Both the position numbers and the translations under genes were made by a program. The notes beneath the pieces were generated by a model that made no database searches, was not told the origin of the DNA, and saw only the letters and a list, made by a program, of their open reading frames with translations. Below, piece by piece: positions 1-64,000 of a stretch of DNA of 64,000 bases. The stretch is from Candidatus Melainabacteria bacterium. Its GTDB lineage: Bacteria > Cyanobacteriota > Vampirovibrionia > 2-02-FULL-35-15. Numbering within the stretch: the first letter of the stretch is position 1; each line of letters opens with the position of its first letter. Location of the stretch: NCBI GenBank assembly GCA_023250195.1, contig JAHFBF010000005.1:1-64000 (forward strand), written 5' to 3'.

Positions 1-113
1 TTTCTTCTACTGTTTGCATCTGATTTAATTAATGCAAACTTCTTTAAAAAAGGCCAGACCCATATCTTTAAAAATTTAGTTTTGTAAACATGACATCTGG
101 ATCAGCGTAAGTC
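1..113. other. Left-edge spacer with a small hairpin
   Basis: No supported complete gene. Arms GTTTGCAT (12-19) and ATGCAAAC (32-39) form an 8-bp stem. A minus-strand ATG at 19 opens a frame that leaves the window after six codons (M-Q-T-V-E-E), so the next phage gene may start here. It is too short to call. Confidence 0.3.
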
Positions 114-2132
114 CTATAATAGTTGTTGTGCCCCTTGTCCAACAGCACCACCACCAAAACCACCCAATAAACCACCTTTTAATAAATCAAAAACATTTTG
201 ACCTTTGGTGTATTGCATTAATTGTGGAACACTTGTAATTCCTAATGGTTTAATTGCATTTGGGTTTATAAAGTTCAGAATACCTCTAAGTATTTGATTA
301 CCAAATAAAGTACCGGCTGCAGCACCAGCAACACCTCCAGCAGGGCCACCTTGCTTGTAACCCGAATAGCCACCAACACCAGCACCAATTACCCTTCCGA
401 TATTTCCACCCAATGTACCCCTTCCAATATTTGAAATAATTTCTTCAGGATTATCTCTTGCATAATCAGGATTTAGAGTTTTATTTGTACTCGTTGCAAA
501 TTGTTCTGGAGTGCCTCTTGTAATAGCTTTTACTCTTGTTAAATCTTGGGCATTTCTGATAAAGCTATTAGTAGCTTTTTCACCAAATAAAATATTTGAA
601 TGACTTTTGTATTTTAAGATATCTTTAGTTGCAGCCTTTATATTAGTAGAATTACTAATAACATCATTTGAAGTATTTAAAACCTTACTTGCAAATTGAC
701 TTCTTACTAATTGTGTTCCTTGTTTGCCAGCATATTTTTCAATTTCAGCTAAAGTAGCTGTTGGATTTTTGCTTTTTAAGAAAGTATTTAAAAGTAAATC
801 AGGATTATCTTTTAGGGCTTTTCCAAATGCATCAGGATTTCTACCTGTTTCTCTAAATGCACGTTCTAAATCCGAACCACCTGTTTTTGCTAATTTTTCA
901 ATTGATTTTTCTTTTTGTGCATTTGCTGCTCTTGCTTCACCTAATTTTAAAGGGGCATTTATAGCACTGGGTTTAGTTTTTGCCACACTTTGAGCAAGTG
1001 TGTTTTCAAGTTTATTTAAAGAAGCATCAACTGTTTTACTTACAAGACTATAACTAGGACTTAATTGCCCAGTATTTGGACTTGTGAACTCTTCTTTTAA
1101 ATTATTTCTAAGGAACGTTCTAACTTCTTTTATTTGTTCACCACTAAGTGTTTTATTTCTACTTTGTGCAAGTATTGTTTCAACATTGTTAATTGCTTTA
1201 CCAACAATATTTGCTGCTACAGGATCTTTTTTAAGTAAAGTTGCTTTTAATCCCTGTAAATCTTGAACTAAAACTTTACCACCTATTCTTGCATTTCCAA
1301 ACATACCTAATGCTTCATCAAACTTGGAACCAATTGCTTTTAAACTCGTATTTATATTCTCACTAACTTTATCAGCAAGATTAACAAAAGTTTCTTGGTC
1401 TAAAGGTTTTGCACCTAATTTAGTAACTGCTTTTTCACTAGCTTGTTCAATTGCTTGATCTTGAGTAGCTTTAAATGTTTCAAGAAGAGCTTCATCAACT
1501 GGACCTTTTCTAAACTTGTCAGCAAAACGACCTGCTAATTGTAGTGGATGAACAGGAATGTTTAATCTTTTAAATGGTTGAATATTTTGAATCGTTGATT
1601 TTGACAATTGAAAGACTGGCTTTAAACCTCTTACTGCACCAATTGCAGCAGGAGCACCACTAAATGCAGTATCTAAAGCAATATTTCCACCAACTTCTAA
1701 AGGTGTTTGTGGATTTCCTTCAGTTGATTTTGCATAACTATCAAGTAAATTACCACCAATAATACCTGCACCTGTTCCAAGTACAGTGCCAATCCCTGGA
1801 TTAATAGCTGTTCCAAGTGAAGCACCTAAACCAGCACCACCGCCCCTAAAAAGCACACTTCTAAGAATATCCCTATAGTTATTAAGTCCAGGTATTACAT
1901 TTTGAATCCCTTGACCAATAGTGGGTGCAATATTTTTAGCTAAATTAATATAATCAGTTAATCCTATGCTTTGAGCCATGCCTTGTGAAGTTGGTTGTTG
2001 TACTTGATCAGGGACAGGTAAACCAACATTTTGATTTCCAGCTTGTGCTGGTGCAGCCATTTGTGCAGGTGGTTGTGCATCTGGCTGTGGCACACCAATT
2101 TCATTTTCAATTAAAGCTAAAGCATCTGCCAT
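114..2132 (-). CDS. Phage internal virion/ejection-type protein, 672 aa
   Basis: I do not recognise a named family. The first 55 residues are rich in Pro, Gln and Ala. A glycine-zipper-like hydrophobic stretch (GGGAGLGASLG onward, roughly residues 96-130) and a second Gly/Ala-rich stretch near the C-terminus (about 570-672) flank a long Lys/Asn/Ala-rich, probably helical middle. Membrane-active glycine zippers at both ends of a large last-in-cluster virion gene fit the ejection proteins of short-tailed phages, but this is inference from layout and composition. The ATG overlaps the stop of the preceding gene (TAATG), so translation is probably coupled. No lysozyme or transglycosylase motif was found. 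Confidence 0.55.
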   Translation of the reverse strand: MADALALIENEIGVPQPDAQPPAQMAAPAQAGNQNVGLPVPDQVQQPTSQGMAQSIGLTDYINLAKNIAPTIGQGIQNVIPGLNNYRDILRSVLFRGGGAGLGASLGTAINPGIGTVLGTGAGIIGGNLLDSYAKSTEGNPQTPLEVGGNIALDTAFSGAPAAIGAVRGLKPVFQLSKSTIQNIQPFKRLNIPVHPLQLAGRFADKFRKGPVDEALLETFKATQDQAIEQASEKAVTKLGAKPLDQETFVNLADKVSENINTSLKAIGSKFDEALGMFGNARIGGKVLVQDLQGLKATLLKKDPVAANIVGKAINNVETILAQSRNKTLSGEQIKEVRTFLRNNLKEEFTSPNTGQLSPSYSLVSKTVDASLNKLENTLAQSVAKTKPSAINAPLKLGEARAANAQKEKSIEKLAKTGGSDLERAFRETGRNPDAFGKALKDNPDLLLNTFLKSKNPTATLAEIEKYAGKQGTQLVRSQFASKVLNTSNDVISNSTNIKAATKDILKYKSHSNILFGEKATNSFIRNAQDLTRVKAITRGTPEQFATSTNKTLNPDYARDNPEEIISNIGRGTLGGNIGRVIGAGVGGYSGYKQGGPAGGVAGAAAGTLFGNQILRGILNFINPNAIKPLGITSVPQLMQYTKGQNVFDLLKGGLLGGFGGGAVGQGAQQLL

Positions 2133-3793
2133 TATTTTATTTCCACCTTATGTCCTTCTTTTCTTAATTCTTGAATAGCTTTTAAGATTTCACTTTTAGC
2201 AGCAGAACTTAAATTCTTGTTTTTCACTGTATTTAAAAAAGTTTGTGGATCCTGTAAAATCATTTGTTTAAAACTATCAATTGCCCTATAGCGTTTTGGT
2301 TTAGGGGCTCCAGATGAAGTATTTGCTTCTTTTGGCAACGGTGCATAACTGCCTGGTGGTGCTTCAGCCGGATTATCAGATGTTGCTTGAAAATCTTTAT
2401 TCTTAAACACACCTTCTTTGGTGTCAAAGATACGACCATCAAATTCAACTTGGCCTTTTACTTTAACTGCTGGTTCTTTAGTCGTTTGAGTAGTTGGTTG
2501 AACATTCTTTTTTGCACTGCCTCTAAATACAGAAGGTAAATTATCAATCCATTGCAAAGATTCAGGTGTAATTGTACCTAAATCAGAATTGATATCTAAC
2601 TTTTCAAATTGTCCATAGTCTTTGCCAGTTGCTCTTGCAGCAGCAAGATTAATATTAAAGATTCCTTTTTGGGGATCACCAACTAGATTTTTGAAATCTG
2701 CGATTTGCCTAGAAAATGTTTGTGAATCATTTGTTGGGTTTGGAAAGTCTGCATATAAGGCTTGCTTTTCATTTTCAGTTAGATTTGCACCTGCATTGCT
2801 AATTAAATTACGAGCTGCACTTAAATAACGATTTCTAATATTATCAATTTTTGCTCTTGCTTCAAATTCTTTGACATTACTTACACCAACTAAAGCAGGG
2901 CCTAAACTTTGTAATGGTCCAACTGCATTAGGTGCTTTTTCATAGATTTTTGTAATATCATCAATAGCAGATTTTGCTTGTTGAATTAATGGGAACTTTT
3001 GTAAAAACTGATCACTTGGTGCTGGTTGATATTTTTGTACTTCAGTTGTAAAGTCTTTTTCACTTAAAGATTGAACTGCACTTTTTGCAACACTATCCCT
3101 AATGGTTTGATTACCAAAAGTTTTAATAGTATCAAAATGTTTTCTAAGTAATCCTTGTTGGAATGAATTAACTGGAAATGGTGTAACACCCAGTTGTGCA
3201 AATATACCCTCTTGAACTTGTTGACTAGCAGGTGATTGTGGTTCACTAGGTGCTGATGTTGAAACTCCTGCTGTTTCATCAGCACTTGTTGGACTTGTTA
3301 AATCTTGTGTTTCTGATGTTGGTGAAGTTGTTTGTACATTTGGTGCTTGTGGTGAAGGAATGGTAGGTGTTGTACCTTTTGCCTGATTAAATGATTGTTT
3401 GAAATTAGCAAAGAAACCAGGATTCTTTTTCATGAAAGAACCACCTAAGCCAGAGTTTAATCCAGTATTAGTAATAGAACTATGTAATAAAGCATCCTTT
3501 TGTGCCCTGACAATTTCCAAGTTTGATCGCATTTGATTTAATGCTGTTTCACTAGCAGGATCATAAGTAGTGTTTACTTTGTCTTGTAACTTATCAACAT
3601 CTGTTTGTAATTTTGATTCAGTTGTTGCTAATTCAGTTAGTCTTGTAGATGTTTGTAACTGCTGGGTGAATTCCCTTTGTGCTAGTACAGACATTAAATT
3701 GGCATAAGTTGATAAACCTGAAGTAAATGCAGGGCCAAAATGCTGAAGTAATTGTACTCCTGCACCTGGTCTTATACTAATCCCTTTACCCAT
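2132..3793 (-). CDS. Phage internal virion-type protein, 553 aa
   Basis: Unrecognised family. Residues about 55-110 look helical or coiled-coil (many Leu, Gln, Lys and Asp). About 140-200 is a Ser/Thr/Pro/Gln-rich linker, and the middle (210-400) appears globular and helical. The C-terminus is Lys-rich. There is no signal peptide and no clear membrane span. It lies between two other large low-complexity virion genes and shares a TAATG junction with the next one, so it is probably part of the same set of ejected or core proteins. The start ATG is followed by MGKGISIRPG; no better start lies downstream. Confidence 0.55.
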   Translation of the reverse strand: MGKGISIRPGAGVQLLQHFGPAFTSGLSTYANLMSVLAQREFTQQLQTSTRLTELATTESKLQTDVDKLQDKVNTTYDPASETALNQMRSNLEIVRAQKDALLHSSITNTGLNSGLGGSFMKKNPGFFANFKQSFNQAKGTTPTIPSPQAPNVQTTSPTSETQDLTSPTSADETAGVSTSAPSEPQSPASQQVQEGIFAQLGVTPFPVNSFQQGLLRKHFDTIKTFGNQTIRDSVAKSAVQSLSEKDFTTEVQKYQPAPSDQFLQKFPLIQQAKSAIDDITKIYEKAPNAVGPLQSLGPALVGVSNVKEFEARAKIDNIRNRYLSAARNLISNAGANLTENEKQALYADFPNPTNDSQTFSRQIADFKNLVGDPQKGIFNINLAAARATGKDYGQFEKLDINSDLGTITPESLQWIDNLPSVFRGSAKKNVQPTTQTTKEPAVKVKGQVEFDGRIFDTKEGVFKNKDFQATSDNPAEAPPGSYAPLPKEANTSSGAPKPKRYRAIDSFKQMILQDPQTFLNTVKNKNLSSAAKSEILKAIQELRKEGHKVEIK

Positions 3794-3844
3794 TTTCTAC
3801 CTTTTTCCTTTTTACCTCTTTACCCTTTACCTCTGTTCACCTCT

Positions 3845-5161
3845 TTAATAATATTGAGCTGCATTTGCAAAACCACTATTTGAAAAATTACTACTGCCAC
3901 TGCCACCTTGGAATTTCTTTAAAAGATTTCCAATGACACCACCTAACCAACCACCTGCACCACCACCACTAGAACCGCCAGAACCTAAACTCCCTTGGAG
4001 GGCTGCAAATGGGGCAAGACTTCCTAATGTACTGCCAACTGCACCTGCAATTCCAGGCTGTGAAGCAATTTGCAAACCAGGGCCTAATGCTGCCATATAT
4101 GGACTCATCTTAAGTTGTGTACTACCTAGTGAAAATTGATTTTGATTATTTAATTGATTTAATAAAGTGCTAAAGTCAAATTGACCAGTTGGATTCATAT
4201 ACTGCGATTGAATTGGTAATCCTGGTGACATTAAAGTATTTAAACCAGATCCAAATGAAGGTACTGTACCTAATGTTCCAAATGCTTGCAATCTTCTTTG
4301 TATTTCATCTTGCCTTAATTGTTCTCCGTATTGTTGCCCACTTGTTGCAATTCTAGTTTGTTCATCTGCTAGATTTCGTCCTGTTCTATCAAAAATATTT
4401 CCACCAGCACTTGAACTACCAAAACCACTATTTGCTAAACTTTGTGCAATGCCACCTGTAGAATCTTGGAATTGCCTATTAACATCAATATTTGCACCTT
4501 TAATATAGGCGTCTTTGGCAGCTTGAATCCTTTGCTCAACTTCAGGTTGTAATGAAGTTAGACCACCTTTGATTATGTCATTTGCTGAATTAAAAGCATT
4601 TAAATTTAGACCTTGTAATGAAGGTAATAGACTACTGTTGATTTTAGAGATGTTGGCAATATTATTTAAAGCATTACTAAGTTCAAATCCAGAACCTAAA
4701 TTAAATAGGTTTTCACTACCAGGTGAAGCAACAGGGTTACTAAACGGCTCTTGTGATTTTTTTATATTCTTCACTTTCTGTGCACCAGTTAAAAACCCTG
4801 GCAACAAATTATGAGTATTCATTAATTCATCTGAAGCAAATTTTCTTTTACCACTACTTAAAGCATCCCTAAAACCTTGTGGCATCCACTGACCAAGGTT
4901 TTTGCCTTTAATTAGGGCGTTTAAATCTTTTGGGCTTATTCCACTAAAATCATAAAAAGTCTTTGTTCCTTGATTAAATCCACCACCACCAGGTGCTTGA
5001 AATCCACCACCTGGATATTTAGGAATATTAGGATTTAATTGTGGTTGTTGATTAATTGCACCAAAAACATCACTAAGATTTGGACTTGAACCAAAACCAC
5101 CAAATGAACTTAATGCACCACCTAATAAACCTAATCCTAATGCATCTGCTAAACCAGCCAT
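3845..5161 (-). CDS. Phage Gly/Asn/Gln-rich virion protein, 438 aa
   Basis: Unrecognised. The N-terminus is short, hydrophobic and Gly-rich (LADALGLGLLGGALSSFGG), and a second Gly/Ser-rich hydrophobic stretch lies at about residues 370-425. The middle (about 165-300) is Asn/Gln/Ala-rich and likely helical. The size, the Gly-rich hydrophobic ends and the position just before two larger virion genes resemble the smallest of the three core/ejection proteins of T7-like phages. That is a positional analogy only. It starts 10 bp after the upstream gene and leaves about 50 bp to the next. Confidence 0.5.
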   Translation of the reverse strand: MAGLADALGLGLLGGALSSFGGFGSSPNLSDVFGAINQQPQLNPNIPKYPGGGFQAPGGGGFNQGTKTFYDFSGISPKDLNALIKGKNLGQWMPQGFRDALSSGKRKFASDELMNTHNLLPGFLTGAQKVKNIKKSQEPFSNPVASPGSENLFNLGSGFELSNALNNIANISKINSSLLPSLQGLNLNAFNSANDIIKGGLTSLQPEVEQRIQAAKDAYIKGANIDVNRQFQDSTGGIAQSLANSGFGSSSAGGNIFDRTGRNLADEQTRIATSGQQYGEQLRQDEIQRRLQAFGTLGTVPSFGSGLNTLMSPGLPIQSQYMNPTGQFDFSTLLNQLNNQNQFSLGSTQLKMSPYMAALGPGLQIASQPGIAGAVGSTLGSLAPFAALQGSLGSGGSSGGGAGGWLGGVIGNLLKKFQGGSGSSNFSNSGFANAAQYY

Positions 5162-5171
5162 CTTTTTACTC

Positions 5172-6104
5172 CTACATAAGCCCCAAAGACATTAAAAGTT
5201 TTAATGCTTGTGGATCCATCCCACCTAACATATTTGATCCACCTCCAAAGTTCGACCCACCTAACCAATTAAGTGCTGTACCTGTTGGATTGAAATTATA
5301 ATTACCACCGACTCCTAAATTAAACATTGGACTAATACCAGCACCAAATAAAGGATTTAAAGATGTTGGGAAATTCAGACCTGTCATCTGATTATTCATG
5401 AACTGTGGATTAAATCCTGGCAATCCACCACCGACATATTGACCTTGATCATTTATTCCTGATGCTGACATTAGTGATGTTTCAAATGGAGTTCCACCTG
5501 CTGGATTTATAAACATTGAAGGCATTTTTGGTGGTCTATTTGGCATGAATGTTTGTTGTCCACTTGCTGGATCAATATAACTAGCAAAACCACCACTAAC
5601 TACTTGTCCTAAAGATGGCAGGGGTCTATAAGGATTTAGACCAGGAGTTAAAACATTATTGATTCCACTTGCTTTTAAAGAATTGTCATAGTAATTTTCT
5701 AAAAGTTGATTTCGTTTATTAGCATCAGGCTCCATTATGATGTCTGACAAAGACATTTTAAATCCAGTTGGTGTTGCTAAATTAATATTCGGACGAATAT
5801 TGCTGCCAACATAATTAGGCCCTAAACCAATACCAGTTGCATTTGCAGCATTTAAATAACCAACTGGATTAATAGTGCCTGGTTTTGGTGGTTGATAGTT
5901 AGAACTATATGGAACCCCTGTAGAATTATCCCAACTACCACGTGTAGGATTCCAACTTGCACCTGGTGGTGGTTGGGAATAATCGGTGGCAATAGGTGCT
6001 GGGTTAGACGCTTTCGGGGTTGCTGTTTTTCTGTAGCTTAGGTTTGCGTCCACGTTTCTTAGTGTCGGGTTCCAAAACCCCATCATTTGTTGGGTCGTTA
6101 CCAC
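5172..6104 (-). CDS. Phage Pro/Gly/Asn-rich protein, 310 aa
   Basis: Unrecognised. It is almost entirely low-complexity (Asn, Pro, Gly, Ser, Phe), with repeated NP and GG turns and little predicted helix except around residues 110-145. It may be a structural or fibre-associated protein. The first 101 nt overlap the end of the upstream gene in another frame. No ATG lies between the overlap and residue 110 or so, hence this start, but a non-ATG start after the overlap cannot be excluded. Its composition matches the next two genes, suggesting they act in one virion substructure. Confidence 0.5.
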   Translation of the reverse strand: MVTTQQMMGFWNPTLRNVDANLSYRKTATPKASNPAPIATDYSQPPPGASWNPTRGSWDNSTGVPYSSNYQPPKPGTINPVGYLNAANATGIGLGPNYVGSNIRPNINLATPTGFKMSLSDIIMEPDANKRNQLLENYYDNSLKASGINNVLTPGLNPYRPLPSLGQVVSGGFASYIDPASGQQTFMPNRPPKMPSMFINPAGGTPFETSLMSASGINDQGQYVGGGLPGFNPQFMNNQMTGLNFPTSLNPLFGAGISPMFNLGVGGNYNFNPTGTALNWLGGSNFGGGSNMLGGMDPQALKLLMSLGLM

Positions 6105-6573
6105 TGTCCTTTTCCTCCTTTACATTGTTTTCTAAAGCATTCATAGCATCGTCAAATCTTTTCTTTTGCTCAAGGGCAAAAGAATATTCTAATTTGGAAA
6201 TATTCTTTCTAATTGTTAGAGCGTAAGTGTAGTCATATTGCACATTGTCAATTTTTAATTCATCAAAGCAATATTTAATTAATGCTTCATAGAGTTCATT
6301 GCTTTTTTCTTGATATTTAGCTACCCAGAAAATATGTGCAGTTTTTTCTTTCCCTTTTTGAATATCAAAAACTTCAATGATTCCCAAATCATCTTCAAGC
6401 GGTTTCCCGTTTACAGTGATTTCACCTCTAACAACAAAGGCTTTTTCTTTTTTTAAATCTTCAAGCCAATCAACTGCTGTTGAATACCCCCTCATTGCAC
6501 TTAACGAGCTCCCTACAATTGGCCATAAGTCATTTATGATTAGTTTCATGTGCCCATCATTTACTTGTTGCAT
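6004..6573 (-). CDS. Phage protein, possibly GNAT-like, 189 aa
   Basis: Unrecognised with certainty. Residues 1-130 form a compact alpha/beta pattern with a central strand (HIFWVAKYQ) followed by a helix (ELYEALIKYCFDEL) and an Asn/Tyr-containing segment. This is reminiscent of the GNAT acetyltransferase-like proteins found near the tail genes of many short-tailed phages. The C-terminal 50 residues are charged and Lys/Asn-rich (KKRGRKPKL) and overlap the next gene. I cannot identify an acetyl-CoA loop, so the enzyme assignment is weak. Confidence 0.45.
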   Translation of the reverse strand: MQQVNDGHMKLIINDLWPIVGSSLSAMRGYSTAVDWLEDLKKEKAFVVRGEITVNGKPLEDDLGIIEVFDIQKGKEKTAHIFWVAKYQEKSNELYEALIKYCFDELKIDNVQYDYTYALTIRKNISKLEYSFALEQKKRFDDAMNALENNVKEEKDSGNDPTNDGVLEPDTKKRGRKPKLQKNSNPESV

Positions 6574-6609
6574 ATTTTCACTCTCCCCCTTTTTTTTTCT
6601 TTTTGTTTA

Positions 6610-8913
6610 CTAATCGAAATCTTCTCCTTCTAAAATTATTTCTATAAGTGTCCAAGCAAAATTCTCCTCAAAAGAAAATATTTTGATTTGTTTTCTCTTT
6701 GAACTACCTATAGGCTTAAATCTTTTTTCAGTTAATGGTCTACCTTCTTGACTTGACCATATCAACTCAGAATTAAACTTTTCACCCCAAACACCAGTAG
6801 ATGGCTTATCTAAGAAAATCTTATAAATCCTGCCTGATTTATTTGCATTCACAATTTCAATATGAACAGTTCCAGTTGTATGGTTGGTAAATGTTGTCCA
6901 ACCTTTCGTAAAGATAAAGTATTTACCGCCTCTATCAATCCAGGGCCAAACATATTTGGCATTTCTCCTAGTTAGATTATGAGTAAAACCAGTATCTTGT
7001 TTTCTGATTTCCCCTGTATAACTTGCTGAAAACAAGTTGAAATCATCATATAAAAGACTTGCTGCATAAATTACATCTTCAATAAATGTCCAATTGTTTT
7101 GCCTATAATCAAAAATCTGGATTTTGTTGTTACCACGACTTACACCACTATAGAAACCACCGATTTCTTTGGTGGTATATTCAACTGTCTTTATAATAAG
7201 TTCATCTACAGCACCATTAAATAAATCTGAAGGTGCTATTGCACTTGAGCTGCCAATTGCTAAACCATTATTGCCACTTGTTTGTATAGTAGAAACACTA
7301 ACTGCTGCTCCTCTTTCTACACCATCACGCCATAATCTGAATTTTTTGCCATCCCAAGTAATTGCAGTGTTGTACCAAGTGCCAAGAGTTAAAGTTATAA
7401 CCTCAGTAACTTTCTGTTCTTGACCGTTGCTATCCCAAATTGAACCAACTAGCTTCTGTGTACCACCATCATTGAATAAATAAAGATCTGCATGTCCGGC
7501 AGTATGGTTTAAGTGAAAGAAATAGGCTTTGTTATTATTGCCTGGTAACGCTTGTGGTCTAATCCAAATGTTGAAAGTAAAAGCACTTAGAGCTCCCCCA
7601 ATTCCACCTGTCAAACTCAAATATTGATTTGTGCCATTTAATTTAATGGCATCTTTTAAGTATTGATTGAAGCCAGTAACAAAGGTTGCATTATTGTTGT
7701 TTATTAGGTTATATGCATTTTTGGTGGAATCTTTTATATCGTTAAAATGAAATAATGCTCTTGTATCATCTGCAATTTCTTTTTCATCCCATTCTGCATA
7801 ATCCTTAAAGTGTGAAATCCAAAGATGATTTCTTCTTTCATAATCTTCAATATATGCATAAGGGAGTGCCTTTTTTGGAATCTTATCAAACTCAGGCTGT
7901 ACTCTAAAGCTAACATTTGATTCTTCAGCTTCAGCATTTTTAATTGCAATTTGAACTGACTTTAAATAATTGCTTTGATCTAAAAAAGCTGTATCATTTG
8001 ATTGCGTTGTAACTGAATGCCTTGATTTAGTACCATGTTTTTTAATTAATAAAACAATTTTAAAAGGAACACCAACACCTGTGGTTTGCCAAATATCTGG
8101 TGGTGTATCACCAACAATTGCATAAACTGCTCTTTGTTTAAATACTAATAACCTTGCAACGTGTTCTGGTGTTGCTTTTTCCCCAATCATTTTAGTAATA
8201 GGGCCATTACCATCATTTGGTTCAATATCTACCCAACCACCACGTTGGACATCTGTCGCTGAATTGTTCCAAATGAAACAATTAAACAAAGCACCATAAT
8301 ATGCTTTGCTTGGATTATTAGGATCGCCACTTAACCAAGGACGATTTGCAAAGGTGGCACATAAACTGACAAAATCCCCAATCGTAAACTCTGGTGCTGC
8401 TGCTGTAAATTGTTGGTTTACAGTAGTAGCAGGCATATCACCATATGTTGGTTTCCAGCCTGTTAGATCACTAAGATTAGCATCACCCAATTTCCACATT
8501 TTGGTTTTATTAGTTTCACTGGTTAATATTAGAATTGGTTGGCTGACACTTTTTGCCTGGAATTGTGTTGCATCTACTTGACCACCACCAGTCACCGTAT
8601 CAATTAATGTTGCTGTACCGTTTCTATGATTTGCTGTGTACCATCTGCCAGTTGTTGAATCTTCATCTGTATAAACAACTGGGATTACATTGCCGTCTTT
8701 ATCTAAATATTCAGTTTTAAATAATGGAACCCCAATAATTTGACTAATTGGAATTGTAGTTTTACTGCCTGGGAAATTAGAGATTGCACCATCTTGTGAA
8801 AATGCAATTCCACCTAAATCATAGGCAGAACGTATATCTTGATTGCCTTCTAGCGCCCTTCTATTTAAGCCACCAATATTGTTTTTAAGATGTATTTTGA
8901 ACTTTTGTCCCAT
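6610..8913 (-). CDS. Phage tail/receptor-binding-type protein with LamG domain, 767 aa
   Basis: A large virion protein with a concanavalin-like (LamG) domain at about residues 385-595. The domain shows ALFHFND, then LNGTNQYLSL, FNIWIRP, WYNTAITWDGKKFRLWRDG and LFNGAVDELII, the usual order of LamG strands. The N-terminal 370 residues contain beta-rich repeats and a segment typical of tail tubular or stopper proteins of short-tailed phages, with many Thr, Asn and Gly. The C-terminus is beta-rich and basic. LamG domains in virions usually bind surface glycans, so host recognition is the likely role (inference). It follows the tail-tube-A-like gene by 18 bp. Confidence 0.65.
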   Translation of the reverse strand: MGQKFKIHLKNNIGGLNRRALEGNQDIRSAYDLGGIAFSQDGAISNFPGSKTTIPISQIIGVPLFKTEYLDKDGNVIPVVYTDEDSTTGRWYTANHRNGTATLIDTVTGGGQVDATQFQAKSVSQPILILTSETNKTKMWKLGDANLSDLTGWKPTYGDMPATTVNQQFTAAAPEFTIGDFVSLCATFANRPWLSGDPNNPSKAYYGALFNCFIWNNSATDVQRGGWVDIEPNDGNGPITKMIGEKATPEHVARLLVFKQRAVYAIVGDTPPDIWQTTGVGVPFKIVLLIKKHGTKSRHSVTTQSNDTAFLDQSNYLKSVQIAIKNAEAEESNVSFRVQPEFDKIPKKALPYAYIEDYERRNHLWISHFKDYAEWDEKEIADDTRALFHFNDIKDSTKNAYNLINNNNATFVTGFNQYLKDAIKLNGTNQYLSLTGGIGGALSAFTFNIWIRPQALPGNNNKAYFFHLNHTAGHADLYLFNDGGTQKLVGSIWDSNGQEQKVTEVITLTLGTWYNTAITWDGKKFRLWRDGVERGAAVSVSTIQTSGNNGLAIGSSSAIAPSDLFNGAVDELIIKTVEYTTKEIGGFYSGVSRGNNKIQIFDYRQNNWTFIEDVIYAASLLYDDFNLFSASYTGEIRKQDTGFTHNLTRRNAKYVWPWIDRGGKYFIFTKGWTTFTNHTTGTVHIEIVNANKSGRIYKIFLDKPSTGVWGEKFNSELIWSSQEGRPLTEKRFKPIGSSKRKQIKIFSFEENFAWTLIEIILEGEDFD

Positions 8914-8931
8914 TTATACCGTTTGTCCTAT

Positions 8932-9702
8932 TTACAATCCTGAATGTGCAAGCCTGGCAATATAACGGGAGGTATCAACTTCACCTGTTTCATCAATTAA
9001 AGTATGAGCAATTGAACTTTCTAAAAGTTTTTCTTCTAATTTGCCCCGTATAATACCGGCATTATTTCTATTGTCAACAGTTGCTATCCAGTCGGCTATG
9101 TAATAAACAAGTGGATCAATATCATTTATAGGAATTATTAGGTTGTCTTTGACTGTTGTTTTATCTATTTCTTCAGTCATTGCAACTTTATAAGGAATAA
9201 ATAACAATTGATTTGAAATAACCTTTGGAAAGATTGAAAAATAAATTACAGTTTTATCACTAACAGTTAATGGATTTGGATACCAAAATCTAGGTGCTTC
9301 TTCTTTAGGAACTAAAGTTTGAAATAAAGTATAAGGAATATTATTTGGTGCCCATGGAATAATATATTTAATTACTTGTTCTCTTGTAACCCTTGTAACT
9401 GGATTACCAAAAGCATTTTGTACTTCATCTTCTAAGATTCTTTCAATTAAAAAGTCTTTAGCAAAATTAGTTGCATTTACTTCATAATCTTGTGTATCTG
9501 CAACTAACTGCAAATTGACATGCTTCTTTAAATAAGTCCTACCCTCAAAGCCATAAAAGAAGCGTAAGCCTTCATTTAAAGCTACAAGGGTAGAAGCATC
9601 AAAAGAACCAGGATCCATTAAAGTATCAGTCGTGTTGTCTTCCTTACAGACACTAAGTGCCTTGTTTATAACATCTAATCCTGTAGGTATTTTTAATCCC
9701 AT
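8932..9702 (-). CDS. Phage head-tail adaptor / tail tubular protein A-like, 256 aa
   Basis: The N-terminus (VINKALSVCKEDNTTDTLMDP, split by turns), the helix around ALNEGLRFFYGFEGR and the DTQDYEV hairpin resemble the tubular/adaptor proteins that sit under the portal in short-tailed phages. The length (256 aa) is also usual for that role. No signal peptide and no enzyme motif were seen. It sits between the small 193-aa gene and the large LamG tail gene, the normal place for a neck protein. The family is assigned from layout and general similarity, not from a diagnostic motif. Confidence 0.5.
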   Translation of the reverse strand: MGLKIPTGLDVINKALSVCKEDNTTDTLMDPGSFDASTLVALNEGLRFFYGFEGRTYLKKHVNLQLVADTQDYEVNATNFAKDFLIERILEDEVQNAFGNPVTRVTREQVIKYIIPWAPNNIPYTLFQTLVPKEEAPRFWYPNPLTVSDKTVIYFSIFPKVISNQLLFIPYKVAMTEEIDKTTVKDNLIIPINDIDPLVYYIADWIATVDNRNNAGIIRGKLEEKLLESSIAHTLIDETGEVDTSRYIARLAHSGL

Positions 9703-9730
9703 CTTTTATTTTTTACCTTTTATCTTGTGC

Positions 9731-10312
9731 TTAAACTGCAACTGCTACCTTTCTTTTTTTAGGGATCTTTTTACCAAGGATTTTTACTACTTTTCCTTCA
9801 CTAGTAATTTCTTCAATTACATCTTCATCTCTTGATTTCTTTTGTTTTTCTTTGATAATTTTGTCAACGTCAATGCTGTATTTAGTACCTTGTGGGACTT
9901 CTTCATAAACAACATCTTTCATGTGGGTAAGAAAAATCTTATCCTTTTTAAATTTCTTGATGTTACCTGTGATTGCTTTCCCTTGTGAGCTCAATCTAGT
10001 CCTTGCATTCATCAAGAAACCTTCTAATGGTGTTGGTGTATACTTGCAAATTTCACTTCCACCTTCATAAGCCAGCATTTCAGCTTTAATAGGTAAGCAA
10101 ACATCTTTTGCTCTATCAATACCATCAATATTTGCAATAGTGATTTTTACAAATTCTTCCCATTCTTCCGGTGTGTAATTATTAGGATGAACAACATTTA
10201 GTAATTGATACTTTGCCTGTAGTACTTCACGACCTAATTCAGTGACTTGCACACCTTCATATTTCACTTGCGTATTTAAATTGGCTATCCTTGAGTAATA
10301 AATTCTTGCCAT
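9731..10312 (-). CDS. Phage unknown, 193 aa, after the capsid gene
   Basis: Unrecognised. It begins MARIYYSRIANLN, has a mixed alpha/beta first 110 residues, and ends in a strongly basic tail (about residues 120-193, many Lys, ending KKRKVAVAV). A capsid-associated or DNA-contacting role would fit the basic tail and position, but nothing proves it. It is the first gene after the terminator that follows the major capsid gene, so it probably has its own promoter or depends on read-through. Confidence 0.5.
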   Translation of the reverse strand: MARIYYSRIANLNTQVKYEGVQVTELGREVLQAKYQLLNVVHPNNYTPEEWEEFVKITIANIDGIDRAKDVCLPIKAEMLAYEGGSEICKYTPTPLEGFLMNARTRLSSQGKAITGNIKKFKKDKIFLTHMKDVVYEEVPQGTKYSIDVDKIIKEKQKKSRDEDVIEEITSEGKVVKILGKKIPKKRKVAVAV

Positions 10313-10345
10313 AAACCCTCCTTTTGATTTTTTTGAACCAAAAGA

Positions 10346-10373
10346 AAAGGCAGGACTTTTACCTCCTGCCTTT
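10346..10373 (-). terminator. Intrinsic terminator after the capsid gene
   Basis: Perfect 10-bp arms AAAGGCAGGA (10346-10355) and TCCTGCCTTT (10364-10373) with an 8-nt loop. On the minus strand the stem is followed by TTTTCTTTTGG. It lies 34 bp past the stop of the capsid gene. Confidence 0.85.
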
Positions 10374-10406
10374 GAACGTAGTTTAGTTGGATTGTTTAAG
10401 CTATTC

Positions 10407-11636
10407 CTAGGTTATGCCGTGTAAGTAAATTGCAGTTTCAGGATAATGCAGCACACCACCCATCTCACCAATTACATGCCATTTACCACCATCCCCAGTT
10501 TTACCGAGTTGTTCTACAGCAAAATCCCTCCCGTTTAATGGTGCAAGGTCATATTGCTCCTTTCGGACAATTACCATTTCATCATCAAATAAACAGAAAG
10601 GTGGAACTACTACAAAATCAACTGGGAGAGGCCCAGCATAAGTGCCTATATAGTTGGATAAATAAATATCTTTCTGTTCCCTTCTGACTCTATTTGGTTC
10701 AAGTACATTGACTCTGTTTTTGCAGGTTGCATTCACAAAGCCAATATATGGGCTAGGACCAAAGCTATTTGGATTACCCCCTTCAGATAGTTCTTTTTCA
10801 ATTGGACCATCTAAATTAACAACTTTTGCAAGTTGTGCATCCATAACAGGAGTTGATAAAGCACCAGCTACATCTAAGGTAATACCGTTGAAACGCTTAA
10901 TGGCGTCTATAATTCCGCACATATTACGATCTTCAGCAGCACCGGTGATTGTGTTTTTCTTTGTAGTACTTGCACCATGAACACCACGGAATAGTGCTTG
11001 GTATAACTTTACGTTTTCAAGATGATCTAATGCCCTTCTTACAAGGTCATTAAATCTAGCATCACCGTTTGCAATCATTTTTTCAATGGCTTGTGTTGTA
11101 CCTGAGATTTCAAGATTTCTCTTGAAGATTTGGGTAAAATACGTTTGCCTGATTGATGTAAAATGATCGGAGCCGTTGTGTTGACTGTTTTCTGATAAAG
11201 TTTCTGAACCTACAATCACCTTATTATTTGCTGTACCATCACTAGCAGCAGTACCGTCAATGCCTCTAATTACATTGTCTAATGTAATTAGAGTATTTGT
11301 TTCAGTAATATCACTTGCTACGGCACTTGTGAATATGGTTTCACCTGTTGCTGGAAAATGAATCTTTTGATTTATTCTTACTAGCATTGGTGTTGCCAGA
11401 TCTTTTTTAAGTACGATTGTAGTATCCCCAGCTAGATAATCAGCATTGACCAAACCCATGTCAAAGTAGTTTGTTCCATGTGGATTTTCAATTACTGGTG
11501 TTTCCCATGCTTTGCCCCTTTTCATATAAAGGTCTAAAGCACGTCTTTTACCTGCACTTCTAACTTCAAGTGTGGTAAGTAGATTTTCCCTTAATGTATC
11601 CGGTGTATAGGATACAAGGGCAGCTAATATAAACAT
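10407..11636 (-). CDS. Phage major capsid protein, 409 aa
   Basis: The most likely major capsid protein. It follows the Gln-rich scaffold gene, has a HK97-fold-like alpha/beta composition, and is followed by a strong terminator, as highly expressed capsid genes often are. The helix around RQTYFTQIFKRNLEISGTTQ and the region LVRRALDHLENVKLYQALFRG resemble the DUF5309/SU10-type major capsid proteins I know of. That family name is from memory and should be tested. The C-terminus (MGGVLHYPETAIYLHGIT) is beta-rich. No N-terminal delta domain is evident, which agrees with a separate scaffold gene upstream. Confidence 0.7.
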   Translation of the reverse strand: MFILAALVSYTPDTLRENLLTTLEVRSAGKRRALDLYMKRGKAWETPVIENPHGTNYFDMGLVNADYLAGDTTIVLKKDLATPMLVRINQKIHFPATGETIFTSAVASDITETNTLITLDNVIRGIDGTAASDGTANNKVIVGSETLSENSQHNGSDHFTSIRQTYFTQIFKRNLEISGTTQAIEKMIANGDARFNDLVRRALDHLENVKLYQALFRGVHGASTTKKNTITGAAEDRNMCGIIDAIKRFNGITLDVAGALSTPVMDAQLAKVVNLDGPIEKELSEGGNPNSFGPSPYIGFVNATCKNRVNVLEPNRVRREQKDIYLSNYIGTYAGPLPVDFVVVPPFCLFDDEMVIVRKEQYDLAPLNGRDFAVEQLGKTGDGGKWHVIGEMGGVLHYPETAIYLHGIT

Positions 11637-11660
11637 AATTAGTTACTCCTATCTTTAGGA

Positions 11661-12530
11661 TTAACCTGCTGCTTTGGTTCTGAGTTTTTGCAACTCAAAA
11701 TCCAATTTCATGATCTGATTTTGATCAACAGGCTTCCCAGCTTTTGCATCAGCTTTTAACTGTGCAAGGTCTTGCTCTTTCTGAGCAATAACATCCCCTG
11801 TACTTAGGGAACTTGCAGTTTGACCACCGTAGTCAGACTGACTTGAAAACTTTTGTTCATTAGGCTTTGGTGCAGGTGGATTTCCATCACCAGTTTTTAC
11901 TAAAGTTATTAATCTTCCAGCACTTGCCAAATCATAGGCTGCAACAATTTGATTGGCGATTGGTAAATGTCCAAATTCTGCTTCAAAGGCTGGATCACGT
12001 CTTAGTCTGTCTGCCTCTGCATCAATAACTGGTAATAATTGCTCCAATTGCACATTTGATGCAGCAGGTTTAAAACCTTGTTTAATATGATTTTGCAAAT
12101 TAATTTTGACATTGCCAACTGTTTGTTCTGTTTGCAAACCATATAATTCTTCCCTGACAATTTTTCTTGTTGAATCATCAGTTGAAAATGCAGCACCACT
12201 GGCAGGATCAACATTCGTATTGTTGTTTGTATTGTTATTGCTATTGTTTCCACCGGCACTGCTTGCTTGTGCACCACCAGCTTCATATTGTTGTAATTTA
12301 GTTTGATAATGCTGTATTTTTTGTGCTTGTGAATTATGGGCAGCTTCCCATTGCTTATTTTTATCTTCTGCTACTTTCAGTTTTGCAATATATTCAGTTT
12401 CAGTTAGCCTTTGTTCACCTGTTGGTTGAGGCTGTGCAAGAGCTCCACCATTAGCAGCACCAGTATTATTTGCCTGCTCTGCTGTTTTAGTTTCTTGATT
12501 GTTTTGTGTTTCTGTTGAATTTATTGACAT
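11661..12530 (-). CDS. Phage scaffold-type protein, 289 aa
   Basis: Acidic, Gln/Asn/Ala-rich protein directly before the capsid gene. Residues about 45-90 form a coiled-coil (TETEYIAKLKVAEDKNKQWE), followed by a poly-Asn/Ser/Gly linker (about 90-115). A helical middle and a C-terminal helix rich in Lys and Leu (about 235-285) complete it. Position, acidity, coiled coil and length are those of capsid assembly scaffolds. A basic C-terminal helix that docks on the capsid protein is common in such proteins. No protease triad was found, so it is a scaffold rather than a protease fusion. Confidence 0.65.
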   Translation of the reverse strand: MSINSTETQNNQETKTAEQANNTGAANGGALAQPQPTGEQRLTETEYIAKLKVAEDKNKQWEAAHNSQAQKIQHYQTKLQQYEAGGAQASSAGGNNSNNNTNNNTNVDPASGAAFSTDDSTRKIVREELYGLQTEQTVGNVKINLQNHIKQGFKPAASNVQLEQLLPVIDAEADRLRRDPAFEAEFGHLPIANQIVAAYDLASAGRLITLVKTGDGNPPAPKPNEQKFSSQSDYGGQTASSLSTGDVIAQKEQDLAQLKADAKAGKPVDQNQIMKLDFELQKLRTKAAG

Positions 12531-12593
12531 AATTTTTACCCCCTAAGTTAAAATTGCTCGCAAAATATTGCTTGCAAGATATTGCCCTCAAAA

Positions 12594-12626
12594 CAAAAAA
12601 AACAGGCTTTTAACCTGTGTTTTTTA
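12594..12626 (-). terminator. Terminator between the 163-aa gene and the scaffold gene
   Basis: Stem ACAGG (12602-12606) with CCTGT (12614-12618), extended by A- and T-tracts on both sides, so it could work on either strand. On the minus strand the hairpin is followed by a run of T. Next to it, at 12555-12586, an imperfect short repeat built on TTGC...GCAA...ATA occurs twice just upstream of the scaffold start. Confidence 0.7.
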
Positions 12627-12677
12627 TCTTCTTTTATCTGTTGAAGGTTGCAGTGATCTAACTAACTTAGCTTGTGG

Positions 12678-13169
12678 TTAACTTGTAGATTCAATCAATT
12701 CTTGTGCCTCTTTAGAATCTTTAATTGGCTGCATATTGAGGATCTCACTGAATAAGGTTTTAACATCTGCAATTGCTCTTTGTAATTCACATCTATTATG
12801 ATCTGCAATTATTTGACCAATAAAATCATGCTTATCTAAAACACCACTGACTGAAACACGATCAAATAAATTAAATAAATATTGGATTGCAAAGACTTCT
12901 TGTCCTTCTGTATTTTTAAAGGTCACAGTATCTAATGATTGAAAAGCTAAATAATGATCTTTGTATTTATTCCATCTGTAGATAAGTTCTTTAACACTAT
13001 ACTTTTTATTTTCAACTTGATTCCTTCTTCTTTGCCTACTTACTTGTGGGAGTAAATCACCTTCAAAACGTTCAGCTTGGGATTCCCTAACAATTTCTTT
13101 TTCTTCTTCAACTTCAAGCGGAAGAAGACCATCTAATTGCATTGCCCTTCTATATGGATTGTTATACAT
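12678..13169 (-). CDS. Phage unknown, 163 aa, after the portal
   Basis: Unrecognised. The N-terminal 50 residues are charged with many Arg and Glu. The rest appears helical (KYSVKELIYRWNKYKDHYLAF, then LFSEILNMQPIKD). There is no signal or membrane segment. Its start abuts the portal stop with no spacing (13169/13170), so it is co-translated with the portal. A head-completion or portal-associated role is possible but not shown. Confidence 0.5.
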   Translation of the reverse strand: MYNNPYRRAMQLDGLLPLEVEEEKEIVRESQAERFEGDLLPQVSRQRRRNQVENKKYSVKELIYRWNKYKDHYLAFQSLDTVTFKNTEGQEVFAIQYLFNLFDRVSVSGVLDKHDFIGQIIADHNRCELQRAIADVKTLFSEILNMQPIKDSKEAQELIESTS

Positions 13170-15002
13170 TTATTGTGCTCCTGCCATTACTGGGTTTTGC
13201 CCTGCAGGTTGTTGTCCTTGTAGTTGTCCTTGTAGTTGTCCTTGTAGTTGTCCTTGATTTTGCCCAGGTTGTTGTTGTCCTTTTTGCCCTTGTTGTTCAG
13301 CACTGATTTGTGCAATTTCCTGCTCAGTATAATAAAACTTTTCAGGATTACTAACACCTGAGTTTTCCCATTCTTGAGCACAAACCTCATTCCATTTGGT
13401 GTATTGAACACTTGGTGTCTTACTAACTGTAATACTTGAATCCCTGAATGCTTGTTGACTTTGCAATCTTTCAATTACTGATCTTGTACCAATTGGAATA
13501 ATATCTGTTAATTCTGGTGGTGTTGCTAGTACAGACATGAAACGCATATCATTGAACTTCATATAGATTTCTTCTGTAGAATAACCAGCTTGTTTAAACC
13601 AGAATAAAATCGCAGAATCGTCTTTTGTCCTTTGTGGTTCACCAGATTGTGGATCAAAACCAACAATTGGAAACATTTGATCAAAGACATTTTCAATTAC
13701 TTCAAATGCAATAACTTGAATGTATCTATTGTCCCAATGTCTTGCTAAAGCACCTGCTCTTCCTTGTGCAGCTTGCATTTGTTGATTTGCAACAGTTGCA
13801 AAACCTGGTTGTGTATCAACGCCAGAATGTACCGTTTGTGCATTTGTTAGAACATAAGCCTGACTAGAAAACCAATCAAATACTTCCCTTGCAAATTGCC
13901 TTCTATTAGCTCTTGGTATTGGTTCAAGCTGGCTTTGTCCAGTTTTTGGCCACTTTGCAAATGGCCTCATTTTCCAATATTTTGCAAGTTGTCTTGTGGT
14001 ACGGTCTGCCCAGTTATATGAAACACCGCCCATGTTATCTAAAAGACCGCCAATTAATTCAATAGCAGCCATGGTGTTTATAGAACTTTGAATACCGAGA
14101 ATTGGCTTTACAATGCCTTCACCAAATACCTCACCTTTAGTAACTCTTTCAAATGGTAAGTGAAAGATAGAATTAGCTTTTCTGTTATTTGAAAGCTGGG
14201 TAAATCTTAAAAGTAAACTTGGTGTTTTAGAAATAGTTATAATTATATTTCTAAACTTTGTACCATCTGAGGCTTTCCAGCTAGGTATGTGTGCTTCATA
14301 TAAAATGTGTCCTGCCCCATATCTAATATTTCCACCTTCATCATTGCGATAAGGGTTTACTTTTGGTACTTGATTTTTAGTATTTGTTTCATCCCCAACT
14401 TTATGTACTGGGGCATCTAACTTATCAACAGCTTCTTTAATATATGGTAATTGGCTTTCTTCAAGTTCAAAGCCTGTTTTTCTTAAAAGAATTACTCTAT
14501 TTACAGTTGAAATATCTTTTGCTTGTGGATAGATTCTAATATCAGCACCAGCAATTGGTTCAGCTTTAGTAAAAGGCCCTTCAAATAAGGTTCTAAAAAA
14601 TACATCACCAGTAATTGAACCTTCTAAAACAGCTTCTTCAGTTTCTTCTTTGTATGCAGTTTTAGTAAGATTTTTAGTTGCAACCTTTGCCCAAAATTCA
14701 CCAGTAAGTTCAGTATCTACTCTTAAAAATCTATCACCTGGAAATATTAGGTTTGTAACTGTTGTAGTTGTACTATCTACAATTGTTGGTGTCAGTGGTA
14801 AAAATACCCTGTAATCCTGAACCCAGCTTTCTTCTTCACTTAAAGTTGTGGTGAAGTTTTGTTTATAAGCATCAAAACAATTGGCATTTTTATTTAATCT
14901 TTGTGGATGTGCCCCACATTGCCATAAACCTAAGACAAGTGATATTAATTCACTTTCATATTTTTCATCTAACTTTACTTGGTTTCTTGGAATTAATGCC
15001 AT
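13170..15002 (-). CDS. Phage portal protein, 610 aa
   Basis: Located directly after the large terminase and of typical portal length (500-700 aa). The order of helical and mixed segments matches portals of short-tailed phages: an N-terminal wing with VQDYRVFLPLTPTIVDS, the membrane-contact-like turn near LIFPGDRFLRVD, and a long helix-rich C-terminal half. The last 50 residues are extremely Gln/Gly-rich (Q-G-Q-L repeats) and come from a 12-bp tandem repeat. A Gln-rich C-terminal tail could project into the capsid. It forms the dodecameric DNA channel at one vertex. Confidence 0.7.
   Translation of the reverse strand: MALIPRNQVKLDEKYESELISLVLGLWQCGAHPQRLNKNANCFDAYKQNFTTTLSEEESWVQDYRVFLPLTPTIVDSTTTTVTNLIFPGDRFLRVDTELTGEFWAKVATKNLTKTAYKEETEEAVLEGSITGDVFFRTLFEGPFTKAEPIAGADIRIYPQAKDISTVNRVILLRKTGFELEESQLPYIKEAVDKLDAPVHKVGDETNTKNQVPKVNPYRNDEGGNIRYGAGHILYEAHIPSWKASDGTKFRNIIITISKTPSLLLRFTQLSNNRKANSIFHLPFERVTKGEVFGEGIVKPILGIQSSINTMAAIELIGGLLDNMGGVSYNWADRTTRQLAKYWKMRPFAKWPKTGQSQLEPIPRANRRQFAREVFDWFSSQAYVLTNAQTVHSGVDTQPGFATVANQQMQAAQGRAGALARHWDNRYIQVIAFEVIENVFDQMFPIVGFDPQSGEPQRTKDDSAILFWFKQAGYSTEEIYMKFNDMRFMSVLATPPELTDIIPIGTRSVIERLQSQQAFRDSSITVSKTPSVQYTKWNEVCAQEWENSGVSNPEKFYYTEQEIAQISAEQQGQKGQQQPGQNQGQLQGQLQGQLQGQQPAGQNPVMAGAQ
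13214..13256. repeat. 12-bp tandem repeat in the portal gene
   Basis: The unit GTCCTTGTAGTT occurs three times plus a partial fourth copy, coding for repeated Q-G-Q-L on the minus strand. The unit is a multiple of 3, so copy number can vary without breaking the frame. Confidence 0.9.
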
Positions 15003-15015
15003 ATCTTATCTTCAT

Positions 15016-15924
15016 TTACCTGCCAAAGTGAAATCCTTTTCTTAATCCTTTTTCTAACTCAAGAAACTCACTGCCTGGTTTTTCTAGTTGGCTTATTTCA
15101 TGTTCTAGTGGTTCTTCATATCTAAAGAAATGCCAAATGGCATAACGCCATAAATCCCCAATGTGGATATATACTCCGTCAACTTCAGGCTTCGGTTTAC
15201 TTTGTTTATCTACATGCTCTGGATAATGCCAACCACCTTTAAAGGTATCTAGTGACATTTGACAGTTTGGATTTACTGTAATTAAGCCAGCTTTACTAAA
15301 AACATCAGTTACTAAGGCTAATGACTGTCTATAAACATCACTAGTCATATGGTAACTAATCATGTTAGTTCCAAAATGCTTTTCAACTATTTCAGCAGCT
15401 TTACCTGGAACACCTTGATTGTTTTCATAAGTGCCAGCATGATCGCCAATTACAATGAAATCCCATTTGCCACTGTTGTAAAAAGGACTATCTTTGTCTT
15501 TAAACTCTGCAAGTAACCTTTTACAGATACTGTCAATGTCAATTTCAAAACCAGATTGTCTTTGTGGTTTAACTGACTTATGAATTAATAATCTGCCACC
15601 AGGTGCTTGTCCAATACCATAAGCTGGATTAGTTCCACCAAAATCAAAGGCTAAAACTAATGGACTATCTTTTAGAACACCAGGGTAATTAGCTGTATGT
15701 GTTAGTGCATTAAAACACTCAACAACTGGCTTACCAAGAAAAGTTTCAAATCTTAGACAATGTTCAGTTAGAAAGTTCCTATAATCCTGATACTTAACTG
15801 ATATTTTAAGTAAATCTTCAAACGATTTACCAGCATCTTTTGGACTAACACCATAAACTAATTGCCCACTTTTATTTATCCTTGGTTTTAAGACTTTCAG
15901 GTTCTTTGGAATGCTTTGCCACAT
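15016..15924 (-). CDS. Terminase large subunit, nuclease part, 302 aa
   Basis: Carries the RNase H-like nuclease domain of the packaging motor. Visible acidic residues in the right order are D94 (LAFDFGGTNPAYG), D161 (FIVIGDHAGTYE) and D257 (IHIGDLWRYAIWHFF). Together with the next upstream frame it makes a normal terminase of about 545 aa. The frame is shifted relative to the ATPase part and overlaps it by 53 nt. The ATG at 15924 has no clear ribosome binding site. It may be translated by frameshift, by re-initiation as its own gene, or be the result of a mutation or sequence error. Confidence 0.75.
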   Translation of the reverse strand: MWQSIPKNLKVLKPRINKSGQLVYGVSPKDAGKSFEDLLKISVKYQDYRNFLTEHCLRFETFLGKPVVECFNALTHTANYPGVLKDSPLVLAFDFGGTNPAYGIGQAPGGRLLIHKSVKPQRQSGFEIDIDSICKRLLAEFKDKDSPFYNSGKWDFIVIGDHAGTYENNQGVPGKAAEIVEKHFGTNMISYHMTSDVYRQSLALVTDVFSKAGLITVNPNCQMSLDTFKGGWHYPEHVDKQSKPKPEVDGVYIHIGDLWRYAIWHFFRYEEPLEHEISQLEKPGSEFLELEKGLRKGFHFGR

Positions 15925-16666
15925 ATTCGTTCCTGGCTTTTATCCACTGTTCCATTGTTGGAATATCAAATGTGCCTAAATGCTGATCGTATGAAATCCC
16001 AATTACTGGTGTTTCTTTGACTTCCTCTTCAAAACTATTACTATGCAATGTGGTTGAGTTTTTAAAGAACTTACCAGAGTGCATTGCTGCTGTGGCTTCA
16101 CGTTTTAATCTTTCATATAAATGCGGTGGGTCAAACTTAGTAACTTCATCAGCTACATAAACATCAGGTGTTTTACCAGTAATGTTTAAAGGGTTCTTAC
16201 TAAATGCAGTAAAGTTATTATCCAAATGCTGTATTTTCCAAGAACCTGTTGTAAAATCTTTAAACTCATTTGGCAATTGAAAATCAAAATGATCAGTTAT
16301 TCCTTTTGCTCTATTAACAACATCAAATGCATGTTCTTCAGTTATTGAATGCCAGAATGCTAAGAAGCTGACTTCGCTCAACATATCATGGTTAATACAT
16401 TTAGTTATTGTCCAAGTCCAGTGGATTTGCCTTTCTTTATATGAAACTGTCTCAGAGCCTAAAGGAGCCTCAATATACAAGCTAACAATATCTTCAATGT
16501 AAGGTAATCTAGGAGTTAATTCCCATCTTTTGGTTTCTTTGTTTGGTGAATAACATTTGTCAAAAATGAAATCATGCTTTTTATCACGGTAATAATCAAG
16601 GATTTGAAGGCTTCTTATTAGTCCTTTTGTGTCTATGTGAGAGAATCTGTTTGACTGCTTCACCAA
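15872..16666 (-). CDS. Terminase large subunit, ATPase part, 264 aa
   Basis: Carries the ATPase half. A Walker B with catalytic Glu is clear (DVYVADE, D173/E174), followed by a coupling-type motif (STTLHSNS, about 204-211). The expected Walker A position (YKERQIHWTWT, about 76-86) lacks the usual Gly-Lys-Ser/Thr ending. The start is TTG (16666) or GTG (16663), with no ATG in the first third, and it overlaps the small subunit gene by about 70 nt. It ends shortly after LKTKDK, while the nuclease half continues in another frame. Confidence 0.7.
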   Translation of the reverse strand: MVKQSNRFSHIDTKGLIRSLQILDYYRDKKHDFIFDKCYSPNKETKRWELTPRLPYIEDIVSLYIEAPLGSETVSYKERQIHWTWTITKCINHDMLSEVSFLAFWHSITEEHAFDVVNRAKGITDHFDFQLPNEFKDFTTGSWKIQHLDNNFTAFSKNPLNITGKTPDVYVADEVTKFDPPHLYERLKREATAAMHSGKFFKNSTTLHSNSFEEEVKETPVIGISYDQHLGTFDIPTMEQWIKARNEYVAKHSKEPESLKTKDK

Positions 16667-17075
16667 AATCTAATCCTTTATGTTCTAGTTCTTGTTTTTG
16701 AACTGTTTTTCCTGTGTATGTGCCTTTAACTTTTAGTCCATCAAAGATTGCTTTTGCTACTTCTTCTACACTTTTAGCTTTAAGACCAGTGTCTTTTAGT
16801 TTAGTAATTAACTTAGCAACTGCAAAATCTATTACAGCTACCTCATCTAGAGATTTCTTTGCTTGTTCAGTAGAAGATTGTTCAATGATTTTTTCATTTG
16901 TTTTTGCTTTAAAATTGCGTTTCTCATCTGCCCAGTTATATTTATTGTGCCAAGTGCGTAAAGTATCAAAGTTGATGTTTTCTTCTTTGGCTATTTGAGC
17001 TAAAGAGATGTTGTTTATAAACTTAAGAAGAGAACGGGCTTTAACTTCTTGTGGATATTTTTTCAACCTTGACAT
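16596..17075 (-). CDS. Terminase small subunit, 159 aa
   Basis: DNA-recognition subunit of the packaging terminase. An N-terminal helix-turn-helix is visible at about residues 22-50 (ISLAQIAKEENINFDTLRTW), followed by WHNKYNW, as in gpP/terS-type HTH proteins. A helical oligomerisation region follows (about 70-115), and the basic C-terminus (SHRHKRTNKKPSNP) may contact the large subunit or DNA. It overlaps both neighbours: 35 nt with the methyltransferase and about 70 nt with the ATPase frame. Such overlaps are usual in compact phage operons. Confidence 0.75.
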   Translation of the reverse strand: MSRLKKYPQEVKARSLLKFINNISLAQIAKEENINFDTLRTWHNKYNWADEKRNFKAKTNEKIIEQSSTEQAKKSLDEVAVIDFAVAKLITKLKDTGLKAKSVEEVAKAIFDGLKVKGTYTGKTVQKQELEHKGLDFGEAVKQILSHRHKRTNKKPSNP

Positions 17076-18282
17076 TTGGTTTTAATTTCTTATACCTTTC
17101 TATAATCACATCACAGTAAATCGGATCTATTTCTAGTCCATAGCAAGTACGATTAAACTTTTCTGCTGCTATTAATGTAGTACCTGAGCCAAGAAAAGGA
17201 TCGTAAATAATATCATCAATCTTAGTATTGTTTTTTATAGGCTTTGCCATGCATTCTAATGGCTTTTGAGTTGAATGCCCTGTTCTTTCTTCTTTTTCTT
17301 TTGAAAATGCACTATTATTTGATATTTGCCATGTAGTAGATTGATCTCTTGCTCCTTGCCAATTGTGGTTTTTCCCTTTCCTAACTGCATACCAACATGG
17401 TTCATGCTGCCAGTGGTAATCTCCTCTTGAAAATACAAAATGTTGTTTTACCCATATGATTTGGCTTATGATTATAAAATTACAATCTTCAAGATTTTGA
17501 TTTACTGTTTTACTATGTACACCTGCATGCCAAATATATGCAATATCGCCAGGGAATAGTTTATATGCCCTACTCCAATCAATTAATTCATCATTATTTA
17601 CTTTTCCTGTTGCTCTTGTTCCAAGGTTTCCATCAAATTCTTCTCTCCACATAGGATCATAATTAACACCATAGGGAGGATCAGTAACCATTAATACTGG
17701 GATTATTTTATTTAACAGACAATCAACATTTTCTTTTTTTGTACTATCACCACATAATAACCTATGCTTACCGTCTAGGATATATAGGTCACCTGGTTTA
17801 GTTTTTGGCTTCTTTATTCTTGCTGCTTCTGATTCAGCATCAAAATTATCTTCTTCAATCTCTTCCAAGTTTAATTCTGATATTTCTTTTAGATCTTCTT
17901 CAGTAAATCCAGTTGTATAATCATCTAAATCGTCAATGTCTTTTTCTTCTAAATCTATTGATTTAATATAATCTTCTAATTTTAAATAATCCCATTCACC
18001 AGATATTCGATTTAAGGCTAGATTAGCTGACTTTTGTTTTTTCTTTGACCAGTTGACATAAATAACTGGGATTTCAGTTAGACTTTGTTTAACTGCTGCT
18101 TTTACTCTTTGGTGACCACCTACAATTTGATTTGTTCGTTTGTTATATATTACTGGTTGAATAAAACCATATTGGACTAAGCTCTCTTTCAAATTATCGA
18201 GTGTTTCCTCTGAGATTCTTCGAGGATTTTCTAAGTCTGGTAATAATTCTTGAGGATTAATCCACTCTAGTTTTAATTTCAT
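17041..18282 (-). CDS. ParB-domain DNA methyltransferase, 413 aa
   Basis: Fusion of an N-terminal ParB/Srx-like domain (about residues 5-95, with NPRRIS and GGHQRVKAA) and a C-terminal amino-methyltransferase. The catalytic DPPYG is at about residue 203 and the SAM-binding FLGSGTT near residue 368, followed by YGLEIDP. An acidic linker (about 110-160) separates them. It modifies adenine-N6 or cytosine-N4 in DNA. This architecture is common next to phage terminases and usually stands without a partner nuclease; none is seen here. Likely roles are protection from host restriction or marking DNA for packaging (inference). It starts 3 bp after the small gene upstream. Confidence 0.85.
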   Translation of the reverse strand: MKLKLEWINPQELLPDLENPRRISEETLDNLKESLVQYGFIQPVIYNKRTNQIVGGHQRVKAAVKQSLTEIPVIYVNWSKKKQKSANLALNRISGEWDYLKLEDYIKSIDLEEKDIDDLDDYTTGFTEEDLKEISELNLEEIEEDNFDAESEAARIKKPKTKPGDLYILDGKHRLLCGDSTKKENVDCLLNKIIPVLMVTDPPYGVNYDPMWREEFDGNLGTRATGKVNNDELIDWSRAYKLFPGDIAYIWHAGVHSKTVNQNLEDCNFIIISQIIWVKQHFVFSRGDYHWQHEPCWYAVRKGKNHNWQGARDQSTTWQISNNSAFSKEKEERTGHSTQKPLECMAKPIKNNTKIDDIIYDPFLGSGTTLIAAEKFNRTCYGLEIDPIYCDVIIERYKKLKPNVKVEKISTRS

Positions 18283-18285
18283 AAC

Positions 18286-18453
18286 TTAATTTTGATTTTG
18301 TTCTAATTTCTCTTTGGAAATATCTTCCTCTTCAGGAATTACTATGTTTGGATCACCAGCAATAATTTCTTCAGGTGTGGGGATATAATGTCCCCCTTCA
18401 TATTTAGAAGGAACAGTTATTTTAAATTCATATTCTTGAATGTTCTCTCTCAT
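18286..18453 (-). CDS. Small phage protein, 55 aa
   Basis: Short frame running from ATG at 18451-18453 to TAA. The protein is acidic (MRENIQEYEFKITVPSKYEG at the N-terminus, ending EEEDISKEKLEQNQN). No family is recognised. Its stop is 3 bp before the methyltransferase start and it begins 16 bp after the 117-aa gene, so it fits exactly into the operon, which is the main support. No strong Shine-Dalgarno sequence was seen. Confidence 0.5.
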   Translation of the reverse strand: MRENIQEYEFKITVPSKYEGGHYIPTPEEIIAGDPNIVIPEEEDISKEKLEQNQN

Positions 18454-18469
18454 AATTAATAAATAATGG

Positions 18470-18823
18470 CTATACGGTTAAAAACTTATCCTTCATGTGA
18501 TTAGCCCAGATCTCAGCCATCTCCTCAACTACCATTTCTTCATCACCAAGTTCTATAGGAACTGACCATTCCTTTCTCAATTTTTGTCTAAATAAATTGG
18601 TTCTACTGCTTATGTACCGATTGACAATATTGCTATGTCTTAGTGAAGAAAAGCGTTTCCACTCTACTGGTATTTCTGCTTCTCCTAGCTTCTTGTCATA
18701 TTCATTATGTGTATAAGGGACTTCTTCACTTTTATAATTTTCAATATTGTGTAATTTTAGAAAATCATTAACTTTAACTTCCAATGAATTGTCTTTCAAG
18801 TGATTTTTTGTTTGACATCTCAT
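18470..18823 (-). CDS. Phage unknown, 117 aa
   Basis: Unrecognised. Charged, mostly helical protein without signal or membrane segments. The central part (VEWKRFSSLRHSNIVNRYIS) is basic and the C-terminal part acidic (EEMVVEEMAEIWANHMKD). It belongs to the early side of the packaging operon. The ORF could start at MRCQTK as given. A 22-codon open stretch without ATG lies just upstream (18839-18904, ending YGHWLKP) and may be the remnant of another small gene. Confidence 0.45.
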   Translation of the reverse strand: MRCQTKNHLKDNSLEVKVNDFLKLHNIENYKSEEVPYTHNEYDKKLGEAEIPVEWKRFSSLRHSNIVNRYISSRTNLFRQKLRKEWSVPIELGDEEMVVEEMAEIWANHMKDKFLTV

Positions 18824-18935
18824 CTACAACTTCTCCTCTATGGTTTAAGCCAGTGACCATATTCAGGACAAGGAGTGTAGCCAGGAGCAATTTCCCCTTT
18901 TATATTTCAATCTTTGTTTAGACTTTTAGGAATAA

Positions 18936-19325
18936 CTATGTAGTGGTTTGATGGTTAGAAGGGACTGTAAGCTCTCTATTTAATTCTTTTAAATATATTC
19001 CAAGCTTTCTGGCTTCTTCGGCTTCAAGAGAAGGATTTACTATTTCTATAACTGATTTACCATCTACAGTGGAATACATTATTAGCTTCATTGATTCTTT
19101 GGTTATTTTTGTTTCCACTTGTTGACCTTCTGGCTTCTTATAACATGATTTTAAATAATCAATTGCCTTGCAATATTTACATTGTTGACTATGAATCGGG
19201 TCTACTTCTTCTACTACTTGAACAATTGCACCTAAATAATTGAAGCCTACAATTACACAGACTTTATTGCCTATATCAAATACTGTGCCAAGTAAGTTGT
19301 TATAATCTATTAAACCAGTATTCAT
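18936..19325 (-). CDS. Phage unknown, 129 aa
   Basis: Unrecognised. The N-terminal part is hydrophobic and beta-rich (FDIGNKVCVIVGFNYLGAIVQVV). A CKYC pair with another Cys about ten residues later could bind metal, and the C-terminus is a charged helix (PSLEAEEARKLGIYLKELNR). Its ATG overlaps the stop of the upstream gene by 4 nt (ATGA), a coupling arrangement that supports both genes. Confidence 0.45.
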   Translation of the reverse strand: MNTGLIDYNNLLGTVFDIGNKVCVIVGFNYLGAIVQVVEEVDPIHSQQCKYCKAIDYLKSCYKKPEGQQVETKITKESMKLIMYSTVDGKSVIEIVNPSLEAEEARKLGIYLKELNRELTVPSNHQTTT

Positions 19326-19657
19326 TGTGCTAATTGCTTTTTTATCCCTCTACCTTGTGCTATGAGTGTTCCTAACTCTAACCCTTGTCTTTTGGCATCC
19401 CCTTTAGTTATTGAACTTCCATCTTTACTATAAATGCAAACTGTTAGATCACTATCAAAGTCAATAGCACTATCTGAATAAAAGTTATTTGATCTTGATC
19501 TTCCATATATCCACTTAGCAGCCATTCCTGCTTTTTTAGCCATTGACATTTGCACTACATTTTCAGCCCTTGAATTATTCATCAAGCCATCTGAGTTTGA
19601 ATAAAGGTTAGTAATTCCCTTGTAATTTTTGTATATGGATTTGTGTTTATGAGGCAT
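19322..19657 (-). CDS. Phage unknown, 111 aa
   Basis: Unrecognised. I place the start at the ATG at 19657 (MPHKHKSIYK), because the longer frame would begin with TTG at 19720 and run through a terminator-like hairpin. The protein is basic, with a Ser/Asn-rich middle (GRSRSNNFYSDSAIDFDSD) and the end GLELGTLIAQGRGIKKQLAQ. It is the most upstream gene of the visible phage operon. If the TTG start were used the protein would be 132 aa. Confidence 0.4.
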   Translation of the reverse strand: MPHKHKSIYKNYKGITNLYSNSDGLMNNSRAENVVQMSMAKKAGMAAKWIYGRSRSNNFYSDSAIDFDSDLTVCIYSKDGSSITKGDAKRQGLELGTLIAQGRGIKKQLAQ

Positions 19658-19668
19658 ATAAATAAAAA

Positions 19669-19694
19669 GCCTGAGACTTTTTAAAGTTCTCAGG
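19669..19694 (-). terminator. Hairpin at the head of the phage operon
   Basis: Arms GCCTGAGACTTT and AAAGTTCTCAGGC pair with one bulge. On the minus strand the stem is followed by TTTTTATTTATATG, the last three bases being the start of the 111-aa gene. It is shaped like an intrinsic terminator but ends only 11 bp before a start codon, so it could be an attenuator or the end of a transcript from further right. Confidence 0.65.
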
Positions 19695-19740
19695 CCTGAG
19701 ATTTTGCTGATTTGTGACAATAGTCCTCTACCTGCTCAAT

Positions 19741-20154
19741 TTTCACACTCCACCTTTTGGGTTTCAGCGATACTAGGAGCAAGAAGCTTTTAATCTATTT
19801 TTTTAGAAGACTTTATCCCTCATATTTTAAATGGACGGGGATTTAGAAAAATAATTCCACAACCCTGCCATTGTTGATTAGAAGGAATAATTAGACTGAA
19901 ACTAAGAAGTTACTATTTGTTGTTTTGAAGCACAAATGAAACTTTAATTACTTGTTTATCTTTTCAATTTCTTTACTACAAGTATTTTCTAACACTAATT
20001 ATCATTTAGTACAATACAGCAAATACATGAATTGACTACTCTAAAAACTGCTTCCAGTGAGGGTTATACCCACTTTATGTTTTTAATTGTTACAGATAGT
20101 TTAGTATGTAACTTACGGTTACATGGTTTTTAATGTTGATTTGTTAACTTGATT
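19741..20154. other. AT-rich spacer between prophage and IS110
   Basis: No supported gene. The minus strand has a 33-codon open stretch ending at 19696 (KPKRWSVKIEQVEDYC...) without ATG, which may be a gene remnant. I looked here for the missing C-terminus of the patatin gene and found only frames with many stops. The left end of the IS must lie in or just after this stretch. Confidence 0.4.
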
Positions 20155-20312
20155 ACGTCAATCGGTGGCCAAATAGCTAAATGCTTGTTATAGTTTACTT
20201 TCCGCTATTTAGTTAGTTTGGGTATGGCTTGCAAGATAATTGCCTTCGTGGCTCAAGGACAGTCTGCCTACCTCAAACAATCGATTTACTTTTCAAAAAG
20301 TAATCAATAACT
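20155..20312 (+). ncRNA. Candidate bridge RNA region of the IS110 element
   Basis: Non-coding stretch directly before the transposase with several stems. AAATAGC (20171-20177) pairs with GCTATTT (20203-20209) around a 25-nt loop. GCC/GGC flank TTCGT at 20242-20252. A bulged stem of GATTTACTTTT with AAAAGTAATC lies at 20282-20305, just before the ATG. The loop of the first stem holds TTGTTATA (20185-20192), which recurs at the right end of the IS (21464-21471). IS110-group elements are known to encode a bridge RNA in this position; for this element it is inference. Confidence 0.4.
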
Positions 20313-21452
20313 ATGATAGCGGTCAATTTTTCACAACCTCATATAATTATTGGATTAGATGTTCACTCTCAACTAATTAGAGCGATCGCCAAGGATGAAC
20401 AATTTAATACCGTATATGACCGTATAGTTAAACAAGATAGAAAAGATTTTGAAGACTTTTACCAATCTGTTACTTTAATCAGTGAAAATAAAACAATATT
20501 CTGGGGAAGAGAGGCTAGTGTTTATAGTACATGGATTGATAATTTCCTTTTTAAAAAAGGACATGATATTTTAAATGTTGATACTAAGTTAGTTAAAAAA
20601 TGGCGACAAGGGATAAATGTAGAAAAATCGGATTACATCGATTGTGAAGCAATTGTCTCAGCAGTTAGATTTGAATCTAAAAAAGTAAGGCAATTAACTT
20701 TAGAGTTTGAAGATGATTATTATAAAGAACTTAGATCTTTAACTAGGGAAAGACTAAAGCTCTCCTACGACATAATGAGGGTTAAAAGTGAACTTCACCA
20801 CGCTTTATTTAAATCATTAAGTCCTAAATACAAAACCTTTTTTAAGAATAAATCAATGTTTGGTGATGCGTGGATTAAAGAAGCCCTTGAATATTTTGCT
20901 CCATTTGACGACATGCACTCTTTTCTTATTATTCGCAAATTAAAAAAACTTAAAGTTTATGAACAAGATGCAGATGATTTGGATATCTTACTAAAAAAAA
21001 TAGCAAATAAAGAAATAAAAGCATTATGCAAAATTAAAGGTATTAATCTGGTTTTAGCGTCAGGTATTGTAGGTGAAATTGGTAACATAGATAGGTTTGA
21101 AACACCTGACAAATTAGCAAGATGGGGAGGAATTGCACCATTAGAAGATTCTTCTGCTACAGATAAAGATGACAAAGATAAAGCCCCAACGCATAGATTG
21201 GATCTTAGAGGAAATGGTTATTTTGATCATTATGTTTATCACGTTTCTGTAACTCAAACTAGAGACGGGAAATCTGGTTATGCACCAGCTCAAAAATACT
21301 TTGCTAAGAAAGGAGGCTTAAGTAAGAACAAAAAAACAAAGAAAGACACAAGAAGAAAACATAAAAGGAAATTAGTTAATGTTATTTTTAGAACTATTAA
21401 GCAAGCCAGATTATTGCCGGAAACAAAGTTTTCTAAAAGAATAAGGAATTAA
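20313..21452 (+). CDS. IS110 family transposase, 379 aa
   Basis: RuvC-like DEDD domain at the N-terminus: D16 (GLDVHS), E67 (GREASVYS), D107 and D110 (KSDYIDCEAI). A coiled helical middle (about 125-235) follows. The C-terminal Tnp domain has a helix-hairpin-helix (CKIKGINLVLASGIVGEIG) and ARWGGIAPLEDSSA, where the serine nucleophile of this family is expected. The length is usual for IS110 (about 300-420 aa). The frame is intact, so the element may be active. It is read opposite to both flanking regions. The basic C-terminus (KKTKKDTRRKHKRK) is longer than in many relatives. Confidence 0.9.
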   Translation: MIAVNFSQPHIIIGLDVHSQLIRAIAKDEQFNTVYDRIVKQDRKDFEDFYQSVTLISENKTIFWGREASVYSTWIDNFLFKKGHDILNVDTKLVKKWRQGINVEKSDYIDCEAIVSAVRFESKKVRQLTLEFEDDYYKELRSLTRERLKLSYDIMRVKSELHHALFKSLSPKYKTFFKNKSMFGDAWIKEALEYFAPFDDMHSFLIIRKLKKLKVYEQDADDLDILLKKIANKEIKALCKIKGINLVLASGIVGEIGNIDRFETPDKLARWGGIAPLEDSSATDKDDKDKAPTHRLDLRGNGYFDHYVYHVSVTQTRDGKSGYAPAQKYFAKKGGLSKNKKTKKDTRRKHKRKLVNVIFRTIKQARLLPETKFSKRIRN

Positions 21453-21474
21453 CCAGTATTGCTTTGTTATAAAC

Positions 21475-22011
21475 CTATTGACAATAATCCTGCGGACAGT
21501 TATTCCAGTGACCACCATCAATATAAGTACAGTTTCCAACTCTGTGTTCTTTAAAAATACCGCTTATGGCACAGGAAGATGCAACTGAGTTTTTTAAGTC
21601 AGTAATTTTCAGCATATCCGTATACATTGCTTTTGTACCACAGATAGGATTTTGTGTAGCCATAATATGTAATTTATCCGAGGATTGTATTTTACTAAGC
21701 TCTTCCTTTGTAAATTCTTGTTCAAGCCATTTCCCCAATTTAAACGTATCAGGCTGAATCAATAAACATTCAAATTTATTCGGGATAAACCAGAGAGGGA
21801 AGAGCTTTCTGTTTATTTTTTCTTTTTTAAATAGTTTAATTACTTCTTCAGGATCTCTTCTTAAGAACATAAAAGGTGCAATCAGCGAGCCCCCTGACAC
21901 ACAGACTATTTCATCAAAATTTATTTTTTGTTCTTGGCAATACTTATAGACTCCAAGATGGGCATATGAACGTACCCCGCCACCGGATAAGATTAAGTTA
22001 AATGTCTGCAT
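21475..22011 (-). pseudogene. Patatin-like phospholipase, 3'-truncated at the IS110 end
   Basis: N-terminal half of a patatin-like acyl hydrolase. The oxyanion loop GGGVRSYAHLGV, nucleophile elbow CVSGGS and the Asp of YIDGGHWNNCP are present, so both catalytic residues remain. The protein then stops within five residues (QDYCQ, stop), while family members normally continue for about 60-120 more residues. The stop lies a few bases from the IS110 right end, so the insertion probably removed the C-terminus. The 5' end is intact and overlaps the DUF167 gene by 14 nt. Whether the 178-aa product folds is uncertain. Confidence 0.75.
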
Positions 22012-22294
22012 GTAAACATTCTAGATCATTTAAGCCACATCCAACCAGTGAAACAATTTTTTTCTTTTGAGTATGTCCTTTAATGATCTCAACATTCTTC
22101 TTAGGAACATCAAGTTTTTCAGCTAAAAACCTTACTAACTCTTCATTTGCTGCATTATCAACTGGTGGAGATTTCAATTTAATTTTTAAACAACCATTAT
22201 AAATACCAACTATTCCTGATTTCGAAGAACGTGGAACTACGTAAACATTTAATGTTAATTTGTTTTTGTTTTCTTTAAACCAAGGGTTTACCAT
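21998..22294 (-). CDS. DUF167 / YggU family protein, 98 aa
   Basis: Small alpha/beta protein of the UPF0235 (YggU) family. It shows LNVYVVPRSSKSGIVG, LKIKLKSPPVDNAANEELVRFLAEKL and VEIIKGHTQKKKIV in the normal order and length (about 95-100 aa). The function is not established. It overlaps the patatin-like gene downstream by 14 nt and lies 9 bp after murA, so murA, this gene and the patatin gene form one transcription unit. Confidence 0.85.
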   Translation of the reverse strand: MVNPWFKENKNKLTLNVYVVPRSSKSGIVGIYNGCLKIKLKSPPVDNAANEELVRFLAEKLDVPKKNVEIIKGHTQKKKIVSLVGCGLNDLECLHADI

Positions 22295-22303
22295 GGTAAA
22301 CCT

Positions 22304-23635
22304 TTACTTAACTTTTTGAATACTTATCTTTTCTTCTATATTTTCTTCAGTAGAAGTTTCTCCTGCAATATTCTTTGTACGAGAAATCTCTGCTCCTAAT
22401 GAAGCAAGCTTATCTTCAAAGTTTTCATAACCTCTATCAATATGTTTTAATCCTGTAACTTCTGTTTTTCCTTCTGCAATCAATCCTGCTATTACCAAAG
22501 CTGCTCCACCACGAATATCAGGAGCAACTATTTTTGTACCACTTAATTTCTCAACCCCTTTTACAACTGCAATATTATTATTTACCTTAATCTCAGCTCC
22601 CATTCTGACAAGTTCGTCTACATGAGCAAAGCGTTCTTCATAAATAGTTTCTTTCATTGTACTTGTACCGTTTGCCACAGCAAGAGGTACAGTAATTAAT
22701 GCCTGAATATCTGTAGGAAATCCCGGATACCAACCAGTGTTAACATCAACTGCCTTGAGTTTTTTACTTTTTACACTGGCTTTTAAAATTTTCGAACCTG
22801 GTGTCTGAATTATTACCCCTGCTTCCTGAAGTTTACTTAAGGTTGCCTGCATATGCTCAGGCTCTACATTTTTCAAAGTTATATTTCCGCCTGTTGAAAT
22901 TGCTGCAATTAAATATGTACAAGCTTCCAGCCTATCGCTAATTGCAGTGAATTCTGTAGAATGCAGGTCTTTTTGTCTGATCCCGGTAATTGAAATTTGA
23001 TGCGTACCAGCTCCTTGAATTTTTGCCCCCATAGAATTTAAAAAGTTTGCCAGATCCATTATTTCAGGATCGCAGGCAGCATTTTCAATTATTGTTTCCC
23101 CTTCAGATAAAACACTTGCCATCATTATATTTTCAGTGGCACCATTGCTGGGCAAATCAAGGTATATTCTTGTCCCTATTAACCTTGATGCTGTTGCAAG
23201 CATATAACCCTGATCAAGTTTCACTTCAGCACCTAATGCTTTTAATCCTTTTTCATGCAGGTCAAGCCTTCGTGAACCAATCTGACAACCACCCGGCATT
23301 GCAACTTTTGCTTCTTTAAATCTTCCAAGCAAAGGTCCTAAAACATTAAAAGATGCTCTTAATCTATTTACCAGTTCCTGGGGGGCAAATGATCCGGAAA
23401 TATCAGAACTATCAATTTCTAAAACTTTTGATTTGAATTTTACTTTTGCACCTAAAAATTCCAGGACTTCAAGCATGCTGTAAACATCAGCAAGGTTTGG
23501 AACATTTTTTATACAAACTGAACCTGCAAATAACAATGCTGCTGCCATTTGTTTTAATACGGCATTCTTTGCTCCGGCTATTTCTATTTCTCCAGAGAGC
23601 TTGTTATCACCAGTTATGACTAATTTTTCCTGCAT
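22304..23635 (-). CDS. murA: UDP-N-acetylglucosamine 1-carboxyvinyltransferase
   Basis: First committed step of peptidoglycan synthesis, adding enolpyruvate from PEP to UDP-GlcNAc in the cytoplasm. The catalytic Cys lies in PGGCQIGSRRLDLH (C117, matching C115 of E. coli), and the substrate Lys is in IAGAKNAVLKQM (K23). NGATENIMMASVLSEG and YEERFAHVDELVRMGA are typical. A C117 rather than Asp implies sensitivity to fosfomycin, as known for Cys-type MurA. The C-terminus carries a 25-residue extension rich in Thr, Glu and Lys (TSTEENIEEKISIQKVK) beyond the usual 418-420 aa. It is divergent from the ubiD-type gene, with about 110 bp between. Confidence 0.95.
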   Translation of the reverse strand: MQEKLVITGDNKLSGEIEIAGAKNAVLKQMAAALLFAGSVCIKNVPNLADVYSMLEVLEFLGAKVKFKSKVLEIDSSDISGSFAPQELVNRLRASFNVLGPLLGRFKEAKVAMPGGCQIGSRRLDLHEKGLKALGAEVKLDQGYMLATASRLIGTRIYLDLPSNGATENIMMASVLSEGETIIENAACDPEIMDLANFLNSMGAKIQGAGTHQISITGIRQKDLHSTEFTAISDRLEACTYLIAAISTGGNITLKNVEPEHMQATLSKLQEAGVIIQTPGSKILKASVKSKKLKAVDVNTGWYPGFPTDIQALITVPLAVANGTSTMKETIYEERFAHVDELVRMGAEIKVNNNIAVVKGVEKLSGTKIVAPDIRGGAALVIAGLIAEGKTEVTGLKHIDRGYENFEDKLASLGAEISRTKNIAGETSTEENIEEKISIQKVK

Positions 23636-23748
23636 TGTTTATTTCTTAATTATCCTCTGGTTATGGTTAGTTTAAAATACAAATAGGCATTGTAGCATTT
23701 ATTTATGAGATCCTTATACCCTTATCTTATAATAGTTTCATAAAAGCT

Positions 23749-25371
23749 ATGTCATATAAAGATCTAAGAGAATTTCTAAAGAAACTTGATGGGTTGGGAG
23801 AGCTGGCTAAAATTAGCACCCAGGTTAATCCCTATCTTGAAATTTCTGAAATTACAAACTCTGTCTCAAAAGGCCCTATAGACAAAAATAAAGCTTTATT
23901 ATTTGAAAATATTAAAGGATATCAGATTCCAGTTTTAATTAATACTTTGGGTTCTTATAAAAGAATGAATCTTGCCCTGGGTGTTAATTCTTTTAAAGAG
24001 ATTGCAGAAAGGATTGAAAAGTTCCTAGACAAAAAGGTCCCTGATAATTTGCTCGGGAAGCTTGGCATGATTCCAAAACTGCTTGAAGCAGCATCTTTTC
24101 CTCCTAAATTAATAAGCAGTGCAAATTGTCAGGAAGTAGTGATTACAAATCCAGATGAACCAATGCTAGATAAGCTGCCTATTATCACAGCATGGCCTAG
24201 CGATACAGCTCCATTTATAACCATGACAGCAGTGATTACTAAAGATCCAAAGACAGGCACCAGAAATGTAGGAATGTACCGACTGCAAAAGTTAGATAAC
24301 AATACTACCTGTATGCACTGGCATAAACATCATGATGGAGCACAGAATTATATAGAACAAAGAGGTGAGAGATCAGAGATCAGAGCTGAGATGACTGACA
24401 AACTTGGGCAAGAGATTGAAAGCAATGGAGAAGAGTTTGGATCACGTCATTGCGAGGAGTCCGCCTTTAGCGGACGACGAAGCAATCTCACAAACGTTAT
24501 GGAGATTGCTTTGCCTTTGGCTCGCAATGACGTGTCTCGCAAGATGGACATAGCTGTAGCTATTGGTTGCGATCCGGCTGTTATGTATGCAGCTTCTGCA
24601 CCACTCCCTCCGGGAATTGATGAGTTTATCTTTGCTGGATTTCTAAGAGGTTCACCCGTTGAACTTGTTAAGTGCAAGACTGTAGATCTTGAAGTCCCGG
24701 CAACAAGTGAAATAGTTTTAGAAGGCTATGTAGATTTAGATGAGCTTACTGTTGAAGGTCCATTTGGAGACCATACTGGATTTTATAGCCCGGCAGGCTT
24801 ATTTCCAAAGTTTCATATTACTGCAATGACACACAGAAAAGATCCGATTTACACTACGATCATTGTAGGAAAACCACCAATGGAAGACTGCTATATGGGC
24901 AAAGCTACTGAACAAATATTCTTACCTTTAATCAGAGTCTTTCTTCCTGAAGTTGTAGATTTAAATCTTCCACTGGAAGGGGTTTTCCACAACTGTGCAA
25001 TTGTCAGTATAAAAAAGAAATATCCTGCACATGCAAAAAAAGTCATGAATGCCATCTGGGGAATGGGACAGATGATGTTTACAAAATATATTATTGTTGT
25101 AGATGATGATATAGACATTCACAACCTGTCAAACTTAGCCTTTCATGTTTTTGCAAATACAGATCCAAAAAGAGATTCTCTTTTTACCGAAGGACCGACA
25201 GATATTCTGGATCACGCATCAGACGTAATGGCTATTACAGGGAAAATGGGTTTAGATGCTACCAAGAAATGGAAATCAGAAGGATATACCCGTGAATGGC
25301 CGCAGGAAATGGTCATGGATAGCGCTACTAAAGAGTTAGTAAAAAAACAATGGAAGGAATACGGATTGTAA
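23749..25371 (+). CDS. UbiD family decarboxylase, 540 aa, with in-frame repeat insert
   Basis: Prenylated-FMN-dependent decarboxylase family (ubiquinone/menaquinone-type UbiD). MHWHKHHDGA, MDIAVAIGCDPA, LPPGIDEFIFAGFLRG, EGPFGDHTG and the C-terminal WPQEM region are all present. Between HHDGA and MDIAV there are about 67 residues where relatives have fewer than 20. Residues about 232-262 are encoded by a 92-bp palindromic repeat, and the segment before it is also low-complexity (ERSEIRAEM). The frame stays open through the insert. Total length is 540 aa against about 490 in E. coli UbiD. The physiological substrate is not certain. The next gene starts right at its stop codon. Confidence 0.88.
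   Translation: MSYKDLREFLKKLDGLGELAKISTQVNPYLEISEITNSVSKGPIDKNKALLFENIKGYQIPVLINTLGSYKRMNLALGVNSFKEIAERIEKFLDKKVPDNLLGKLGMIPKLLEAASFPPKLISSANCQEVVITNPDEPMLDKLPIITAWPSDTAPFITMTAVITKDPKTGTRNVGMYRLQKLDNNTTCMHWHKHHDGAQNYIEQRGERSEIRAEMTDKLGQEIESNGEEFGSRHCEESAFSGRRSNLTNVMEIALPLARNDVSRKMDIAVAIGCDPAVMYAASAPLPPGIDEFIFAGFLRGSPVELVKCKTVDLEVPATSEIVLEGYVDLDELTVEGPFGDHTGFYSPAGLFPKFHITAMTHRKDPIYTTIIVGKPPMEDCYMGKATEQIFLPLIRVFLPEVVDLNLPLEGVFHNCAIVSIKKKYPAHAKKVMNAIWGMGQMMFTKYIIVVDDDIDIHNLSNLAFHVFANTDPKRDSLFTEGPTDILDHASDVMAITGKMGLDATKKWKSEGYTREWPQEMVMDSATKELVKKQWKEYGL
24443..24534. repeat. GTCATTGCGAG palindromic element inside ubiD-type gene
   Basis: The 92-bp element has perfect 14-nt terminal inverted repeats, CACGTCATTGCGAG (24443-24456) and CTCGCAATGACGTG (24521-24534). 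Internal inverted parts are AGCAATCTC (24481-24489) and GAGATTGCT (24502-24510), plus a small GTCCGCC/GGCGGAC-like stem. It is read through in frame. Related copies lie at 28072, 46073 and 48417. Confidence 0.92.
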
Positions 25372-26031
25372 ATGTATTTCTTATTTCATCCAATCTCATC
25401 TTTAAATCACTTGATCGCAAGGCTTATAACTGATCAAATTATATTTATTGTTTCAATTATATTATTTATAATAATTGCTTTAAATTATAAAAAACCATTC
25501 TGGCAAAGCATTGATAACTCTGTATCAAGCTGGGCAATTGAGCCAAGAGAAAGCCTGGTAAAAAACATATCAGCAAATTTTGCACTTTTTGGGAATGCAG
25601 TGTTCCATATTTTATTTTCAATAATACTTTCAGTTCTCTTATTTATTACAAAGCCCTCGATTCCTATAGTTTTTGCAATCTTATTTACCCTTATTTTTTC
25701 ATGGGCATTAAACAGGCTTATAAAATTAGTTTATAAAAGAACAAGACCGGAGCATTTAAACAGTAACGTAAGAAAAAGGCTAAGCTACTGTTTCCCAAGC
25801 GGACACGTTATGGCAAGTGTTTCAATATATTTTTTCAGCGCAGTACTGCTGCAAAGTTTTATCCCATTTTTACCCTGGTATTTAATTGCTTTTGTAGTAT
25901 CTTTCTTTGTAATCATGTCCAGAATATACTTAAACCATCACTACTTTACCGATGTCTTAGGCGGTATTTTAATAGGAATCTTCTGCTTAAATATTTCTAT
26001 CTGGTTTTATTTCTTTATAGGGCTGGTTTAG
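25372..26031 (+). CDS. PAP2 family membrane phosphatase, 219 aa
   Basis: Integral membrane lipid-phosphate phosphatase of the PAP2 superfamily. All three signature blocks are present: KLVYKRTRPEH, CFPSGHVMAS and SRIYLNHHYFTDVLGG (phosphatase sequence with the catalytic His pair). About six hydrophobic segments are visible, starting with FIVSIILFIIIAL. Possible substrates are undecaprenyl pyrophosphate or phosphatidate; the sequence does not decide. Its ATG directly follows the stop of the UbiD-type gene (TAAATG), so the two are coupled. A link with quinone or isoprenoid lipid metabolism would fit that pairing. Confidence 0.88.
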   Translation: MYFLFHPISSLNHLIARLITDQIIFIVSIILFIIIALNYKKPFWQSIDNSVSSWAIEPRESLVKNISANFALFGNAVFHILFSIILSVLLFITKPSIPIVFAILFTLIFSWALNRLIKLVYKRTRPEHLNSNVRKRLSYCFPSGHVMASVSIYFFSAVLLQSFIPFLPWYLIAFVVSFFVIMSRIYLNHHYFTDVLGGILIGIFCLNISIWFYFFIGLV

Positions 26032-26033
26032 CG

Positions 26034-26405
26034 TTATAGGACTTCAAAATTAGAAATTCTTCCAGCAACTCTAGAATTCGCTTCTTGTTTAGGAACAACA
26101 TTGTCATTTCTTTGGTGAAGAAATAACTGATCGGTTTGTCCTGCTGGCTTGTTAGAGAAATAAAGCTGAACTATGTTTAGACCACTCTCACTAGGCTCAA
26201 CTGTAAACTGTGTCAATGTTCTGGGTCCAGAAGAAGCTTGTCCATTAGAACCATCATATGTTACGTTAACTATTCGATTAAGTCCTGGAGTAAGAATATC
26301 TCTTAATTGTTGCGCTGATAATCTGCTCTGTAATACTTCTCTTCCAACCACAGGCGCTTTTCCTGTTATTCCTAAAGAAACTGCTGGTGTAGTAACTTGG
26401 CTCAT
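26034..26405 (-). CDS. Unknown protein, 123 aa
   Basis: Unrecognised. Soluble, with no signal peptide and no Cys. The first 45 residues contain a helix (VLQSRLSAQQLRDILTPG) and the rest is beta-rich (FTVEPSESGLNIVQLYFSN, LFLHQRNDNVVP). The start ATG is preceded by a good AAGGAG-type site on the minus strand (TTTAAGGAGAAAATC). It is convergent with the PAP2 gene with 2 bp between the stops. Confidence 0.6.
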   Translation of the reverse strand: MSQVTTPAVSLGITGKAPVVGREVLQSRLSAQQLRDILTPGLNRIVNVTYDGSNGQASSGPRTLTQFTVEPSESGLNIVQLYFSNKPAGQTDQLFLHQRNDNVVPKQEANSRVAGRISNFEVL

Positions 26406-26699
26406 GATTTTCTCCTTAAATGTTAACTTTATCCTTTATACAAATTCAGTATATTTTTATCCTAGCAAAGAAAATCTTAAAAAAAAGAATCCTTAGAAAG
26501 AATTAATGTTTAAGAGTTTTAATCACTATAAAAATGGTTAAGACGTTAATTTATACAAAAAACTATTTTATCTATAACTTAATATTTATGCAGGTTTCCT
26601 AATTTCCTATTATAAACCAAGTAGTTTCCTGTAAATTATTCTAGAATTGCTTTTGGTTAACAAGCGAAGAATGCGTAAGGAAGACTGTAGACAGAAAAA
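26406..26699. other. Divergent spacer with a recurring leader element
   Basis: AT-rich spacer that must carry promoters for the 123-aa gene (minus) and pmbA (plus). At 26660-26691 lies ACAAGCGAAGAATG, then AAGGAAG and GTAGA, matching 29106-29137 upstream of dnaJ at about 27 of 32 positions. Otherwise I see no feature. Confidence 0.5.
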
Positions 26700-28040
26700 A
26701 TGACAGCCAACATAAGAACTTCAAAATTAGAACAAATATTAGATCTTGCTAAGAAAAATGGTGCAGATTCAACTGAAGTAATTCAAAAATCATGGGCAGA
26801 AAACCCTGTTAGTTTTGAAAATAACAAATTAAAAACCCTTGAAAGTAATCAAAGCACAGGCATTTCAATAAGGCTAATTAAAAACAATAGAATCGGTTCT
26901 TCAAGCAGTACAGACCCTGATGCTCTTGAATCACTTGTTATCTCAGCTATTGAATCAAGCGAATTTGGTCCAGAAGCTACTTTTGAATTTGCAAAGGAAG
27001 CTTTAAATGGTAGAGACGCAGTTAACCGCGTCTCTACAGAAACGACATCACTACCCCTTGAAAATCTTGTAGAGAAAGGTACAAACGTAATTGAATCATT
27101 AAAAACATTTCACAAAGATCTCCTGGTCAGCGGCGGGTTTGATCTTGGATTCGGAGAAACTATTTATTTAAACTCAAACAGTGTTTACGGTAAAAAGGTG
27201 AAATCCATTTATTCTACAAGTTTTAGCACCCTTCTTGTAAAAGATGAAGATTTTCTTGGGATCTATGAAGGGAATAGTAACTTAGAAAATTTCCCCGATG
27301 AAAAAGAAATCAGCAATAAAATACTTGAAAAGTTAAACTATTCAAAAGAAAATCTTATCCTGGAAACAAAAAAGTACAATATAATTTTTACCCCACGAGC
27401 AGTTGCAAGTATATTTGGAGAAATCCTGGCTGTTGTTCTAAATGGAAAGGTCATTCAACAAAAAATTTCACCCCTTGCTGATAAGCTTGGGAAAGAATTG
27501 TTTGATAAAAGATTTTCTTTCATTGAAGATCCGGGGATTGGGATTAAAGCTGCATCATTTGATGATGAAGGAATAAAAACCACAAAAAAAATACTGGTTG
27601 ATAAAGGTATCATCAATTCATTTTATTTCGACCTTTCCTCTGCCAGTAAAGCCATGCCGCGGCATGGCTCAACAGGAAACGGTTTTAAAGGTTCTCTTTC
27701 ACAACCACCGTCTCCAAACCTTACATCACTTGTAATTGAAGGTGGAAAAATAAAATACAATGATATGATAAACAATACCAAAGAAGGAATTCTGGTAGAC
27801 CAGCTTCTTGGTGCAGGACAATCAAATACTTTAGCAGGAGAATTTAATGTAGGCATTGATATTGGGTTTAAAATTAAAGATGGAAGAATTCAGGGTCGAG
27901 TAAAAAATTGTATGATTGCCGGAAACATATTTCAGGTTTTAAAAAATATTTCAGAGATATCAAAAGAGCAGGAATGGATATACGGCTCTATGTTATTTCC
28001 AGCATTTTTAATTGAGAATTTAATGGTGGCTGGTAAATAA
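26700..28040 (+). CDS. pmbA: PmbA/TldE-like protease-fold protein, 446 aa
   Basis: Member of the TldD/PmbA family, which with a partner TldD forms a metalloprotease acting on peptides (for example microcin B17 and modified peptides). The N-terminal AEVIQK-type domain, the STGNGF motif, and QPPSPNLTSLVIEGG, ILVDQLLGAGQSNTLAGEFNVG are clear. It lacks the HExxxH metal motif of TldD, so it is the PmbA/TldE partner; no tldD lies in the window. Two palindromes are embedded in frame: one at residues 104-113 and one just before STGNG (SKAMPRHG). Both are read without breaking the gene. Confidence 0.88.
   Translation: MTANIRTSKLEQILDLAKKNGADSTEVIQKSWAENPVSFENNKLKTLESNQSTGISIRLIKNNRIGSSSSTDPDALESLVISAIESSEFGPEATFEFAKEALNGRDAVNRVSTETTSLPLENLVEKGTNVIESLKTFHKDLLVSGGFDLGFGETIYLNSNSVYGKKVKSIYSTSFSTLLVKDEDFLGIYEGNSNLENFPDEKEISNKILEKLNYSKENLILETKKYNIIFTPRAVASIFGEILAVVLNGKVIQQKISPLADKLGKELFDKRFSFIEDPGIGIKAASFDDEGIKTTKKILVDKGIINSFYFDLSSASKAMPRHGSTGNGFKGSLSQPPSPNLTSLVIEGGKIKYNDMINNTKEGILVDQLLGAGQSNTLAGEFNVGIDIGFKIKDGRIQGRVKNCMIAGNIFQVLKNISEISKEQEWIYGSMLFPAFLIENLMVAGK
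27010..27037. repeat. GTAGAG/CTCTAC palindrome inside pmbA
   Basis: Arms GTAGAGACGC (27010-27019) and GCGTCTCTAC (27028-27037) around an 8-nt centre. It codes for GRDAVNRVST in frame. Same family as copies at 36532, 39890, 40515 and 40938. Confidence 0.88.
27651..27668. repeat. Perfect 18-bp palindrome inside pmbA
   Basis: GCCATGCCGCGGCATGGC, perfectly self-complementary, encodes AMPRHG just before the conserved STGNG motif. Relatives normally have a short Lys/Leu/Gly stretch here. Confidence 0.85.
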
Positions 28041-28071
28041 ATGTATATAGTAAAAATAATCAGACCAAACA

Positions 28072-28199
28072 CACCATTGCGAGGAGCGCAGCGACGTGGC
28101 AATCTCACAAATATGAATAAGTTATGGGGATTGCTTCGCTCCGCCTTGTCGGAGACGAGGCGGAGCGGGCCAGCACTTTGTGCTTCCTCGCAATGACAC
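28072..28199. repeat. GTCATTGCGAG palindromic element, intergenic copy
   Basis: Starts with CATTGCGAGGAGCGCAGCGA and ends with TTCCTCGCAATGAC. It contains GGCAATCTC and GGGATTGCTTCG internally. At about 128 bp it is longer than the copy in the ubiD-type gene, with an extra internal stem of TCCGCC/GGCGGA type. It lies between pmbA and pyrF. Confidence 0.9.
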
Positions 28200-28212
28200 A
28201 TAGAGATATAAA

Positions 28213-28965
28213 ATGACCACTAAAATACAAGCAAAAGATCATTTAATAGTAGCACTTGACACATCAAGTGAAGAAGAAGCACTAAAGCTAATAAAAAAAC
28301 TTTCCAATAAAATTGGGTATTTTAAAGTGGGGTTGGAGCTTTTCTCCTGCATAGGTCCAAAAATTATTGACATTATTAAAGATGATGGAGGTAAAGTTTT
28401 TTTTGACGGTAAGTTCTTGGACATCCCAAATACAGTGAGCAAAGCAGTAGCAAATATAGTTAAACATAAAGCTGATATGTTAAATGTTTACATGTCCGGC
28501 GGAGCAAACATGTTACAGGAAGCAAAAAAATCTGTTATCGAAGCTGCAAAAACAAACAATCTGCCACAGCCAAAGCTTCTTGGTGTAACTGTTCTAACAA
28601 GCATGACAAGTGATGTTCTGGAGAATGATTTAAAGATTCAGACTCAGCTAAATGACTATGTTTTACACCTTGCAATGCTTGGCATAAAAAATGGACTTGA
28701 TGGAATTATTTGTTCTGCAAATGAAGCAAGATTAATTCGAGATAGAATAGAATTCCAGACAAAAGATGATTTTTTAATCGTTACACCAGGAATCCGTCCT
28801 GCATGGGCTCAAAAAAATGATCAAAAAAGAATTGCTACACCTGAAGAAGCTATAAAAAACGGAGCAACTCATCTTGTAGTCGGAAGGCCTATTACAGATT
28901 CAAAGGATCCTGTAGATGCAGTAAATAAGATTTTAGAAGAAATAGAAGATGCAATACGGGTATAA
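28213..28965 (+). CDS. pyrF: Orotidine-5'-phosphate decarboxylase
   Basis: Last step of UMP synthesis (OMP to UMP + CO2). TIM-barrel protein of 250 aa. LIVALDTSSEEEAL at strand 1 and the catalytic K/D cluster VFFDGKFLDIPNT (D65, K67, D70) match the family motif DxKxxDIPNT, except that the residue between D and K is Gly instead of Leu/Met. VTPGIRPAW and VVGRPITDSKDPVDAV are the phosphate-binding loops. The start follows the palindromic element by about 13 bp, with no strong Shine-Dalgarno site. No other pyr gene is adjacent. Confidence 0.93.
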   Translation: MTTKIQAKDHLIVALDTSSEEEALKLIKKLSNKIGYFKVGLELFSCIGPKIIDIIKDDGGKVFFDGKFLDIPNTVSKAVANIVKHKADMLNVYMSGGANMLQEAKKSVIEAAKTNNLPQPKLLGVTVLTSMTSDVLENDLKIQTQLNDYVLHLAMLGIKNGLDGIICSANEARLIRDRIEFQTKDDFLIVTPGIRPAWAQKNDQKRIATPEEAIKNGATHLVVGRPITDSKDPVDAVNKILEEIEDAIRV

Positions 28966-29029
28966 TAAGTAAAAAACATGACCATTCTAGGCAATATAAT
29001 ATTTTTCGATCAAGATATTTAACAAGGTA

Positions 29030-29059
29030 AGATTTTATCCGATTTATTCGGTAAAATCT
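29030..29059. repeat. Hairpin after pyrF (two-hairpin repeat family)
   Basis: Arms AGATTTTATCCG and CGGTAAAATCT around ATTTATT. This resembles the second hairpin of the repeats at 36260 and 39385. It may also act as a terminator-like structure for pyrF, but no T-run follows. Confidence 0.6.
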
Positions 29060-29105
29060 GAACTGCGTTTAGAGTTAGCATACTAGGAACATTTTGCAAA
29101 GCCTG

Positions 29106-29137
29106 ACAAGCGAAGAATGAGCAAGGAAGGCGGTAGA
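29106..29137 (+). promoter_or_regulatory. Recurring leader element upstream of dnaJ
   Basis: ACAAGCGAAGAATG-AGCAAGGAAGGCGGTAGA (32 nt in all) matches the segment at 26660-26691 upstream of pmbA with four or five differences. Both end 8-15 nt before the start codon and contain AAGGAAG, which is too far for an ordinary ribosome site. It could be a conserved leader or a dispersed repeat. Confidence 0.4.
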
Positions 29138-29151
29138 AAAAACAAACTCTT

Positions 29152-30243
29152 ATGGCACAAGCAAAAGACTTATACGAAATATTAGGCATAAGCCGCGATG
29201 CTGCAGAAGATGAGATTAAAAAGGCATTCCGGCTACAGGCTAGAAAATATCATCCTGACAATAGGGAAACCGGTAATGAAGAACATTTTAAGGAAATAAA
29301 TCAGGCATATGAGATTTTAAGCGATCCTCAAAAAAGAACCATTTATGACCAATACGGATTAAATGGTCTGAAAAATACTTACGGCGATTCCGAAATGTTT
29401 AATTTTGGTTTTGGAGATCTGAGTGACATTTTTTCACAATTTTTTGGAGAGACGAGGACTCACAGATCAACAACAGGTCCTGAGCGTGGTTCAGACTTAA
29501 GATACGAACTTACAATAGATTTCTTAGAAGCAATAAACGGCTGTACAAAACAAGTATCAATCCAGACTCATGAAGATTGTAAAACCTGCAAAGGTTCAGG
29601 AGCAAAGCCAGGTTCAAAACTAAAAAGCTGCAGAAGCTGTAATGGACTTGGTGAAGTAAGAAGGGTTACTGAATCTTTCTTTGGACATGTTACCCAGATA
29701 ACTACATGTCCAACCTGTCATGGAAACGGAAAAATTGTAGAGCAGGCATGTACAGAATGTAATGGCAAAGGACAGGAACTAACTAAAAAAACAATTGATG
29801 TAAAAGTCCCCTGTGGTATAGATGACGGAGCAAGGCTGCGCTGGGGTGGGAAGGGTGAAGCCGGAAGAAAAGGTGGACCTCCTGGTGATTTATATGTAAT
29901 TATTCAAATTAAAGAACATGAGATTTTTACAAGAGATGGAGAAAATATAATCATTGAACAAAAAATCTCATTTGCACAGGCAGCTCTTGGTGGGCATATA
30001 AAAGTACCATCCATTGAGGGAGAAAAAACATTAAATATTCCAGCCGGAGTTCAATCTGGGACAGTACTTCAAATACCGGGCTTAGGAGTACCAAAGTTAA
30101 ATAATGCAGCTAGAAAAGGTGACCAGCTTATTCAAATTACAATTGAAACTCCAAATAAACTCTCCGCTGAAGAAAAAAAGATCTTTGAACAGTTAGCTAA
30201 AATACAGGAAGAAAAAGGAGGCAAGAAACACGGGTTCTTTTAA
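29152..30243 (+). CDS. dnaJ: Chaperone DnaJ, 363 aa
   Basis: Hsp70 co-chaperone. J domain at residues 5-70 with HPD (KYHPDNRE). The Gly/Phe linker is unusually short (FNFGFGDLSDIFSQFFGE). Four zinc-binding CxxCxGxG repeats follow: CKTCKGSG, CRSCNGLG, CPTCHGNG and CTECNGKG. The C-terminal substrate-binding domains include GDLYVIIQIKEHEIFTRDGEN. No dnaK or grpE is adjacent. E. coli DnaJ is 376 aa, so the length is normal. The start MAQAKDLYEILGI has the usual 5-6 residues before the J domain. Confidence 0.95.
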   Translation: MAQAKDLYEILGISRDAAEDEIKKAFRLQARKYHPDNRETGNEEHFKEINQAYEILSDPQKRTIYDQYGLNGLKNTYGDSEMFNFGFGDLSDIFSQFFGETRTHRSTTGPERGSDLRYELTIDFLEAINGCTKQVSIQTHEDCKTCKGSGAKPGSKLKSCRSCNGLGEVRRVTESFFGHVTQITTCPTCHGNGKIVEQACTECNGKGQELTKKTIDVKVPCGIDDGARLRWGGKGEAGRKGGPPGDLYVIIQIKEHEIFTRDGENIIIEQKISFAQAALGGHIKVPSIEGEKTLNIPAGVQSGTVLQIPGLGVPKLNNAARKGDQLIQITIETPNKLSAEEKKIFEQLAKIQEEKGGKKHGFF

Positions 30244-30249
30244 ATTAAA

Positions 30250-30651
30250 ATGATTTCCTCAATAACAACACTACCAATATTTCTTTCTGCATGTAATGCA
30301 GGAACAAGAAACATCCCCTACTGTGGGGAAGTTCTAAGGAGAGTTACTGGACTACCATTTAAGCATGGAGATAAAATCACACCAATTAGGTTTAATAACT
30401 ATCTAGATTTACCATTATTTGAAGGCGATACCAAGTATCTTGTGCAGACCAAGGAGGTTCTAACAATTAGAAATCCTATCTATGGATACTATGACAATGA
30501 CAAAAGATTTCAAATTATTAATGCCCCTCTTACAAACCACTATTTAGTTGATGGAGAATTTTACAACACTGTTTCTCATCGTAATGTTAAAACCTCTCTA
30601 TATATACCTATAGAAGTAATACATAGAAATTTCCAATTATTGAATCATTAA
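30250..30651 (+). CDS. Unknown protein, 133 aa (paralog of the next gene?)
   Basis: Unrecognised. It begins 6 bp after dnaJ, so is probably co-transcribed. Residues 1-15 are hydrophobic with a Cys (LPIFLSACNAG), which could be a weak lipoprotein-like signal, but no charged N-region precedes it. The body is beta-rich with many Tyr. The pattern PLFEGDTKY ... PIYGYY ... SLYIPIEVIHRNF is echoed in the next gene (PRFSGDSLY ... ISYGQY ... SLIHFPVQTIEERF), which suggests a common origin. Function unknown. Confidence 0.6.
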   Translation: MISSITTLPIFLSACNAGTRNIPYCGEVLRRVTGLPFKHGDKITPIRFNNYLDLPLFEGDTKYLVQTKEVLTIRNPIYGYYDNDKRFQIINAPLTNHYLVDGEFYNTVSHRNVKTSLYIPIEVIHRNFQLLNH

Positions 30652-30751
30652 AAAAAATTAATCTCTGAAAACCTAAAGAAATTCTAAACAAAGAGCTATT
30701 TGTCAAATTTCATTTGCTACATTAATTATCAAATAGGGAGAGCAACTGATT

Positions 30752-31189
30752 ATGAACGTATCTTTAAGTACAATTGGTAACCTTTTCAGAACAGCATATA
30801 ATGCAGTAGTACCAACATCGTACTATAAGCCATCATTTACAGCAGGTACCACTGTCTGTTCCAAATTCATTGGACATAATGACACACCACGGTTTTCTGG
30901 TGACAGTTTATATTCTACAGAATGTAGCGGAGTACCACTTCTCATAGAAAGAATAAGTTATGGGCAATATAAGCTTAACAACTCCAACAATCCAGCAAGT
31001 GCAGTATTTGAACATGATAAGCTCGGGTCACCACATTATGAAGTAAGAGTTACAAGTACTGGTCTTAATGATAATTACCAATCTGGCAAATCTGTTCCAA
31101 GAGATTCCCTTATTCATTTCCCTGTACAAACAATAGAAGAAAGATTTATTTCACAAGAAAGATATCGTAGTGATGTTATGGGCTCTTGA
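30752..31189 (+). CDS. Unknown protein, 145 aa (paralog of the previous gene?)
   Basis: Unrecognised. It has a good ribosome site (ATAGGGAGAGCAACTGATT before ATG). Mixed composition, Ser/Tyr/Asn-rich, mainly beta, with no signal peptide or membrane segment. Shared landmarks with the gene before it (PRFSGDSLY, YGQY, a final FPVQTIEERF) suggest an old tandem duplication. moxR starts 28 bp after it, so the two could be co-expressed with the AAA+ protein. Confidence 0.6.
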   Translation: MNVSLSTIGNLFRTAYNAVVPTSYYKPSFTAGTTVCSKFIGHNDTPRFSGDSLYSTECSGVPLLIERISYGQYKLNNSNNPASAVFEHDKLGSPHYEVRVTSTGLNDNYQSGKSVPRDSLIHFPVQTIEERFISQERYRSDVMGS

Positions 31190-31216
31190 GGCACTTTCTA
31201 CATTATAATATCTACT

Positions 31217-32209
31217 ATGCCTGAAACAAAAGCAGAGTATATAGAAGCTGCAAAAAAAATTGAATCTACTCTTTACGAAGTAAAAAAAATAATTGTTGGA
31301 CAGGATCATATTTTAGAGAGAATCCTTGTTGGGCTTTTAGCTGAAGGACACATTCTTCTTGAAGGACCACCCGGTTTAGCCAAGACCCTTATCCTAAAAA
31401 CATTTGCAGAAATCCTTGATTTAAAATTTCAAAGGGTACAGTTTACTCCTGACTTACTTCCCTCTGATTTGATTGGTACTCAAATTTATAATCAAAAAAC
31501 AGGTGACTTTGAAACAATCCTGGGACCAGTTTTTGCAAATCTTGTTTTAGCAGATGAAATTAACCGTGCTCCTGCAAAGGTTCAAAGTGCACTGCTTGAA
31601 GCAATGCAGGAAAAGCAGGTAACAATTGCAAAAAAATCACACGGGCTTGATAAACCTTTCATAGTTCTTGCTACACAAAACCCTATTGAATCAGAAGGTA
31701 CTTATCAGCTTCCTGAAGCACAGATCGACAGATTTATGTTTAAGCTTATAATTTCATATCCAAATTCAAAAGAAGAAATTGCAATTATAACCAGATTTTG
31801 CACAGAGGAGCTACCGCATATTAAAAAAACAGTTTCTAAAAAGGAACTCCTGGAAATTCATAATTTGGTGAGTAAAGTTTATGTAGATCCAAGCATTATA
31901 AGTTTTATTGCTGATTTAGTTTCTGCCACCAGAAATCCCATGGATTATAAGCTTGAAAGTATTTCACACTATATAAGCTTTGGTGCAAGTCCAAGAGCAT
32001 CATTAAATCTTACTCAGGCATCAAAAGCACTTGCATTAATTCATGGAAGAGATTATGTAAAAGAAGAAGATGTAGAAAAATTAATTTTTGATGTTCTAAG
32101 ACATAGAATCACACTGAGTTACGAAGGTATTATGGCTAAAGAGACTATAGGAAATATTTTAACTACAATAACAAACAAGATTAGACCAAAATTAATTAAA
32201 GCAAGGTAG
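31217..32209 (+). CDS. MoxR-type AAA+ ATPase, 330 aa
   Basis: Chaperone-like AAA+ ATPase of the MoxR family. Walker A is EGPPGLAKT (residues 49-57), Walker B LVLADEINRAP (D113/E114), sensor 1 ATQNPIESEGTYQLPEAQ, arginine finger region DRFMF. A C-terminal lid (SFGASPRASLNLTQASKALAL) is typical. MoxR proteins usually assist maturation of complexes together with DUF58 and von Willebrand domain proteins; none is present here, so the partner is unknown. The start PETKAEYIEAAKKI is conserved-looking. Confidence 0.9.
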   Translation: MPETKAEYIEAAKKIESTLYEVKKIIVGQDHILERILVGLLAEGHILLEGPPGLAKTLILKTFAEILDLKFQRVQFTPDLLPSDLIGTQIYNQKTGDFETILGPVFANLVLADEINRAPAKVQSALLEAMQEKQVTIAKKSHGLDKPFIVLATQNPIESEGTYQLPEAQIDRFMFKLIISYPNSKEEIAIITRFCTEELPHIKKTVSKKELLEIHNLVSKVYVDPSIISFIADLVSATRNPMDYKLESISHYISFGASPRASLNLTQASKALALIHGRDYVKEEDVEKLIFDVLRHRITLSYEGIMAKETIGNILTTITNKIRPKLIKAR

Positions 32210-32303
32210 AGATAGGGATAGCCCTAGAATCAGCGGTACTTAGTATAAATATTTTTTTTCAAGGGCATAAAAAGTTTATCTGGGGTTGAAGGAAAAAGGT
32301 ATT

Positions 32304-32585
32304 ATGAAAAGAGTTATAAGTTTCATGTTTATATTGATTTTGTTAAGTGTTTCAAATAGTTCATTAGCTCAAACAGAGCCTTCTCAACAAGCAGTGTTAA
32401 ATGCTGTAAAACAAGCAGCCCCAGCTATAAATCCAATTGTCGGTGCAACTGCTCTTAGAGTTTGCCCAGTAGGACAATCTAATTGTGGTACTGACTCTTC
32501 TTGCAAGAACTATGGTGATACTTGTAATTGTTCTAATGGGGACCTGGGAGGGTGTGGTGATGGGACAGTTTGCTGCCATCAGTAA
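32304..32585 (+). CDS. Small secreted Cys-rich protein, about 93 aa
   Basis: I place the start at the ATG at 32304, preceded by AAGGAAAAAGG; a TTG six codons earlier is less likely. A signal peptide (MKRVISFMFILILLSVSNSSLAQ) is followed by about 45 neutral residues and a C-terminal Cys-rich domain. It has eight Cys in the last 37 residues, spaced C-x6-C-x5-C-x6-C-x-C-x7-C-x5-CC. This pattern suggests a disulfide-bonded miniprotein (knottin- or defensin-like). The family is not recognised and no target or immunity partner is visible. Confidence 0.7.
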   Translation: MKRVISFMFILILLSVSNSSLAQTEPSQQAVLNAVKQAAPAINPIVGATALRVCPVGQSNCGTDSSCKNYGDTCNCSNGDLGGCGDGTVCCHQ

Positions 32586-32594
32586 TAAATATAT

Positions 32595-33944
32595 TTAAGC
32601 TGCTTTGTTGTGAAATAAACGTAATGAAGGAAACATCCTGCCGGTAGGTCTCCCGCTTCTATCTAATTCTTCACGGGCATAACCGCAGCCATTTAAAACC
32701 GCTTCCCAAAACTCATGCGCTTTATATGGAATAACTTTATCCGTGAATCTAGCATGCCTATTAATACTTCCAACAACTTCCGGTTGTACCACACCTTCTG
32801 GACCATAAACTACAGCAAAGCTTGAAAGGGGCCAATGATCACGGCCTACAGTACCACTAATCTCTTCAGGTGGTGGAGTTAACACAGGAGCCCTGCCAAA
32901 CTCAGTAGCAATAACAACCATAGTATCTTCCGGAATAATTCCCATTTCTATCATTTCTAATAAACCTGAAAAAGCATTATCCAGTCTTGGCAGCAAAACT
33001 CTCATATTTGGTTCTAAATCCCAGTGATCATCCCAAAAGCCATCATTTATAGTTACAAACCTGGCACCAGCATTAATTAAATTTCCTGCGGTAAGCGCTG
33101 CATTCCCCAGCGGATTTCTGCCTAGCCTATCTCTTAATCTTGGATCTGTTCTATTCAAATTAAATGACGGGCCTAAACGACTGGTCAAAGTATCAATGCC
33201 AACTTGCTGAGTCTCAACAAATTGCGCTACTCTTGGATCGCTTGAGTCCAAATCCCCAAGTCCTTGCATCTGTCGTAATAAATCCAGCCTCGCTGTAAGT
33301 CTTTCCCCGCTTACTCCACCATTTAATGGAGAAGGATAAGAATTATCACCCGTAAAATTACATCTAATACTAAAAGAATTTGGATCTCTTCCTTCTACTC
33401 CACTATAGGGTGCTCTTGGTTCACTAGCATTAAGCGCAATATATCTACTATTTGCATATCTAGCTGCCTGAGCCATAGCATTTGCATTAAGTGGTGTGTT
33501 AAACCGTGAGTCACCTCTATCGTTTGTAAGCCTGTCACTCCCAGTAAAAAAAAGAGCAGTTGCTGGACCATGATCACTTTGATTATGAGTAATATTACGG
33601 AAGAAAGCAACCTTATTTAAAATCCTTGCAGTTCTTGGAAGCTGATCTGAAATTACTACCCCAGGAACACTTGTCCTTGTGGGTCTGAAAGGACTAGCAG
33701 CTCCTTCAGGTAATTCAATATCAATATGACTTGCTCCTCCACCAAGCCAAAAGACTATTAGAGGTAATGTTCTTTTTGAAGTTTGAACTATTCTATAATT
33801 CTGTCTTGCAACTACATCGGGTCTTGAAGGTGCTCCAAGACTTACTCCTCCTGGAAGCACTTCATTAGCAACAGCAGCTGCACCTGCAAAAGCAGCTTGT
33901 AAAAATACTCTTCTACCAATAAGGATTTGAGGATCTACTCTCAT
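32595..33944 (-). CDS. DUF1501 family protein, 449 aa, Tat-type signal
   Basis: Sulfatase/alkaline-phosphatase-like fold of the DUF1501 family. An N-terminal twin-arginine signal (IGRRVFLQAAFAGAAAV) suggests export through Tat. Typical segments are LPLIVFWLGGGASHIDIELPEG, RNITHNQSDHGPATALFFTG, NDGFWDDHWDLEPNM and VVIATEFGRAPVLTPP near the C-terminus, which carries the metal-binding-like His/Asp residues (GRDHWPLSSF). The function of DUF1501 is not established. The family is best known from Planctomycetes but also occurs elsewhere. It is convergent with the small Cys-rich protein, 9 bp apart. Confidence 0.85.
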   Translation of the reverse strand: MRVDPQILIGRRVFLQAAFAGAAAVANEVLPGGVSLGAPSRPDVVARQNYRIVQTSKRTLPLIVFWLGGGASHIDIELPEGAASPFRPTRTSVPGVVISDQLPRTARILNKVAFFRNITHNQSDHGPATALFFTGSDRLTNDRGDSRFNTPLNANAMAQAARYANSRYIALNASEPRAPYSGVEGRDPNSFSIRCNFTGDNSYPSPLNGGVSGERLTARLDLLRQMQGLGDLDSSDPRVAQFVETQQVGIDTLTSRLGPSFNLNRTDPRLRDRLGRNPLGNAALTAGNLINAGARFVTINDGFWDDHWDLEPNMRVLLPRLDNAFSGLLEMIEMGIIPEDTMVVIATEFGRAPVLTPPPEEISGTVGRDHWPLSSFAVVYGPEGVVQPEVVGSINRHARFTDKVIPYKAHEFWEAVLNGCGYAREELDRSGRPTGRMFPSLRLFHNKAA

Positions 33945-34067
33945 TACTTTTAAAATTCCTATCCAATTAAATTAAATTAAATTAATCTTACACTATTAAA
34001 TCTGTTATTCAAGCAAAAACTTATATTATTTAGCCTTAATGTATATTTTTAACAAAGGTTTTTTCTA

Positions 34068-34160
34068 ACGCTCAAGAGAAGCTTAAGCTTCTTGTAGATT
34101 CATTCCACAGGATCGCCTTTGTCCACCTAAGGTGGAACAAAGGCTTTCTTTGATTAAGCG
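34068..34160. repeat. Two-hairpin repeat element between DUF1501 gene and fusA
   Basis: First hairpin built on AAGAGAAGCTTAAGCTTCTTG. The second has arms CCTTTGTCCACC and GGTGGAACAAAGG at about 34116-34143. It lies 4 bp past the fusA stop and could act as its terminator. Same general layout as at 36260. Confidence 0.65.
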
Positions 34161-34163
34161 ATT

Positions 34164-36242
34164 TTACTTTTTTCTCCCAGTAATTATCGGTTCTGCTACT
34201 GCTGCAGGGACTTCTTCATAACATGCGAATTCCATGGTGAAAGTACCTTGTCCTTTAGTTTTATTTCTTACATCTGTAGCATAACCAAACATTTCTGAAA
34301 GAGGGACTTTACCACGTACCTTTGAAACCCCTTGTTCTGTAACCATACCTTCAATACGTCCGCGCCTACTCGACATATCTCCGATTACATCTCCCATATA
34401 TAGTTCTGGTACTTCAACCTCAATCCCCATTATAGGTTCAAGAAGTACGGGTTTTGCTTTCATAAAGCCTTCTTTTAATGCCATTGATCCTGCTATTTGA
34501 AATGCCATATCAGATGAATCTACATCATGGAAACTGCCATCATGAAGTGTAATCTTCATGTCAATTATCGGATAGCCGGCTAAAACCCCTCCAGCCATTG
34601 CCTCTTTAATACCTTTTTCAATTGGACCAATATATTCTTTTGGAATAATACCACCAACAATCTTATTTACAAACTCAAAACCACTTGCAGGCGGAAGCGG
34701 TTCAAGATCAATTACACAGTGACCATACTGACCACGACCACCGGATTGCCTTATGTACTTTCCTTCCTGAGTTACTTTACCTTTTACAGTTTCACGGTAA
34801 GCAACCTGCGGCCTACCTACATTTGCCTCTACTTTAAATTCTCTTAAAAGCCTGTCTACAAGTATTTCCAGATGAAGTTCTCCCATCCCTGAAATAATAG
34901 TCTGACTTGTTTCTGGATCCACATGAATCTTAAATGTAGGATCTTCTTCAGCAAGTTTTTGAAGTGAGATTCCGATTTTGTCCTGATCTGCTTTTGTCTT
35001 AGGTTCAATAGCTACAGAAATAACAGGATCAGGGAAGTGCATTGATTCTAAGATAATCGGATGGTCTTCATCACAGAGAGTATCTCCTGTCCCTGTATCT
35101 TTCAAACCAACCACTGCACAGATATCACCTGCATAAACTTCATCAATTTCTTTTCTTTCATCTGCCTGAAGTTTTACAAGACGGCTGATTCTTTCTTTTC
35201 TATCTTTTGTAGCATTGTAAACATAGCTGCCTGCTTTTAAGTGTCCACTATAAACACGTAAAAATGTTAGACGACCGACAAATGGGTCAGTCATAATTTT
35301 AAATGCAAGCGCGCTGAAGGGTTCATTGTCATCAGCTTTACGCTCTGTAGCTTCACCGTTTTTCAAGAAGCCTTTTATAGCTTCTACTTCATCCGGTGCC
35401 GGCAGGTAATCTACCACTGCATCAAGAAGTAATTGAACTCCTTTGTTTTTAAATGCCGATCCACTTGTAAATGGAACTATCTTTAATGAACAGGTTGCAT
35501 CATGAAGAGCTTTCTTAAGTTCTGGAATAGTTACTTCCTTGCCTTCAAGATACCTGCTCATTAGATCGTCATTCGTTTCTACAATTGCTTCAACAAGTTT
35601 TTCTCTATATTTTTTTGCTATATCAAGCATATCTTCAGGAACATCAGTTATCTTAATATTCTTGCCCATTGGATCGTCATCTGCATAATAATGTGCTTTC
35701 ATTTCAATCAAATCAACCAAACCTTTAAGCTGATCTTCTGCACCGATAGGTAACTGAATAGGGTGTGCGTTTACCCTCATATCATCTTTTACCTGGCTTA
35801 GAACTTTGTAAAAGTCTGCACCAACTCTATCCATCTTATTTACAAAAATAATTCTTGGGACCTTATATCTGTTTGCCTGTCTCCAGACAGTTTTCGTCTG
35901 AGGTTGAACTCCTCCAACACCACATAAAACAATAACTACACCATCCAGTACTCTCATTGAACGTTCTACTTCAACAGTAAAATCAACGTGACCTGGTGTA
36001 TCAATCAAATTAATATATTTATCTTTCCACTTTGTAGAAATGGCTGCTGCAGTAATGGTAATTCCGCGTTCTTTTTCCTGTTCCATAAAGTCAGTAATTG
36101 TAGTTCCATCATGAACTTCACCCATTTTATGAATCAATCCTGAATAAAAAAGGACTCTCTCAGTAGTAGTCGTTTTTCCTGCATCAATATGTGCAGCAAT
36201 TCCCATATTTCTGTATTCTGATAGCGGTATCTGACGTGGCAT
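34164..36242 (-). CDS. fusA: Elongation factor G
   Basis: Ribosomal translocase, 692 aa from the ATG at 36242. G1 [20 protein letters not shown]2 region RGITI, G3 DTPGHVD, G4 NKMDR and G5 GSAFKNKG are all present. Domains II-V follow, ending in the conserved [20 protein letters not shown] 30-codon extension to 36332 exists, but it is read from a palindromic repeat and lacks a good ribosome site. AGAAGGAAAACGAA before 36242 makes that the start. No rpsL/rpsG/tuf neighbours, so the str operon is not conserved here. Confidence 0.95.
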
Positions 36243-36259
36243 TTCGTTTTCCTTCTTAT

Positions 36260-36352
36260 AGCTCCAGACAAGCTGGAGCTTCCTTCTGTTGATCCCTTTC
36301 CCTCGATCGGATTTGCCGGATAAACCGGTCAAATCCTTTAATTATTAGAGCG
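36260..36352. repeat. Two-hairpin repeat element upstream of fusA
   Basis: Hairpin 1: AGCTCCAG (36260-36267) with CTGGAGCT (36273-36280) around ACAAG. Hairpin 2: GGATTTGCCGG (36309-36319) with CCGGTCAAATCC (36325-36336). The tail is TTTAATTATTAGAGCG. Similar elements occur at 39228, 39385, 44257 and 50862. It ends 18 bp before the fusA start and lies within its leader. Confidence 0.8.
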
Positions 36353-36376
36353 TCTTATTTCCTTTTCCTTTACGAC

Positions 36377-36409
36377 GCGAAGAATATTCCTCATCGGAAC
36401 ATTCTTCGC
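36377..36409. repeat. GCGAAGAATATTCC hairpin
   Basis: Arms GCGAAGAATATTCC and GGAACATTCTTCGC (one mismatch) around TCATC. A related hairpin with the same TCATC loop occurs at 38412. Confidence 0.75.
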
Positions 36410-36477
36410 TCATATTTCTTATCACCTTATTGCACTGGTTTACAAACCAGAGAAAAATAATTTTATCATTAAATCTT

Positions 36478-36510
36478 CGTTGCGAGCCCGCCTAAGGCGG
36501 GCTCGCAACG
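36478..36510. repeat. Strong 15-bp hairpin between fusA and the permease gene
   Basis: Perfect arms CGTTGCGAGCCCGCC and GGCGGGCTCGCAACG with loop TAA. No long T-run follows on either strand, so a terminator role is uncertain. Confidence 0.85.
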
Positions 36511-36531
36511 GCAATTAGTGTTTACAAACTA

Positions 36532-36558
36532 GTAGAGGCGAGGTAACCTCGCCTCTAC
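36532..36558. repeat. GTAGAG/CTCTAC palindrome upstream of the permease gene
   Basis: Perfect arms GTAGAGGCGAGG and CCTCGCCTCTAC around TAA. It lies 20 bp before the GTG start of the permease gene. A decayed version may also lie inside that gene at 37019-37046. Confidence 0.88.
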
Positions 36559-36577
36559 TGTTAGAATCTATTTTATA

Positions 36578-37444
36578 GTGTTACATGATTTTTTAAAACT
36601 TATTTTAGATTATACATTTGATTTAGTGCCTGCTTTCTTACTCGCTTTACTTATCTCAGCCATTCTTGCTGAAATTCTCCCCGAAAATTTCTTTGAAAAG
36701 ATACTTGGCTCAAATAATTTTATATCAATTTTGCTTTTCAGTATTGTTGGTGCTTTAATCCCATTATGCACCTGTGGAATGATCCCATTGGCAAATAAGT
36801 TTCAAAAAAAAGGGACTTCATGGCTTATAGTAATTTCATTTTTAACTGCCGGGAATGCAAGCAGCCTTACTGCACTTATTCTGACATTTGTTTTGGGAGT
36901 AAAAATCACTTTATATAGATTTTTATTTGCCGTAGTATTTGGAATTATAGTTGCTTATATATTTGCTTTATTTTTCAAGCCAACAAACAAATTACAATCA
37001 ACCAACGACAATAATCACGTAGAGGTTTTGCATGCAGAACTCCTGCCGCGAAAAATATTTTTTGAATTCACTTCTCTTCTTGTTTCCTTTGGTCCATGGG
37101 TTTTAATTTCAATAATTATCGCTACATCAATCTCACTACTTCTAAAACCAGATTACGTTATAGCTTTTGCAGGAAATAAAAATATTCTTAGTCCATTTCT
37201 GCTTTCTATAGCCGGTTTTCCATTTTATTTTTGTGGCGGTTCAGATATTCCTATTTCAAAGATACTGCTTGAAAAGGGGGCAGGTCTTGGTAGTGTGCTG
37301 GCATTTATGACAGCCTCTCCAGGAGTGAATTTGACAAGTTTTTTGGTTTATCAAAAATGGCTTGGGGTTAAAAACGCGTTTATTTATCTGACGATATCAC
37401 TTCTGGTATGTGGGGTTTTGGGATTAATTGCCAATTGTCTATAA
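36578..37444 (+). CDS. ArsP/DUF318-type permease, 288 aa
   Basis: Polytopic membrane protein of the permease family that includes ArsP (PF03773). Two halves with about eight to ten membrane segments are separated by a soluble loop (about residues 125-165, KPTNKLQSTNDNNHVEVLHA). The conserved Cys motif PLCTCGMIPLA and the second-half FPFYFCGGSDIPISK are visible. Family members export organoarsenicals or other toxic compounds; the substrate here is unknown. The start is GTG (36578), as no ATG fits. The stop overlaps the end of recO by 6 nt on the other strand. Confidence 0.8.
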   Translation: MLHDFLKLILDYTFDLVPAFLLALLISAILAEILPENFFEKILGSNNFISILLFSIVGALIPLCTCGMIPLANKFQKKGTSWLIVISFLTAGNASSLTALILTFVLGVKITLYRFLFAVVFGIIVAYIFALFFKPTNKLQSTNDNNHVEVLHAELLPRKIFFEFTSLLVSFGPWVLISIIIATSISLLLKPDYVIAFAGNKNILSPFLLSIAGFPFYFCGGSDIPISKILLEKGAGLGSVLAFMTASPGVNLTSFLVYQKWLGVKNAFIYLTISLLVCGVLGLIANCL

Positions 37445-38197
37445 TGAAAACACTAAATCGAAGCTTTTGATTTTCTTTTTTGCTCTTATATCCAGATGTT
37501 CTCTTAGTAACTCAAGAGCAGATCTTATATTCTTACTTTTGAGTTCTTCCTGAATATTCCGGCTTGGAAAATCATCACTTTCAAATTCAAATAAAACTTT
37601 AAGCACATCTAAATCTATAGATTTATTATCTATTAATGGAGAACAATTACTACAAAGGATGCCTCCTAAAATACTTGAATATGGGAAATTATCTAATAGA
37701 GCAGGGGCAAGACCTACCTCTACAGCGCATGATACACATGTTTCAAATTGTGGTTTATAGCCATTAATAGATAAAAATTTAGAAATAAAACTTATCGAAT
37801 CCAAATCAGGATTAGATGATCTCTGTAAACGATCTAAACTTTCATAAAGCAAATCATAAATATGCAAACTATCAGTTTCATCCTCATGTGCAAAATTACC
37901 TACTATCTCAAGGAATAAAACAGCACTTGTCAAAAGAGCTAAATTTGCTCTGAGTAAAGAAAAACTATTTACCTGCTCACAGTCACAAACCGTGTCCAGA
38001 TTCTTTCCATTTGCAAGGTGAAAATAACAGCACGAAAGCTGATCCACCTTTCCGCTGAATTTACTTAATGGTTTTCTGACACCTTTAACTACTGCTCTTA
38101 CAAGTCCATTTTCTTTTGTGTATATATTTAATATCTTGTCAGACTCACCAAGATCATAACTATTTAAAACTATTCCACAGTCGTTATAGGTAGGCAT
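37439..38197 (-). CDS. recO: DNA repair protein RecO
   Basis: Recombination mediator that helps load RecA on SSB-coated DNA. N-terminal OB fold (residues 1-80: GIVLNSYDLGESDKILNIYT, VVKGVRKPLSKFSGKVDQL). A helical middle contains a zinc-finger-like site with CVSC (about 157-160) and CSNC (about 189-192). Length 252 aa is normal. Ends meet those of the permease gene (6-nt overlap, convergent). It stands alone, without era or other usual neighbours. Confidence 0.9.
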   Translation of the reverse strand: MPTYNDCGIVLNSYDLGESDKILNIYTKENGLVRAVVKGVRKPLSKFSGKVDQLSCCYFHLANGKNLDTVCDCEQVNSFSLLRANLALLTSAVLFLEIVGNFAHEDETDSLHIYDLLYESLDRLQRSSNPDLDSISFISKFLSINGYKPQFETCVSCAVEVGLAPALLDNFPYSSILGGILCSNCSPLIDNKSIDLDVLKVLFEFESDDFPSRNIQEELKSKNIRSALELLREHLDIRAKKKIKSFDLVFSL

Positions 38198-38495
38198 AGG
38201 AAAATCTTATCCTAAATTTCTTACTATCCTTAATAATTCTTACGCATTCAAAGGAAGCCCCAATTCGTTTGGGTTTATATAACAGTATTACAATTTTTTA
38301 CATTTCTAAACCAAATTATAAAGGTTTCATAAATTAAAAGTTAATTACCTATATCAAAGCTGTATTATTTGATAGTTTTATATAGCATCCTAATTAAACC
38401 CCTAAATATAAGCGAAGGATATTCTTCATCAGAATATCCTGAGCGCCGAAACGGAGAGAAAACATTTAAGCCTAAATGTTTTCAAATAAAAAGAA
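38198..38495. other. Divergent spacer with a hairpin repeat
   Basis: Promoter region for recO (minus) and the winged-helix gene (plus), AT-rich. At 38412-38445 a hairpin with arms GGATATTCT and AGAATATCC and loop TCATC, preceded by GCGAA and followed by GAGCG, resembles the repeat at 36377. Confidence 0.55.
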
Positions 38496-38819
38496 ATGAC
38501 AGAAAGAAAAGTAGTTGAGCAGGATATTCCACAAGAACCAGACGCTGATCTCAGCGACGAAGCAAGGGTAGCTTTAGCCCTTTACTTAAAAGTTTATTCT
38601 GAGGGAAAAGTTACACCACAGGGAGTTGTTGTTCCTGAATTAAATATTTATAAGCTCTCGCAGCAGGCAGAAGTACCAAATAAAGTAGTCAGCAAAGTTT
38701 TTGAAAGATTACGCGGAAAAGGATTTTTAAGCAATCTTCCATCAGGTCACCTTATCGTCAAGAATCTAGAAGAATTTCAACAATGGCTTATCAGTCAAGG
38801 GGCCTCAATAGAAACTTAA
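38496..38819 (+). CDS. Small winged-helix-type protein, 107 aa
   Basis: The C-terminal part (about residues 50-100: YKLSQQAEVPNKVVSKVFER, then GFLSNLPSGHLIVKN) has the helix-turn-helix plus wing pattern of Crp/GntR-type regulators. The first 45 residues are acidic, then helical (EARVALALYLKVYSEGK), perhaps for dimerisation. It is too short for a ligand domain. Target unknown. It is convergent with a small secreted Cys-rich gene, the two stops only 15 bp apart. Confidence 0.65.
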   Translation: MTERKVVEQDIPQEPDADLSDEARVALALYLKVYSEGKVTPQGVVVPELNIYKLSQQAEVPNKVVSKVFERLRGKGFLSNLPSGHLIVKNLEEFQQWLISQGASIET

Positions 38820-38834
38820 ATTTGTTATTAATTT

Positions 38835-39080
38835 TTAATCAGTATTTTCAGCTTCGCAGGTTCCAAGATCGCTATCTGCATCTTTTTTACATTTCAGTGA
38901 CACTTCTTCGCCCTTTGCATTTGTATAAACTGGACAACATGCAGGGAATTCCTCTGTTGGAGGATCACCACAATATTCATCTAATTTCTGGCACTCAGCA
39001 AATGCCCCGCATAATGGGAAAATCGCCAATGCAGCAGCAGTAATAAAAATAATTGACTGTTTGTAAATAAAAGTAGACAT
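38835..39080 (-). CDS. Small secreted Cys-rich protein, about 81 aa
   Basis: I place the start at the ATG at 39080 (MSTFIYKQ), because the longer frame up to 39167 adds a hydrophilic segment before the signal peptide. The signal sequence SIIFITAAALAIFPLCGAFA ends AFA before E-C. The mature part of about 53 residues is acidic with six Cys in the order C-x6-C-x10-CC-x14-C-x9-C. The adjacent CC in the middle recalls inhibitor-cystine-knot peptides. No family recognised. The role could be adhesion, toxin or inhibitor, none shown. Confidence 0.65.
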   Translation of the reverse strand: MSTFIYKQSIIFITAAALAIFPLCGAFAECQKLDEYCGDPPTEEFPACCPVYTNAKGEEVSLKCKKDADSDLGTCEAENTD

Positions 39081-39227
39081 AGCTCTTTCTAATTCTAAGG
39101 GCACTTTTTCCATCTTGTGTACATATCTTATACCCGATAAAATTACAGGAGCGGTAACAAAAATCATATTTCAGGACATAATCATCTAGTTTATCTAGGG
39201 TATTTAGCTGATTTTAATCTGTTCTTA

Positions 39228-39304
39228 AAGCTTCAGACAAGCTGAAGCTTGTATCTGTCGGTTCCTTTCACAGAATAGGATTTACCCATTTTTATAAACG
39301 CTCC
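39228..39304. repeat. Two-hairpin repeat element
   Basis: Perfect first hairpin AAGCTTCAG with CTGAAGCTT around ACAAG (39228-39250). The second part is decayed (AGGATTTACCCATTTTTATAA). Tail AACGCTCC. Confidence 0.7.
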
Positions 39305-39384
39305 GTGACTTATTACGGCTAATGCCTACTTAAGTCACTTCGCTTTTAGCGGTTTTATTTCACGACGTTCCGGTTGTTTATATT

Positions 39385-39476
39385 GCCGCAGACAAGCTGC
39401 GGCTTCCGTCGATAATACTTCTCACAGGATCAGATTTGCCCAATAAATGGGACAAATCCTATAGTCATTAGAACGA
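39385..39476. repeat. Two-hairpin repeat element
   Basis: GCCGCAG and CTGCGGC around ACAAG (39385-39403). Second hairpin AGATTTGCCCA with TGGGACAAATCCT (39432-39460). Tail CATTAGAACG. Closely matches the copy upstream of fusA. Confidence 0.8.
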
Positions 39477-39521
39477 TTTAACTAACATTATTACTCACCT
39501 TGATATTTACTTCTTTTCTAC

Positions 39522-39566
39522 GCTATGATCAAATTGCCCTCAGTTTTCTGTTTATAATTTTTTGTC
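39522..39566 (+). repeat. 45-bp direct repeat, copy 1
   Basis: Begins GCTATGATCAAATTGCCCTC and ends TAATTTTTTGTC. Identical over 45 bp to 39698-39742, 176 bp apart start to start. Confidence 0.95.
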
Positions 39567-39697
39567 TTTTTTCTATTCCGCCGATTTTAGCAGAGACTAA
39601 AATCGGCTTTGCACAAATTTAATGGTCTTTATTATCTCCCGACATTTCGGTTTTTTGTTTCCAAAAAAACCTTCACTTGCTTTCCTATTATTTATTA

Positions 39698-39742
39698 GCT
39701 ATGATCAAATTGCCCTCAGTTTTCTGTTTATAATTTTTTGTC
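39698..39742 (+). repeat. 45-bp direct repeat, copy 2
   Basis: Same 45 bp as 39522-39566. The sequences before both copies are T/C-rich but not identical. Confidence 0.95.
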
Positions 39743-39889
39743 CTACAAACATTAAAGTTATGGGAGTTCGGTATTTTTAGTAGTTAAGTATATCGATGTG
39801 CCATACGGCAATTGAAAACGGATACTATTAAACAAGAACACCCACCTGGATTTTTCCGGGCAAACAATTTTCAGGAAATCAAGGGTATC

Positions 39890-39918
39890 GTAGAGGCAGG
39901 TTTGAACCCTGCCTCTAC
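39890..39918. repeat. GTAGAG/CTCTAC palindrome after mtnA
   Basis: Arms GTAGAGGCAGG (39890-39900) and CCTGCCTCTAC (39908-39918) with a 7-nt centre. On the plus strand it is followed by TTTTTATG, so it looks like a terminator for plus-strand transcripts. For mtnA (minus) it lacks a T-run. Confidence 0.85.
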
Positions 39919-39921
39919 TTT

Positions 39922-41016
39922 TTATGCAAAGGTTACTTCATTAAAAACATTCTTAATCTCATCGATATAATCACCACATAAAATTCCTTTTTCAGTAATA
40001 ATGCCAGAGATATACTTTGCCGGTGTTACATCAAAAGCAGGATTTCTAACTTTAACTCCACTGACACAAATTGATTTTCCATTTATATTTGTAACTTCCT
40101 CAGCATGCCTTTCTTCAATTGGAATATCAGAGTCGCTTTTACATGAAAGATCAAAAGTAGAAAGCGGTGCTGCTATATAAAAAGGAATATTGTTTTCTTT
40201 TGCTAAAACTGCAAGCTGATAAGTACCTATTTTATTTGCAGTATCCCCATTTGCTGCAATTCTATCTGCACCAGCAATAACCAGATCTATTTCTCCTTTT
40301 TGCATTAAATGTCCACAGGCAGTATCCGATATTAATATGCAGTCAATTTCATTTTCATCACATTCAAATGTAGTCAGTCTAGCCCCCTGCTGGCGAGGTC
40401 TGGTTTCAGCTGCAAAAACTTTAATGTTTTGATTTTTTTTATGCACAGTTAATATCACACCAAATGCAGTCCCTATACCACCTGTAGCAAGAGCACCGGT
40501 GTTACAGATGGTTAGTAGAGACTTGCTGCGGCAAGTCTCTACGATTTTTGCACCATGTTCACCAATCTTTTGACAGCGCATTGCATCATCTTCATGAATC
40601 CAGACAGCACGCTTGGTAATGATTTCCTGTAAGGGCATGCCATGGCAGTCCCCTGCAATATCATTTAAAACCAGATCAATAGCCCATTTTAGATTTACTG
40701 CTGTTGGGCGGGATTGTTTGATTTCTTCAGCAATAGATTTTAACCGTTTGATTTGTAAAGGCAATTCATGAATTGCCTTTACTTCATTGACAGCAAGCGC
40801 CATTCCATAAGCTGCAGTAATGCCAATCAATGGTGCCCCACGCAAAGTCATGTTTTTAATCGCTTCTATAACTTGTTTGTAACTTGTAAGTTCAAGATAT
40901 TTCTTTTCATGCGGCAAAAGTCTTTGATCTAAAACATGTAGAGATGGGGTTCCTCCATCTCTACAATCCCAGAGCAGGGGTTGAACCTTCGATTGAACTT
41001 GTAAATTTGGCTTCAT
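39922..41016 (-). CDS. mtnA: S-methyl-5-thioribose-1-phosphate isomerase
   Basis: Methionine salvage isomerase (MTR-1-P to MTRu-1-P), about 364 aa from the ATG at 41016 (MKPNLQVQS); a longer start at 41052 adds a hydrophobic leader and is less likely. Signatures are LRGAPLIGITAAYGMAL, CNTGALATGGIGTAFGVI (catalytic Cys), ETRPRQQGARLT, and AGADRIAANGDTANKIGTYQ (catalytic Asp). Two GTAGAG palindromes are embedded: one codes CRDGGTPSLH where relatives run directly from LLWD into LDQRLLP, and the other codes VETCRSKSL just before TICNTG. The frame is kept in both. No other methionine-salvage gene is nearby. Confidence 0.92.
   Translation of the reverse strand: MKPNLQVQSKVQPLLWDCRDGGTPSLHVLDQRLLPHEKKYLELTSYKQVIEAIKNMTLRGAPLIGITAAYGMALAVNEVKAIHELPLQIKRLKSIAEEIKQSRPTAVNLKWAIDLVLNDIAGDCHGMPLQEIITKRAVWIHEDDAMRCQKIGEHGAKIVETCRSKSLLTICNTGALATGGIGTAFGVILTVHKKNQNIKVFAAETRPRQQGARLTTFECDENEIDCILISDTACGHLMQKGEIDLVIAGADRIAANGDTANKIGTYQLAVLAKENNIPFYIAAPLSTFDLSCKSDSDIPIEERHAEEVTNINGKSICVSGVKVRNPAFDVTPAKYISGIITEKGILCGDYIDEIKNVFNEVTFA
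40515..40542. repeat. GTAGAG/CTCTAC palindrome inside mtnA (second)
   Basis: Arms GTAGAGACTTGC (40515-40526) and GCAAGTCTCTAC (40531-40542), loop TGCG. It codes VETCRSKSL on the minus strand, six residues or fewer from the catalytic CNTG motif. Confidence 0.88.
40938..40964. repeat. GTAGAG/CTCTAC palindrome inside mtnA (first)
   Basis: Arms GTAGAGATGG (40938-40947) and CCATCTCTAC (40955-40964). It codes CRDGGTPSLH in the N-terminal part, as an apparent insertion between two conserved stretches. Confidence 0.88.
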
Positions 41017-41083
41017 AATCAGTAAAAAATTTATAAAACATAATAATACCATTCTATAACCACAAGTAACTTAACCTGCTGAA

Positions 41084-41962
41084 CTATTTAAAATTTTCAT
41101 AAACCAATCTGCTTATTTCTCTGATTATTTTCTGCCCATTTAAATTATTAAATGGTCTTTTTACTATTATTGAAATCCCTATCCTTTTCCCAAAAGGAAA
41201 ATAAATTATTCCTGCATCACCAACACAAATACCAATCGTGCCTGTCTTATGTGCAAATCTTGTGTATTTTCCAAGTCCTTTTTTAACCAAGGATTTATTC
41301 TTAACATCAAGCAATGCACTCTTCAAAATTCTTTTTGAGCTTTTGCTGAGTAAATCCCCTTCAAGTGCACCTTCAAGAAGCATCACCAAATCTTTTGGAG
41401 ATGTTTTATTTGTTCCTTTAAAGTCTCCAAGAAAATTTACAAGCTTTGTGTTTTTTACTCCTAGTTTTGAAATTAGAGCATTTGTTGAATTAATTCCACC
41501 AAGCCTACCAATGAGCATATTTGTAGCTGTATTGTCACTTATTGCAAGCATTAGTTTGAAAATTTTTCTGAGCCTAAATTTTGTGCCGGCTTTTGTAAAC
41601 TGCAGAATGCCTGCTCCCTGAGCATAATGGTATCTTTTTAAAGTTAGTTTTTCATCCCAGGATATTTCTTTCTTATCAATTTTCATAAGCAGAATTACTG
41701 CTACAGGAATTTTTATCAAACTTGCTGCAGGAAAAGCATAGTCTCCATTTATATTTATAGAATCTTTAAGCCATGAAGGTTTAACACAAACCCCACAGAT
41801 TAGATTTGGATATTGCTTTAATTTTGTTTTAATAAGGGAATTTAAACGGCTCGGAATATTTGGCTGTAAACATTTACACTCAGTTAGAAAAAATGTATGG
41901 TTTAATAAAAATAGAAATAATATTCCTATAACTTTATGTTTTAACTTTGATGGACCAATCAT
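41084..41962 (-). CDS. Class A beta-lactamase-fold protein, about 292 aa
   Basis: Serine beta-lactamase/transpeptidase-like fold. The S-x-x-K is in FPAASLIKIPV (S81, K84 from the ATG at 41962), SDN in LAISDNTATNML and KTG in FAHKTGTIGICVGDAG. A hydrophobic N-terminal stretch (KVIGILFLFLLNHTFFL) is a signal peptide or anchor. The omega-loop ExxLN with the deacylating Glu is not evident: the region reads FLGDFKGTNKTSPKDL. It may therefore be a related peptidase or penicillin-binding protein rather than an efficient beta-lactamase. An in-frame start at 42016 would overlap the upstream gene by 35 nt. Confidence 0.75.
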   Translation of the reverse strand: MIGPSKLKHKVIGILFLFLLNHTFFLTECKCLQPNIPSRLNSLIKTKLKQYPNLICGVCVKPSWLKDSININGDYAFPAASLIKIPVAVILLMKIDKKEISWDEKLTLKRYHYAQGAGILQFTKAGTKFRLRKIFKLMLAISDNTATNMLIGRLGGINSTNALISKLGVKNTKLVNFLGDFKGTNKTSPKDLVMLLEGALEGDLLSKSSKRILKSALLDVKNKSLVKKGLGKYTRFAHKTGTIGICVGDAGIIYFPFGKRIGISIIVKRPFNNLNGQKIIREISRLVYENFK

Positions 41963-41981
41963 AGATGTATCTGATTGTTGA

Positions 41982-42950
41982 TTATCTTCTTGAACCCATT
42001 CTAAGCAGTCCTGCAAGGGGGTTTCTGCACGTTTTCAATTCTTCAAGTTCTTCAATTTGTTCTTTTATTACTTGTTTTAGTCTTAATATTTCCTGTTCAT
42101 GTTTTCTCTGTAATGTTAATAACTCTTTTCTATGCTGCTCACTTGATTTTGAATAAAAAGCTTCCCATTCAATTTGTTTTTTTTCAATAAGTCCTTCAAT
42201 TTGTTCTCTCAAATTCGATATCTGCTCATGGTACTTTTCTTCAACTTCCAGCTCCATTTCAGCAATTTCATCCTGCATCAGTTCCATTCTCTCTGACAAC
42301 TCAAGTGCCTGTTCTTTACTTTGGCTTACTTCAGTGGTTAAGTCTTCATTTTTCTTTTTAATTTCAGCAATTTCTAAATCCTTTTGAACAATTACCTGAT
42401 AGAGCTCCTTGGCTTTTTTCCCTTTTATCTGAGTCTGTCCATTATTAGATAAAGTAAGTTCTGACAGTTTTCTGTCCAGATTATTAATGGTTTTTTGTTT
42501 TGCATCAAGTTCTGCATGAAGTGCTGTAATAGTTTCAGAAGCCGGCAGGGACCTTGATTCAATTTCCCTATTTAAGGTTTCTTCCAGTTCACATGCTTTT
42601 GCTTTTATAGCTTCAAGTTCCTGGCGGGCAATGTTTAGAGATTGTTTTAATCTGTAAATAGGCGATAAAGATAAAAGCCCTTTTATTTTTTCCTGTCCTT
42701 CAAAACTTACATTTTTCAGAACTTCTGTAAAAGATGATAAAAGTTTTATTTCATTGTATGTAAGTCCTGACTCACGTAATTTATGAAACATCTGGATTGA
42801 TTCAAAATCTTCCCCAGTAAAGCTTTCTAAACCTCCCAAATTTGAATCTGGTTCTATTTCAAGTTCACGTTCATATAAAGACAGAGTATCTTCAGCAAGA
42901 TTAAGCTTTTTCAAGACTTCTTCACGAGGTAATTTTTCTTGGTCCAACAT
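41982..42950 (-). CDS. MerR-type HTH with long coiled coil, 322 aa
   Basis: Residues 8-75 fit a MerR-like winged helix: LPREEVLKKLNLAEDTLSLYEREL, then FTGEDFESIQMFHKLRESGLTYNEIKLL. From about residue 105 to 310 it is almost continuous coiled coil (heptads of Leu/Ile with Glu/Lys/Gln). The C-terminus CRNPLAGLLRMGSRR is basic. This is not a normal small-molecule MerR regulator. The architecture recalls DNA-binding, segregation or scaffold proteins with a MerR head. The beta-lactamase-fold gene follows 19 bp later, so they may be co-expressed. Confidence 0.65.
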   Translation of the reverse strand: MLDQEKLPREEVLKKLNLAEDTLSLYERELEIEPDSNLGGLESFTGEDFESIQMFHKLRESGLTYNEIKLLSSFTEVLKNVSFEGQEKIKGLLSLSPIYRLKQSLNIARQELEAIKAKACELEETLNREIESRSLPASETITALHAELDAKQKTINNLDRKLSELTLSNNGQTQIKGKKAKELYQVIVQKDLEIAEIKKKNEDLTTEVSQSKEQALELSERMELMQDEIAEMELEVEEKYHEQISNLREQIEGLIEKKQIEWEAFYSKSSEQHRKELLTLQRKHEQEILRLKQVIKEQIEELEELKTCRNPLAGLLRMGSRR

Positions 42951-43207
42951 ATCTTATCTTTTATTTATTTCTGGCCTAAAAATATATTTTAATTACTAAC
43001 ACAAATAATGATTTTCTTATATATTACCACTTCTGCAGATTCAGGATCTCCCACAAAATAGCGACATAATTTACGTTAGCAACTATGTAACATTTATATT
43101 AATAGTAACTATTAGATATAACTTATAACAATGGAAAATTTGTACTTTTCACTTAGAGTAGAACAGATACAGACAACGGGTTAACCTTTAGATAAAATAA
43201 CAATGGT

Positions 43208-44125
43208 ATGAAAAATATAAAAGTTCTTAAACCAAGCTTAAAAAAATCTCATTTGAGTATCGTAAAATCTTTAATTTTCTTTATTTTCTTAACCTCTAAT
43301 CTATTCCTTTGCTGTTTTGCACAGGACAATATTACTCCTTTTGAAATAGTTGTTAAACCTGAGGTTGCAAGCCTTGGAGATACTGTTTCAGTAAAGATCA
43401 GAAAGCTGCCAACTGAAAAGAATCCTCCCAGGATTTTCTTTGAAAAAACAAAAGTCCCGGTTTTCAGCCTGTCTGAAACCTGGTACAGGACTCTTTTACC
43501 AATAAGTGCAGGTGTTAAAGCCGGTACTTATCCAATTGAAATTTTTTATAAGGGACATACTAAAAAAATCGACCTGACTGTTAAAGACACAAAATACCCA
43601 CTTCAGGATCTAACTCTGCCTAAAACGGTTTCAGAATTAAAAGCAAGCAAAGTTGAAAAAGCACTGGTTGCTAAAGCACTAAATACTTACAGTAATGAAA
43701 AATTCTGGCGTGAAAAATTTATTTTGCCGTCAAGTGGGCCATTATCTACTGCCTATGGGGTAAAAAGAAGAGTGAATGGAGTTATTAATCCTGATTATTT
43801 TCATAAAGGGTTGGATTTTGCCGCCGCCAGCGGCAGCAGCATAAAAGCCCCGGAAAATGGGAGAGTAGTACTTGTAGGTCTAGCATCAAAAGGATTTGTT
43901 GTAAACGGAAATTGTATTTTTATAGACCATGGACATGGTGTAGTAAGTGGATATTTGCATCTAAGCTCTGTTTTAGTAAAAGACGGAGACTTTGTAAAAA
44001 AAGGACAGCTAATTGGTAAAGTTGGAAGTACCGGGATTGCCAGTGGACCACATTTACACTGGGGAGTATATGTACTAGGAAAGACAGTTGAGCCTCTGTT
44101 ATGGACTAAAACAATCATCGATTGA
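43208..44125 (+). CDS. M23 family (LytM) peptidase, 305 aa
   Basis: Exported zinc endopeptidase or LytM-like factor acting on peptidoglycan cross-links. A signal/anchor at about residues 15-40 (SLIFFIFLTSNLFLCCFAQ) is followed by a beta-rich N-domain. The M23 domain at about 165-300 has catalytic HKGLDFA (H199, D203) and GPHLHWGV (H282, H284), so the zinc site appears complete. SSGPLSTAYGVKRR marks the domain start. Likely role: cell-wall remodelling. It stands alone with divergent and downstream spacers. Confidence 0.88.
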   Translation: MKNIKVLKPSLKKSHLSIVKSLIFFIFLTSNLFLCCFAQDNITPFEIVVKPEVASLGDTVSVKIRKLPTEKNPPRIFFEKTKVPVFSLSETWYRTLLPISAGVKAGTYPIEIFYKGHTKKIDLTVKDTKYPLQDLTLPKTVSELKASKVEKALVAKALNTYSNEKFWREKFILPSSGPLSTAYGVKRRVNGVINPDYFHKGLDFAAASGSSIKAPENGRVVLVGLASKGFVVNGNCIFIDHGHGVVSGYLHLSSVLVKDGDFVKKGQLIGKVGSTGIASGPHLHWGVYVLGKTVEPLLWTKTIID

Positions 44126-44441
44126 GAAATCTATTATCTCTACACTTAAATACTATGTATTACATCTTGTTGTTATTACTTACCGCAACACAATTTTCTA
44201 ATAAAATTGTGTTGCTTTGCAAAGATTCCTGTTATATCTTAATTTTGGCATTTTATAGGTTTTGCCTAATAAATAGGACAAAACCTTTCATTGTTAAGTA
44301 GAACAATTGTGAAACTAAACAGTAATATCTTGTTATGTAAATTTAATTTCAATTTTCCAATAAAAATTATAAGTTACAATAAACATACTAAATAAATTTT
44401 TTAGTGAGTAAATTAAAGGTAAGAAGGGGAGATAAAGAAAA
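44126..44441. other. Spacer with a repeat hairpin
   Basis: AT-rich, no gene. At 44257-44286 a hairpin with arms AGGTTTTGCCTA and TAGGACAAAACCT, then GTTAAGTAGAAC, resembles the second half of the two-hairpin repeats. Promoter for the lipoprotein genes probably lies in 44310-44420. Confidence 0.55.
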
Positions 44442-44720
44442 ATGTTAAAGAAATTTACACTATTGTTTTATGCAGTTATGTTAATGGTCTATATGACTGC
44501 ATGTGCTGCACCAAAACCACAGGAAGAAACTGAAGAACCAGAAGAAACACAGGAACCTGCTGAAGAAGTTGAAGAAGCCGGTGAAGAAGCTGAAGAAACC
44601 GGTGAAAAAACCGAAGAAGCTGGTGAAAAAACCGAGGAAGTCGATAAAAAAGAAGCAGCTCCAAAAGAAGAAACAAAAGCTCCTGAAGTAATGCCAGCTG
44701 CTGAACCAGCAGGTCAATAA
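44442..44720 (+). CDS. Small Glu-rich lipoprotein, 92 aa
   Basis: Signal peptide with lipobox (YAVMLMVYMTAC), so the mature protein starts at a lipidated Cys. The rest is a highly acidic low-complexity tail built from EEAGE/KTEE-type repeats, ending Pro/Ala-rich. No enzyme domain. It may be an envelope-associated spacer or acidic surface polymer. The start is preceded by AGAAGGGGAGATAAAGAAAA, a good ribosome site. A perfect palindromic terminator follows. Confidence 0.75.
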   Translation: MLKKFTLLFYAVMLMVYMTACAAPKPQEETEEPEETQEPAEEVEEAGEEAEETGEKTEEAGEKTEEVDKKEAAPKEETKAPEVMPAAEPAGQ

Positions 44721-44728
44721 TAAAAAGT

Positions 44729-44760
44729 TTAAAAGGGTTTGATTAATCAAACCCTTTTAA
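44729..44760 (+). terminator. Perfect 32-bp palindrome between the lipoprotein genes
   Basis: Arms TTAAAAGGGTTTGATT and AATCAAACCCTTTTAA with no loop (any hairpin opens a small one). Located 9 bp after the stop. It could terminate or attenuate transcription between the two lipoproteins, and its A/T flanks allow action on both strands. Confidence 0.75.
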
Positions 44761-44779
44761 GTTTGAAAGGAAATAAAAA

Positions 44780-44926
44780 ATGAAAAAGTTATTAGTTGCA
44801 ATCCTAGCAGTTCAGTTAATGGTTTTTTTAACCGGTTGCTGCTGTCCTTGTGCAAAGAAAATGCAAGAGCAAAAGCCAGCAGGGGAAAGTGCACCAGCTC
44901 CATCTGAAGAAAAGCCAGCCCAGTAA
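44780..44926 (+). CDS. Small lipoprotein, 48 aa
   Basis: A short gene from the ATG at 44780 with a good site (GAAAGGAAATAAAAA). Signal peptide KKLLVAILAVQLMVFLTGC ends in a clear lipobox (LTGC), followed by CCPC and a Pro/Ala/Glu-rich tail of about 25 residues. It is a small envelope lipoprotein of entericidin or spacer size, function unknown. It follows the Glu-rich lipoprotein by 60 bp. Confidence 0.7.
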   Translation: MKKLLVAILAVQLMVFLTGCCCPCAKKMQEQKPAGESAPAPSEEKPAQ

Positions 44927-44946
44927 AAACCAAAAATATTTAGAAA

Positions 44947-44974
44947 GCAGAAGCGCGATTAATCGCGCTTCTGC
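44947..44974 (+). terminator. Perfect 28-bp palindrome after the small lipoprotein
   Basis: Arms GCAGAAGCGCGATT and AATCGCGCTTCTGC, followed on the plus strand by AGTTTTTATAAC. It looks like a terminator, but its 28-bp length and GCGCGATTAATCGCGC core also resemble the GTAGAG palindrome family. Confidence 0.8.
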
Positions 44975-45006
44975 AGTTTTTATAACTTATTGATACTCTT
45001 ATTTAT

Positions 45007-45858
45007 ATGGAGACACTACCAAAGTCTGAAATAAAAGCCATCACAAAACTTTTAAAAGTTCAGGATGAAGCAACACTCAGATTACTTGAAGAACAATTTA
45101 AGACCTTTGACATAAAAACTTTAAAAGAAATAAACACTGAGATTTCTCCCGATGATATTGAGCTACAAAGAAATTTCCTGGAACTTATATTCAGGATAAA
45201 AAGGGGACGGCTTAAAAATGATTTCAGCAAATGGAGTAAAAATCCTTTAAGTGATCTGGAAGATGGTGTTTTTCTCATAGCAATGTTTGCAAACCCACTC
45301 TTGGATATAGATTATTATTCCAAGTTATTAACCACCTGGGCTAATTCAATTTCAAACAACCTTAAGAAAATTAAATTAAGCACGGATCCTACTTCAATAA
45401 TAAATGAAATTAATCATTTTTTATTTATGGAACTTGGTTTTAAAGGCAATAAAGATGATTTTTATGACTCTGAGAATAGTTTTATAGACAAGGTAATAGA
45501 AAAAAAATTGGGGAATCCAATTTTACTTTCTATGATTTATCTTTTTGTTACAAAAAGAATTGGTTTATCTTTCACTGGGGTAAATATGCCTGCTCATTTT
45601 CTTATTCAGTATAAGGATGTTTTTGAACCGATTTTTATAGATCCCTTTAATCAGGGAGAAATAATAACAAAATCTGTTTGTCAGGAAAGAATTAAAACGC
45701 TTAAATTAACCTGGCAGGAAGATTATTTATCTTCTCCGACAAATAAACAAATCATAGTTCGTATGCTGCAAAATCTGATTAACATTTACCATAACAAAGA
45801 AGAATTTCAATTAAAAGAACACCTGGAAGATTATGTAAATCTTATAAAGAGAGGTTAA
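45007..45858 (+). CDS. SirB1/UPF0162-type transglutaminase-like protein, 283 aa
   Basis: Family known from sirB1. The core LGNPILLSMIYLFVTKRIGL, then LSFTGVNMPAHFLIQY and PIFIDPFNQGEIITKS, corresponds to the transglutaminase-like domain. The usual catalytic Cys position is not clearly occupied in this region, and activity is not established for the family. Normal length and soluble. The N-terminal 100 residues are helical. Weak spacing to the lipoprotein genes; it is followed by a repeat-rich spacer. Confidence 0.75.
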   Translation: METLPKSEIKAITKLLKVQDEATLRLLEEQFKTFDIKTLKEINTEISPDDIELQRNFLELIFRIKRGRLKNDFSKWSKNPLSDLEDGVFLIAMFANPLLDIDYYSKLLTTWANSISNNLKKIKLSTDPTSIINEINHFLFMELGFKGNKDDFYDSENSFIDKVIEKKLGNPILLSMIYLFVTKRIGLSFTGVNMPAHFLIQYKDVFEPIFIDPFNQGEIITKSVCQERIKTLKLTWQEDYLSSPTNKQIIVRMLQNLINIYHNKEEFQLKEHLEDYVNLIKRG

Positions 45859-45938
45859 ACGTCATTGGAGCTCATCTCAAAACTCTGTCTATGGGATTAG
45901 CTATTTTTCTGACAAAATAGAAAGAGTGAAAGTAGCTT

Positions 45939-46013
45939 GTCATTCCCGCGAAAGCGGGAATCCAGTATTGGTACCAATCTTGTCTGGATTCCCTGGTCGA
46001 GCCAGGGAATGAC
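45939..46013. repeat. GTCATTCCCGC palindromic element
   Basis: 75 bp with terminal GTCATTCCC (45939-45947) and GGGAATGAC (46005-46013). First hairpin CATTCCCGCGAAAGCGGGAAT; inner inverted pair ATCCAG/CTGGAT; second hairpin CCCTGG TCGA CCAGGG. A widespread type of bacterial repeat in my experience. Confidence 0.88.
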
Positions 46014-46072
46014 ATTGTTGACTTTATGCTGAAAAATGTTGCATTTCCATAGTGGTAGTTTTGAGATAGCCT

Positions 46073-46141
46073 CTTGCGGCAATCTCCTAACATTTTGGAG
46101 ATTGCTTCGTCACAACCAAGTTACTCCTCGCAATGACACGT
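46073..46141. repeat. GTCATTGCGAG element, 5'-truncated copy
   Basis: Contains GGCAATCTCC and GGAGATTGCTTCG and ends with CCTCGCAATGACACG. The left terminal repeat is missing. Lies 30 bp before purL. Confidence 0.82.
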
Positions 46142-46172
46142 TGCAATTATCCTACTAAGCTATAATTTCTAC

Positions 46173-48401
46173 ATGACAATTTGTACTATAAAACCAAACA
46201 AAGCTCTGCTCACCAAACTAAAACTCACTTCAGATGAATATTTAAAAATAGTTGAGCTTATAGGAAAGGAGCCAAATGAAGTAGAGCTTCATATGTTCTC
46301 CGTAATGTGGTCTGAACATTGCTGCTATAAAAACTCAAAAGCATTATTAAAAGAATTGCCTACAAAAAATAAATATGTAGTAGTAGGACCAGGAGAAAAT
46401 GCCGGAGTGGTAGATCTTGGAGATGGAATAAGAGTAGCATTTAAGATTGAATCCCATAATCGTCCTACTGCTGTAGAACCCTTTCAAGGAGCTACAACTG
46501 GAGTAGGTGGAATCTTAAGGGATATTTTTACAATGGGAGCAAGACCAATTGCAATTCTTGACAGTATTAGATTTGGAGACTTAGAACTACCTCGTTCCAG
46601 GTTTTTATTTTCAGGAGCAGTAAGCGGAATCGGACATTATGGGAATTGTACAGGCATTCCAAATATCGGTGGTGAAGCATATTTTTATCCTACTTATAAT
46701 GAAAATCCTCTTATAAATGCTATGGCTATTGGATTAATTGAAACAGATGAAATAGTTAAATCAGGTGCAAGCGGTATTGGAAATCCTGTGTTTTACGTAG
46801 GTTCAAAAACAGGCAGAGATGGTCTTGGCGGAGCAAGTTTTGCAAGCAGCGGGCTAACAGAAGACAGTCACAAAGACAGACCTGCAGTTCAGGTGGGAGA
46901 TCCTTTCACTGAAAAGATTTTAATAGAAGCCTGTTTAGAAGCATTTAAATCAGGACATATAGCAGCAGCTCAGGATATGGGTGCTGCTGGACTTACCTGT
47001 TCTACTTCAGAAATGGCTGCAAAAGGAAATGTAGGAATCGAGATTGATCTGGATAAAGTCCCTGTAAGAACTGAAACTTTAACCCCTATTGAATACATGC
47101 TTTCAGAATCACAGGAAAGAATGCTTTTTGTGGTAAAAAAAGGTTTTGAAAAAAACATAACCGCTATTTTTTCAAAGTGGGGGTTGGATTGTATCCAAAT
47201 AGGAGAAATTACTAATACTCAAAAAATAGTTGTCAAATATAAAGCCAACATTGTTGTTAATATGAATGCACAGGCTCTTGTAAATGATACCCCTGTCTAT
47301 AAAAGAGAAAAAAGAGAACCCGCTTATTACAAAGAAAATCAAAAGTTTAATCAAGACTCAATTCCTGATATAAAAAAAGAAGAGGCTCTCCCGGTTTTAA
47401 AAAAATTGCTTGCCTCGCCGAATATTTGTTCAAAAAAATGGATTTATTCAAAATACGATCATCAGGTACAGGTTAACACTGTTATCAAACCCGGTAGCAG
47501 TGCAGGTTTAATAAGACTAAAGCATAAAAAAGGATTGGCTGTTACCTGCGATGGGAATTCGGCTTATGTTTATCTTAATCCTTATCTTGGCTCAAAGATT
47601 GCAGTAGCTGAAGCAGCAAGAAATATTTCCTGTACAGGAACCCTTCCAATTGCAATTACTGATAATTTAAACTTTGGCAATCCTGAAAAACCTGAAATAT
47701 ACTGGCAATTGTCTGAATCTATAAAAGGAATAAAAGAAGCATGCCTAGAATTTGACACTCCTGTTACCGGTGGAAATGTAAGTTTATATAATGAATCAAA
47801 TGGTGTAGATATATGGCCTACACCTGTAATCGGCATGGTGGGATATATTGAAGATATTGAACTGGCAATAGATCATTCATTTAAAAATCCTGGAGATGTA
47901 ATTCTGCTTTTAGGAAAGCAAAAAAATGAAATTGGGGCTTCTGAATATCTTTTCTTACATACAAAAGAAATAAAAGGGAAAGTCCCTGAACTGGATTTTA
48001 ATTTAGAGAAAACTGTTCAATCATCCACAAGAGAACTTATTAAAAGAAGCCTTATTAAATCTGCAAATGATTGTTCTATAGGGGGATTGCTTGTAACCCT
48101 TTGTGAAAGCGCATTTCCAAACGATCTCGGTTTCCAGTTTAATTCTCAATTCTCCATTGTCAATTCTCAATTCAGGTTAGATGCTTCACTATTCGGTGAA
48201 ACTCAAAGCAGAATAGTAATTAGCACTGATAAAAACAATCTACAGAAAGTAGAAAACTATTTAAAGGAAACAAATTGTGCTTATGAGATTATTGGAGAAG
48301 TTACTCAAGGTAAAATTGAAATAAAGTCACTGGATTTAAAAGTTGAAACTGTCGAATTAAAAGATATCTGGGCAAATGCTCTGGAAAGCATTTTGAAATA
48401 G
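46173..48401 (+). CDS. purL: Phosphoribosylformylglycinamidine synthase subunit PurL
   Basis: ATP-dependent amidation of FGAR in purine synthesis (small-type PurL that works with PurQ and PurS). FSVMWSEHCCYKNSK, VGPGENAGVVDLGDG, KIESHNRPTAVEPFQGA, GVGGILRDIFTMGARPIA and the C-terminal DCSIGGLLVTLCESAF are typical. Length 742 aa is normal. Near the C-terminus (residues about 655-668) a stretch FNSQFSIVNSQF comes from a degenerate TTCTCAATTC-type repeat and looks like an insertion. purQ and purS are not in the window. Confidence 0.94.
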   Translation: MTICTIKPNKALLTKLKLTSDEYLKIVELIGKEPNEVELHMFSVMWSEHCCYKNSKALLKELPTKNKYVVVGPGENAGVVDLGDGIRVAFKIESHNRPTAVEPFQGATTGVGGILRDIFTMGARPIAILDSIRFGDLELPRSRFLFSGAVSGIGHYGNCTGIPNIGGEAYFYPTYNENPLINAMAIGLIETDEIVKSGASGIGNPVFYVGSKTGRDGLGGASFASSGLTEDSHKDRPAVQVGDPFTEKILIEACLEAFKSGHIAAAQDMGAAGLTCSTSEMAAKGNVGIEIDLDKVPVRTETLTPIEYMLSESQERMLFVVKKGFEKNITAIFSKWGLDCIQIGEITNTQKIVVKYKANIVVNMNAQALVNDTPVYKREKREPAYYKENQKFNQDSIPDIKKEEALPVLKKLLASPNICSKKWIYSKYDHQVQVNTVIKPGSSAGLIRLKHKKGLAVTCDGNSAYVYLNPYLGSKIAVAEAARNISCTGTLPIAITDNLNFGNPEKPEIYWQLSESIKGIKEACLEFDTPVTGGNVSLYNESNGVDIWPTPVIGMVGYIEDIELAIDHSFKNPGDVILLLGKQKNEIGASEYLFLHTKEIKGKVPELDFNLEKTVQSSTRELIKRSLIKSANDCSIGGLLVTLCESAFPNDLGFQFNSQFSIVNSQFRLDASLFGETQSRIVISTDKNNLQKVENYLKETNCAYEIIGEVTQGKIEIKSLDLKVETVELKDIWANALESILK
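48141..48173 (+). repeat. AATTCTCAATTC-type repeat inside purL
   Basis: Built from AATTCTCAATTC, CCATTG and another CAATTCTCAATTC. It is in frame and codes NSQFSIVNSQF between two conserved PurL segments. Confidence 0.75.
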
Positions 48402-48416
48402 TATAAAACCTAATTT

Positions 48417-48510
48417 ACGTCATTGCGAGGGCTTTAGCCCGAAGCAATCTCCCTAACTTTTTCACACTTTGAGATTGCCACGCCTCATTTTATTCGGCTC
48501 GCAATGACAT
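48417..48510. repeat. GTCATTGCGAG element after purL
   Basis: Ends CGTCATTGCGAG (48418-48429) and CTCGCAATGACAT (48498-48510). Internal GAAGCAATCTC and GAGATTGCC. Lies between purL and the sulfotransferase gene, whose stops face each other. Confidence 0.9.
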
Positions 48511-48521
48511 GAAAAGACAGA

Positions 48522-49451
48522 TCAATAATTAACCTTATAACCATACTTCAAGAGCAAAGGAAATGTACAAACAGTTGAAATAAACTTATCAAAGGTATTT
48601 AATTTATTTTTCCATTCATTATCAATTTTAAGTTCCACTTTTCCGATTTTAAATCTGCTGGGATTTCCCCACGCTGAGTGATTTATACCAAGTTCAATTT
48701 CATTGCTGGAAATAAATGGTGTTAAAGCCCTCGATTCAGAAATAAAGTCAAGAATTTTATTTACAACTGCTTTTGGTTCAGAAGCAAAATCTTCATATTT
48801 AATCATTAGATATTTATCTTTATTTTTTTTCCATAAACACTCAGACAGTAAATTTCTCATATTCCACTTAAAAGAGCTGTCAAAAGAATTAAATCGCTCA
48901 AGATATATTACTTTTTCTTTATCAGGCTGGAGTATTTTTTTCTTTCGCGAATATGCAATCCCCCTTGGATCCCTTATTAAATGAATAACATAAACATCAA
49001 GATTATCCATAAGAGAAAGCAAATAACCATACAAAGGAGATTTTGTAGTATCAACTATTACTTTACAATTAGTGATTTCCCGAATAGAAAGAAATAACTT
49101 TTCTATTTCAGGAAGAGAAACAGCACAAGCTCTAAAATATTTTTCTCCAAATGGCAGAAGTTTCATAGGAGCAAATCTTGAATAATAGGAAAATTTTAGC
49201 TTCTTTACAATTTGGTCGGGATCAACATTATCAATGCCGCCAAAACCATTATCAAAAATTTTCTTCCAAAAACTACATTCTTTAAAAGGAACTCCACAGC
49301 CACAGAGTCTATTATTTAATAATGATTGCTTCCATATATTTCTTAATTCCCCGCCAAAGAAAAAATCCTGGTGATTTCCTAAAATACTCCCTAGAACTGT
49401 ACTTCCACTTCTTCCCCAACCAGTAATATTTAAAACTTTTACTTTTTTCAT
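48522..49451 (-). CDS. Sulfotransferase family protein, 309 aa
   Basis: PAPS-type sulfotransferase fold. The 5'-phosphosulfate loop is GWGRSGSTVLGSILG near the N-terminus, and the 3'-phosphate region IHLIRDPRGIAYSR near residue 165. A conserved LCGCGVPFKECSFW lies between. No signal peptide. I start at the ATG at 49451 (MKKVKVLNITG); the longer frame from 49559 is read out of a repeat element. The acceptor is unknown, perhaps a surface glycan or lipid. It lies downstream of fliH on the same strand, about 90 bp away, and may not belong to the flagellar operon. Confidence 0.85.
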   Translation of the reverse strand: MKKVKVLNITGWGRSGSTVLGSILGNHQDFFFGGELRNIWKQSLLNNRLCGCGVPFKECSFWKKIFDNGFGGIDNVDPDQIVKKLKFSYYSRFAPMKLLPFGEKYFRACAVSLPEIEKLFLSIREITNCKVIVDTTKSPLYGYLLSLMDNLDVYVIHLIRDPRGIAYSRKKKILQPDKEKVIYLERFNSFDSSFKWNMRNLLSECLWKKNKDKYLMIKYEDFASEPKAVVNKILDFISESRALTPFISSNEIELGINHSAWGNPSRFKIGKVELKIDNEWKNKLNTFDKFISTVCTFPLLLKYGYKVNY

Positions 49452-49485
49452 TGGGTTTAGTATAGCAAAACAGGGGAGCATAAGT

Positions 49486-49550
49486 GTCATTCTGAGCGTC
49501 AGCGAAGAATCTCTGCTGACCGATATCAATTTTGTGAGATTATTCTTCGC
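49486..49550. repeat. GTCATTCTGAG palindromic element over the end of fliH
   Basis: GTCATTCTGAGCG at the left. GCGAAGAATCTC (49502-49513) is inverted as GAGATTATTCTTCGC (49536-49550). The fliH stop codon (49540-49542) lies inside the right arm, so the element may have supplied it. Confidence 0.78.
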
Positions 49551-50856
49551 CTTCTTCAACTAAATTTTTCCATTCAGGGTTTGCTTCCAGTTCTGATGCA
49601 ATATTTGACACTTCAGATGACTTGGATTTCTTTGGTTTTAATATGTTTACTGGTTTAATTTCTTCTTCTTTTTTTTCTTCTAATTCTTCATCCTCATATT
49701 CAAAGACCAGGCCTTCATCCAGTTCTTCTGCTTCCTCTTTTGTTCTCCCTTCTATCGGAGTTACACTAAGCTTTTTCTTTTGCTGAAAAGTCCCCTCAGG
49801 TTTAATGGAAGGTTCTTCATCTTCTACTACGTGCTGTTCAATATTTTGTACTACTTCATCCGGAATGTTTATTATTTCTTGTTCTTGTTGTAAATCTTCT
49901 TCAAGTTCAAGTGATGAAGTTGGTGATATTAATTGTTCATTTGAGATGAATGGAAATGGATTTTCTGCTAACAGTTCTTTCTCTAGAACTTCTTTTTCAA
50001 TTTCTGTTAATTTTTCTTCATCTTCTATTACATGAATTATTTCTTCTTGTTTAACTTCTCCAGAGACTTCCTGAATAGAGATATTCTGTTCAGATTTAAT
50101 ATCAGGTATTTCTTCATCTACTTCTATCTGCGGTTCAATTACTTCGATATGATTCATTAAATCAGTAAGTGCCTGTAATTGGGTAGAAAATCTTGCATCC
50201 AGCTGTCCTGATTTTGTTTCAACAATGCAGCTTCCGGAATCCACTGAATCACTTGCCAAAGGAACAATATCAACCCCAGAAGGAAAAAGTTTTTCCATTT
50301 GAGGAATACTTTCTTCAAGGGTTTTTAAGTCATCTGGATTTACAAAAACCTGGACTCTGTCTGCTTCTGACGTAGCTTTTTTAATAGCTTCAATAACCTG
50401 GGTTTGTAAAATATTTGGATCTACGGTTACTTTATATCTAATAATCTTTTCAGCAAGATCAAGTGCTACTTTTATAATTTCTTTATTTGCCTTAGTCAGA
50501 GCTTCTCTTTTTACTTCAAATAATTCCTTTAGAACTGCTTTTGCCTGTTCTTTTATTAATTCAGCTTCCTCAGCAGCTGCCTGCATTGTTTCCTTATAAA
50601 CTCTTTCTTTGATATTTTTAGCTTCAAGATTTGCATCTGAAACAATTTGCTTTGCTTTAGTTTCAGCCTCTTTTAATGTTTTCTCCGATTTAGAAAGAAT
50701 TAACTGGGCTTCATTCTTAATCTGCTTTGCTTCCTGTTTTATTTTTTGGATTTCTCCCTGTAATGCTCTGTTAATCTCTCCATGTTGTGGCTGAAGTACT
50801 CCAACAATATCGGTACTACCGCTAATACTTACAAGTTTTCTTTTTTTTATTAACAT
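49540..50856 (-). CDS. fliH: FliH-like flagellar export ATPase regulator, 438 aa, with acidic extension
   Basis: Regulator of the flagellar export ATPase. Residues 1-45 basic, then a long helix/coiled coil (about 40-125: IQKIKQEAKQIKNEAQLILS), then the conserved FliH C-domain (about 130-235) with VALDLAEKIIRYKVTVDPNI and VDSGSCIVETKSGQLDARF. FliH normally ends here at about 230 aa. This one continues for about 200 residues of Glu/Pro/Ser/Lys-rich, probably disordered sequence. I start at the ATG at 50856 (MLIKKRKLVS); the longer frame from 50907 is read from a repeat. Confidence 0.85.
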   Translation of the reverse strand: MLIKKRKLVSISGSTDIVGVLQPQHGEINRALQGEIQKIKQEAKQIKNEAQLILSKSEKTLKEAETKAKQIVSDANLEAKNIKERVYKETMQAAAEEAELIKEQAKAVLKELFEVKREALTKANKEIIKVALDLAEKIIRYKVTVDPNILQTQVIEAIKKATSEADRVQVFVNPDDLKTLEESIPQMEKLFPSGVDIVPLASDSVDSGSCIVETKSGQLDARFSTQLQALTDLMNHIEVIEPQIEVDEEIPDIKSEQNISIQEVSGEVKQEEIIHVIEDEEKLTEIEKEVLEKELLAENPFPFISNEQLISPTSSLELEEDLQQEQEIINIPDEVVQNIEQHVVEDEEPSIKPEGTFQQKKKLSVTPIEGRTKEEAEELDEGLVFEYEDEELEEKKEEEIKPVNILKPKKSKSSEVSNIASELEANPEWKNLVEEGEE

Positions 50857-50861
50857 TTTTT

Positions 50862-50905
50862 TATAACGCTCCAGACAAGCTGGAGCTTCCATCTGCCAAT
50901 CCCTC
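50862..50905. repeat. Two-hairpin repeat element (first hairpin) before fliH
   Basis: GCTCCAG (50868-50874) with CTGGAGC (50880-50886) around ACAAG, identical to the first hairpin upstream of fusA. The second hairpin is missing. It lies directly before the fliH start and could hold its ribosome site (GGAGCG). Confidence 0.75.
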
Positions 50906-50960
50906 AAATGCTTTTAGGTTAATTTAGTTTTATCTTCTCTACTATATCTCCTTTTTATCT

Positions 50961-51353
50961 TTAATCCTGTTTTAATTCTGCTAGATATTGATCAACAACT
51001 TTCATAACTTCCTGAGTTAAAAAAATAGGGGCTCCTTTTCTTTGTTTTCCTAGTTTAAGCTGTAAATATTCTTTAATTTTTGGTCTTTGCTCATTTGCTA
51101 AAGACTGGAATTGTTGCATTTTAATTTCCTGCTTACAATCATCCAATATTTTCTTAAGTTCAGGCCATGCCTGATAAAAAGGAGTCCAGTCAAGCTTTTC
51201 AGCATCTACTCCTGTCTCTTGTTCAATCTGAGACAGCCTTTTAACAACCTCAGGAGAAAAATGTGCCAAAAGCAAAGATTGCTGCATCTTTGGCATAGTA
51301 CGCAATATAAGTGACAGTGTTAATAATTTAATGTCTTTGGATAGAGTTGCCAT
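50961..51353 (-). CDS. Unknown flagellar-operon protein in the fliG position, 130 aa
   Basis: Lies between fliF and fliH, where fliG is normally found. Start chosen at the ATG at 51353 (MATLSKDIKLL); an upstream start at 51413 adds a hydrophobic stretch. Small helical protein: LTLSLILRTMPKMQQSLLLA, HFSPEVVKRLSQIEQETGV, then WPELKKILDDCKQEIKMQQF. The opening helices vaguely resemble the N-terminal FliG domain that binds FliF. The torque-generating FliG C-domain is absent. No full fliG was seen in the window. Confidence 0.55.
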   Translation of the reverse strand: MATLSKDIKLLTLSLILRTMPKMQQSLLLAHFSPEVVKRLSQIEQETGVDAEKLDWTPFYQAWPELKKILDDCKQEIKMQQFQSLANEQRPKIKEYLQLKLGKQRKGAPIFLTQEVMKVVDQYLAELKQD

Positions 51354-51416
51354 ATCAAATTCCAATCCTACAAAGCAGATAAAGCCTTTAGCCTGTATAC
51401 TCCATATGCCCATTTT

Positions 51417-51456
51417 CAGAGGATCAGAGAATCAGGGAATCAGAGAATCAGAAGAA
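51417..51456. repeat. Short tandem repeat of (A)GAATCAG
   Basis: Repeats of about 8 nt (GATCAGAGAATCAGGGAATCAG and so on) just upstream of the 130-aa gene. A related GAGATCAGAGATCAGAG stretch occurs inside the ubiD-type gene at about 24366. Confidence 0.7.
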
Positions 51457-51543
51457 TATTGTTCTTAAAATAGGCTTACCCCCTGGATAAATTGTACTTG
51501 GAATATTATCTTCTCGTTTATTTGGTTTAAGTATTATAAGAAA

Positions 51544-53145
51544 TTAAACCCGTCCGGTAGTTGTACCTTCTTCAAGCCAAATTTGAAGTTTGCTTGCTAA
51601 AAATTCCGGTTTTTCAACTGCTGCCTCTTTAAGGCCGGTTATAATGCCTGATAAATCTGGTTGCTGTGCCGCTAGCTCTGCAACAGGGGTTTGTGTAGTT
51701 TGGGATATTTGTGCTTCTGGTTTTTGAAACTGTTTTTGCCTTGATTGATTAATCTGTGACACTGTGCTTTGAGCTGGCTCAGGTGGTCTTCCTCTAAATG
51801 AATTAAGAACAATAAGAAAACCAATAATAGAAACTACAACTCCTGCCCAGCGTGGCATACCTTTAAAGAAGTTAGTAGCTTGGTCTACATAAGCAGTTAT
51901 ACTTGGCGCAGCAAAAGATTTTCTTGGCTTAGCTGAAAGAGTTTTTCCTGTAACAAATTCTGCCACGGTAACTTTTATATCATCCACTGTTGTAGCAGGG
52001 CTTGTAATTGCAGCTATGCCTTCACGTAATTGTTTAACTGATATCTTTGGAAGGAGATCGCTGTTCAGTGCAACTGCAACTGTAATCTTTGAAATTCTTC
52101 CTGGCGGTGTACTCACTGTTTTTTGTTTGAAACTTGGATATCTTTGTGTTACTCTGTTTGTTCTGGCATAATTTTTACTGCCGTCTAAACCAGGCACTGC
52201 GGGTCCTACCGCTTGTCCATCTGAACCGGCACCTAATCTTTCATCGCCAATTTGTTCCTGACCAACTACTCCATTTGCAAATGTAGTAGCGGATTCTTCA
52301 ATTTTCTTCCTGCTTATTTCAGAGCTTACTCTTACTATATATCCGTTATAACCAAGTAATGGCTGAAGATATTCTTCAATTCTTTTTTGAATTATTTTGT
52401 TTACTCTTTCAGATTCTTCTATAAGTTCGCTTGCTGCAATTTCTTCTGTTTCTACCGAAGAATATGTTTCCCCATTTGTATCAATGACAGAAACATTATT
52501 TTTTTGTAAATTAGGAACATATCCGACTAACAAATTCAAAACGCTTCTTACCTGTGCTCTTGTAAGTTTTGAATTGTCATCAGGCAATTCTATTTGTACA
52601 GTTGCAGTAGTTGGCGCCTGATACTGGCTAAATAACTGTGGTTCAGGGATGTTTATACGGACTGTAGCCCATTTAATCCCGGTCATTCTGCTGATAATTC
52701 GTGAAAGATCCCCATTAACTGCTCTCATCATCTTTATTCTTTTATCATAGTCTGATGCAGCCCAGTCAGTCTTGTCAAAAAGATTAAAACCATCTTCCTG
52801 CAGCAAATCACTTCTTGAAAGTGCAAGAGCAGCTTTGTCAAAATCCTTCTGGAAAACTTGAACATTTACTTTACCAGGTAAATCACTGCTGGATATTTTC
52901 CCGTCAATATCACTTAACTTTAATTTTGAAATGATTTCAAATGCTCTACCTTGGTCAATTTTCTTTACAAGTTCAACTTGTGCACCTTTATCTGCACTGT
53001 GTGTCCATGCAAAAATTATAATGATAATGGTTAGTACAACTGTTATAACACCAGCACCCAATAAAACCATTTTTCTATTTTGCCCAAGATTTGCCATTGC
53101 ATTTTGGACATTTTGTGGGTTTAATTGTGTTTGTTCTGTTGCCAT
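51544..53145 (-). CDS. fliF: Flagellar M-ring protein FliF
   Basis: Forms the MS ring in the inner membrane. First membrane segment at about residues 27-48 (KMVLLGAGVITVVLTIIIIIFAW) and second at about 436-455 (WAGVVVSIIGFLIVLNSF). The periplasmic ring-building domains include KIMMRAVNGDLSRIISRMTGI (in short pieces) and TATVQIELPDDNSKLTRAQ. The C-terminal PEFLASKLQIWLEEG is the FliG-binding tail. The length of 533 aa is normal. It is followed by the small protein in the fliG position. Confidence 0.93.
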   Translation of the reverse strand: MATEQTQLNPQNVQNAMANLGQNRKMVLLGAGVITVVLTIIIIIFAWTHSADKGAQVELVKKIDQGRAFEIISKLKLSDIDGKISSSDLPGKVNVQVFQKDFDKAALALSRSDLLQEDGFNLFDKTDWAASDYDKRIKMMRAVNGDLSRIISRMTGIKWATVRINIPEPQLFSQYQAPTTATVQIELPDDNSKLTRAQVRSVLNLLVGYVPNLQKNNVSVIDTNGETYSSVETEEIAASELIEESERVNKIIQKRIEEYLQPLLGYNGYIVRVSSEISRKKIEESATTFANGVVGQEQIGDERLGAGSDGQAVGPAVPGLDGSKNYARTNRVTQRYPSFKQKTVSTPPGRISKITVAVALNSDLLPKISVKQLREGIAAITSPATTVDDIKVTVAEFVTGKTLSAKPRKSFAAPSITAYVDQATNFFKGMPRWAGVVVSIIGFLIVLNSFRGRPPEPAQSTVSQINQSRQKQFQKPEAQISQTTQTPVAELAAQQPDLSGIITGLKEAAVEKPEFLASKLQIWLEEGTTTGRV

Positions 53146-53175
53146 GTTTCCTTACTTTTAACCTTTAAGTTTTTA

Positions 53176-53493
53176 TTACACTTGCATTTGTGTCAGTTTT
53201 TCTACTGTACTTATAAACTTCCCTGCTACCTGGGTAGTTAAACCAAGGGCTATTTCTTCTTCTGCCATTGCAATCATTACTTCATGAAGGTTAACTTTAC
53301 CTGTGGTTACAGCAGCTTCAGTTAATTGTTCCGATTTATTCATCATGTTATTTACTTTATCTAACATGCTCCCTAAAATATCCTTGAACTGAGAACTACC
53401 AAAATCGACTCCACCTTTTAATGTAGGTATTTGAGGAATCTCAGGAAGTGCTGGAATCATATTTTTAAAAGTTTGTGGTGTAAAGTTATTCAT
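53176..53493 (-). CDS. fliE: Flagellar hook-basal body protein FliE
   Basis: Links the MS ring to the rod. The C-terminal helix region LTEAAVTTGKVNLHEVMIAMAEEEIALGLTTQV (as consecutive short parts) is the FliE signature; 105 aa is the normal length. N-terminal Pro-rich segment. A ribosome site AAGGAG precedes the ATG on the minus strand. It lies between the transglycosylase and fliF, as in many flagellar operons. Confidence 0.9.
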   Translation of the reverse strand: MNNFTPQTFKNMIPALPEIPQIPTLKGGVDFGSSQFKDILGSMLDKVNNMMNKSEQLTEAAVTTGKVNLHEVMIAMAEEEIALGLTTQVAGKFISTVEKLTQMQV

Positions 53494-53512
53494 TTTTTTC
53501 TCCTTGTTGGGC

Positions 53513-54049
53513 CTATGTTAGTCTGCTCATAATTCCATTTACATATTTTCTTGTTTCTGCAAATGGTGGAATGCCTTTAAATTTTTCTACATTCCCTGGT
53601 CCTGCATTGTATGCTGACAGAGCTAAAGCTACATTGCCTTGGTAACGGTTTAGTAAAGAAGATAAATATTTAGTACCTGCCCTTATGTTCTCAATAGGAT
53701 TTAATGGGTCTTTAACTCCCAGAGACTGAGCTGTCCCTGGCATAAGTTGCATTAATCCTAATGCACCTGCCTTGGAAACAACATTTGGGTTAAACCCTGA
53801 TTCCTGCTCTATAACTGCTTTTATCAATTTTGGATCTACATTATTCTCTCTTGAAATTTGTTCGATGTGTAGTTCTAATTTTTGCCTGTATAAACTGGCC
53901 GAAAGATCTTTTACTATACCTGAAAAAGAATTTTTTGCATTTTGCGTAGTTGATTTTTCAAGTTCAGAAACCTGTTTAGATATTTCTGCAACTCTCTCCA
54001 ATGCAGAATTTAATCCTGCTGAAGCAGCTAAATTATTAAAATTATCCAC
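53513..54049 (-). CDS. Lytic transglycosylase (SLT domain), flagellar operon, 178 aa
   Basis: Soluble lytic transglycosylase domain at about residues 65-175. The catalytic Glu is in [15 protein letters not shown], followed by [47 protein letters not shown] and ETRKYV. A coiled-coil-like N-terminus (about 1-50). There is no signal peptide, so it probably leaves with the flagellar export system, like FlgJ. The role is to open the peptidoglycan for the rod. Position inside the operon supports this. Confidence 0.9.
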
Positions 54050-54083
54050 CTATTTTACCCTCACGTATGTTTAAGCTCTCTTA

Positions 54084-54548
54084 TTAACCACCCGGTTTGC
54101 CAATATTTAGAGTTTCTCTAGCTGCAGATTTTGCCATTTCAACAATGGATAGATTTGCTTTGTAGTTTCTTACTGCATACATCATTTCAACCATTTCAGT
54201 TAATGTATCAACATTTGACATTTCTACATCGCCTTTGGCATCTGCCTTTGGATGTCCCGGAATATGGATTTTAGGTCCCGGTGTCTGATCTTCTACAACT
54301 TGACTTACTGAAACGCCCCTCCCAGGCTGATTACCAGAAAGAAAGTTCATTAAATTTTCTTCTTTAATTCCAAGCTGCTTAGCCATAATAATTGAGAATG
54401 GATCTGCTGTTCTTTGACTAAATACCGCAATTTGTCTTTTATAGCCTGGTGTAGTTGAATTAGCTATATTCTTAGAGACAATTTCCATTCTCTCTCTCTG
54501 GGCTTCAAGACCATTTGATGCTGTATTTAATAAATCAAAGAATGTCAT
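54084..54548 (-). CDS. flgC: Flagellar basal-body rod protein FlgC
   Basis: Proximal rod component. N-terminal MEIVSKNIANSTTPGYKRQ carries the rod-protein motif (N-x-A-N-x-x-T-x-G-Y). The C-terminal DTLTEMVEMMYAVRNYKANLS is the matching helix. The length of 154 aa is usual. A small hairpin repeat (54561-54580) sits just before its ribosome site AAAAAGGAAC. Confidence 0.92.
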   Translation of the reverse strand: MTFFDLLNTASNGLEAQRERMEIVSKNIANSTTPGYKRQIAVFSQRTADPFSIIMAKQLGIKEENLMNFLSGNQPGRGVSVSQVVEDQTPGPKIHIPGHPKADAKGDVEMSNVDTLTEMVEMMYAVRNYKANLSIVEMAKSAARETLNIGKPGG

Positions 54549-54560
54549 TTGTTCCTTTTT

Positions 54561-54580
54561 GGCAGATACATCGATCTGCC
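54561..54580. repeat. GGCAGAT hairpin between flgB and flgC
   Basis: Arms GGCAGAT and ATCTGCC around ACATCG, flanked by CACTACT. A similar element with GGGCGGAT/ATCAGCCC around ACATTG lies at 54961-54982, overlapping the end of the next gene upstream. Confidence 0.7.
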
Positions 54581-54590
54581 ACTACTCCTT

Positions 54591-54941
54591 TTAACTTGCT
54601 CTAACTTCTAATGCTTTCTTCATATGTTCAAAATGATGTGAAATAGACTTAATCATTAGCGTATATCGCAAATGATTGTCATAAAGTTTCGACATCTCAG
54701 ATTCAAGTGTCATTTTGCCTGAATAATCTCTGTATCTTGAAGTGGCTAGTAAAGAACTATTTCCTTCTTCAGACTGTGCCAGGTTACTTTTTAATCCACT
54801 TAAAACCTGTCCGAAATCAAGGTCTTGTCTGATATAATTTTTCGTTTCAATATTTGTCAGATTATTAGAAAGGAGCTCCTGACGCTGTATCAGTGCATCT
54901 GTTAGTACTTTTGTTGTTCTAAATCCTTCTGTATTAAACAT
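54591..54941 (-). CDS. flgB: Flagellar basal-body rod protein FlgB
   Basis: Proximal rod component, 116 aa, a little shorter than usual. The N-terminus ALIQRQELLSNNLTNIETKNYIRQDLDF has the rod motif with Glu-Thr-Lys-Asn instead of the usual Thr-Pro-Gly. The C-terminal helix LESEMSKLYDNHLRYTLMIK matches the family. It sits immediately upstream of flgC, the normal order. Confidence 0.88.
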   Translation of the reverse strand: MFNTEGFRTTKVLTDALIQRQELLSNNLTNIETKNYIRQDLDFGQVLSGLKSNLAQSEEGNSSLLATSRYRDYSGKMTLESEMSKLYDNHLRYTLMIKSISHHFEHMKKALEVRAS

Positions 54942-54960
54942 TTTCTTTTTCCTCTTCTTC

Positions 54961-54982
54961 GGGCGGATACATTGATCAGCCC
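54961..54982. repeat. GGGCGGAT hairpin over the end of the 105-aa gene
   Basis: GGGCGGAT and ATCAGCCC around ACATTG (imperfect), flanked by CCTACTACC. It overlaps the stop of the 105-aa gene and supplies its last residues (TGSRG). Confidence 0.65.
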
Positions 54983-55293
54983 CTACTACCAGTTCTAATA
55001 TTTTTGGTATCGGCTAAATCTCGATATTTCTTATAGAAATCATTAAGAGTCTGTTTTCCCTGTGCACTTTTTAAAAAATAATCTACAAATTGCTCTGAAT
55101 TTGCAGAAAGTATAGAGCTAGCCCCAGAGCTGACTTCTTTATCTTCATCAGTTTTAAATCCATTATCTTCAGTATCAGTTACCAAAGAATTAAATATGTC
55201 CTTAAAAACCAGAGTAGAAATTTCTGTTATTGCTGTATCCTTTGGCAATTGGTTTTCTAAATTCAAACTGACTCGTGGATTAATGTTTTGCAT
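54976..55293 (-). CDS. Unknown flagellar-operon protein, 105 aa
   Basis: Unrecognised. N-terminal part with ISTLVFKDIFNSLVT, a low-complexity Asp/Ser-rich middle, and a C-terminal helix (QFVDYFLKSAQGKQTLNDFYKKY). A rod-binding role like the FlgJ N-domain is conceivable from its position before flgB, since the transglycosylase in this operon lacks that domain. No sequence proof. It starts 4 bp after the 273-aa gene; the last codons come from a repeat. Confidence 0.5.
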   Translation of the reverse strand: MQNINPRVSLNLENQLPKDTAITEISTLVFKDIFNSLVTDTEDNGFKTDEDKEVSSGASSILSANSEQFVDYFLKSAQGKQTLNDFYKKYRDLADTKNIRTGSRG

Positions 55294-55297
55294 AGAT

Positions 55298-56119
55298 TTA
55301 CATCTCTAGTTTTGATTCGTCAAAACTGTTTTCATTGCCGCTTGCACGGCTACCTTCACCCTCATCCCAATAAGTTTCATCAAAACTACCATCAGTATTT
55401 TGTTCTTTAGAGAAATTGTCTAATGAGATTTTGTAATCAAGTGCCTCTTTGTCTATCTGAACTGGATTCATAAAACCTACCGTTCTTCTCAAACCAAAAA
55501 ACGATTTCACAGCACCTAGTAAACCAACCAAAGGCATAAGAAACGCTGACCATTTTCCAAAAGCACCAGATGTAATGCCATTTAATCCTGGAATCGTTCC
55601 TGGCTGTGCAAAACCACCTAAATTACCTGCGCCAAATGCTCCTACTCCTCCGGGAATTCCTCCTGCTCCTCCAGGAATTCCTCCTATTGTTCCGGGAATT
55701 CCTCCTGCAGTAATACCACCCTGACCTGCAAATCCTTGAAGTGGATTAATTCCTGTATTTAGTTGACCATAAGGATTAGCAAATCCCTGTGGCACTGGTG
55801 GTGACTGTAAACTGTTTATAATAGAGCCAGGGCTGAAAGCTTCTCTTTTAGAGGGTTGAACTGCTCCAAAGAAACCTTGTCCACCAGCTAAACTATTTGC
55901 ATATGCCTGTGCTGCACCTTGATTTTGTCCATTATAACTCTGTGCAAAATTAGCTGTATTAGTTGGGCTACCTGGGTTACCTGTAAATGCTCCAAGCAAG
56001 CTTTTAAACATTTTTCCCAATACTGCCTGTGGAGGAATATTAACTCCATTTCCATAAGGATTAGTAAAAGCAGTATTTGAGACTGAGCTGTTTATGGTAC
56101 TTAGAAATTCTTGTAACAT
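55298..56119 (-). CDS. Unknown Gly/Pro/Asn-rich flagellar-operon protein, 273 aa
   Basis: Unrecognised. Ends are more complex, while residues about 45-185 are low-complexity with GIPGG/GGIPG repeats. One hydrophobic segment at about 195-215 (GKWSAFLMPLVGLLGAVKSFFGL) could be a membrane span. The acidic C-terminus (DETYWDEGEGSRASGNENSF) follows LGLRRTVGFMNP. No known flagellar protein matches. Position between the rod genes suggests a rod- or export-gate-associated role. Confidence 0.55.
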   Translation of the reverse strand: MLQEFLSTINSSVSNTAFTNPYGNGVNIPPQAVLGKMFKSLLGAFTGNPGSPTNTANFAQSYNGQNQGAAQAYANSLAGGQGFFGAVQPSKREAFSPGSIINSLQSPPVPQGFANPYGQLNTGINPLQGFAGQGGITAGGIPGTIGGIPGGAGGIPGGVGAFGAGNLGGFAQPGTIPGLNGITSGAFGKWSAFLMPLVGLLGAVKSFFGLRRTVGFMNPVQIDKEALDYKISLDNFSKEQNTDGSFDETYWDEGEGSRASGNENSFDESKLEM

Positions 56120-56143
56120 TTTTTCTACTTCCTTCCTAAATAA

Positions 56144-56959
56144 CTATACGGACTTACTTATTGTGTAATTGACCTGTTCATAGAGCTTGTCAATAACCTT
56201 TAAAACTTTAAACTGCGCTGAAATAAGGTTTTTCATCTGAGTTACATTCATCATTTCCTGTGTAATATCAACATTGCCATACTCTAAATAACCCTGCTTT
56301 ACTTTGGTAGAATCATTTGGTCCATAATCCACTTCCTGTACCTGGCCTGATAGTTTTGTAGGAAGATAAAATCCTTTTCCAACTGATTCAAGTCCTTGAG
56401 GATTATTAAATGCAACAACATTAATTCTTCCTATTTTTCTTTTCTCACCTGTCTCAGAATTAATTCCGTTTACTGTTCCATCTTCTGAAATTTCAGGAAC
56501 AAGATCAGCCGGGATTATAAGTTTTGGTGTGGTTACTTCTATGTTTAAACCAAGTGCATTTTTCCTGCCTTTATTAATCTCTATAATCGGTTTGCCAACT
56601 CCTTCTATAAGAGGAATTACACGATATCCTTCATCAGCAGTTACCAATTCTCCTTCACTGCTTAATCTAAAACACCCTGCTCTTGAGTATGCTCTTTGTC
56701 CATTTGGCAACTCCACTTCAAAAAAGCCAGGTCCGTCTAAAGCCAGATCAAAAACTTCTGTAGTTTTTCTTAAAGGTCCCTGAGAAAAATCTTTTGCTTC
56801 ATGTCTTATAATTTCACCATTTAGAGTCTCAATAAAAGTTGTCTGCTTCTTTTTATAACCAACTGATTTAATGTTTGAAATATTTTCAATAGTTTTTGCT
56901 AAAGCTTCAGAACTTCCTTCTGTTGCTCTGACTGTTTGATAACCCAGCTTATTGAACAT
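56144..56959 (-). CDS. FlgF/FlgG-type rod protein, 271 aa
   Basis: Flagellar rod or hook-proximal protein. The N-terminal motif is modified (IENISNIKSVGYKKKQTTF). Middle FDLALDGPGFFEVELPNGQRAYSRAG and QGYLEYGNVDITQEMMNVTQ are typical of FlgG/FlgF. Length is that of FlgG (about 260). I cannot decide between F and G; the longer of the two copies is more likely FlgG. The paralog upstream starts the pair, 11 bp away. Confidence 0.85.
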   Translation of the reverse strand: MFNKLGYQTVRATEGSSEALAKTIENISNIKSVGYKKKQTTFIETLNGEIIRHEAKDFSQGPLRKTTEVFDLALDGPGFFEVELPNGQRAYSRAGCFRLSSEGELVTADEGYRVIPLIEGVGKPIIEINKGRKNALGLNIEVTTPKLIIPADLVPEISEDGTVNGINSETGEKRKIGRINVVAFNNPQGLESVGKGFYLPTKLSGQVQEVDYGPNDSTKVKQGYLEYGNVDITQEMMNVTQMKNLISAQFKVLKVIDKLYEQVNYTISKSV

Positions 56960-56970
56960 AGTTTTTCTCC

Positions 56971-57609
56971 TTAGACATTTCTTCCATATTTTTCAATCAA
57001 ATCTTTATCAACTGACATTTCCATTCCAAGAGATTTCTCGCTTGCTTCAAAAGAACGGAATGTAAGTGACAAAGCAACCATTTCACTCATAAGATTTATA
57101 TTTGATCCTTCAATAAATCCTTGATGCAGTTTCACTGGTTTGTTGTCCATGATCTTCATGGCTATTCTTCCGTATCTTTCACCACCAGCAAAAATTTCTC
57201 CGTTTTCATTAATTCGGAGATCATATTGTTTTGATAAACTGATTGGCTTATCTGTTTTTTCCACAATAATTATTTCTCGTCCATCGTGTGTAACCAGTAA
57301 ACCTTTATCATTAAAACTAAGCTTTCCGTTTCTTGTTGGCATTGGCCCATCTGCTGATTCAACAAGAATATATGCATTTCCTTCTATTGCAATATCAAGT
57401 TGATTACCTGTTTTCCTAAGAGGTCCCTGTGATTGATCCCGAAGAGTTACATCATTCAGTACCGATTTAAAATCTACAGATTCTGGGATCTCTCTTTTGT
57501 AACCAGCTGTAGTAGCATTTGCAATATTGCCTGTAACAGCTTTAAGCATCTTCAGCTTATTCAACATTCCATTTACTGTTTGGCTATATGAGTTTGCTTG
57601 ATTTGTCAT
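56971..57609 (-). CDS. FlgF/FlgG-type rod protein, 212 aa
   Basis: Second member of the rod family. It shows GNIANATTAGYKRE, LRKTGNQLDIAIEGNAYILVE and the C-terminal GSNINLMSEMVALSLTFRSFE. Shorter than normal FlgF (about 250 aa) because parts of the middle domain are missing. It is preceded by a good AAGGA site and about 160 bp of AT-rich DNA, which probably holds a promoter. Confidence 0.82.
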   Translation of the reverse strand: MTNQANSYSQTVNGMLNKLKMLKAVTGNIANATTAGYKREIPESVDFKSVLNDVTLRDQSQGPLRKTGNQLDIAIEGNAYILVESADGPMPTRNGKLSFNDKGLLVTHDGREIIIVEKTDKPISLSKQYDLRINENGEIFAGGERYGRIAMKIMDNKPVKLHQGFIEGSNINLMSEMVALSLTFRSFEASEKSLGMEMSVDKDLIEKYGRNV

Positions 57610-57771
57610 TTTTAATTTATCCTTCTCTTTGAAACAAACATTAATCTCTGTGCTCTTTTTTAAAGAGTTGAAGGATATATATATGAAGTTATTTATGATT
57701 AAGTTAAGAAATAAAATAAAATCAGGGGTACCTGAAAAAAATCAGTTTAAATTGTCAAAATTGTTTAAGGG

Positions 57772-58146
57772 TTAATTAAATAGCAATGGTGGCAACTCGT
57801 CTATTTTATAAAGTCTGGTTATTTCATGAATATCAGGAATGTTGATTCTTCCCCCAATCGCAGTAACAGAACCACCTACAACATGAGCTGGGCTGTTAAG
57901 TCCATTATCAACAGATTCCTTGGAGTTTAAATCATCAAGCGCTGCAATTCCCCCTTTTATATGTGCTGGTAGGCATGAGTAATATTTGATTTTTGCAATT
58001 GCTGCATTGATTGCTTCAATATTTGAATTCGTTTCTACTTCTTCCATAGCTTCCTTATCTAATACAAAGCAAAAAACCAATAGATCTTGATAGAGGGAAG
58101 CTAAAGATTCCAGCAAATACCCCTCATATTCATTTAATTTATCCAA
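57772..58146 (-). CDS. Unknown protein, 124 aa, upstream of the flagellar genes
   Basis: Unrecognised. The first half is helical and acidic (YEGYLLESLASLYQDLLVFCFVLD), the second half less structured with many Gly and Ile (GGIAALDDLNSKESV, SVTAIGGRINIPDIHE). No signal peptide. Same strand as the flagellar operon, about 160 bp upstream, so it may be the first gene of that operon or an independent gene. Confidence 0.5.
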   Translation of the reverse strand: MDKLNEYEGYLLESLASLYQDLLVFCFVLDKEAMEEVETNSNIEAINAAIAKIKYYSCLPAHIKGGIAALDDLNSKESVDNGLNSPAHVVGGSVTAIGGRINIPDIHEITRLYKIDELPPLLFN

Positions 58147-58515
58147 TAAGTCTCAAAAGAGACACATGTTCAAGAAAGCTAGTCAATCGGATAATACAAA
58201 CTCCGGGTAAAGTATTTTATATTAATTCTGATTACATCTGAAAAAACTTGGCGGTTTTCCCTAAAAAATATCTGATTACTGTAAATAAAGACAAAAATAA
58301 ATTTTATAGAGATTTAATAATTTCATTGCTCAATGCATATGAACGTACAGACACTATCTGTATTTTAAGAAATCATCACAAAATCTTTATTAAAAAAGCT
58401 GGAATATTATCTTGATACCGGGTAAGATTTATCCGTTCAATGAAATTAATTAAACAGTGAAATAAGTACTTTATTATTCAAAAAAATAATTTAAGAAGTT
58501 GAATTAAAAAAGTTA
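58147..58515. other. Divergent AT-rich spacer before the giant gene
   Basis: No gene was found. It must carry the promoter for the giant secreted protein (plus) and for the 124-aa gene (minus). I see no clear sigma-factor site. Confidence 0.5.
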
Positions 58516-61500
58516 ATGAAAAAAATAAACAAAAAAAGTTTGTTTAAAGGGGGATTGAGTCTCTGTTTAATTTTACTTTTAAATTTCCCGATTTTTACAG
58601 CTTTAAACTTCAATGTAAAAAATCTTTTTCTTATCCCTGAATTTTCTTTGGATTTCAAATTTGAAGTAAATTCACAAAAGGCAGAAGCCATTACACTTAA
58701 AAATGAAAACTCCAAAACAAAATCCGAAACAAATTCTGAAGCTATTAATGAAAGTAAACCTTTAAACACTTCTGAAGGACTGACTGATTTTTCAATACTT
58801 CCTACATCTACAACCAGTTCATTTAAAAAGAAACCATACGTTACTTTCCTTGATGGTGCTTATTTCAGCCCGTACAAAGAGCTTACAAAAATAGATTTGA
58901 AGCAAGTAAGTGATAATAACGGCGGACAAGCATGTCAACAAGGACCAAACTTAATCCAAAATGGTGGCTTTGAAAGCCCAATAATTAATAACCCTTCTAC
59001 AAATAATCTATGGAAGGTTTATGGAAATGGTCAAGTTCCTGGCTGGGGCCCAGGACCAAATTCTAATTATCTGGTTGAATTACAAAGGCTGGGCCTTTTT
59101 CCAGGCTCTCCAATAGAAGGTCTTCAATGGGCTGAAATTGATGACCCTGGTTCAGTTGATCTAATTCAGACAATTCCAACTATATCCGGTAAGACTTATG
59201 TAATAAGATTTGCATATTCACTTCGCCCCGGTGCAGGTTACCAGGCACTTGGTGTTTACTGGAATGGACAGTTGGTTGGACAAGTAAGTGGCACAAATAA
59301 CAATCCTTCATCATCTCTAAGCTGGACTTATTACACACTTAATGTTCAAGCAGTTTCAAACAGTAGTGTCTTGGGATTCGGCAGTACTGCAGGTTTAGCT
59401 GGTGCAGGAAATCTGATTGATGATGTATCAGTTAAAGACAATTGTGTCTGCGGAAGCGGTCAAGTACTTTGCAGCGGCATTTGTTACACAGGAACTTGTT
59501 GCTCTAATATACAATGTTCAAGCGGTCAATCCTGCTCAAACAACAGCTGTTCAAATTGTGATCAACTGGGTTTCTGGAAATACGATGAGAATGGAACTAC
59601 AGCATTTGATTCATCAACAAATATTAACAACGGTACCTATATAGGAATGCCTCCTCCAGTAAGTGATGTAGCACCAGTTTCTTATCCAAATCCTTGCAGT
59701 CGTCAATTTAACGGATCATCTCAGTACGTTACCTTCCCTAATGAATCATTCTTTGACTTCTCTAATAGCGGAATGATTTCTATCTCTTTATGGGTTAAAC
59801 CTTCTACAGTCTCTGGAACTGTAAATAAAGTTCTTCTTGGAAAAGGCAAAAACTATCAGCTAAGTGTAGTCGGAGATGACATTAAATTCTCATATGGAAG
59901 TAATACAAGCACTTTTACAGATACCTACACTGCAAATACATCACTAGTTATAAATGTATGGCAGCACATAACAGTAACTTATACATTTGGTGTTGGCAAT
60001 TCAACTAAAATCTATCTAAATGGTGTTTTAGCTTCTGGTTCATGGACATTAGGTAATGGAAACAGCATAGTTGCACCAAATAACAATCTTCTCTCATCAG
60101 CAGCAGAATTCATAACTTCTGCCTCAAGTTATTTTGCAGGAAAAATAGATGAAGTGAAAATATTTAGAAGAGAGTTAAACTCTTGTGAAGTACAAGCATT
60201 AGCATCAGGACAAGATATCGTATGCCCACCGCAAAGTTGCACATCTTCAAGTTCTGGTATTAGCTCTACATCAACCTCTTCTTCATCAAGCAGCTCTTCC
60301 AGTTCTTCTTCTTCCTCAAGTTCTTCTTCTGGCGGTATTAGTTCTACATCTACTACTTCATCAAGCAGCTCTTCCAGTTCTTCTTCCTCAAGTTCAGGAG
60401 TAAGTTCCACATCTACAAGCTCTTCATCCTCAGGTGGATCTTCCAGCGGTAGTTCTTCTTCAAGCTCTTCTGGTGGAAGCAGTTCAGTTTGTACAAGCGG
60501 TTCATTCTGTACATCTGGACTAATCCCGGATTGTACCTGTACCGAAGAGTTTCATTGTGTACCAAGTACTAATCAGCCAATTTGCCATGTCCATGCAACT
60601 GGTGAACAAAGGACTCCAAACTGCATAGCACCAACATGTACAAATGGAACATTCTGTTGTCCAGGATTTATTCCGAATTGTACTCCTAATGAAGAGTTTC
60701 ATTGTGTACCAAGTACCAATCAGCCAATTTGCCATGTCCATGCAACTGGTGAATCAAGAATTGCAGGTTGTATCCCGGCACCAACTACTACTTCCAGTAC
60801 TTCTTCAAGCGGATCTTCCAGCAGCAGTTCTGGCAATGTTTCTTCTTCCTCAAGTTCAGGAGTAAGTTCCACATCTACAAGCTCTTCATCCTCAGGGGGA
60901 TCTTCATCTTCTTCAAGTAGCTCTTCCAGCAGCAGTTCATCCTCTTCAAGTTCCAACAGTTCTGGCAATGCTTCTTCTTCCTCAAGTTCAGGAGTAAGTT
61001 CCACATCTACAAGCTCTTCATCCTCAGGTAGTTCTTCATCTTCTTCAAGCGGATCTTCATGTACTGAAGGAATTATTACTGAATACAATATTCCTACTTC
61101 CTCAAGTTATCCATATGCAATCACCACAGGTCCTGATGGTAATTTATGGTTTGTTGAATATAACGGTAATAAGATTGGGGAAATTACTACAAATGGCTCT
61201 ATTACTGAATACAATATTCCTACTTCTTCAAGTTATCCTATTGGGATTACTACAGGTCCTGATGGTAATCTATGGTTTACTGAATATGGCAAGAATAAGA
61301 TTGGGAAAATTACTACAAATGGCTCTATTACTGAATACACTCTTCCCAATTCCAACAGTGGTCCTTTCTTGATTACTGCAGGTCCTGACGGTAATTTATG
61401 GTTTACTGAATATATTGGTAATAGAATTGGAAAGATTACTACAAATGGCTCTATTACTGAATATAATGTTCCTACTTCCTCAAGTTGTCCTGTTGGGATT

Positions 61501-64000
61501 ACCACAGGTCCTGACGGTAATTTATGGTTTACTGAATTTGCCAGTAATAAGATTGGGAAAATTACTACAAATGGTTCCTTTACTGAATACAACATTCCTA
61601 CTTCCTTAAGTTGTTCTGTTGGGATTACTGCAGGTCCTGACGGTAATTTATGGTTTACTGAATTTGCTGGTAATAAGATTGGGAAAATTACTACAAACGG
61701 CTCTGTTACTGAATACACTCTTCCCAATTCCAACAGTGGTCCTTTCTTAATTACTGCATGTTCTAATGGTAATTTATGGTTTGCTGAATATAATGGTAAT
61801 AAGATTGGGAAAATTACTACAAACGGCTCTGTTACTGAATACAATATTCCTACTTCTCAAAGTAATTCTGTTGGAGTCATCATAGGTCCTGATGGTAATT
61901 TATGGTTTACTGAATTTGCCAGTAATAAGATTGGAATAGTAACTGCTTGTTGTTCCTCTAGCAGTTCCTCTTCAAGTTCTAGTTCATCTTCTTCTAGTTC
62001 TTCTTCAAGTAGTAGTTCATCCTCTGGTGGAAGCGGTTCAGTTTGTACAAGCGGTTCATTCTGTACATCTGGACTAATACCGGATTGTACCTGTACCGAA
62101 GAGTTTCACTGTGTACCAAGTACTAATCAGCCAATTTGCCATAACCATACAACTGGTCAACAAAGAACTCCAAGCTGCATAGCACCAACATGTACAAATG
62201 GAACATTCTGTTGTCCAGGATTTATTCCGGATTGTACTCCTAATGAAGAGTTTCATTGTTTACAAAATACTAATCAGCCAATTTGCCATGTCCATGCAAC
62301 TGGTGAATCAAGAATTGCAGGTTGCATCCCAACAGTAATCATTTCCTCTACTTCATCCAGCAGTAGTTCATCTTCTTCCAGTTCTAGTTCTTCTTCATCC
62401 AGCTCTTCTTCAAGTTCTGGTATTAGCTCTACATCTACTACCTCCTCGTCTTCATCAAGCGGATCTTCCAGCAACTCTTCTAGTTCTTCTTCATCTAGCT
62501 CTTCTTCGAGTTCAAGCTCTGGCATAATAAGTTCATCTTCTGGTGGAAGCAATTCTTCATCAAGCGGATCTTTCAGTAACTCTTCTAGTTCTTCTTCAAG
62601 TAGTAGTTCATCCTCTGGTGGAAGCGGTTCAGTTTGTACAAGCGGTTCATTCTGTACATCTGGACTAATACCGGATTGTACCTGTACCGAAGAGTTTCAC
62701 TGTGTACCAAGTACTAATCAGCCAATTTGCCATAACCATACAACTGGTCAACAAAGAACTCCAAGCTGCATAGCACCAACATGTACAAATGGAACATTCT
62801 GTTGTCCAGGATTTATTCCGGATTGTACTCCTAATGAAGAGTTTCATTGTTTACAAAATACTAATCAGCCAATTTGCCATGTCCATGCAACTGGTGAATC
62901 AAGAATTGCAGGTTGCATCCCAACAGTAATCATTTCCTCTACTTCATCCAGCAGTAGTTCATCTTCTTCCAGTTCTAGTTCTTCTTCATCCAGCTCTTCT
63001 TCAAGTTCTGGTATTAGCTCTACATCTACTACCTCCTCGTCTTCATCAAGCGGATCTTCCAGCAACTCTTCTAGTTCTTCTTCATCTAGCTCTTCTTCGA
63101 GTTCAAGCTCTGGCATAATAAGTTCATCTTCTGGTGGAAGCAATTCTTCATCAAGCGGATCTTTCAGTAACTCTTCTAGTTCTTCTTCAAGTAGTAGTTC
63201 ATCCTCTGGTGGAAGCGGTTCTTCATCAAGCGGATCTTTCAATAACTCTTCTAGTTCTTCTTCAAGCTCTTCTGGTGGAAGCTCTAGCGGATTACTCCTA
63301 CAATTCGATGCAACAAATATTGACGGTGCCAATACCTTTGCAAACAATTCAACTACTTCTACTACCTGGTTTGATCTGAGCAATAACGGAAATACTGGAA
63401 TCGTAGATATGAATATTTTCTCCCTACCCACAAATGGTGCCAGCGGTTGGAATGGTCAAAATACTATTTGTGATCCTTCAAACTTAAAATTTGATGGTGT
63501 TGATGACTTCGTAGATACCGGTAATAATTCCTCGCTTCAAATCCCTGGTGCTTTAACTCTTGAAACCTGGGTACTTTTTGATGGTATTCCTACAGGTACT
63601 GACACTGGCATTGCTGGTACTGGAATTAATAGTTATCAATTAACCTATCATAGCGATGGTATGGTCTGGTTCTATATTAATAACGGTGGAAACAATGTAA
63701 ACACTTCTGTAAGTCCAAGTACATGGCACTATGTCGTTGGTACTTGGGATGGTACTACAGATCCAAACGGAATTAAACTATATTTAGATGGTTCATTAAG
63801 TACACAGGGAACCTCCAGTCAATCGGCTATAACAAGCTGGAATAACTTCTTACTTGGTAAAGCCACTTCAAACTTTAAAGGTCAAATCGCAAAAGTCAAA
63901 GTTTATAACAAAACACTCTCTTCTTCAGAAATATCACAAATTTATTTAAATGAAGTTGGTTTATTCCCAAATAATTCCTGCACTACAACTACTTCTTCCA
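58516..64000 (+). CDS. Giant secreted Ser-rich multidomain protein (partial, at least 1,828 codons)
   Basis: An open frame from the ATG at 58516 that runs off the right edge without a stop. N-terminal signal-like sequence (KGGLSLCLILLLNFPIFTAL). Then a jelly-roll/DUF642-like domain (about 142-310: NLIQNGGFESP, VDLIQTIPTISGKTYVI). A Cys-rich stretch, LamG-1 (about 360-560: FNGSSQYVTFPN, MISISLWVKP). Ser-rich linkers alternate with Cys-rich modules (from residues 657, 1174 and 1371) and a seven-bladed propeller (about 848-1145). LamG-2 follows (about 1591-1812). An extracellular adhesin is likely, but there is no sorting signal within the window. Confidence 0.9.
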   Translation, partial: MKKINKKSLFKGGLSLCLILLLNFPIFTALNFNVKNLFLIPEFSLDFKFEVNSQKAEAITLKNENSKTKSETNSEAINESKPLNTSEGLTDFSILPTSTTSSFKKKPYVTFLDGAYFSPYKELTKIDLKQVSDNNGGQACQQGPNLIQNGGFESPIINNPSTNNLWKVYGNGQVPGWGPGPNSNYLVELQRLGLFPGSPIEGLQWAEIDDPGSVDLIQTIPTISGKTYVIRFAYSLRPGAGYQALGVYWNGQLVGQVSGTNNNPSSSLSWTYYTLNVQAVSNSSVLGFGSTAGLAGAGNLIDDVSVKDNCVCGSGQVLCSGICYTGTCCSNIQCSSGQSCSNNSCSNCDQLGFWKYDENGTTAFDSSTNINNGTYIGMPPPVSDVAPVSYPNPCSRQFNGSSQYVTFPNESFFDFSNSGMISISLWVKPSTVSGTVNKVLLGKGKNYQLSVVGDDIKFSYGSNTSTFTDTYTANTSLVINVWQHITVTYTFGVGNSTKIYLNGVLASGSWTLGNGNSIVAPNNNLLSSAAEFITSASSYFAGKIDEVKIFRRELNSCEVQALASGQDIVCPPQSCTSSSSGISSTSTSSSSSSSSSSSSSSSSSSGGISSTSTTSSSSSSSSSSSSSGVSSTSTSSSSSGGSSSGSSSSSSSGGSSSVCTSGSFCTSGLIPDCTCTEEFHCVPSTNQPICHVHATGEQRTPNCIAPTCTNGTFCCPGFIPNCTPNEEFHCVPSTNQPICHVHATGESRIAGCIPAPTTTSSTSSSGSSSSSSGNVSSSSSSGVSSTSTSSSSSGGSSSSSSSSSSSSSSSSSSNSSGNASSSSSSGVSSTSTSSSSSGSSSSSSSGSSCTEGIITEYNIPTSSSYPYAITTGPDGNLWFVEYNGNKIGEITTNGSITEYNIPTSSSYPIGITTGPDGNLWFTEYGKNKIGKITTNGSITEYTLPNSNSGPFLITAGPDGNLWFTEYIGNRIGKITTNGSITEYNVPTSSSCPVGITTGPDGNLWFTEFASNKIGKITTNGSFTEYNIPTSLSCSVGITAGPDGNLWFTEFAGNKIGKITTNGSVTEYTLPNSNSGPFLITACSNGNLWFAEYNGNKIGKITTNGSVTEYNIPTSQSNSVGVIIGPDGNLWFTEFASNKIGIVTACCSSSSSSSSSSSSSSSSSSSSSSSSGGSGSVCTSGSFCTSGLIPDCTCTEEFHCVPSTNQPICHNHTTGQQRTPSCIAPTCTNGTFCCPGFIPDCTPNEEFHCLQNTNQPICHVHATGESRIAGCIPTVIISSTSSSSSSSSSSSSSSSSSSSSSSGISSTSTTSSSSSSGSSSNSSSSSSSSSSSSSSSGIISSSSGGSNSSSSGSFSNSSSSSSSSSSSSGGSGSVCTSGSFCTSGLIPDCTCTEEFHCVPSTNQPICHNHTTGQQRTPSCIAPTCTNGTFCCPGFIPDCTPNEEFHCLQNTNQPICHVHATGESRIAGCIPTVIISSTSSSSSSSSSSSSSSSSSSSSSSGISSTSTTSSSSSSGSSSNSSSSSSSSSSSSSSSGIISSSSGGSNSSSSGSFSNSSSSSSSSSSSSGGSGSSSSGSFNNSSSSSSSSSGGSSSGLLLQFDATNIDGANTFANNSTTSTTWFDLSNNGNTGIVDMNIFSLPTNGASGWNGQNTICDPSNLKFDGVDDFVDTGNNSSLQIPGALTLETWVLFDGIPTGTDTGIAGTGINSYQLTYHSDGMVWFYINNGGNNVNTSVSPSTWHYVVGTWDGTTDPNGIKLYLDGSLSTQGTSSQSAITSWNNFLLGKATSNFKGQIAKVKVYNKTLSSSEISQIYLNEVGLFPNNSCTTTTSS
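60484..60776 (+). repeat. Cys-rich double module, copy 1 (diverged)
   Basis: Two related halves: CTSGSFCTSGLIPDCTCTEE then CTNGTFCCPGFIPNC, each followed by EEFHCVPSTNQPICHVHATGE. Copies 2 and 3 are at 62041 and 62632, with small differences (HNHTTGQQ, HCLQNTNQ). Confidence 0.9.
61066..61950 (+). repeat. Seven propeller repeats of 126 bp
   Basis: Units of about 42 residues: ITEYNIPTSSS, then a variable ITTGPDGNLWFTE, NKIGKITTNGS. Seven units are counted, the number of blades in streptogramin B lyase (Vgb)-type propellers. The sixth has ACSNG instead of GPDG. Flanked by Ser-rich linkers. Confidence 0.9.
61990..63171 (+). repeat. 591-bp tandem duplication
   Basis: About 61990-62580 and 62581-63171 are the same by eye over the whole unit (offset 591 = 197 codons). 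Each contains one Cys-rich double module and its Ser-rich tail. A partial third copy continues to about 63222. The frame is preserved. Confidence 0.93.

Follow-up and report, generated by a model that had tools for sequence, protein, structure and literature searches.

Architecture of the element and its surroundings

The window, a stretch of 64,000 nucleotides from a Candidatus Melainabacteria (Vampirovibrionia) contig (JAHFBF010000005.1), contains an intact gene for a UbiD-family decarboxylase that carries a palindromic element in its reading frame, together with three further copies of the element between genes:

23749..25371, plus strand: UbiD-family decarboxylase, 540 aa, intact (Pfam UbiD_N, UbiD and UbiD_C)
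24443..24534, plus strand: palindromic element in frame in the UbiD gene, residues 232–262; dimer of two inverted CGTC-type REP half-units
24443..24456, plus strand: left terminal inverted repeat CACGTCATTGCGAG, perfect 14-nt arm
24459..24475, plus strand: side-hairpin module of the left half (TCCGCC...GCGGA), a predicted fold with module variants across copies
24478..24513, plus strand: central hairpin CGAAGCAATCTC...GAGATTGCTTTG around an AACGTT spacer, from arms and fold
24521..24534, minus strand: right terminal inverted repeat, CACGTCATTGCGAG, perfect 14-nt arm
28072..28198, unstranded: copy between genes that contains an additional nested hairpin (CGCTCCGCCTTGTCGGAGACGAGGCGGAGCG); orthologous copy in the sister species
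46079..46138 (about), minus strand: intergenic copy, partly degraded, upstream of purL
48418..48509, unstranded: intergenic copy downstream of purL; orthologous site occupied in the sister species

An earlier sequence-only reading had described a 92-bp element with perfect 14-nt terminal inverted repeats, translated in frame as residues about 232–262 of the UbiD protein, and three further intergenic copies; all of these are found at the positions above, with the two arms of the 92-bp element perfectly complementary. Elsewhere in the window, a block of minus-strand ORFs (114–18282) looks, by reading, like prophage genes for virion structure and DNA packaging (portal-, terminase- and capsid-like), and the ORF at 20313–21452 resembles an IS110-type transposase, again by reading. 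The sulfotransferase-like ORF at 48522–49559 has an apparent N-terminus, SRDSSLTLRMT, that resembles another translated repeat.

Apart from the arms of the UbiD element, the window has no perfect 14-nt inverted pair separated by 40–110 nt, and 20 shuffled windows contained one such pair in all; the palindrome exceeds chance. Its predicted RNA fold has an energy of −50.1 kcal/mol (z −8.6) and its predicted single-strand DNA fold a z of −9.3, and both folds are one closed structure composed of the 14-bp terminal stem, the side hairpin and the central hairpin, with the CGTC tags of the two half-units predicted to pair with each other. Judged from the variants among copies, the left-half side-hairpin module appears to be an exchangeable part of the element. 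A search of the window against Rfam gave no match at gathering score, and no intron or other RNA family at the element. Conceptual translation yields the 31 residues SRHCEESAFSGRRSNLTNVMEIALPLARNDV, within which SNLTNVMEIALPLAR is an example of a tryptic peptide; the element is probably translated into protein.

The UbiD enzyme and its variable loop

The genome has a single UbiD gene, that of the window, and the nearest named relatives of its protein belong to Candidatus Melainabacteria genomes (RIFCSPLOWO2_02_FULL_35_15 and others). Roughly 100 residue positions are invariant across 36 UbiDs, and all are kept in the protein encoded in the window. Comparison with the sister species G002, in which the insert is also present, gives dN 0.087 and dS 1.12, and comparison with G001, which is without the insert, gives dN 0.088 and dS 1.11. 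The dN/dS ratio is thus about 0.08 both with and without the insert, and the gene is under strong purifying selection. An AlphaFold2 model built with 36 sequences (mean pLDDT 81) is well folded outside the insert loop, and among PDB entries it matches E. coli UbiD (5m1d) best. Residues 210–261, between the helix 196–205 and the strand 265–272, mostly have pLDDT below 50, and the element-bearing loop is predicted to be left disordered. It is likely that enzyme function has not been lost through the insert.

The sister species carries the same element at the same UbiD site (RHCEESTLGGRRSNLTNVMEIASPLARNDVSRK), with 84 of 88 nucleotides identical. G001 and other genera hold unrelated sequence (KSSVLLKEK...SSRK) where the element sits, so the site is not a simple clean insertion, and when the element arrived here, older loop residues were lost or replaced. 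The length of the loop is highly variable across the whole class; the element therefore sits in a permissive part of the enzyme. Residues 205–231 constitute an older, family-wide loop extension (RAxMTDxLGQEVExxG) outside the element; of the segment 205–262, which the sequence-only reading had expected close homologs to lack, only residues 232–262 are the element. The same reading had counted unrelated sequence in relatives against an insertion. Such sequence is literally what the relatives carry, owing to the hypervariability of the loop; the repeat family and its other target genes settle the question. A UbiD 90% identical to that of the window occurs on a contig labelled Deltaproteobacteria (L105, JAHFAK010000153.1), which is probably a wrongly binned Melainabacteria contig.

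A repeat family within the Melainabacteria

Exact GTCATTGCGAG ends occur 61 times per strand in the host genome (a draft of 2.21 Mb in 7 contigs), 122 in total, and the reversed control gave 0. In the 283 kb around these ends, 89 end sites resolve into 58 paired elements of 78–127 bp, while several unpaired sites among the 89 are chance matches; as this inventory covers only stretches around repeats, a few copies in contigs C6 and C7 may be missing from it. A class II aldolase ORF (C6:323609) is probably a chance match, as are some of the weak single ends, those with 2 mismatches; the counts leave these aside. Each half-unit consists of CGTCATTGCGAG, a hairpin module, GACG(AA/TG/CG)GCAAT and CTC, and two half-units in inverted orientation flank a short, AT-rich spacer that is often AACGTT. 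The hairpin modules vary between copies, some of which contain an extra nested hairpin. Within the family, genomes have 9–289 ends each; many other families of the class have almost none, and shorter CGTC units are present in some Cyanobacteria proper.

In-frame copies in other genes

Analysis of ORFs in the host genome places internal in-frame copies in RecJ, LigA, MnmG, PrmC, a NagB-like protein and TrmL, with a partial copy in the PurC–PurS linker. In-frame invasion of protein genes of the kind known from Rickettsia, as the sequence-only reading proposed, is therefore seen in at least six other conserved genes of the genome, and is further backed by the occupied UbiD site of the sister species and by empty sites in relatives. 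Since an ORF list is biased to open frames, relatives (ten family members) were searched through the flanks with the element removed. Sites empty of the element were found in TrmL of G001, G003, G006 and G010 and in RecJ of G001, those in TrmL being the cleanest. Full copies are present in LigA of G002 and G003, MnmG of G005, RecJ of G007, and TrmL and PrmC of G002, and shrunken remnants occupy the same loops in LigA of G009 and MnmG of G002. The RecJ and PrmC loops of G005 are occupied by another palindrome family. All insertions found by flank homology lie in one frame and contain no stops. In these copies, translation gives RHCE or VIAR/IIAR at the left end and, in nearly every case, xxND at the right.

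The sequence-only reading had suggested counting how often copies fall in coding frames. A minority are intragenic, about one in ten in the host genome, rising to as many as three in ten in small samples from congeners. Among the elements sampled in G002, 7 of 24 are internal and in frame, in genes read as PurL, MtnA (twice), a MetH-like protein and a nuclease with three copies; in G001 the proportion is 3 of 16, in MnmA, ValS and a surface-type protein (names by reading, not by family search). When elements were removed in silico from the host genome, no conserved gene that was clearly broken came to light at the examined copies, and the few longer ORFs that resulted were mostly neighbouring genes joined together.

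The idea that the elements are adapted to coding was considered and rejected. Internal copies have a mean of 2.0 open frames out of 6, other copies 1.62 and random DNA 1.48, a level of openness barely above that of random DNA. As the elements are not specially open for coding, selection after insertion would do the sorting.

Relation to known palindromic repeats

In-frame insertion of a REP-type sequence is already known as a kind. In-frame palindromes have been described as Rickettsia palindromic elements, or RPEs (Ogata et al. 2000, 2002, as cited in PMC10969869), and two of them from Rickettsia conorii, RPE-4 and RPE-6, have been placed in the superfamily of CGTC-tagged REPs (Di Nocera et al. 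2013, PMC3733652). The published CGTC REPs have a stem of 8–9 bp, a loop of 4–5 nt and a CCA tail, are mostly intergenic but lie inside ORFs in several bacteria, and were listed for five phyla, Cyanobacteria not among them (PMC3733652). The Melainabacteria elements share with them the CGTC (or TGTC) tag, with which the 58 dimers mostly begin and end, a stem starting with AT (ATTGC...GCAAT in most half-units), and the predominance of head-to-head dimers (58 among 89 sites). Both groups are mostly intergenic with some members in ORFs, and, as with the published repeats, no dedicated transposase was found for the elements here. In contrast, the units are longer, with side or second hairpins, and the tail is mostly CTC rather than CCA. 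As its stem, loop and tail depart from the lengths published, we file the element as CGTC-like and do not place it in any of the four published CGTC REP families.

The likeness to RPEs, especially RPE-4 and RPE-6, lies in repeated palindromes of about 100 bp found in frame in many unrelated housekeeping genes; it is drawn from published descriptions, with the standing of RPE-4 and RPE-6 as CGTC REPs taken from PMC3733652. The host is a member of the Melainabacteria rather than Rickettsia, the elements are dimers with exchangeable and nested hairpin modules, and insertion, remnant and empty states are seen at the same loops across several Melainabacteria genera. The data support an element that acts in the manner of RPEs in a lineage new to them. 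Like bacterial MITEs, the elements are short, have terminal inverted repeats, reach high copy number and have no coding of their own, but neither a target-site duplication nor a parent insertion sequence sharing their ends was seen.

Proposed origin and persistence of the in-gene copies

The elements probably move by transposition. Sites gave no consistent target-site duplication, only matches of 2–5 nt that overlap the palindrome ends, and the UbiD flanks are too diverged to provide a clean empty site. A PF01797 search of the host genome returned two RAYT-like Y1 genes, with no element within 1.5 kb of either. Across the family, the presence of such genes does not track element copy number, and many-copy genomes can lack them; no dedicated transposase for the elements was found.

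Taken as a whole, the observations are very probably best explained by a mobile, non-autonomous palindrome whose in-gene copies are kept where they lie in frame and in tolerant loops. The element would be a MITE- or REP-like palindrome of two inverted CGTC-type half-units that spread to many copies in this Melainabacteria family, now and then hitting a gene, where copies would survive only if the frame was kept and the loop was tolerant of length and probably exposed. In UbiD, it would have entered an already variable loop between the helix 196–205 and the strand 265–272, an event that most likely predates the divergence from the sister species, and its predicted translation is a disordered loop of 31 residues that leaves the enzyme core intact. 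Over time, copies may acquire or shed hairpin modules or be reduced to remnants (VIASPLARND, for instance), turning palindromes into loop sequence.

The slow drift of the element bears on how such copies persist. Between the host and G002, the four changes in the 88 compared nucleotides of the UbiD element are all non-synonymous, while the flanking codons have pS 0.58 and dS 1.12; if sites are independent, the probability of so few synonymous changes is about 3e-7. Between different genera, the LigA element of the host and G003 has dS 0.09 vs 1.54 outside the element, and one intergenic orthologous pair shared with the sister species is identical at 86 of 89 positions. Other orthologous sites have rearranged modules. 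Near-absent synonymous change between species is not what neutral decay of a dead insertion predicts, and can be explained in part by each of three causes: constraint, homogenisation among copies, and repeated insertion at a site.

One alternative, somewhat unlikely as an account of the shared sites, is that a target preference brings independent hits to the same positions, such that shared occupancy would not be shared descent and low divergence would reflect recent insertion or gene conversion. Consistent with this, the dimers are clearly different at some orthologous sites (LigA and PrmC of the host and G002, and several intergenic sites), the element flanks show a weak preference for C at −7 and CA at −2/−1, and in G005 the same loops of RecJ and PrmC contain palindromes of different families. 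However, the UbiD copy of G002, at 95% identity, is nearer than any full-length paralogue within the host genome, the closest of which is only 82% identical and thereby argues for shared descent. The spacer and right boundary of the UbiD element are also the same in G002, as fits one ancestral insertion, and the TrmL copies likewise share their core and both boundaries.

It is rather doubtful that the intragenic palindrome is maintained and not merely tolerated, with a DNA or RNA structure or the encoded loop being functional and conserved at the nucleotide level, for example in mRNA stability, in translational pausing or as a binding site for a nucleoid or repair protein. The synonymous differences in the UbiD and LigA elements are as few as such constraint would give, and one change in the UbiD element preserves a G-C/G-U pair; the intergenic pair is also nearly identical. 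Against this, the element is lost or its modules are exchanged at other orthologous sites, most family members do without it at each site, copy number is as patchy as the range of ends per genome indicates, and the non-synonymous changes speak against constraint on the peptide.

Palindromic intervening sequences in 23S rRNA are cut out by RNase III. By that precedent, and given a very stable closed structure with paired ends, the element might be removed from the message (RNase III excision or splicing-like removal) or skipped by the ribosome through programmed bypass. This is very improbable, as the insertions found by flank homology keep the frame and contain no stops, neither of which removal or bypass would need; the near-random openness of the elements and the Rfam result at the site also count against it. 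An assembly chimera, frameshift error or pseudogene, which a draft in 7 contigs might suggest and of which the sequence-only reading had named frameshift and assembly error as threats to its own account, is excluded for practical purposes by the same insert in an independently assembled congener, by the purifying selection on UbiD and by the retention of its invariant positions.

Palindromes as a proposed source of protein loops

A broader proposal, which we advance tentatively, is that palindromic repeats in this bacterial family would be a continuing source of new protein loops. Several palindrome families would enter the same loops of many housekeeping enzymes, and these loops would be reshaped as modules are exchanged and inserts shrink; function or homogenisation would keep the inserted DNA itself almost unchanged while its host gene drifts. 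So far, in-frame palindromes have mostly been regarded as a peculiarity of Rickettsia. Here, at least 12 housekeeping enzymes in a lineage of another phylum have in-frame palindromes, and a series of empty, full, remodelled and remnant states is visible across related genera, so that the part proposed for selfish palindromes in the evolution of protein loops can be tested directly. The spread across a Melainabacteria family, the repeated use of the same loops and the near-absent synonymous change in the element are new. Literature searches with the motif itself returned only chance matches in primers, and within the open-licence literature no paper was found that links Melainabacteria with palindromic repeats. 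For annotation, segments such as RHCEE..., VIARS... and ...ARND in proteins of this kind should be taken as repeat-derived.

Further repeat-derived segments

The other palindrome families (GTCATTCCCGGCTTGATCGGGAAT... and GGGGCTTG...CAAGCCCC) occupy the same loops at loci L218 (RecJ of G005) and L232 (PrmC of G005), and further such loci are L225 (PrmC of G003) and L237 (G009). In the host genome, PrmC (C6:346714-347718, L096) has a second, different repeat-derived insert (HVIPAKAGIQ...VKPGMT) at residues ~102–130, upstream of the CGTC-type dimer in the same protein, and the nuclease-like ORF of 277 aa in G002 (L259) contains three separate in-frame palindromic inserts. In genes for exported proteins at C2:364491, C6:315521, C6:402057 and C6:584002, the element comes after the apparent start codon and before the core of the signal peptide; because the element's own ATG (CGCAATGAC) could be the start codon there, it may not truly have inserted into a coding region at these sites. 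At C2:246809, C2:349310 and C6:311816, elements provide the last residues and the stop codon of ORFs read as MurE, LpxD and LspA.
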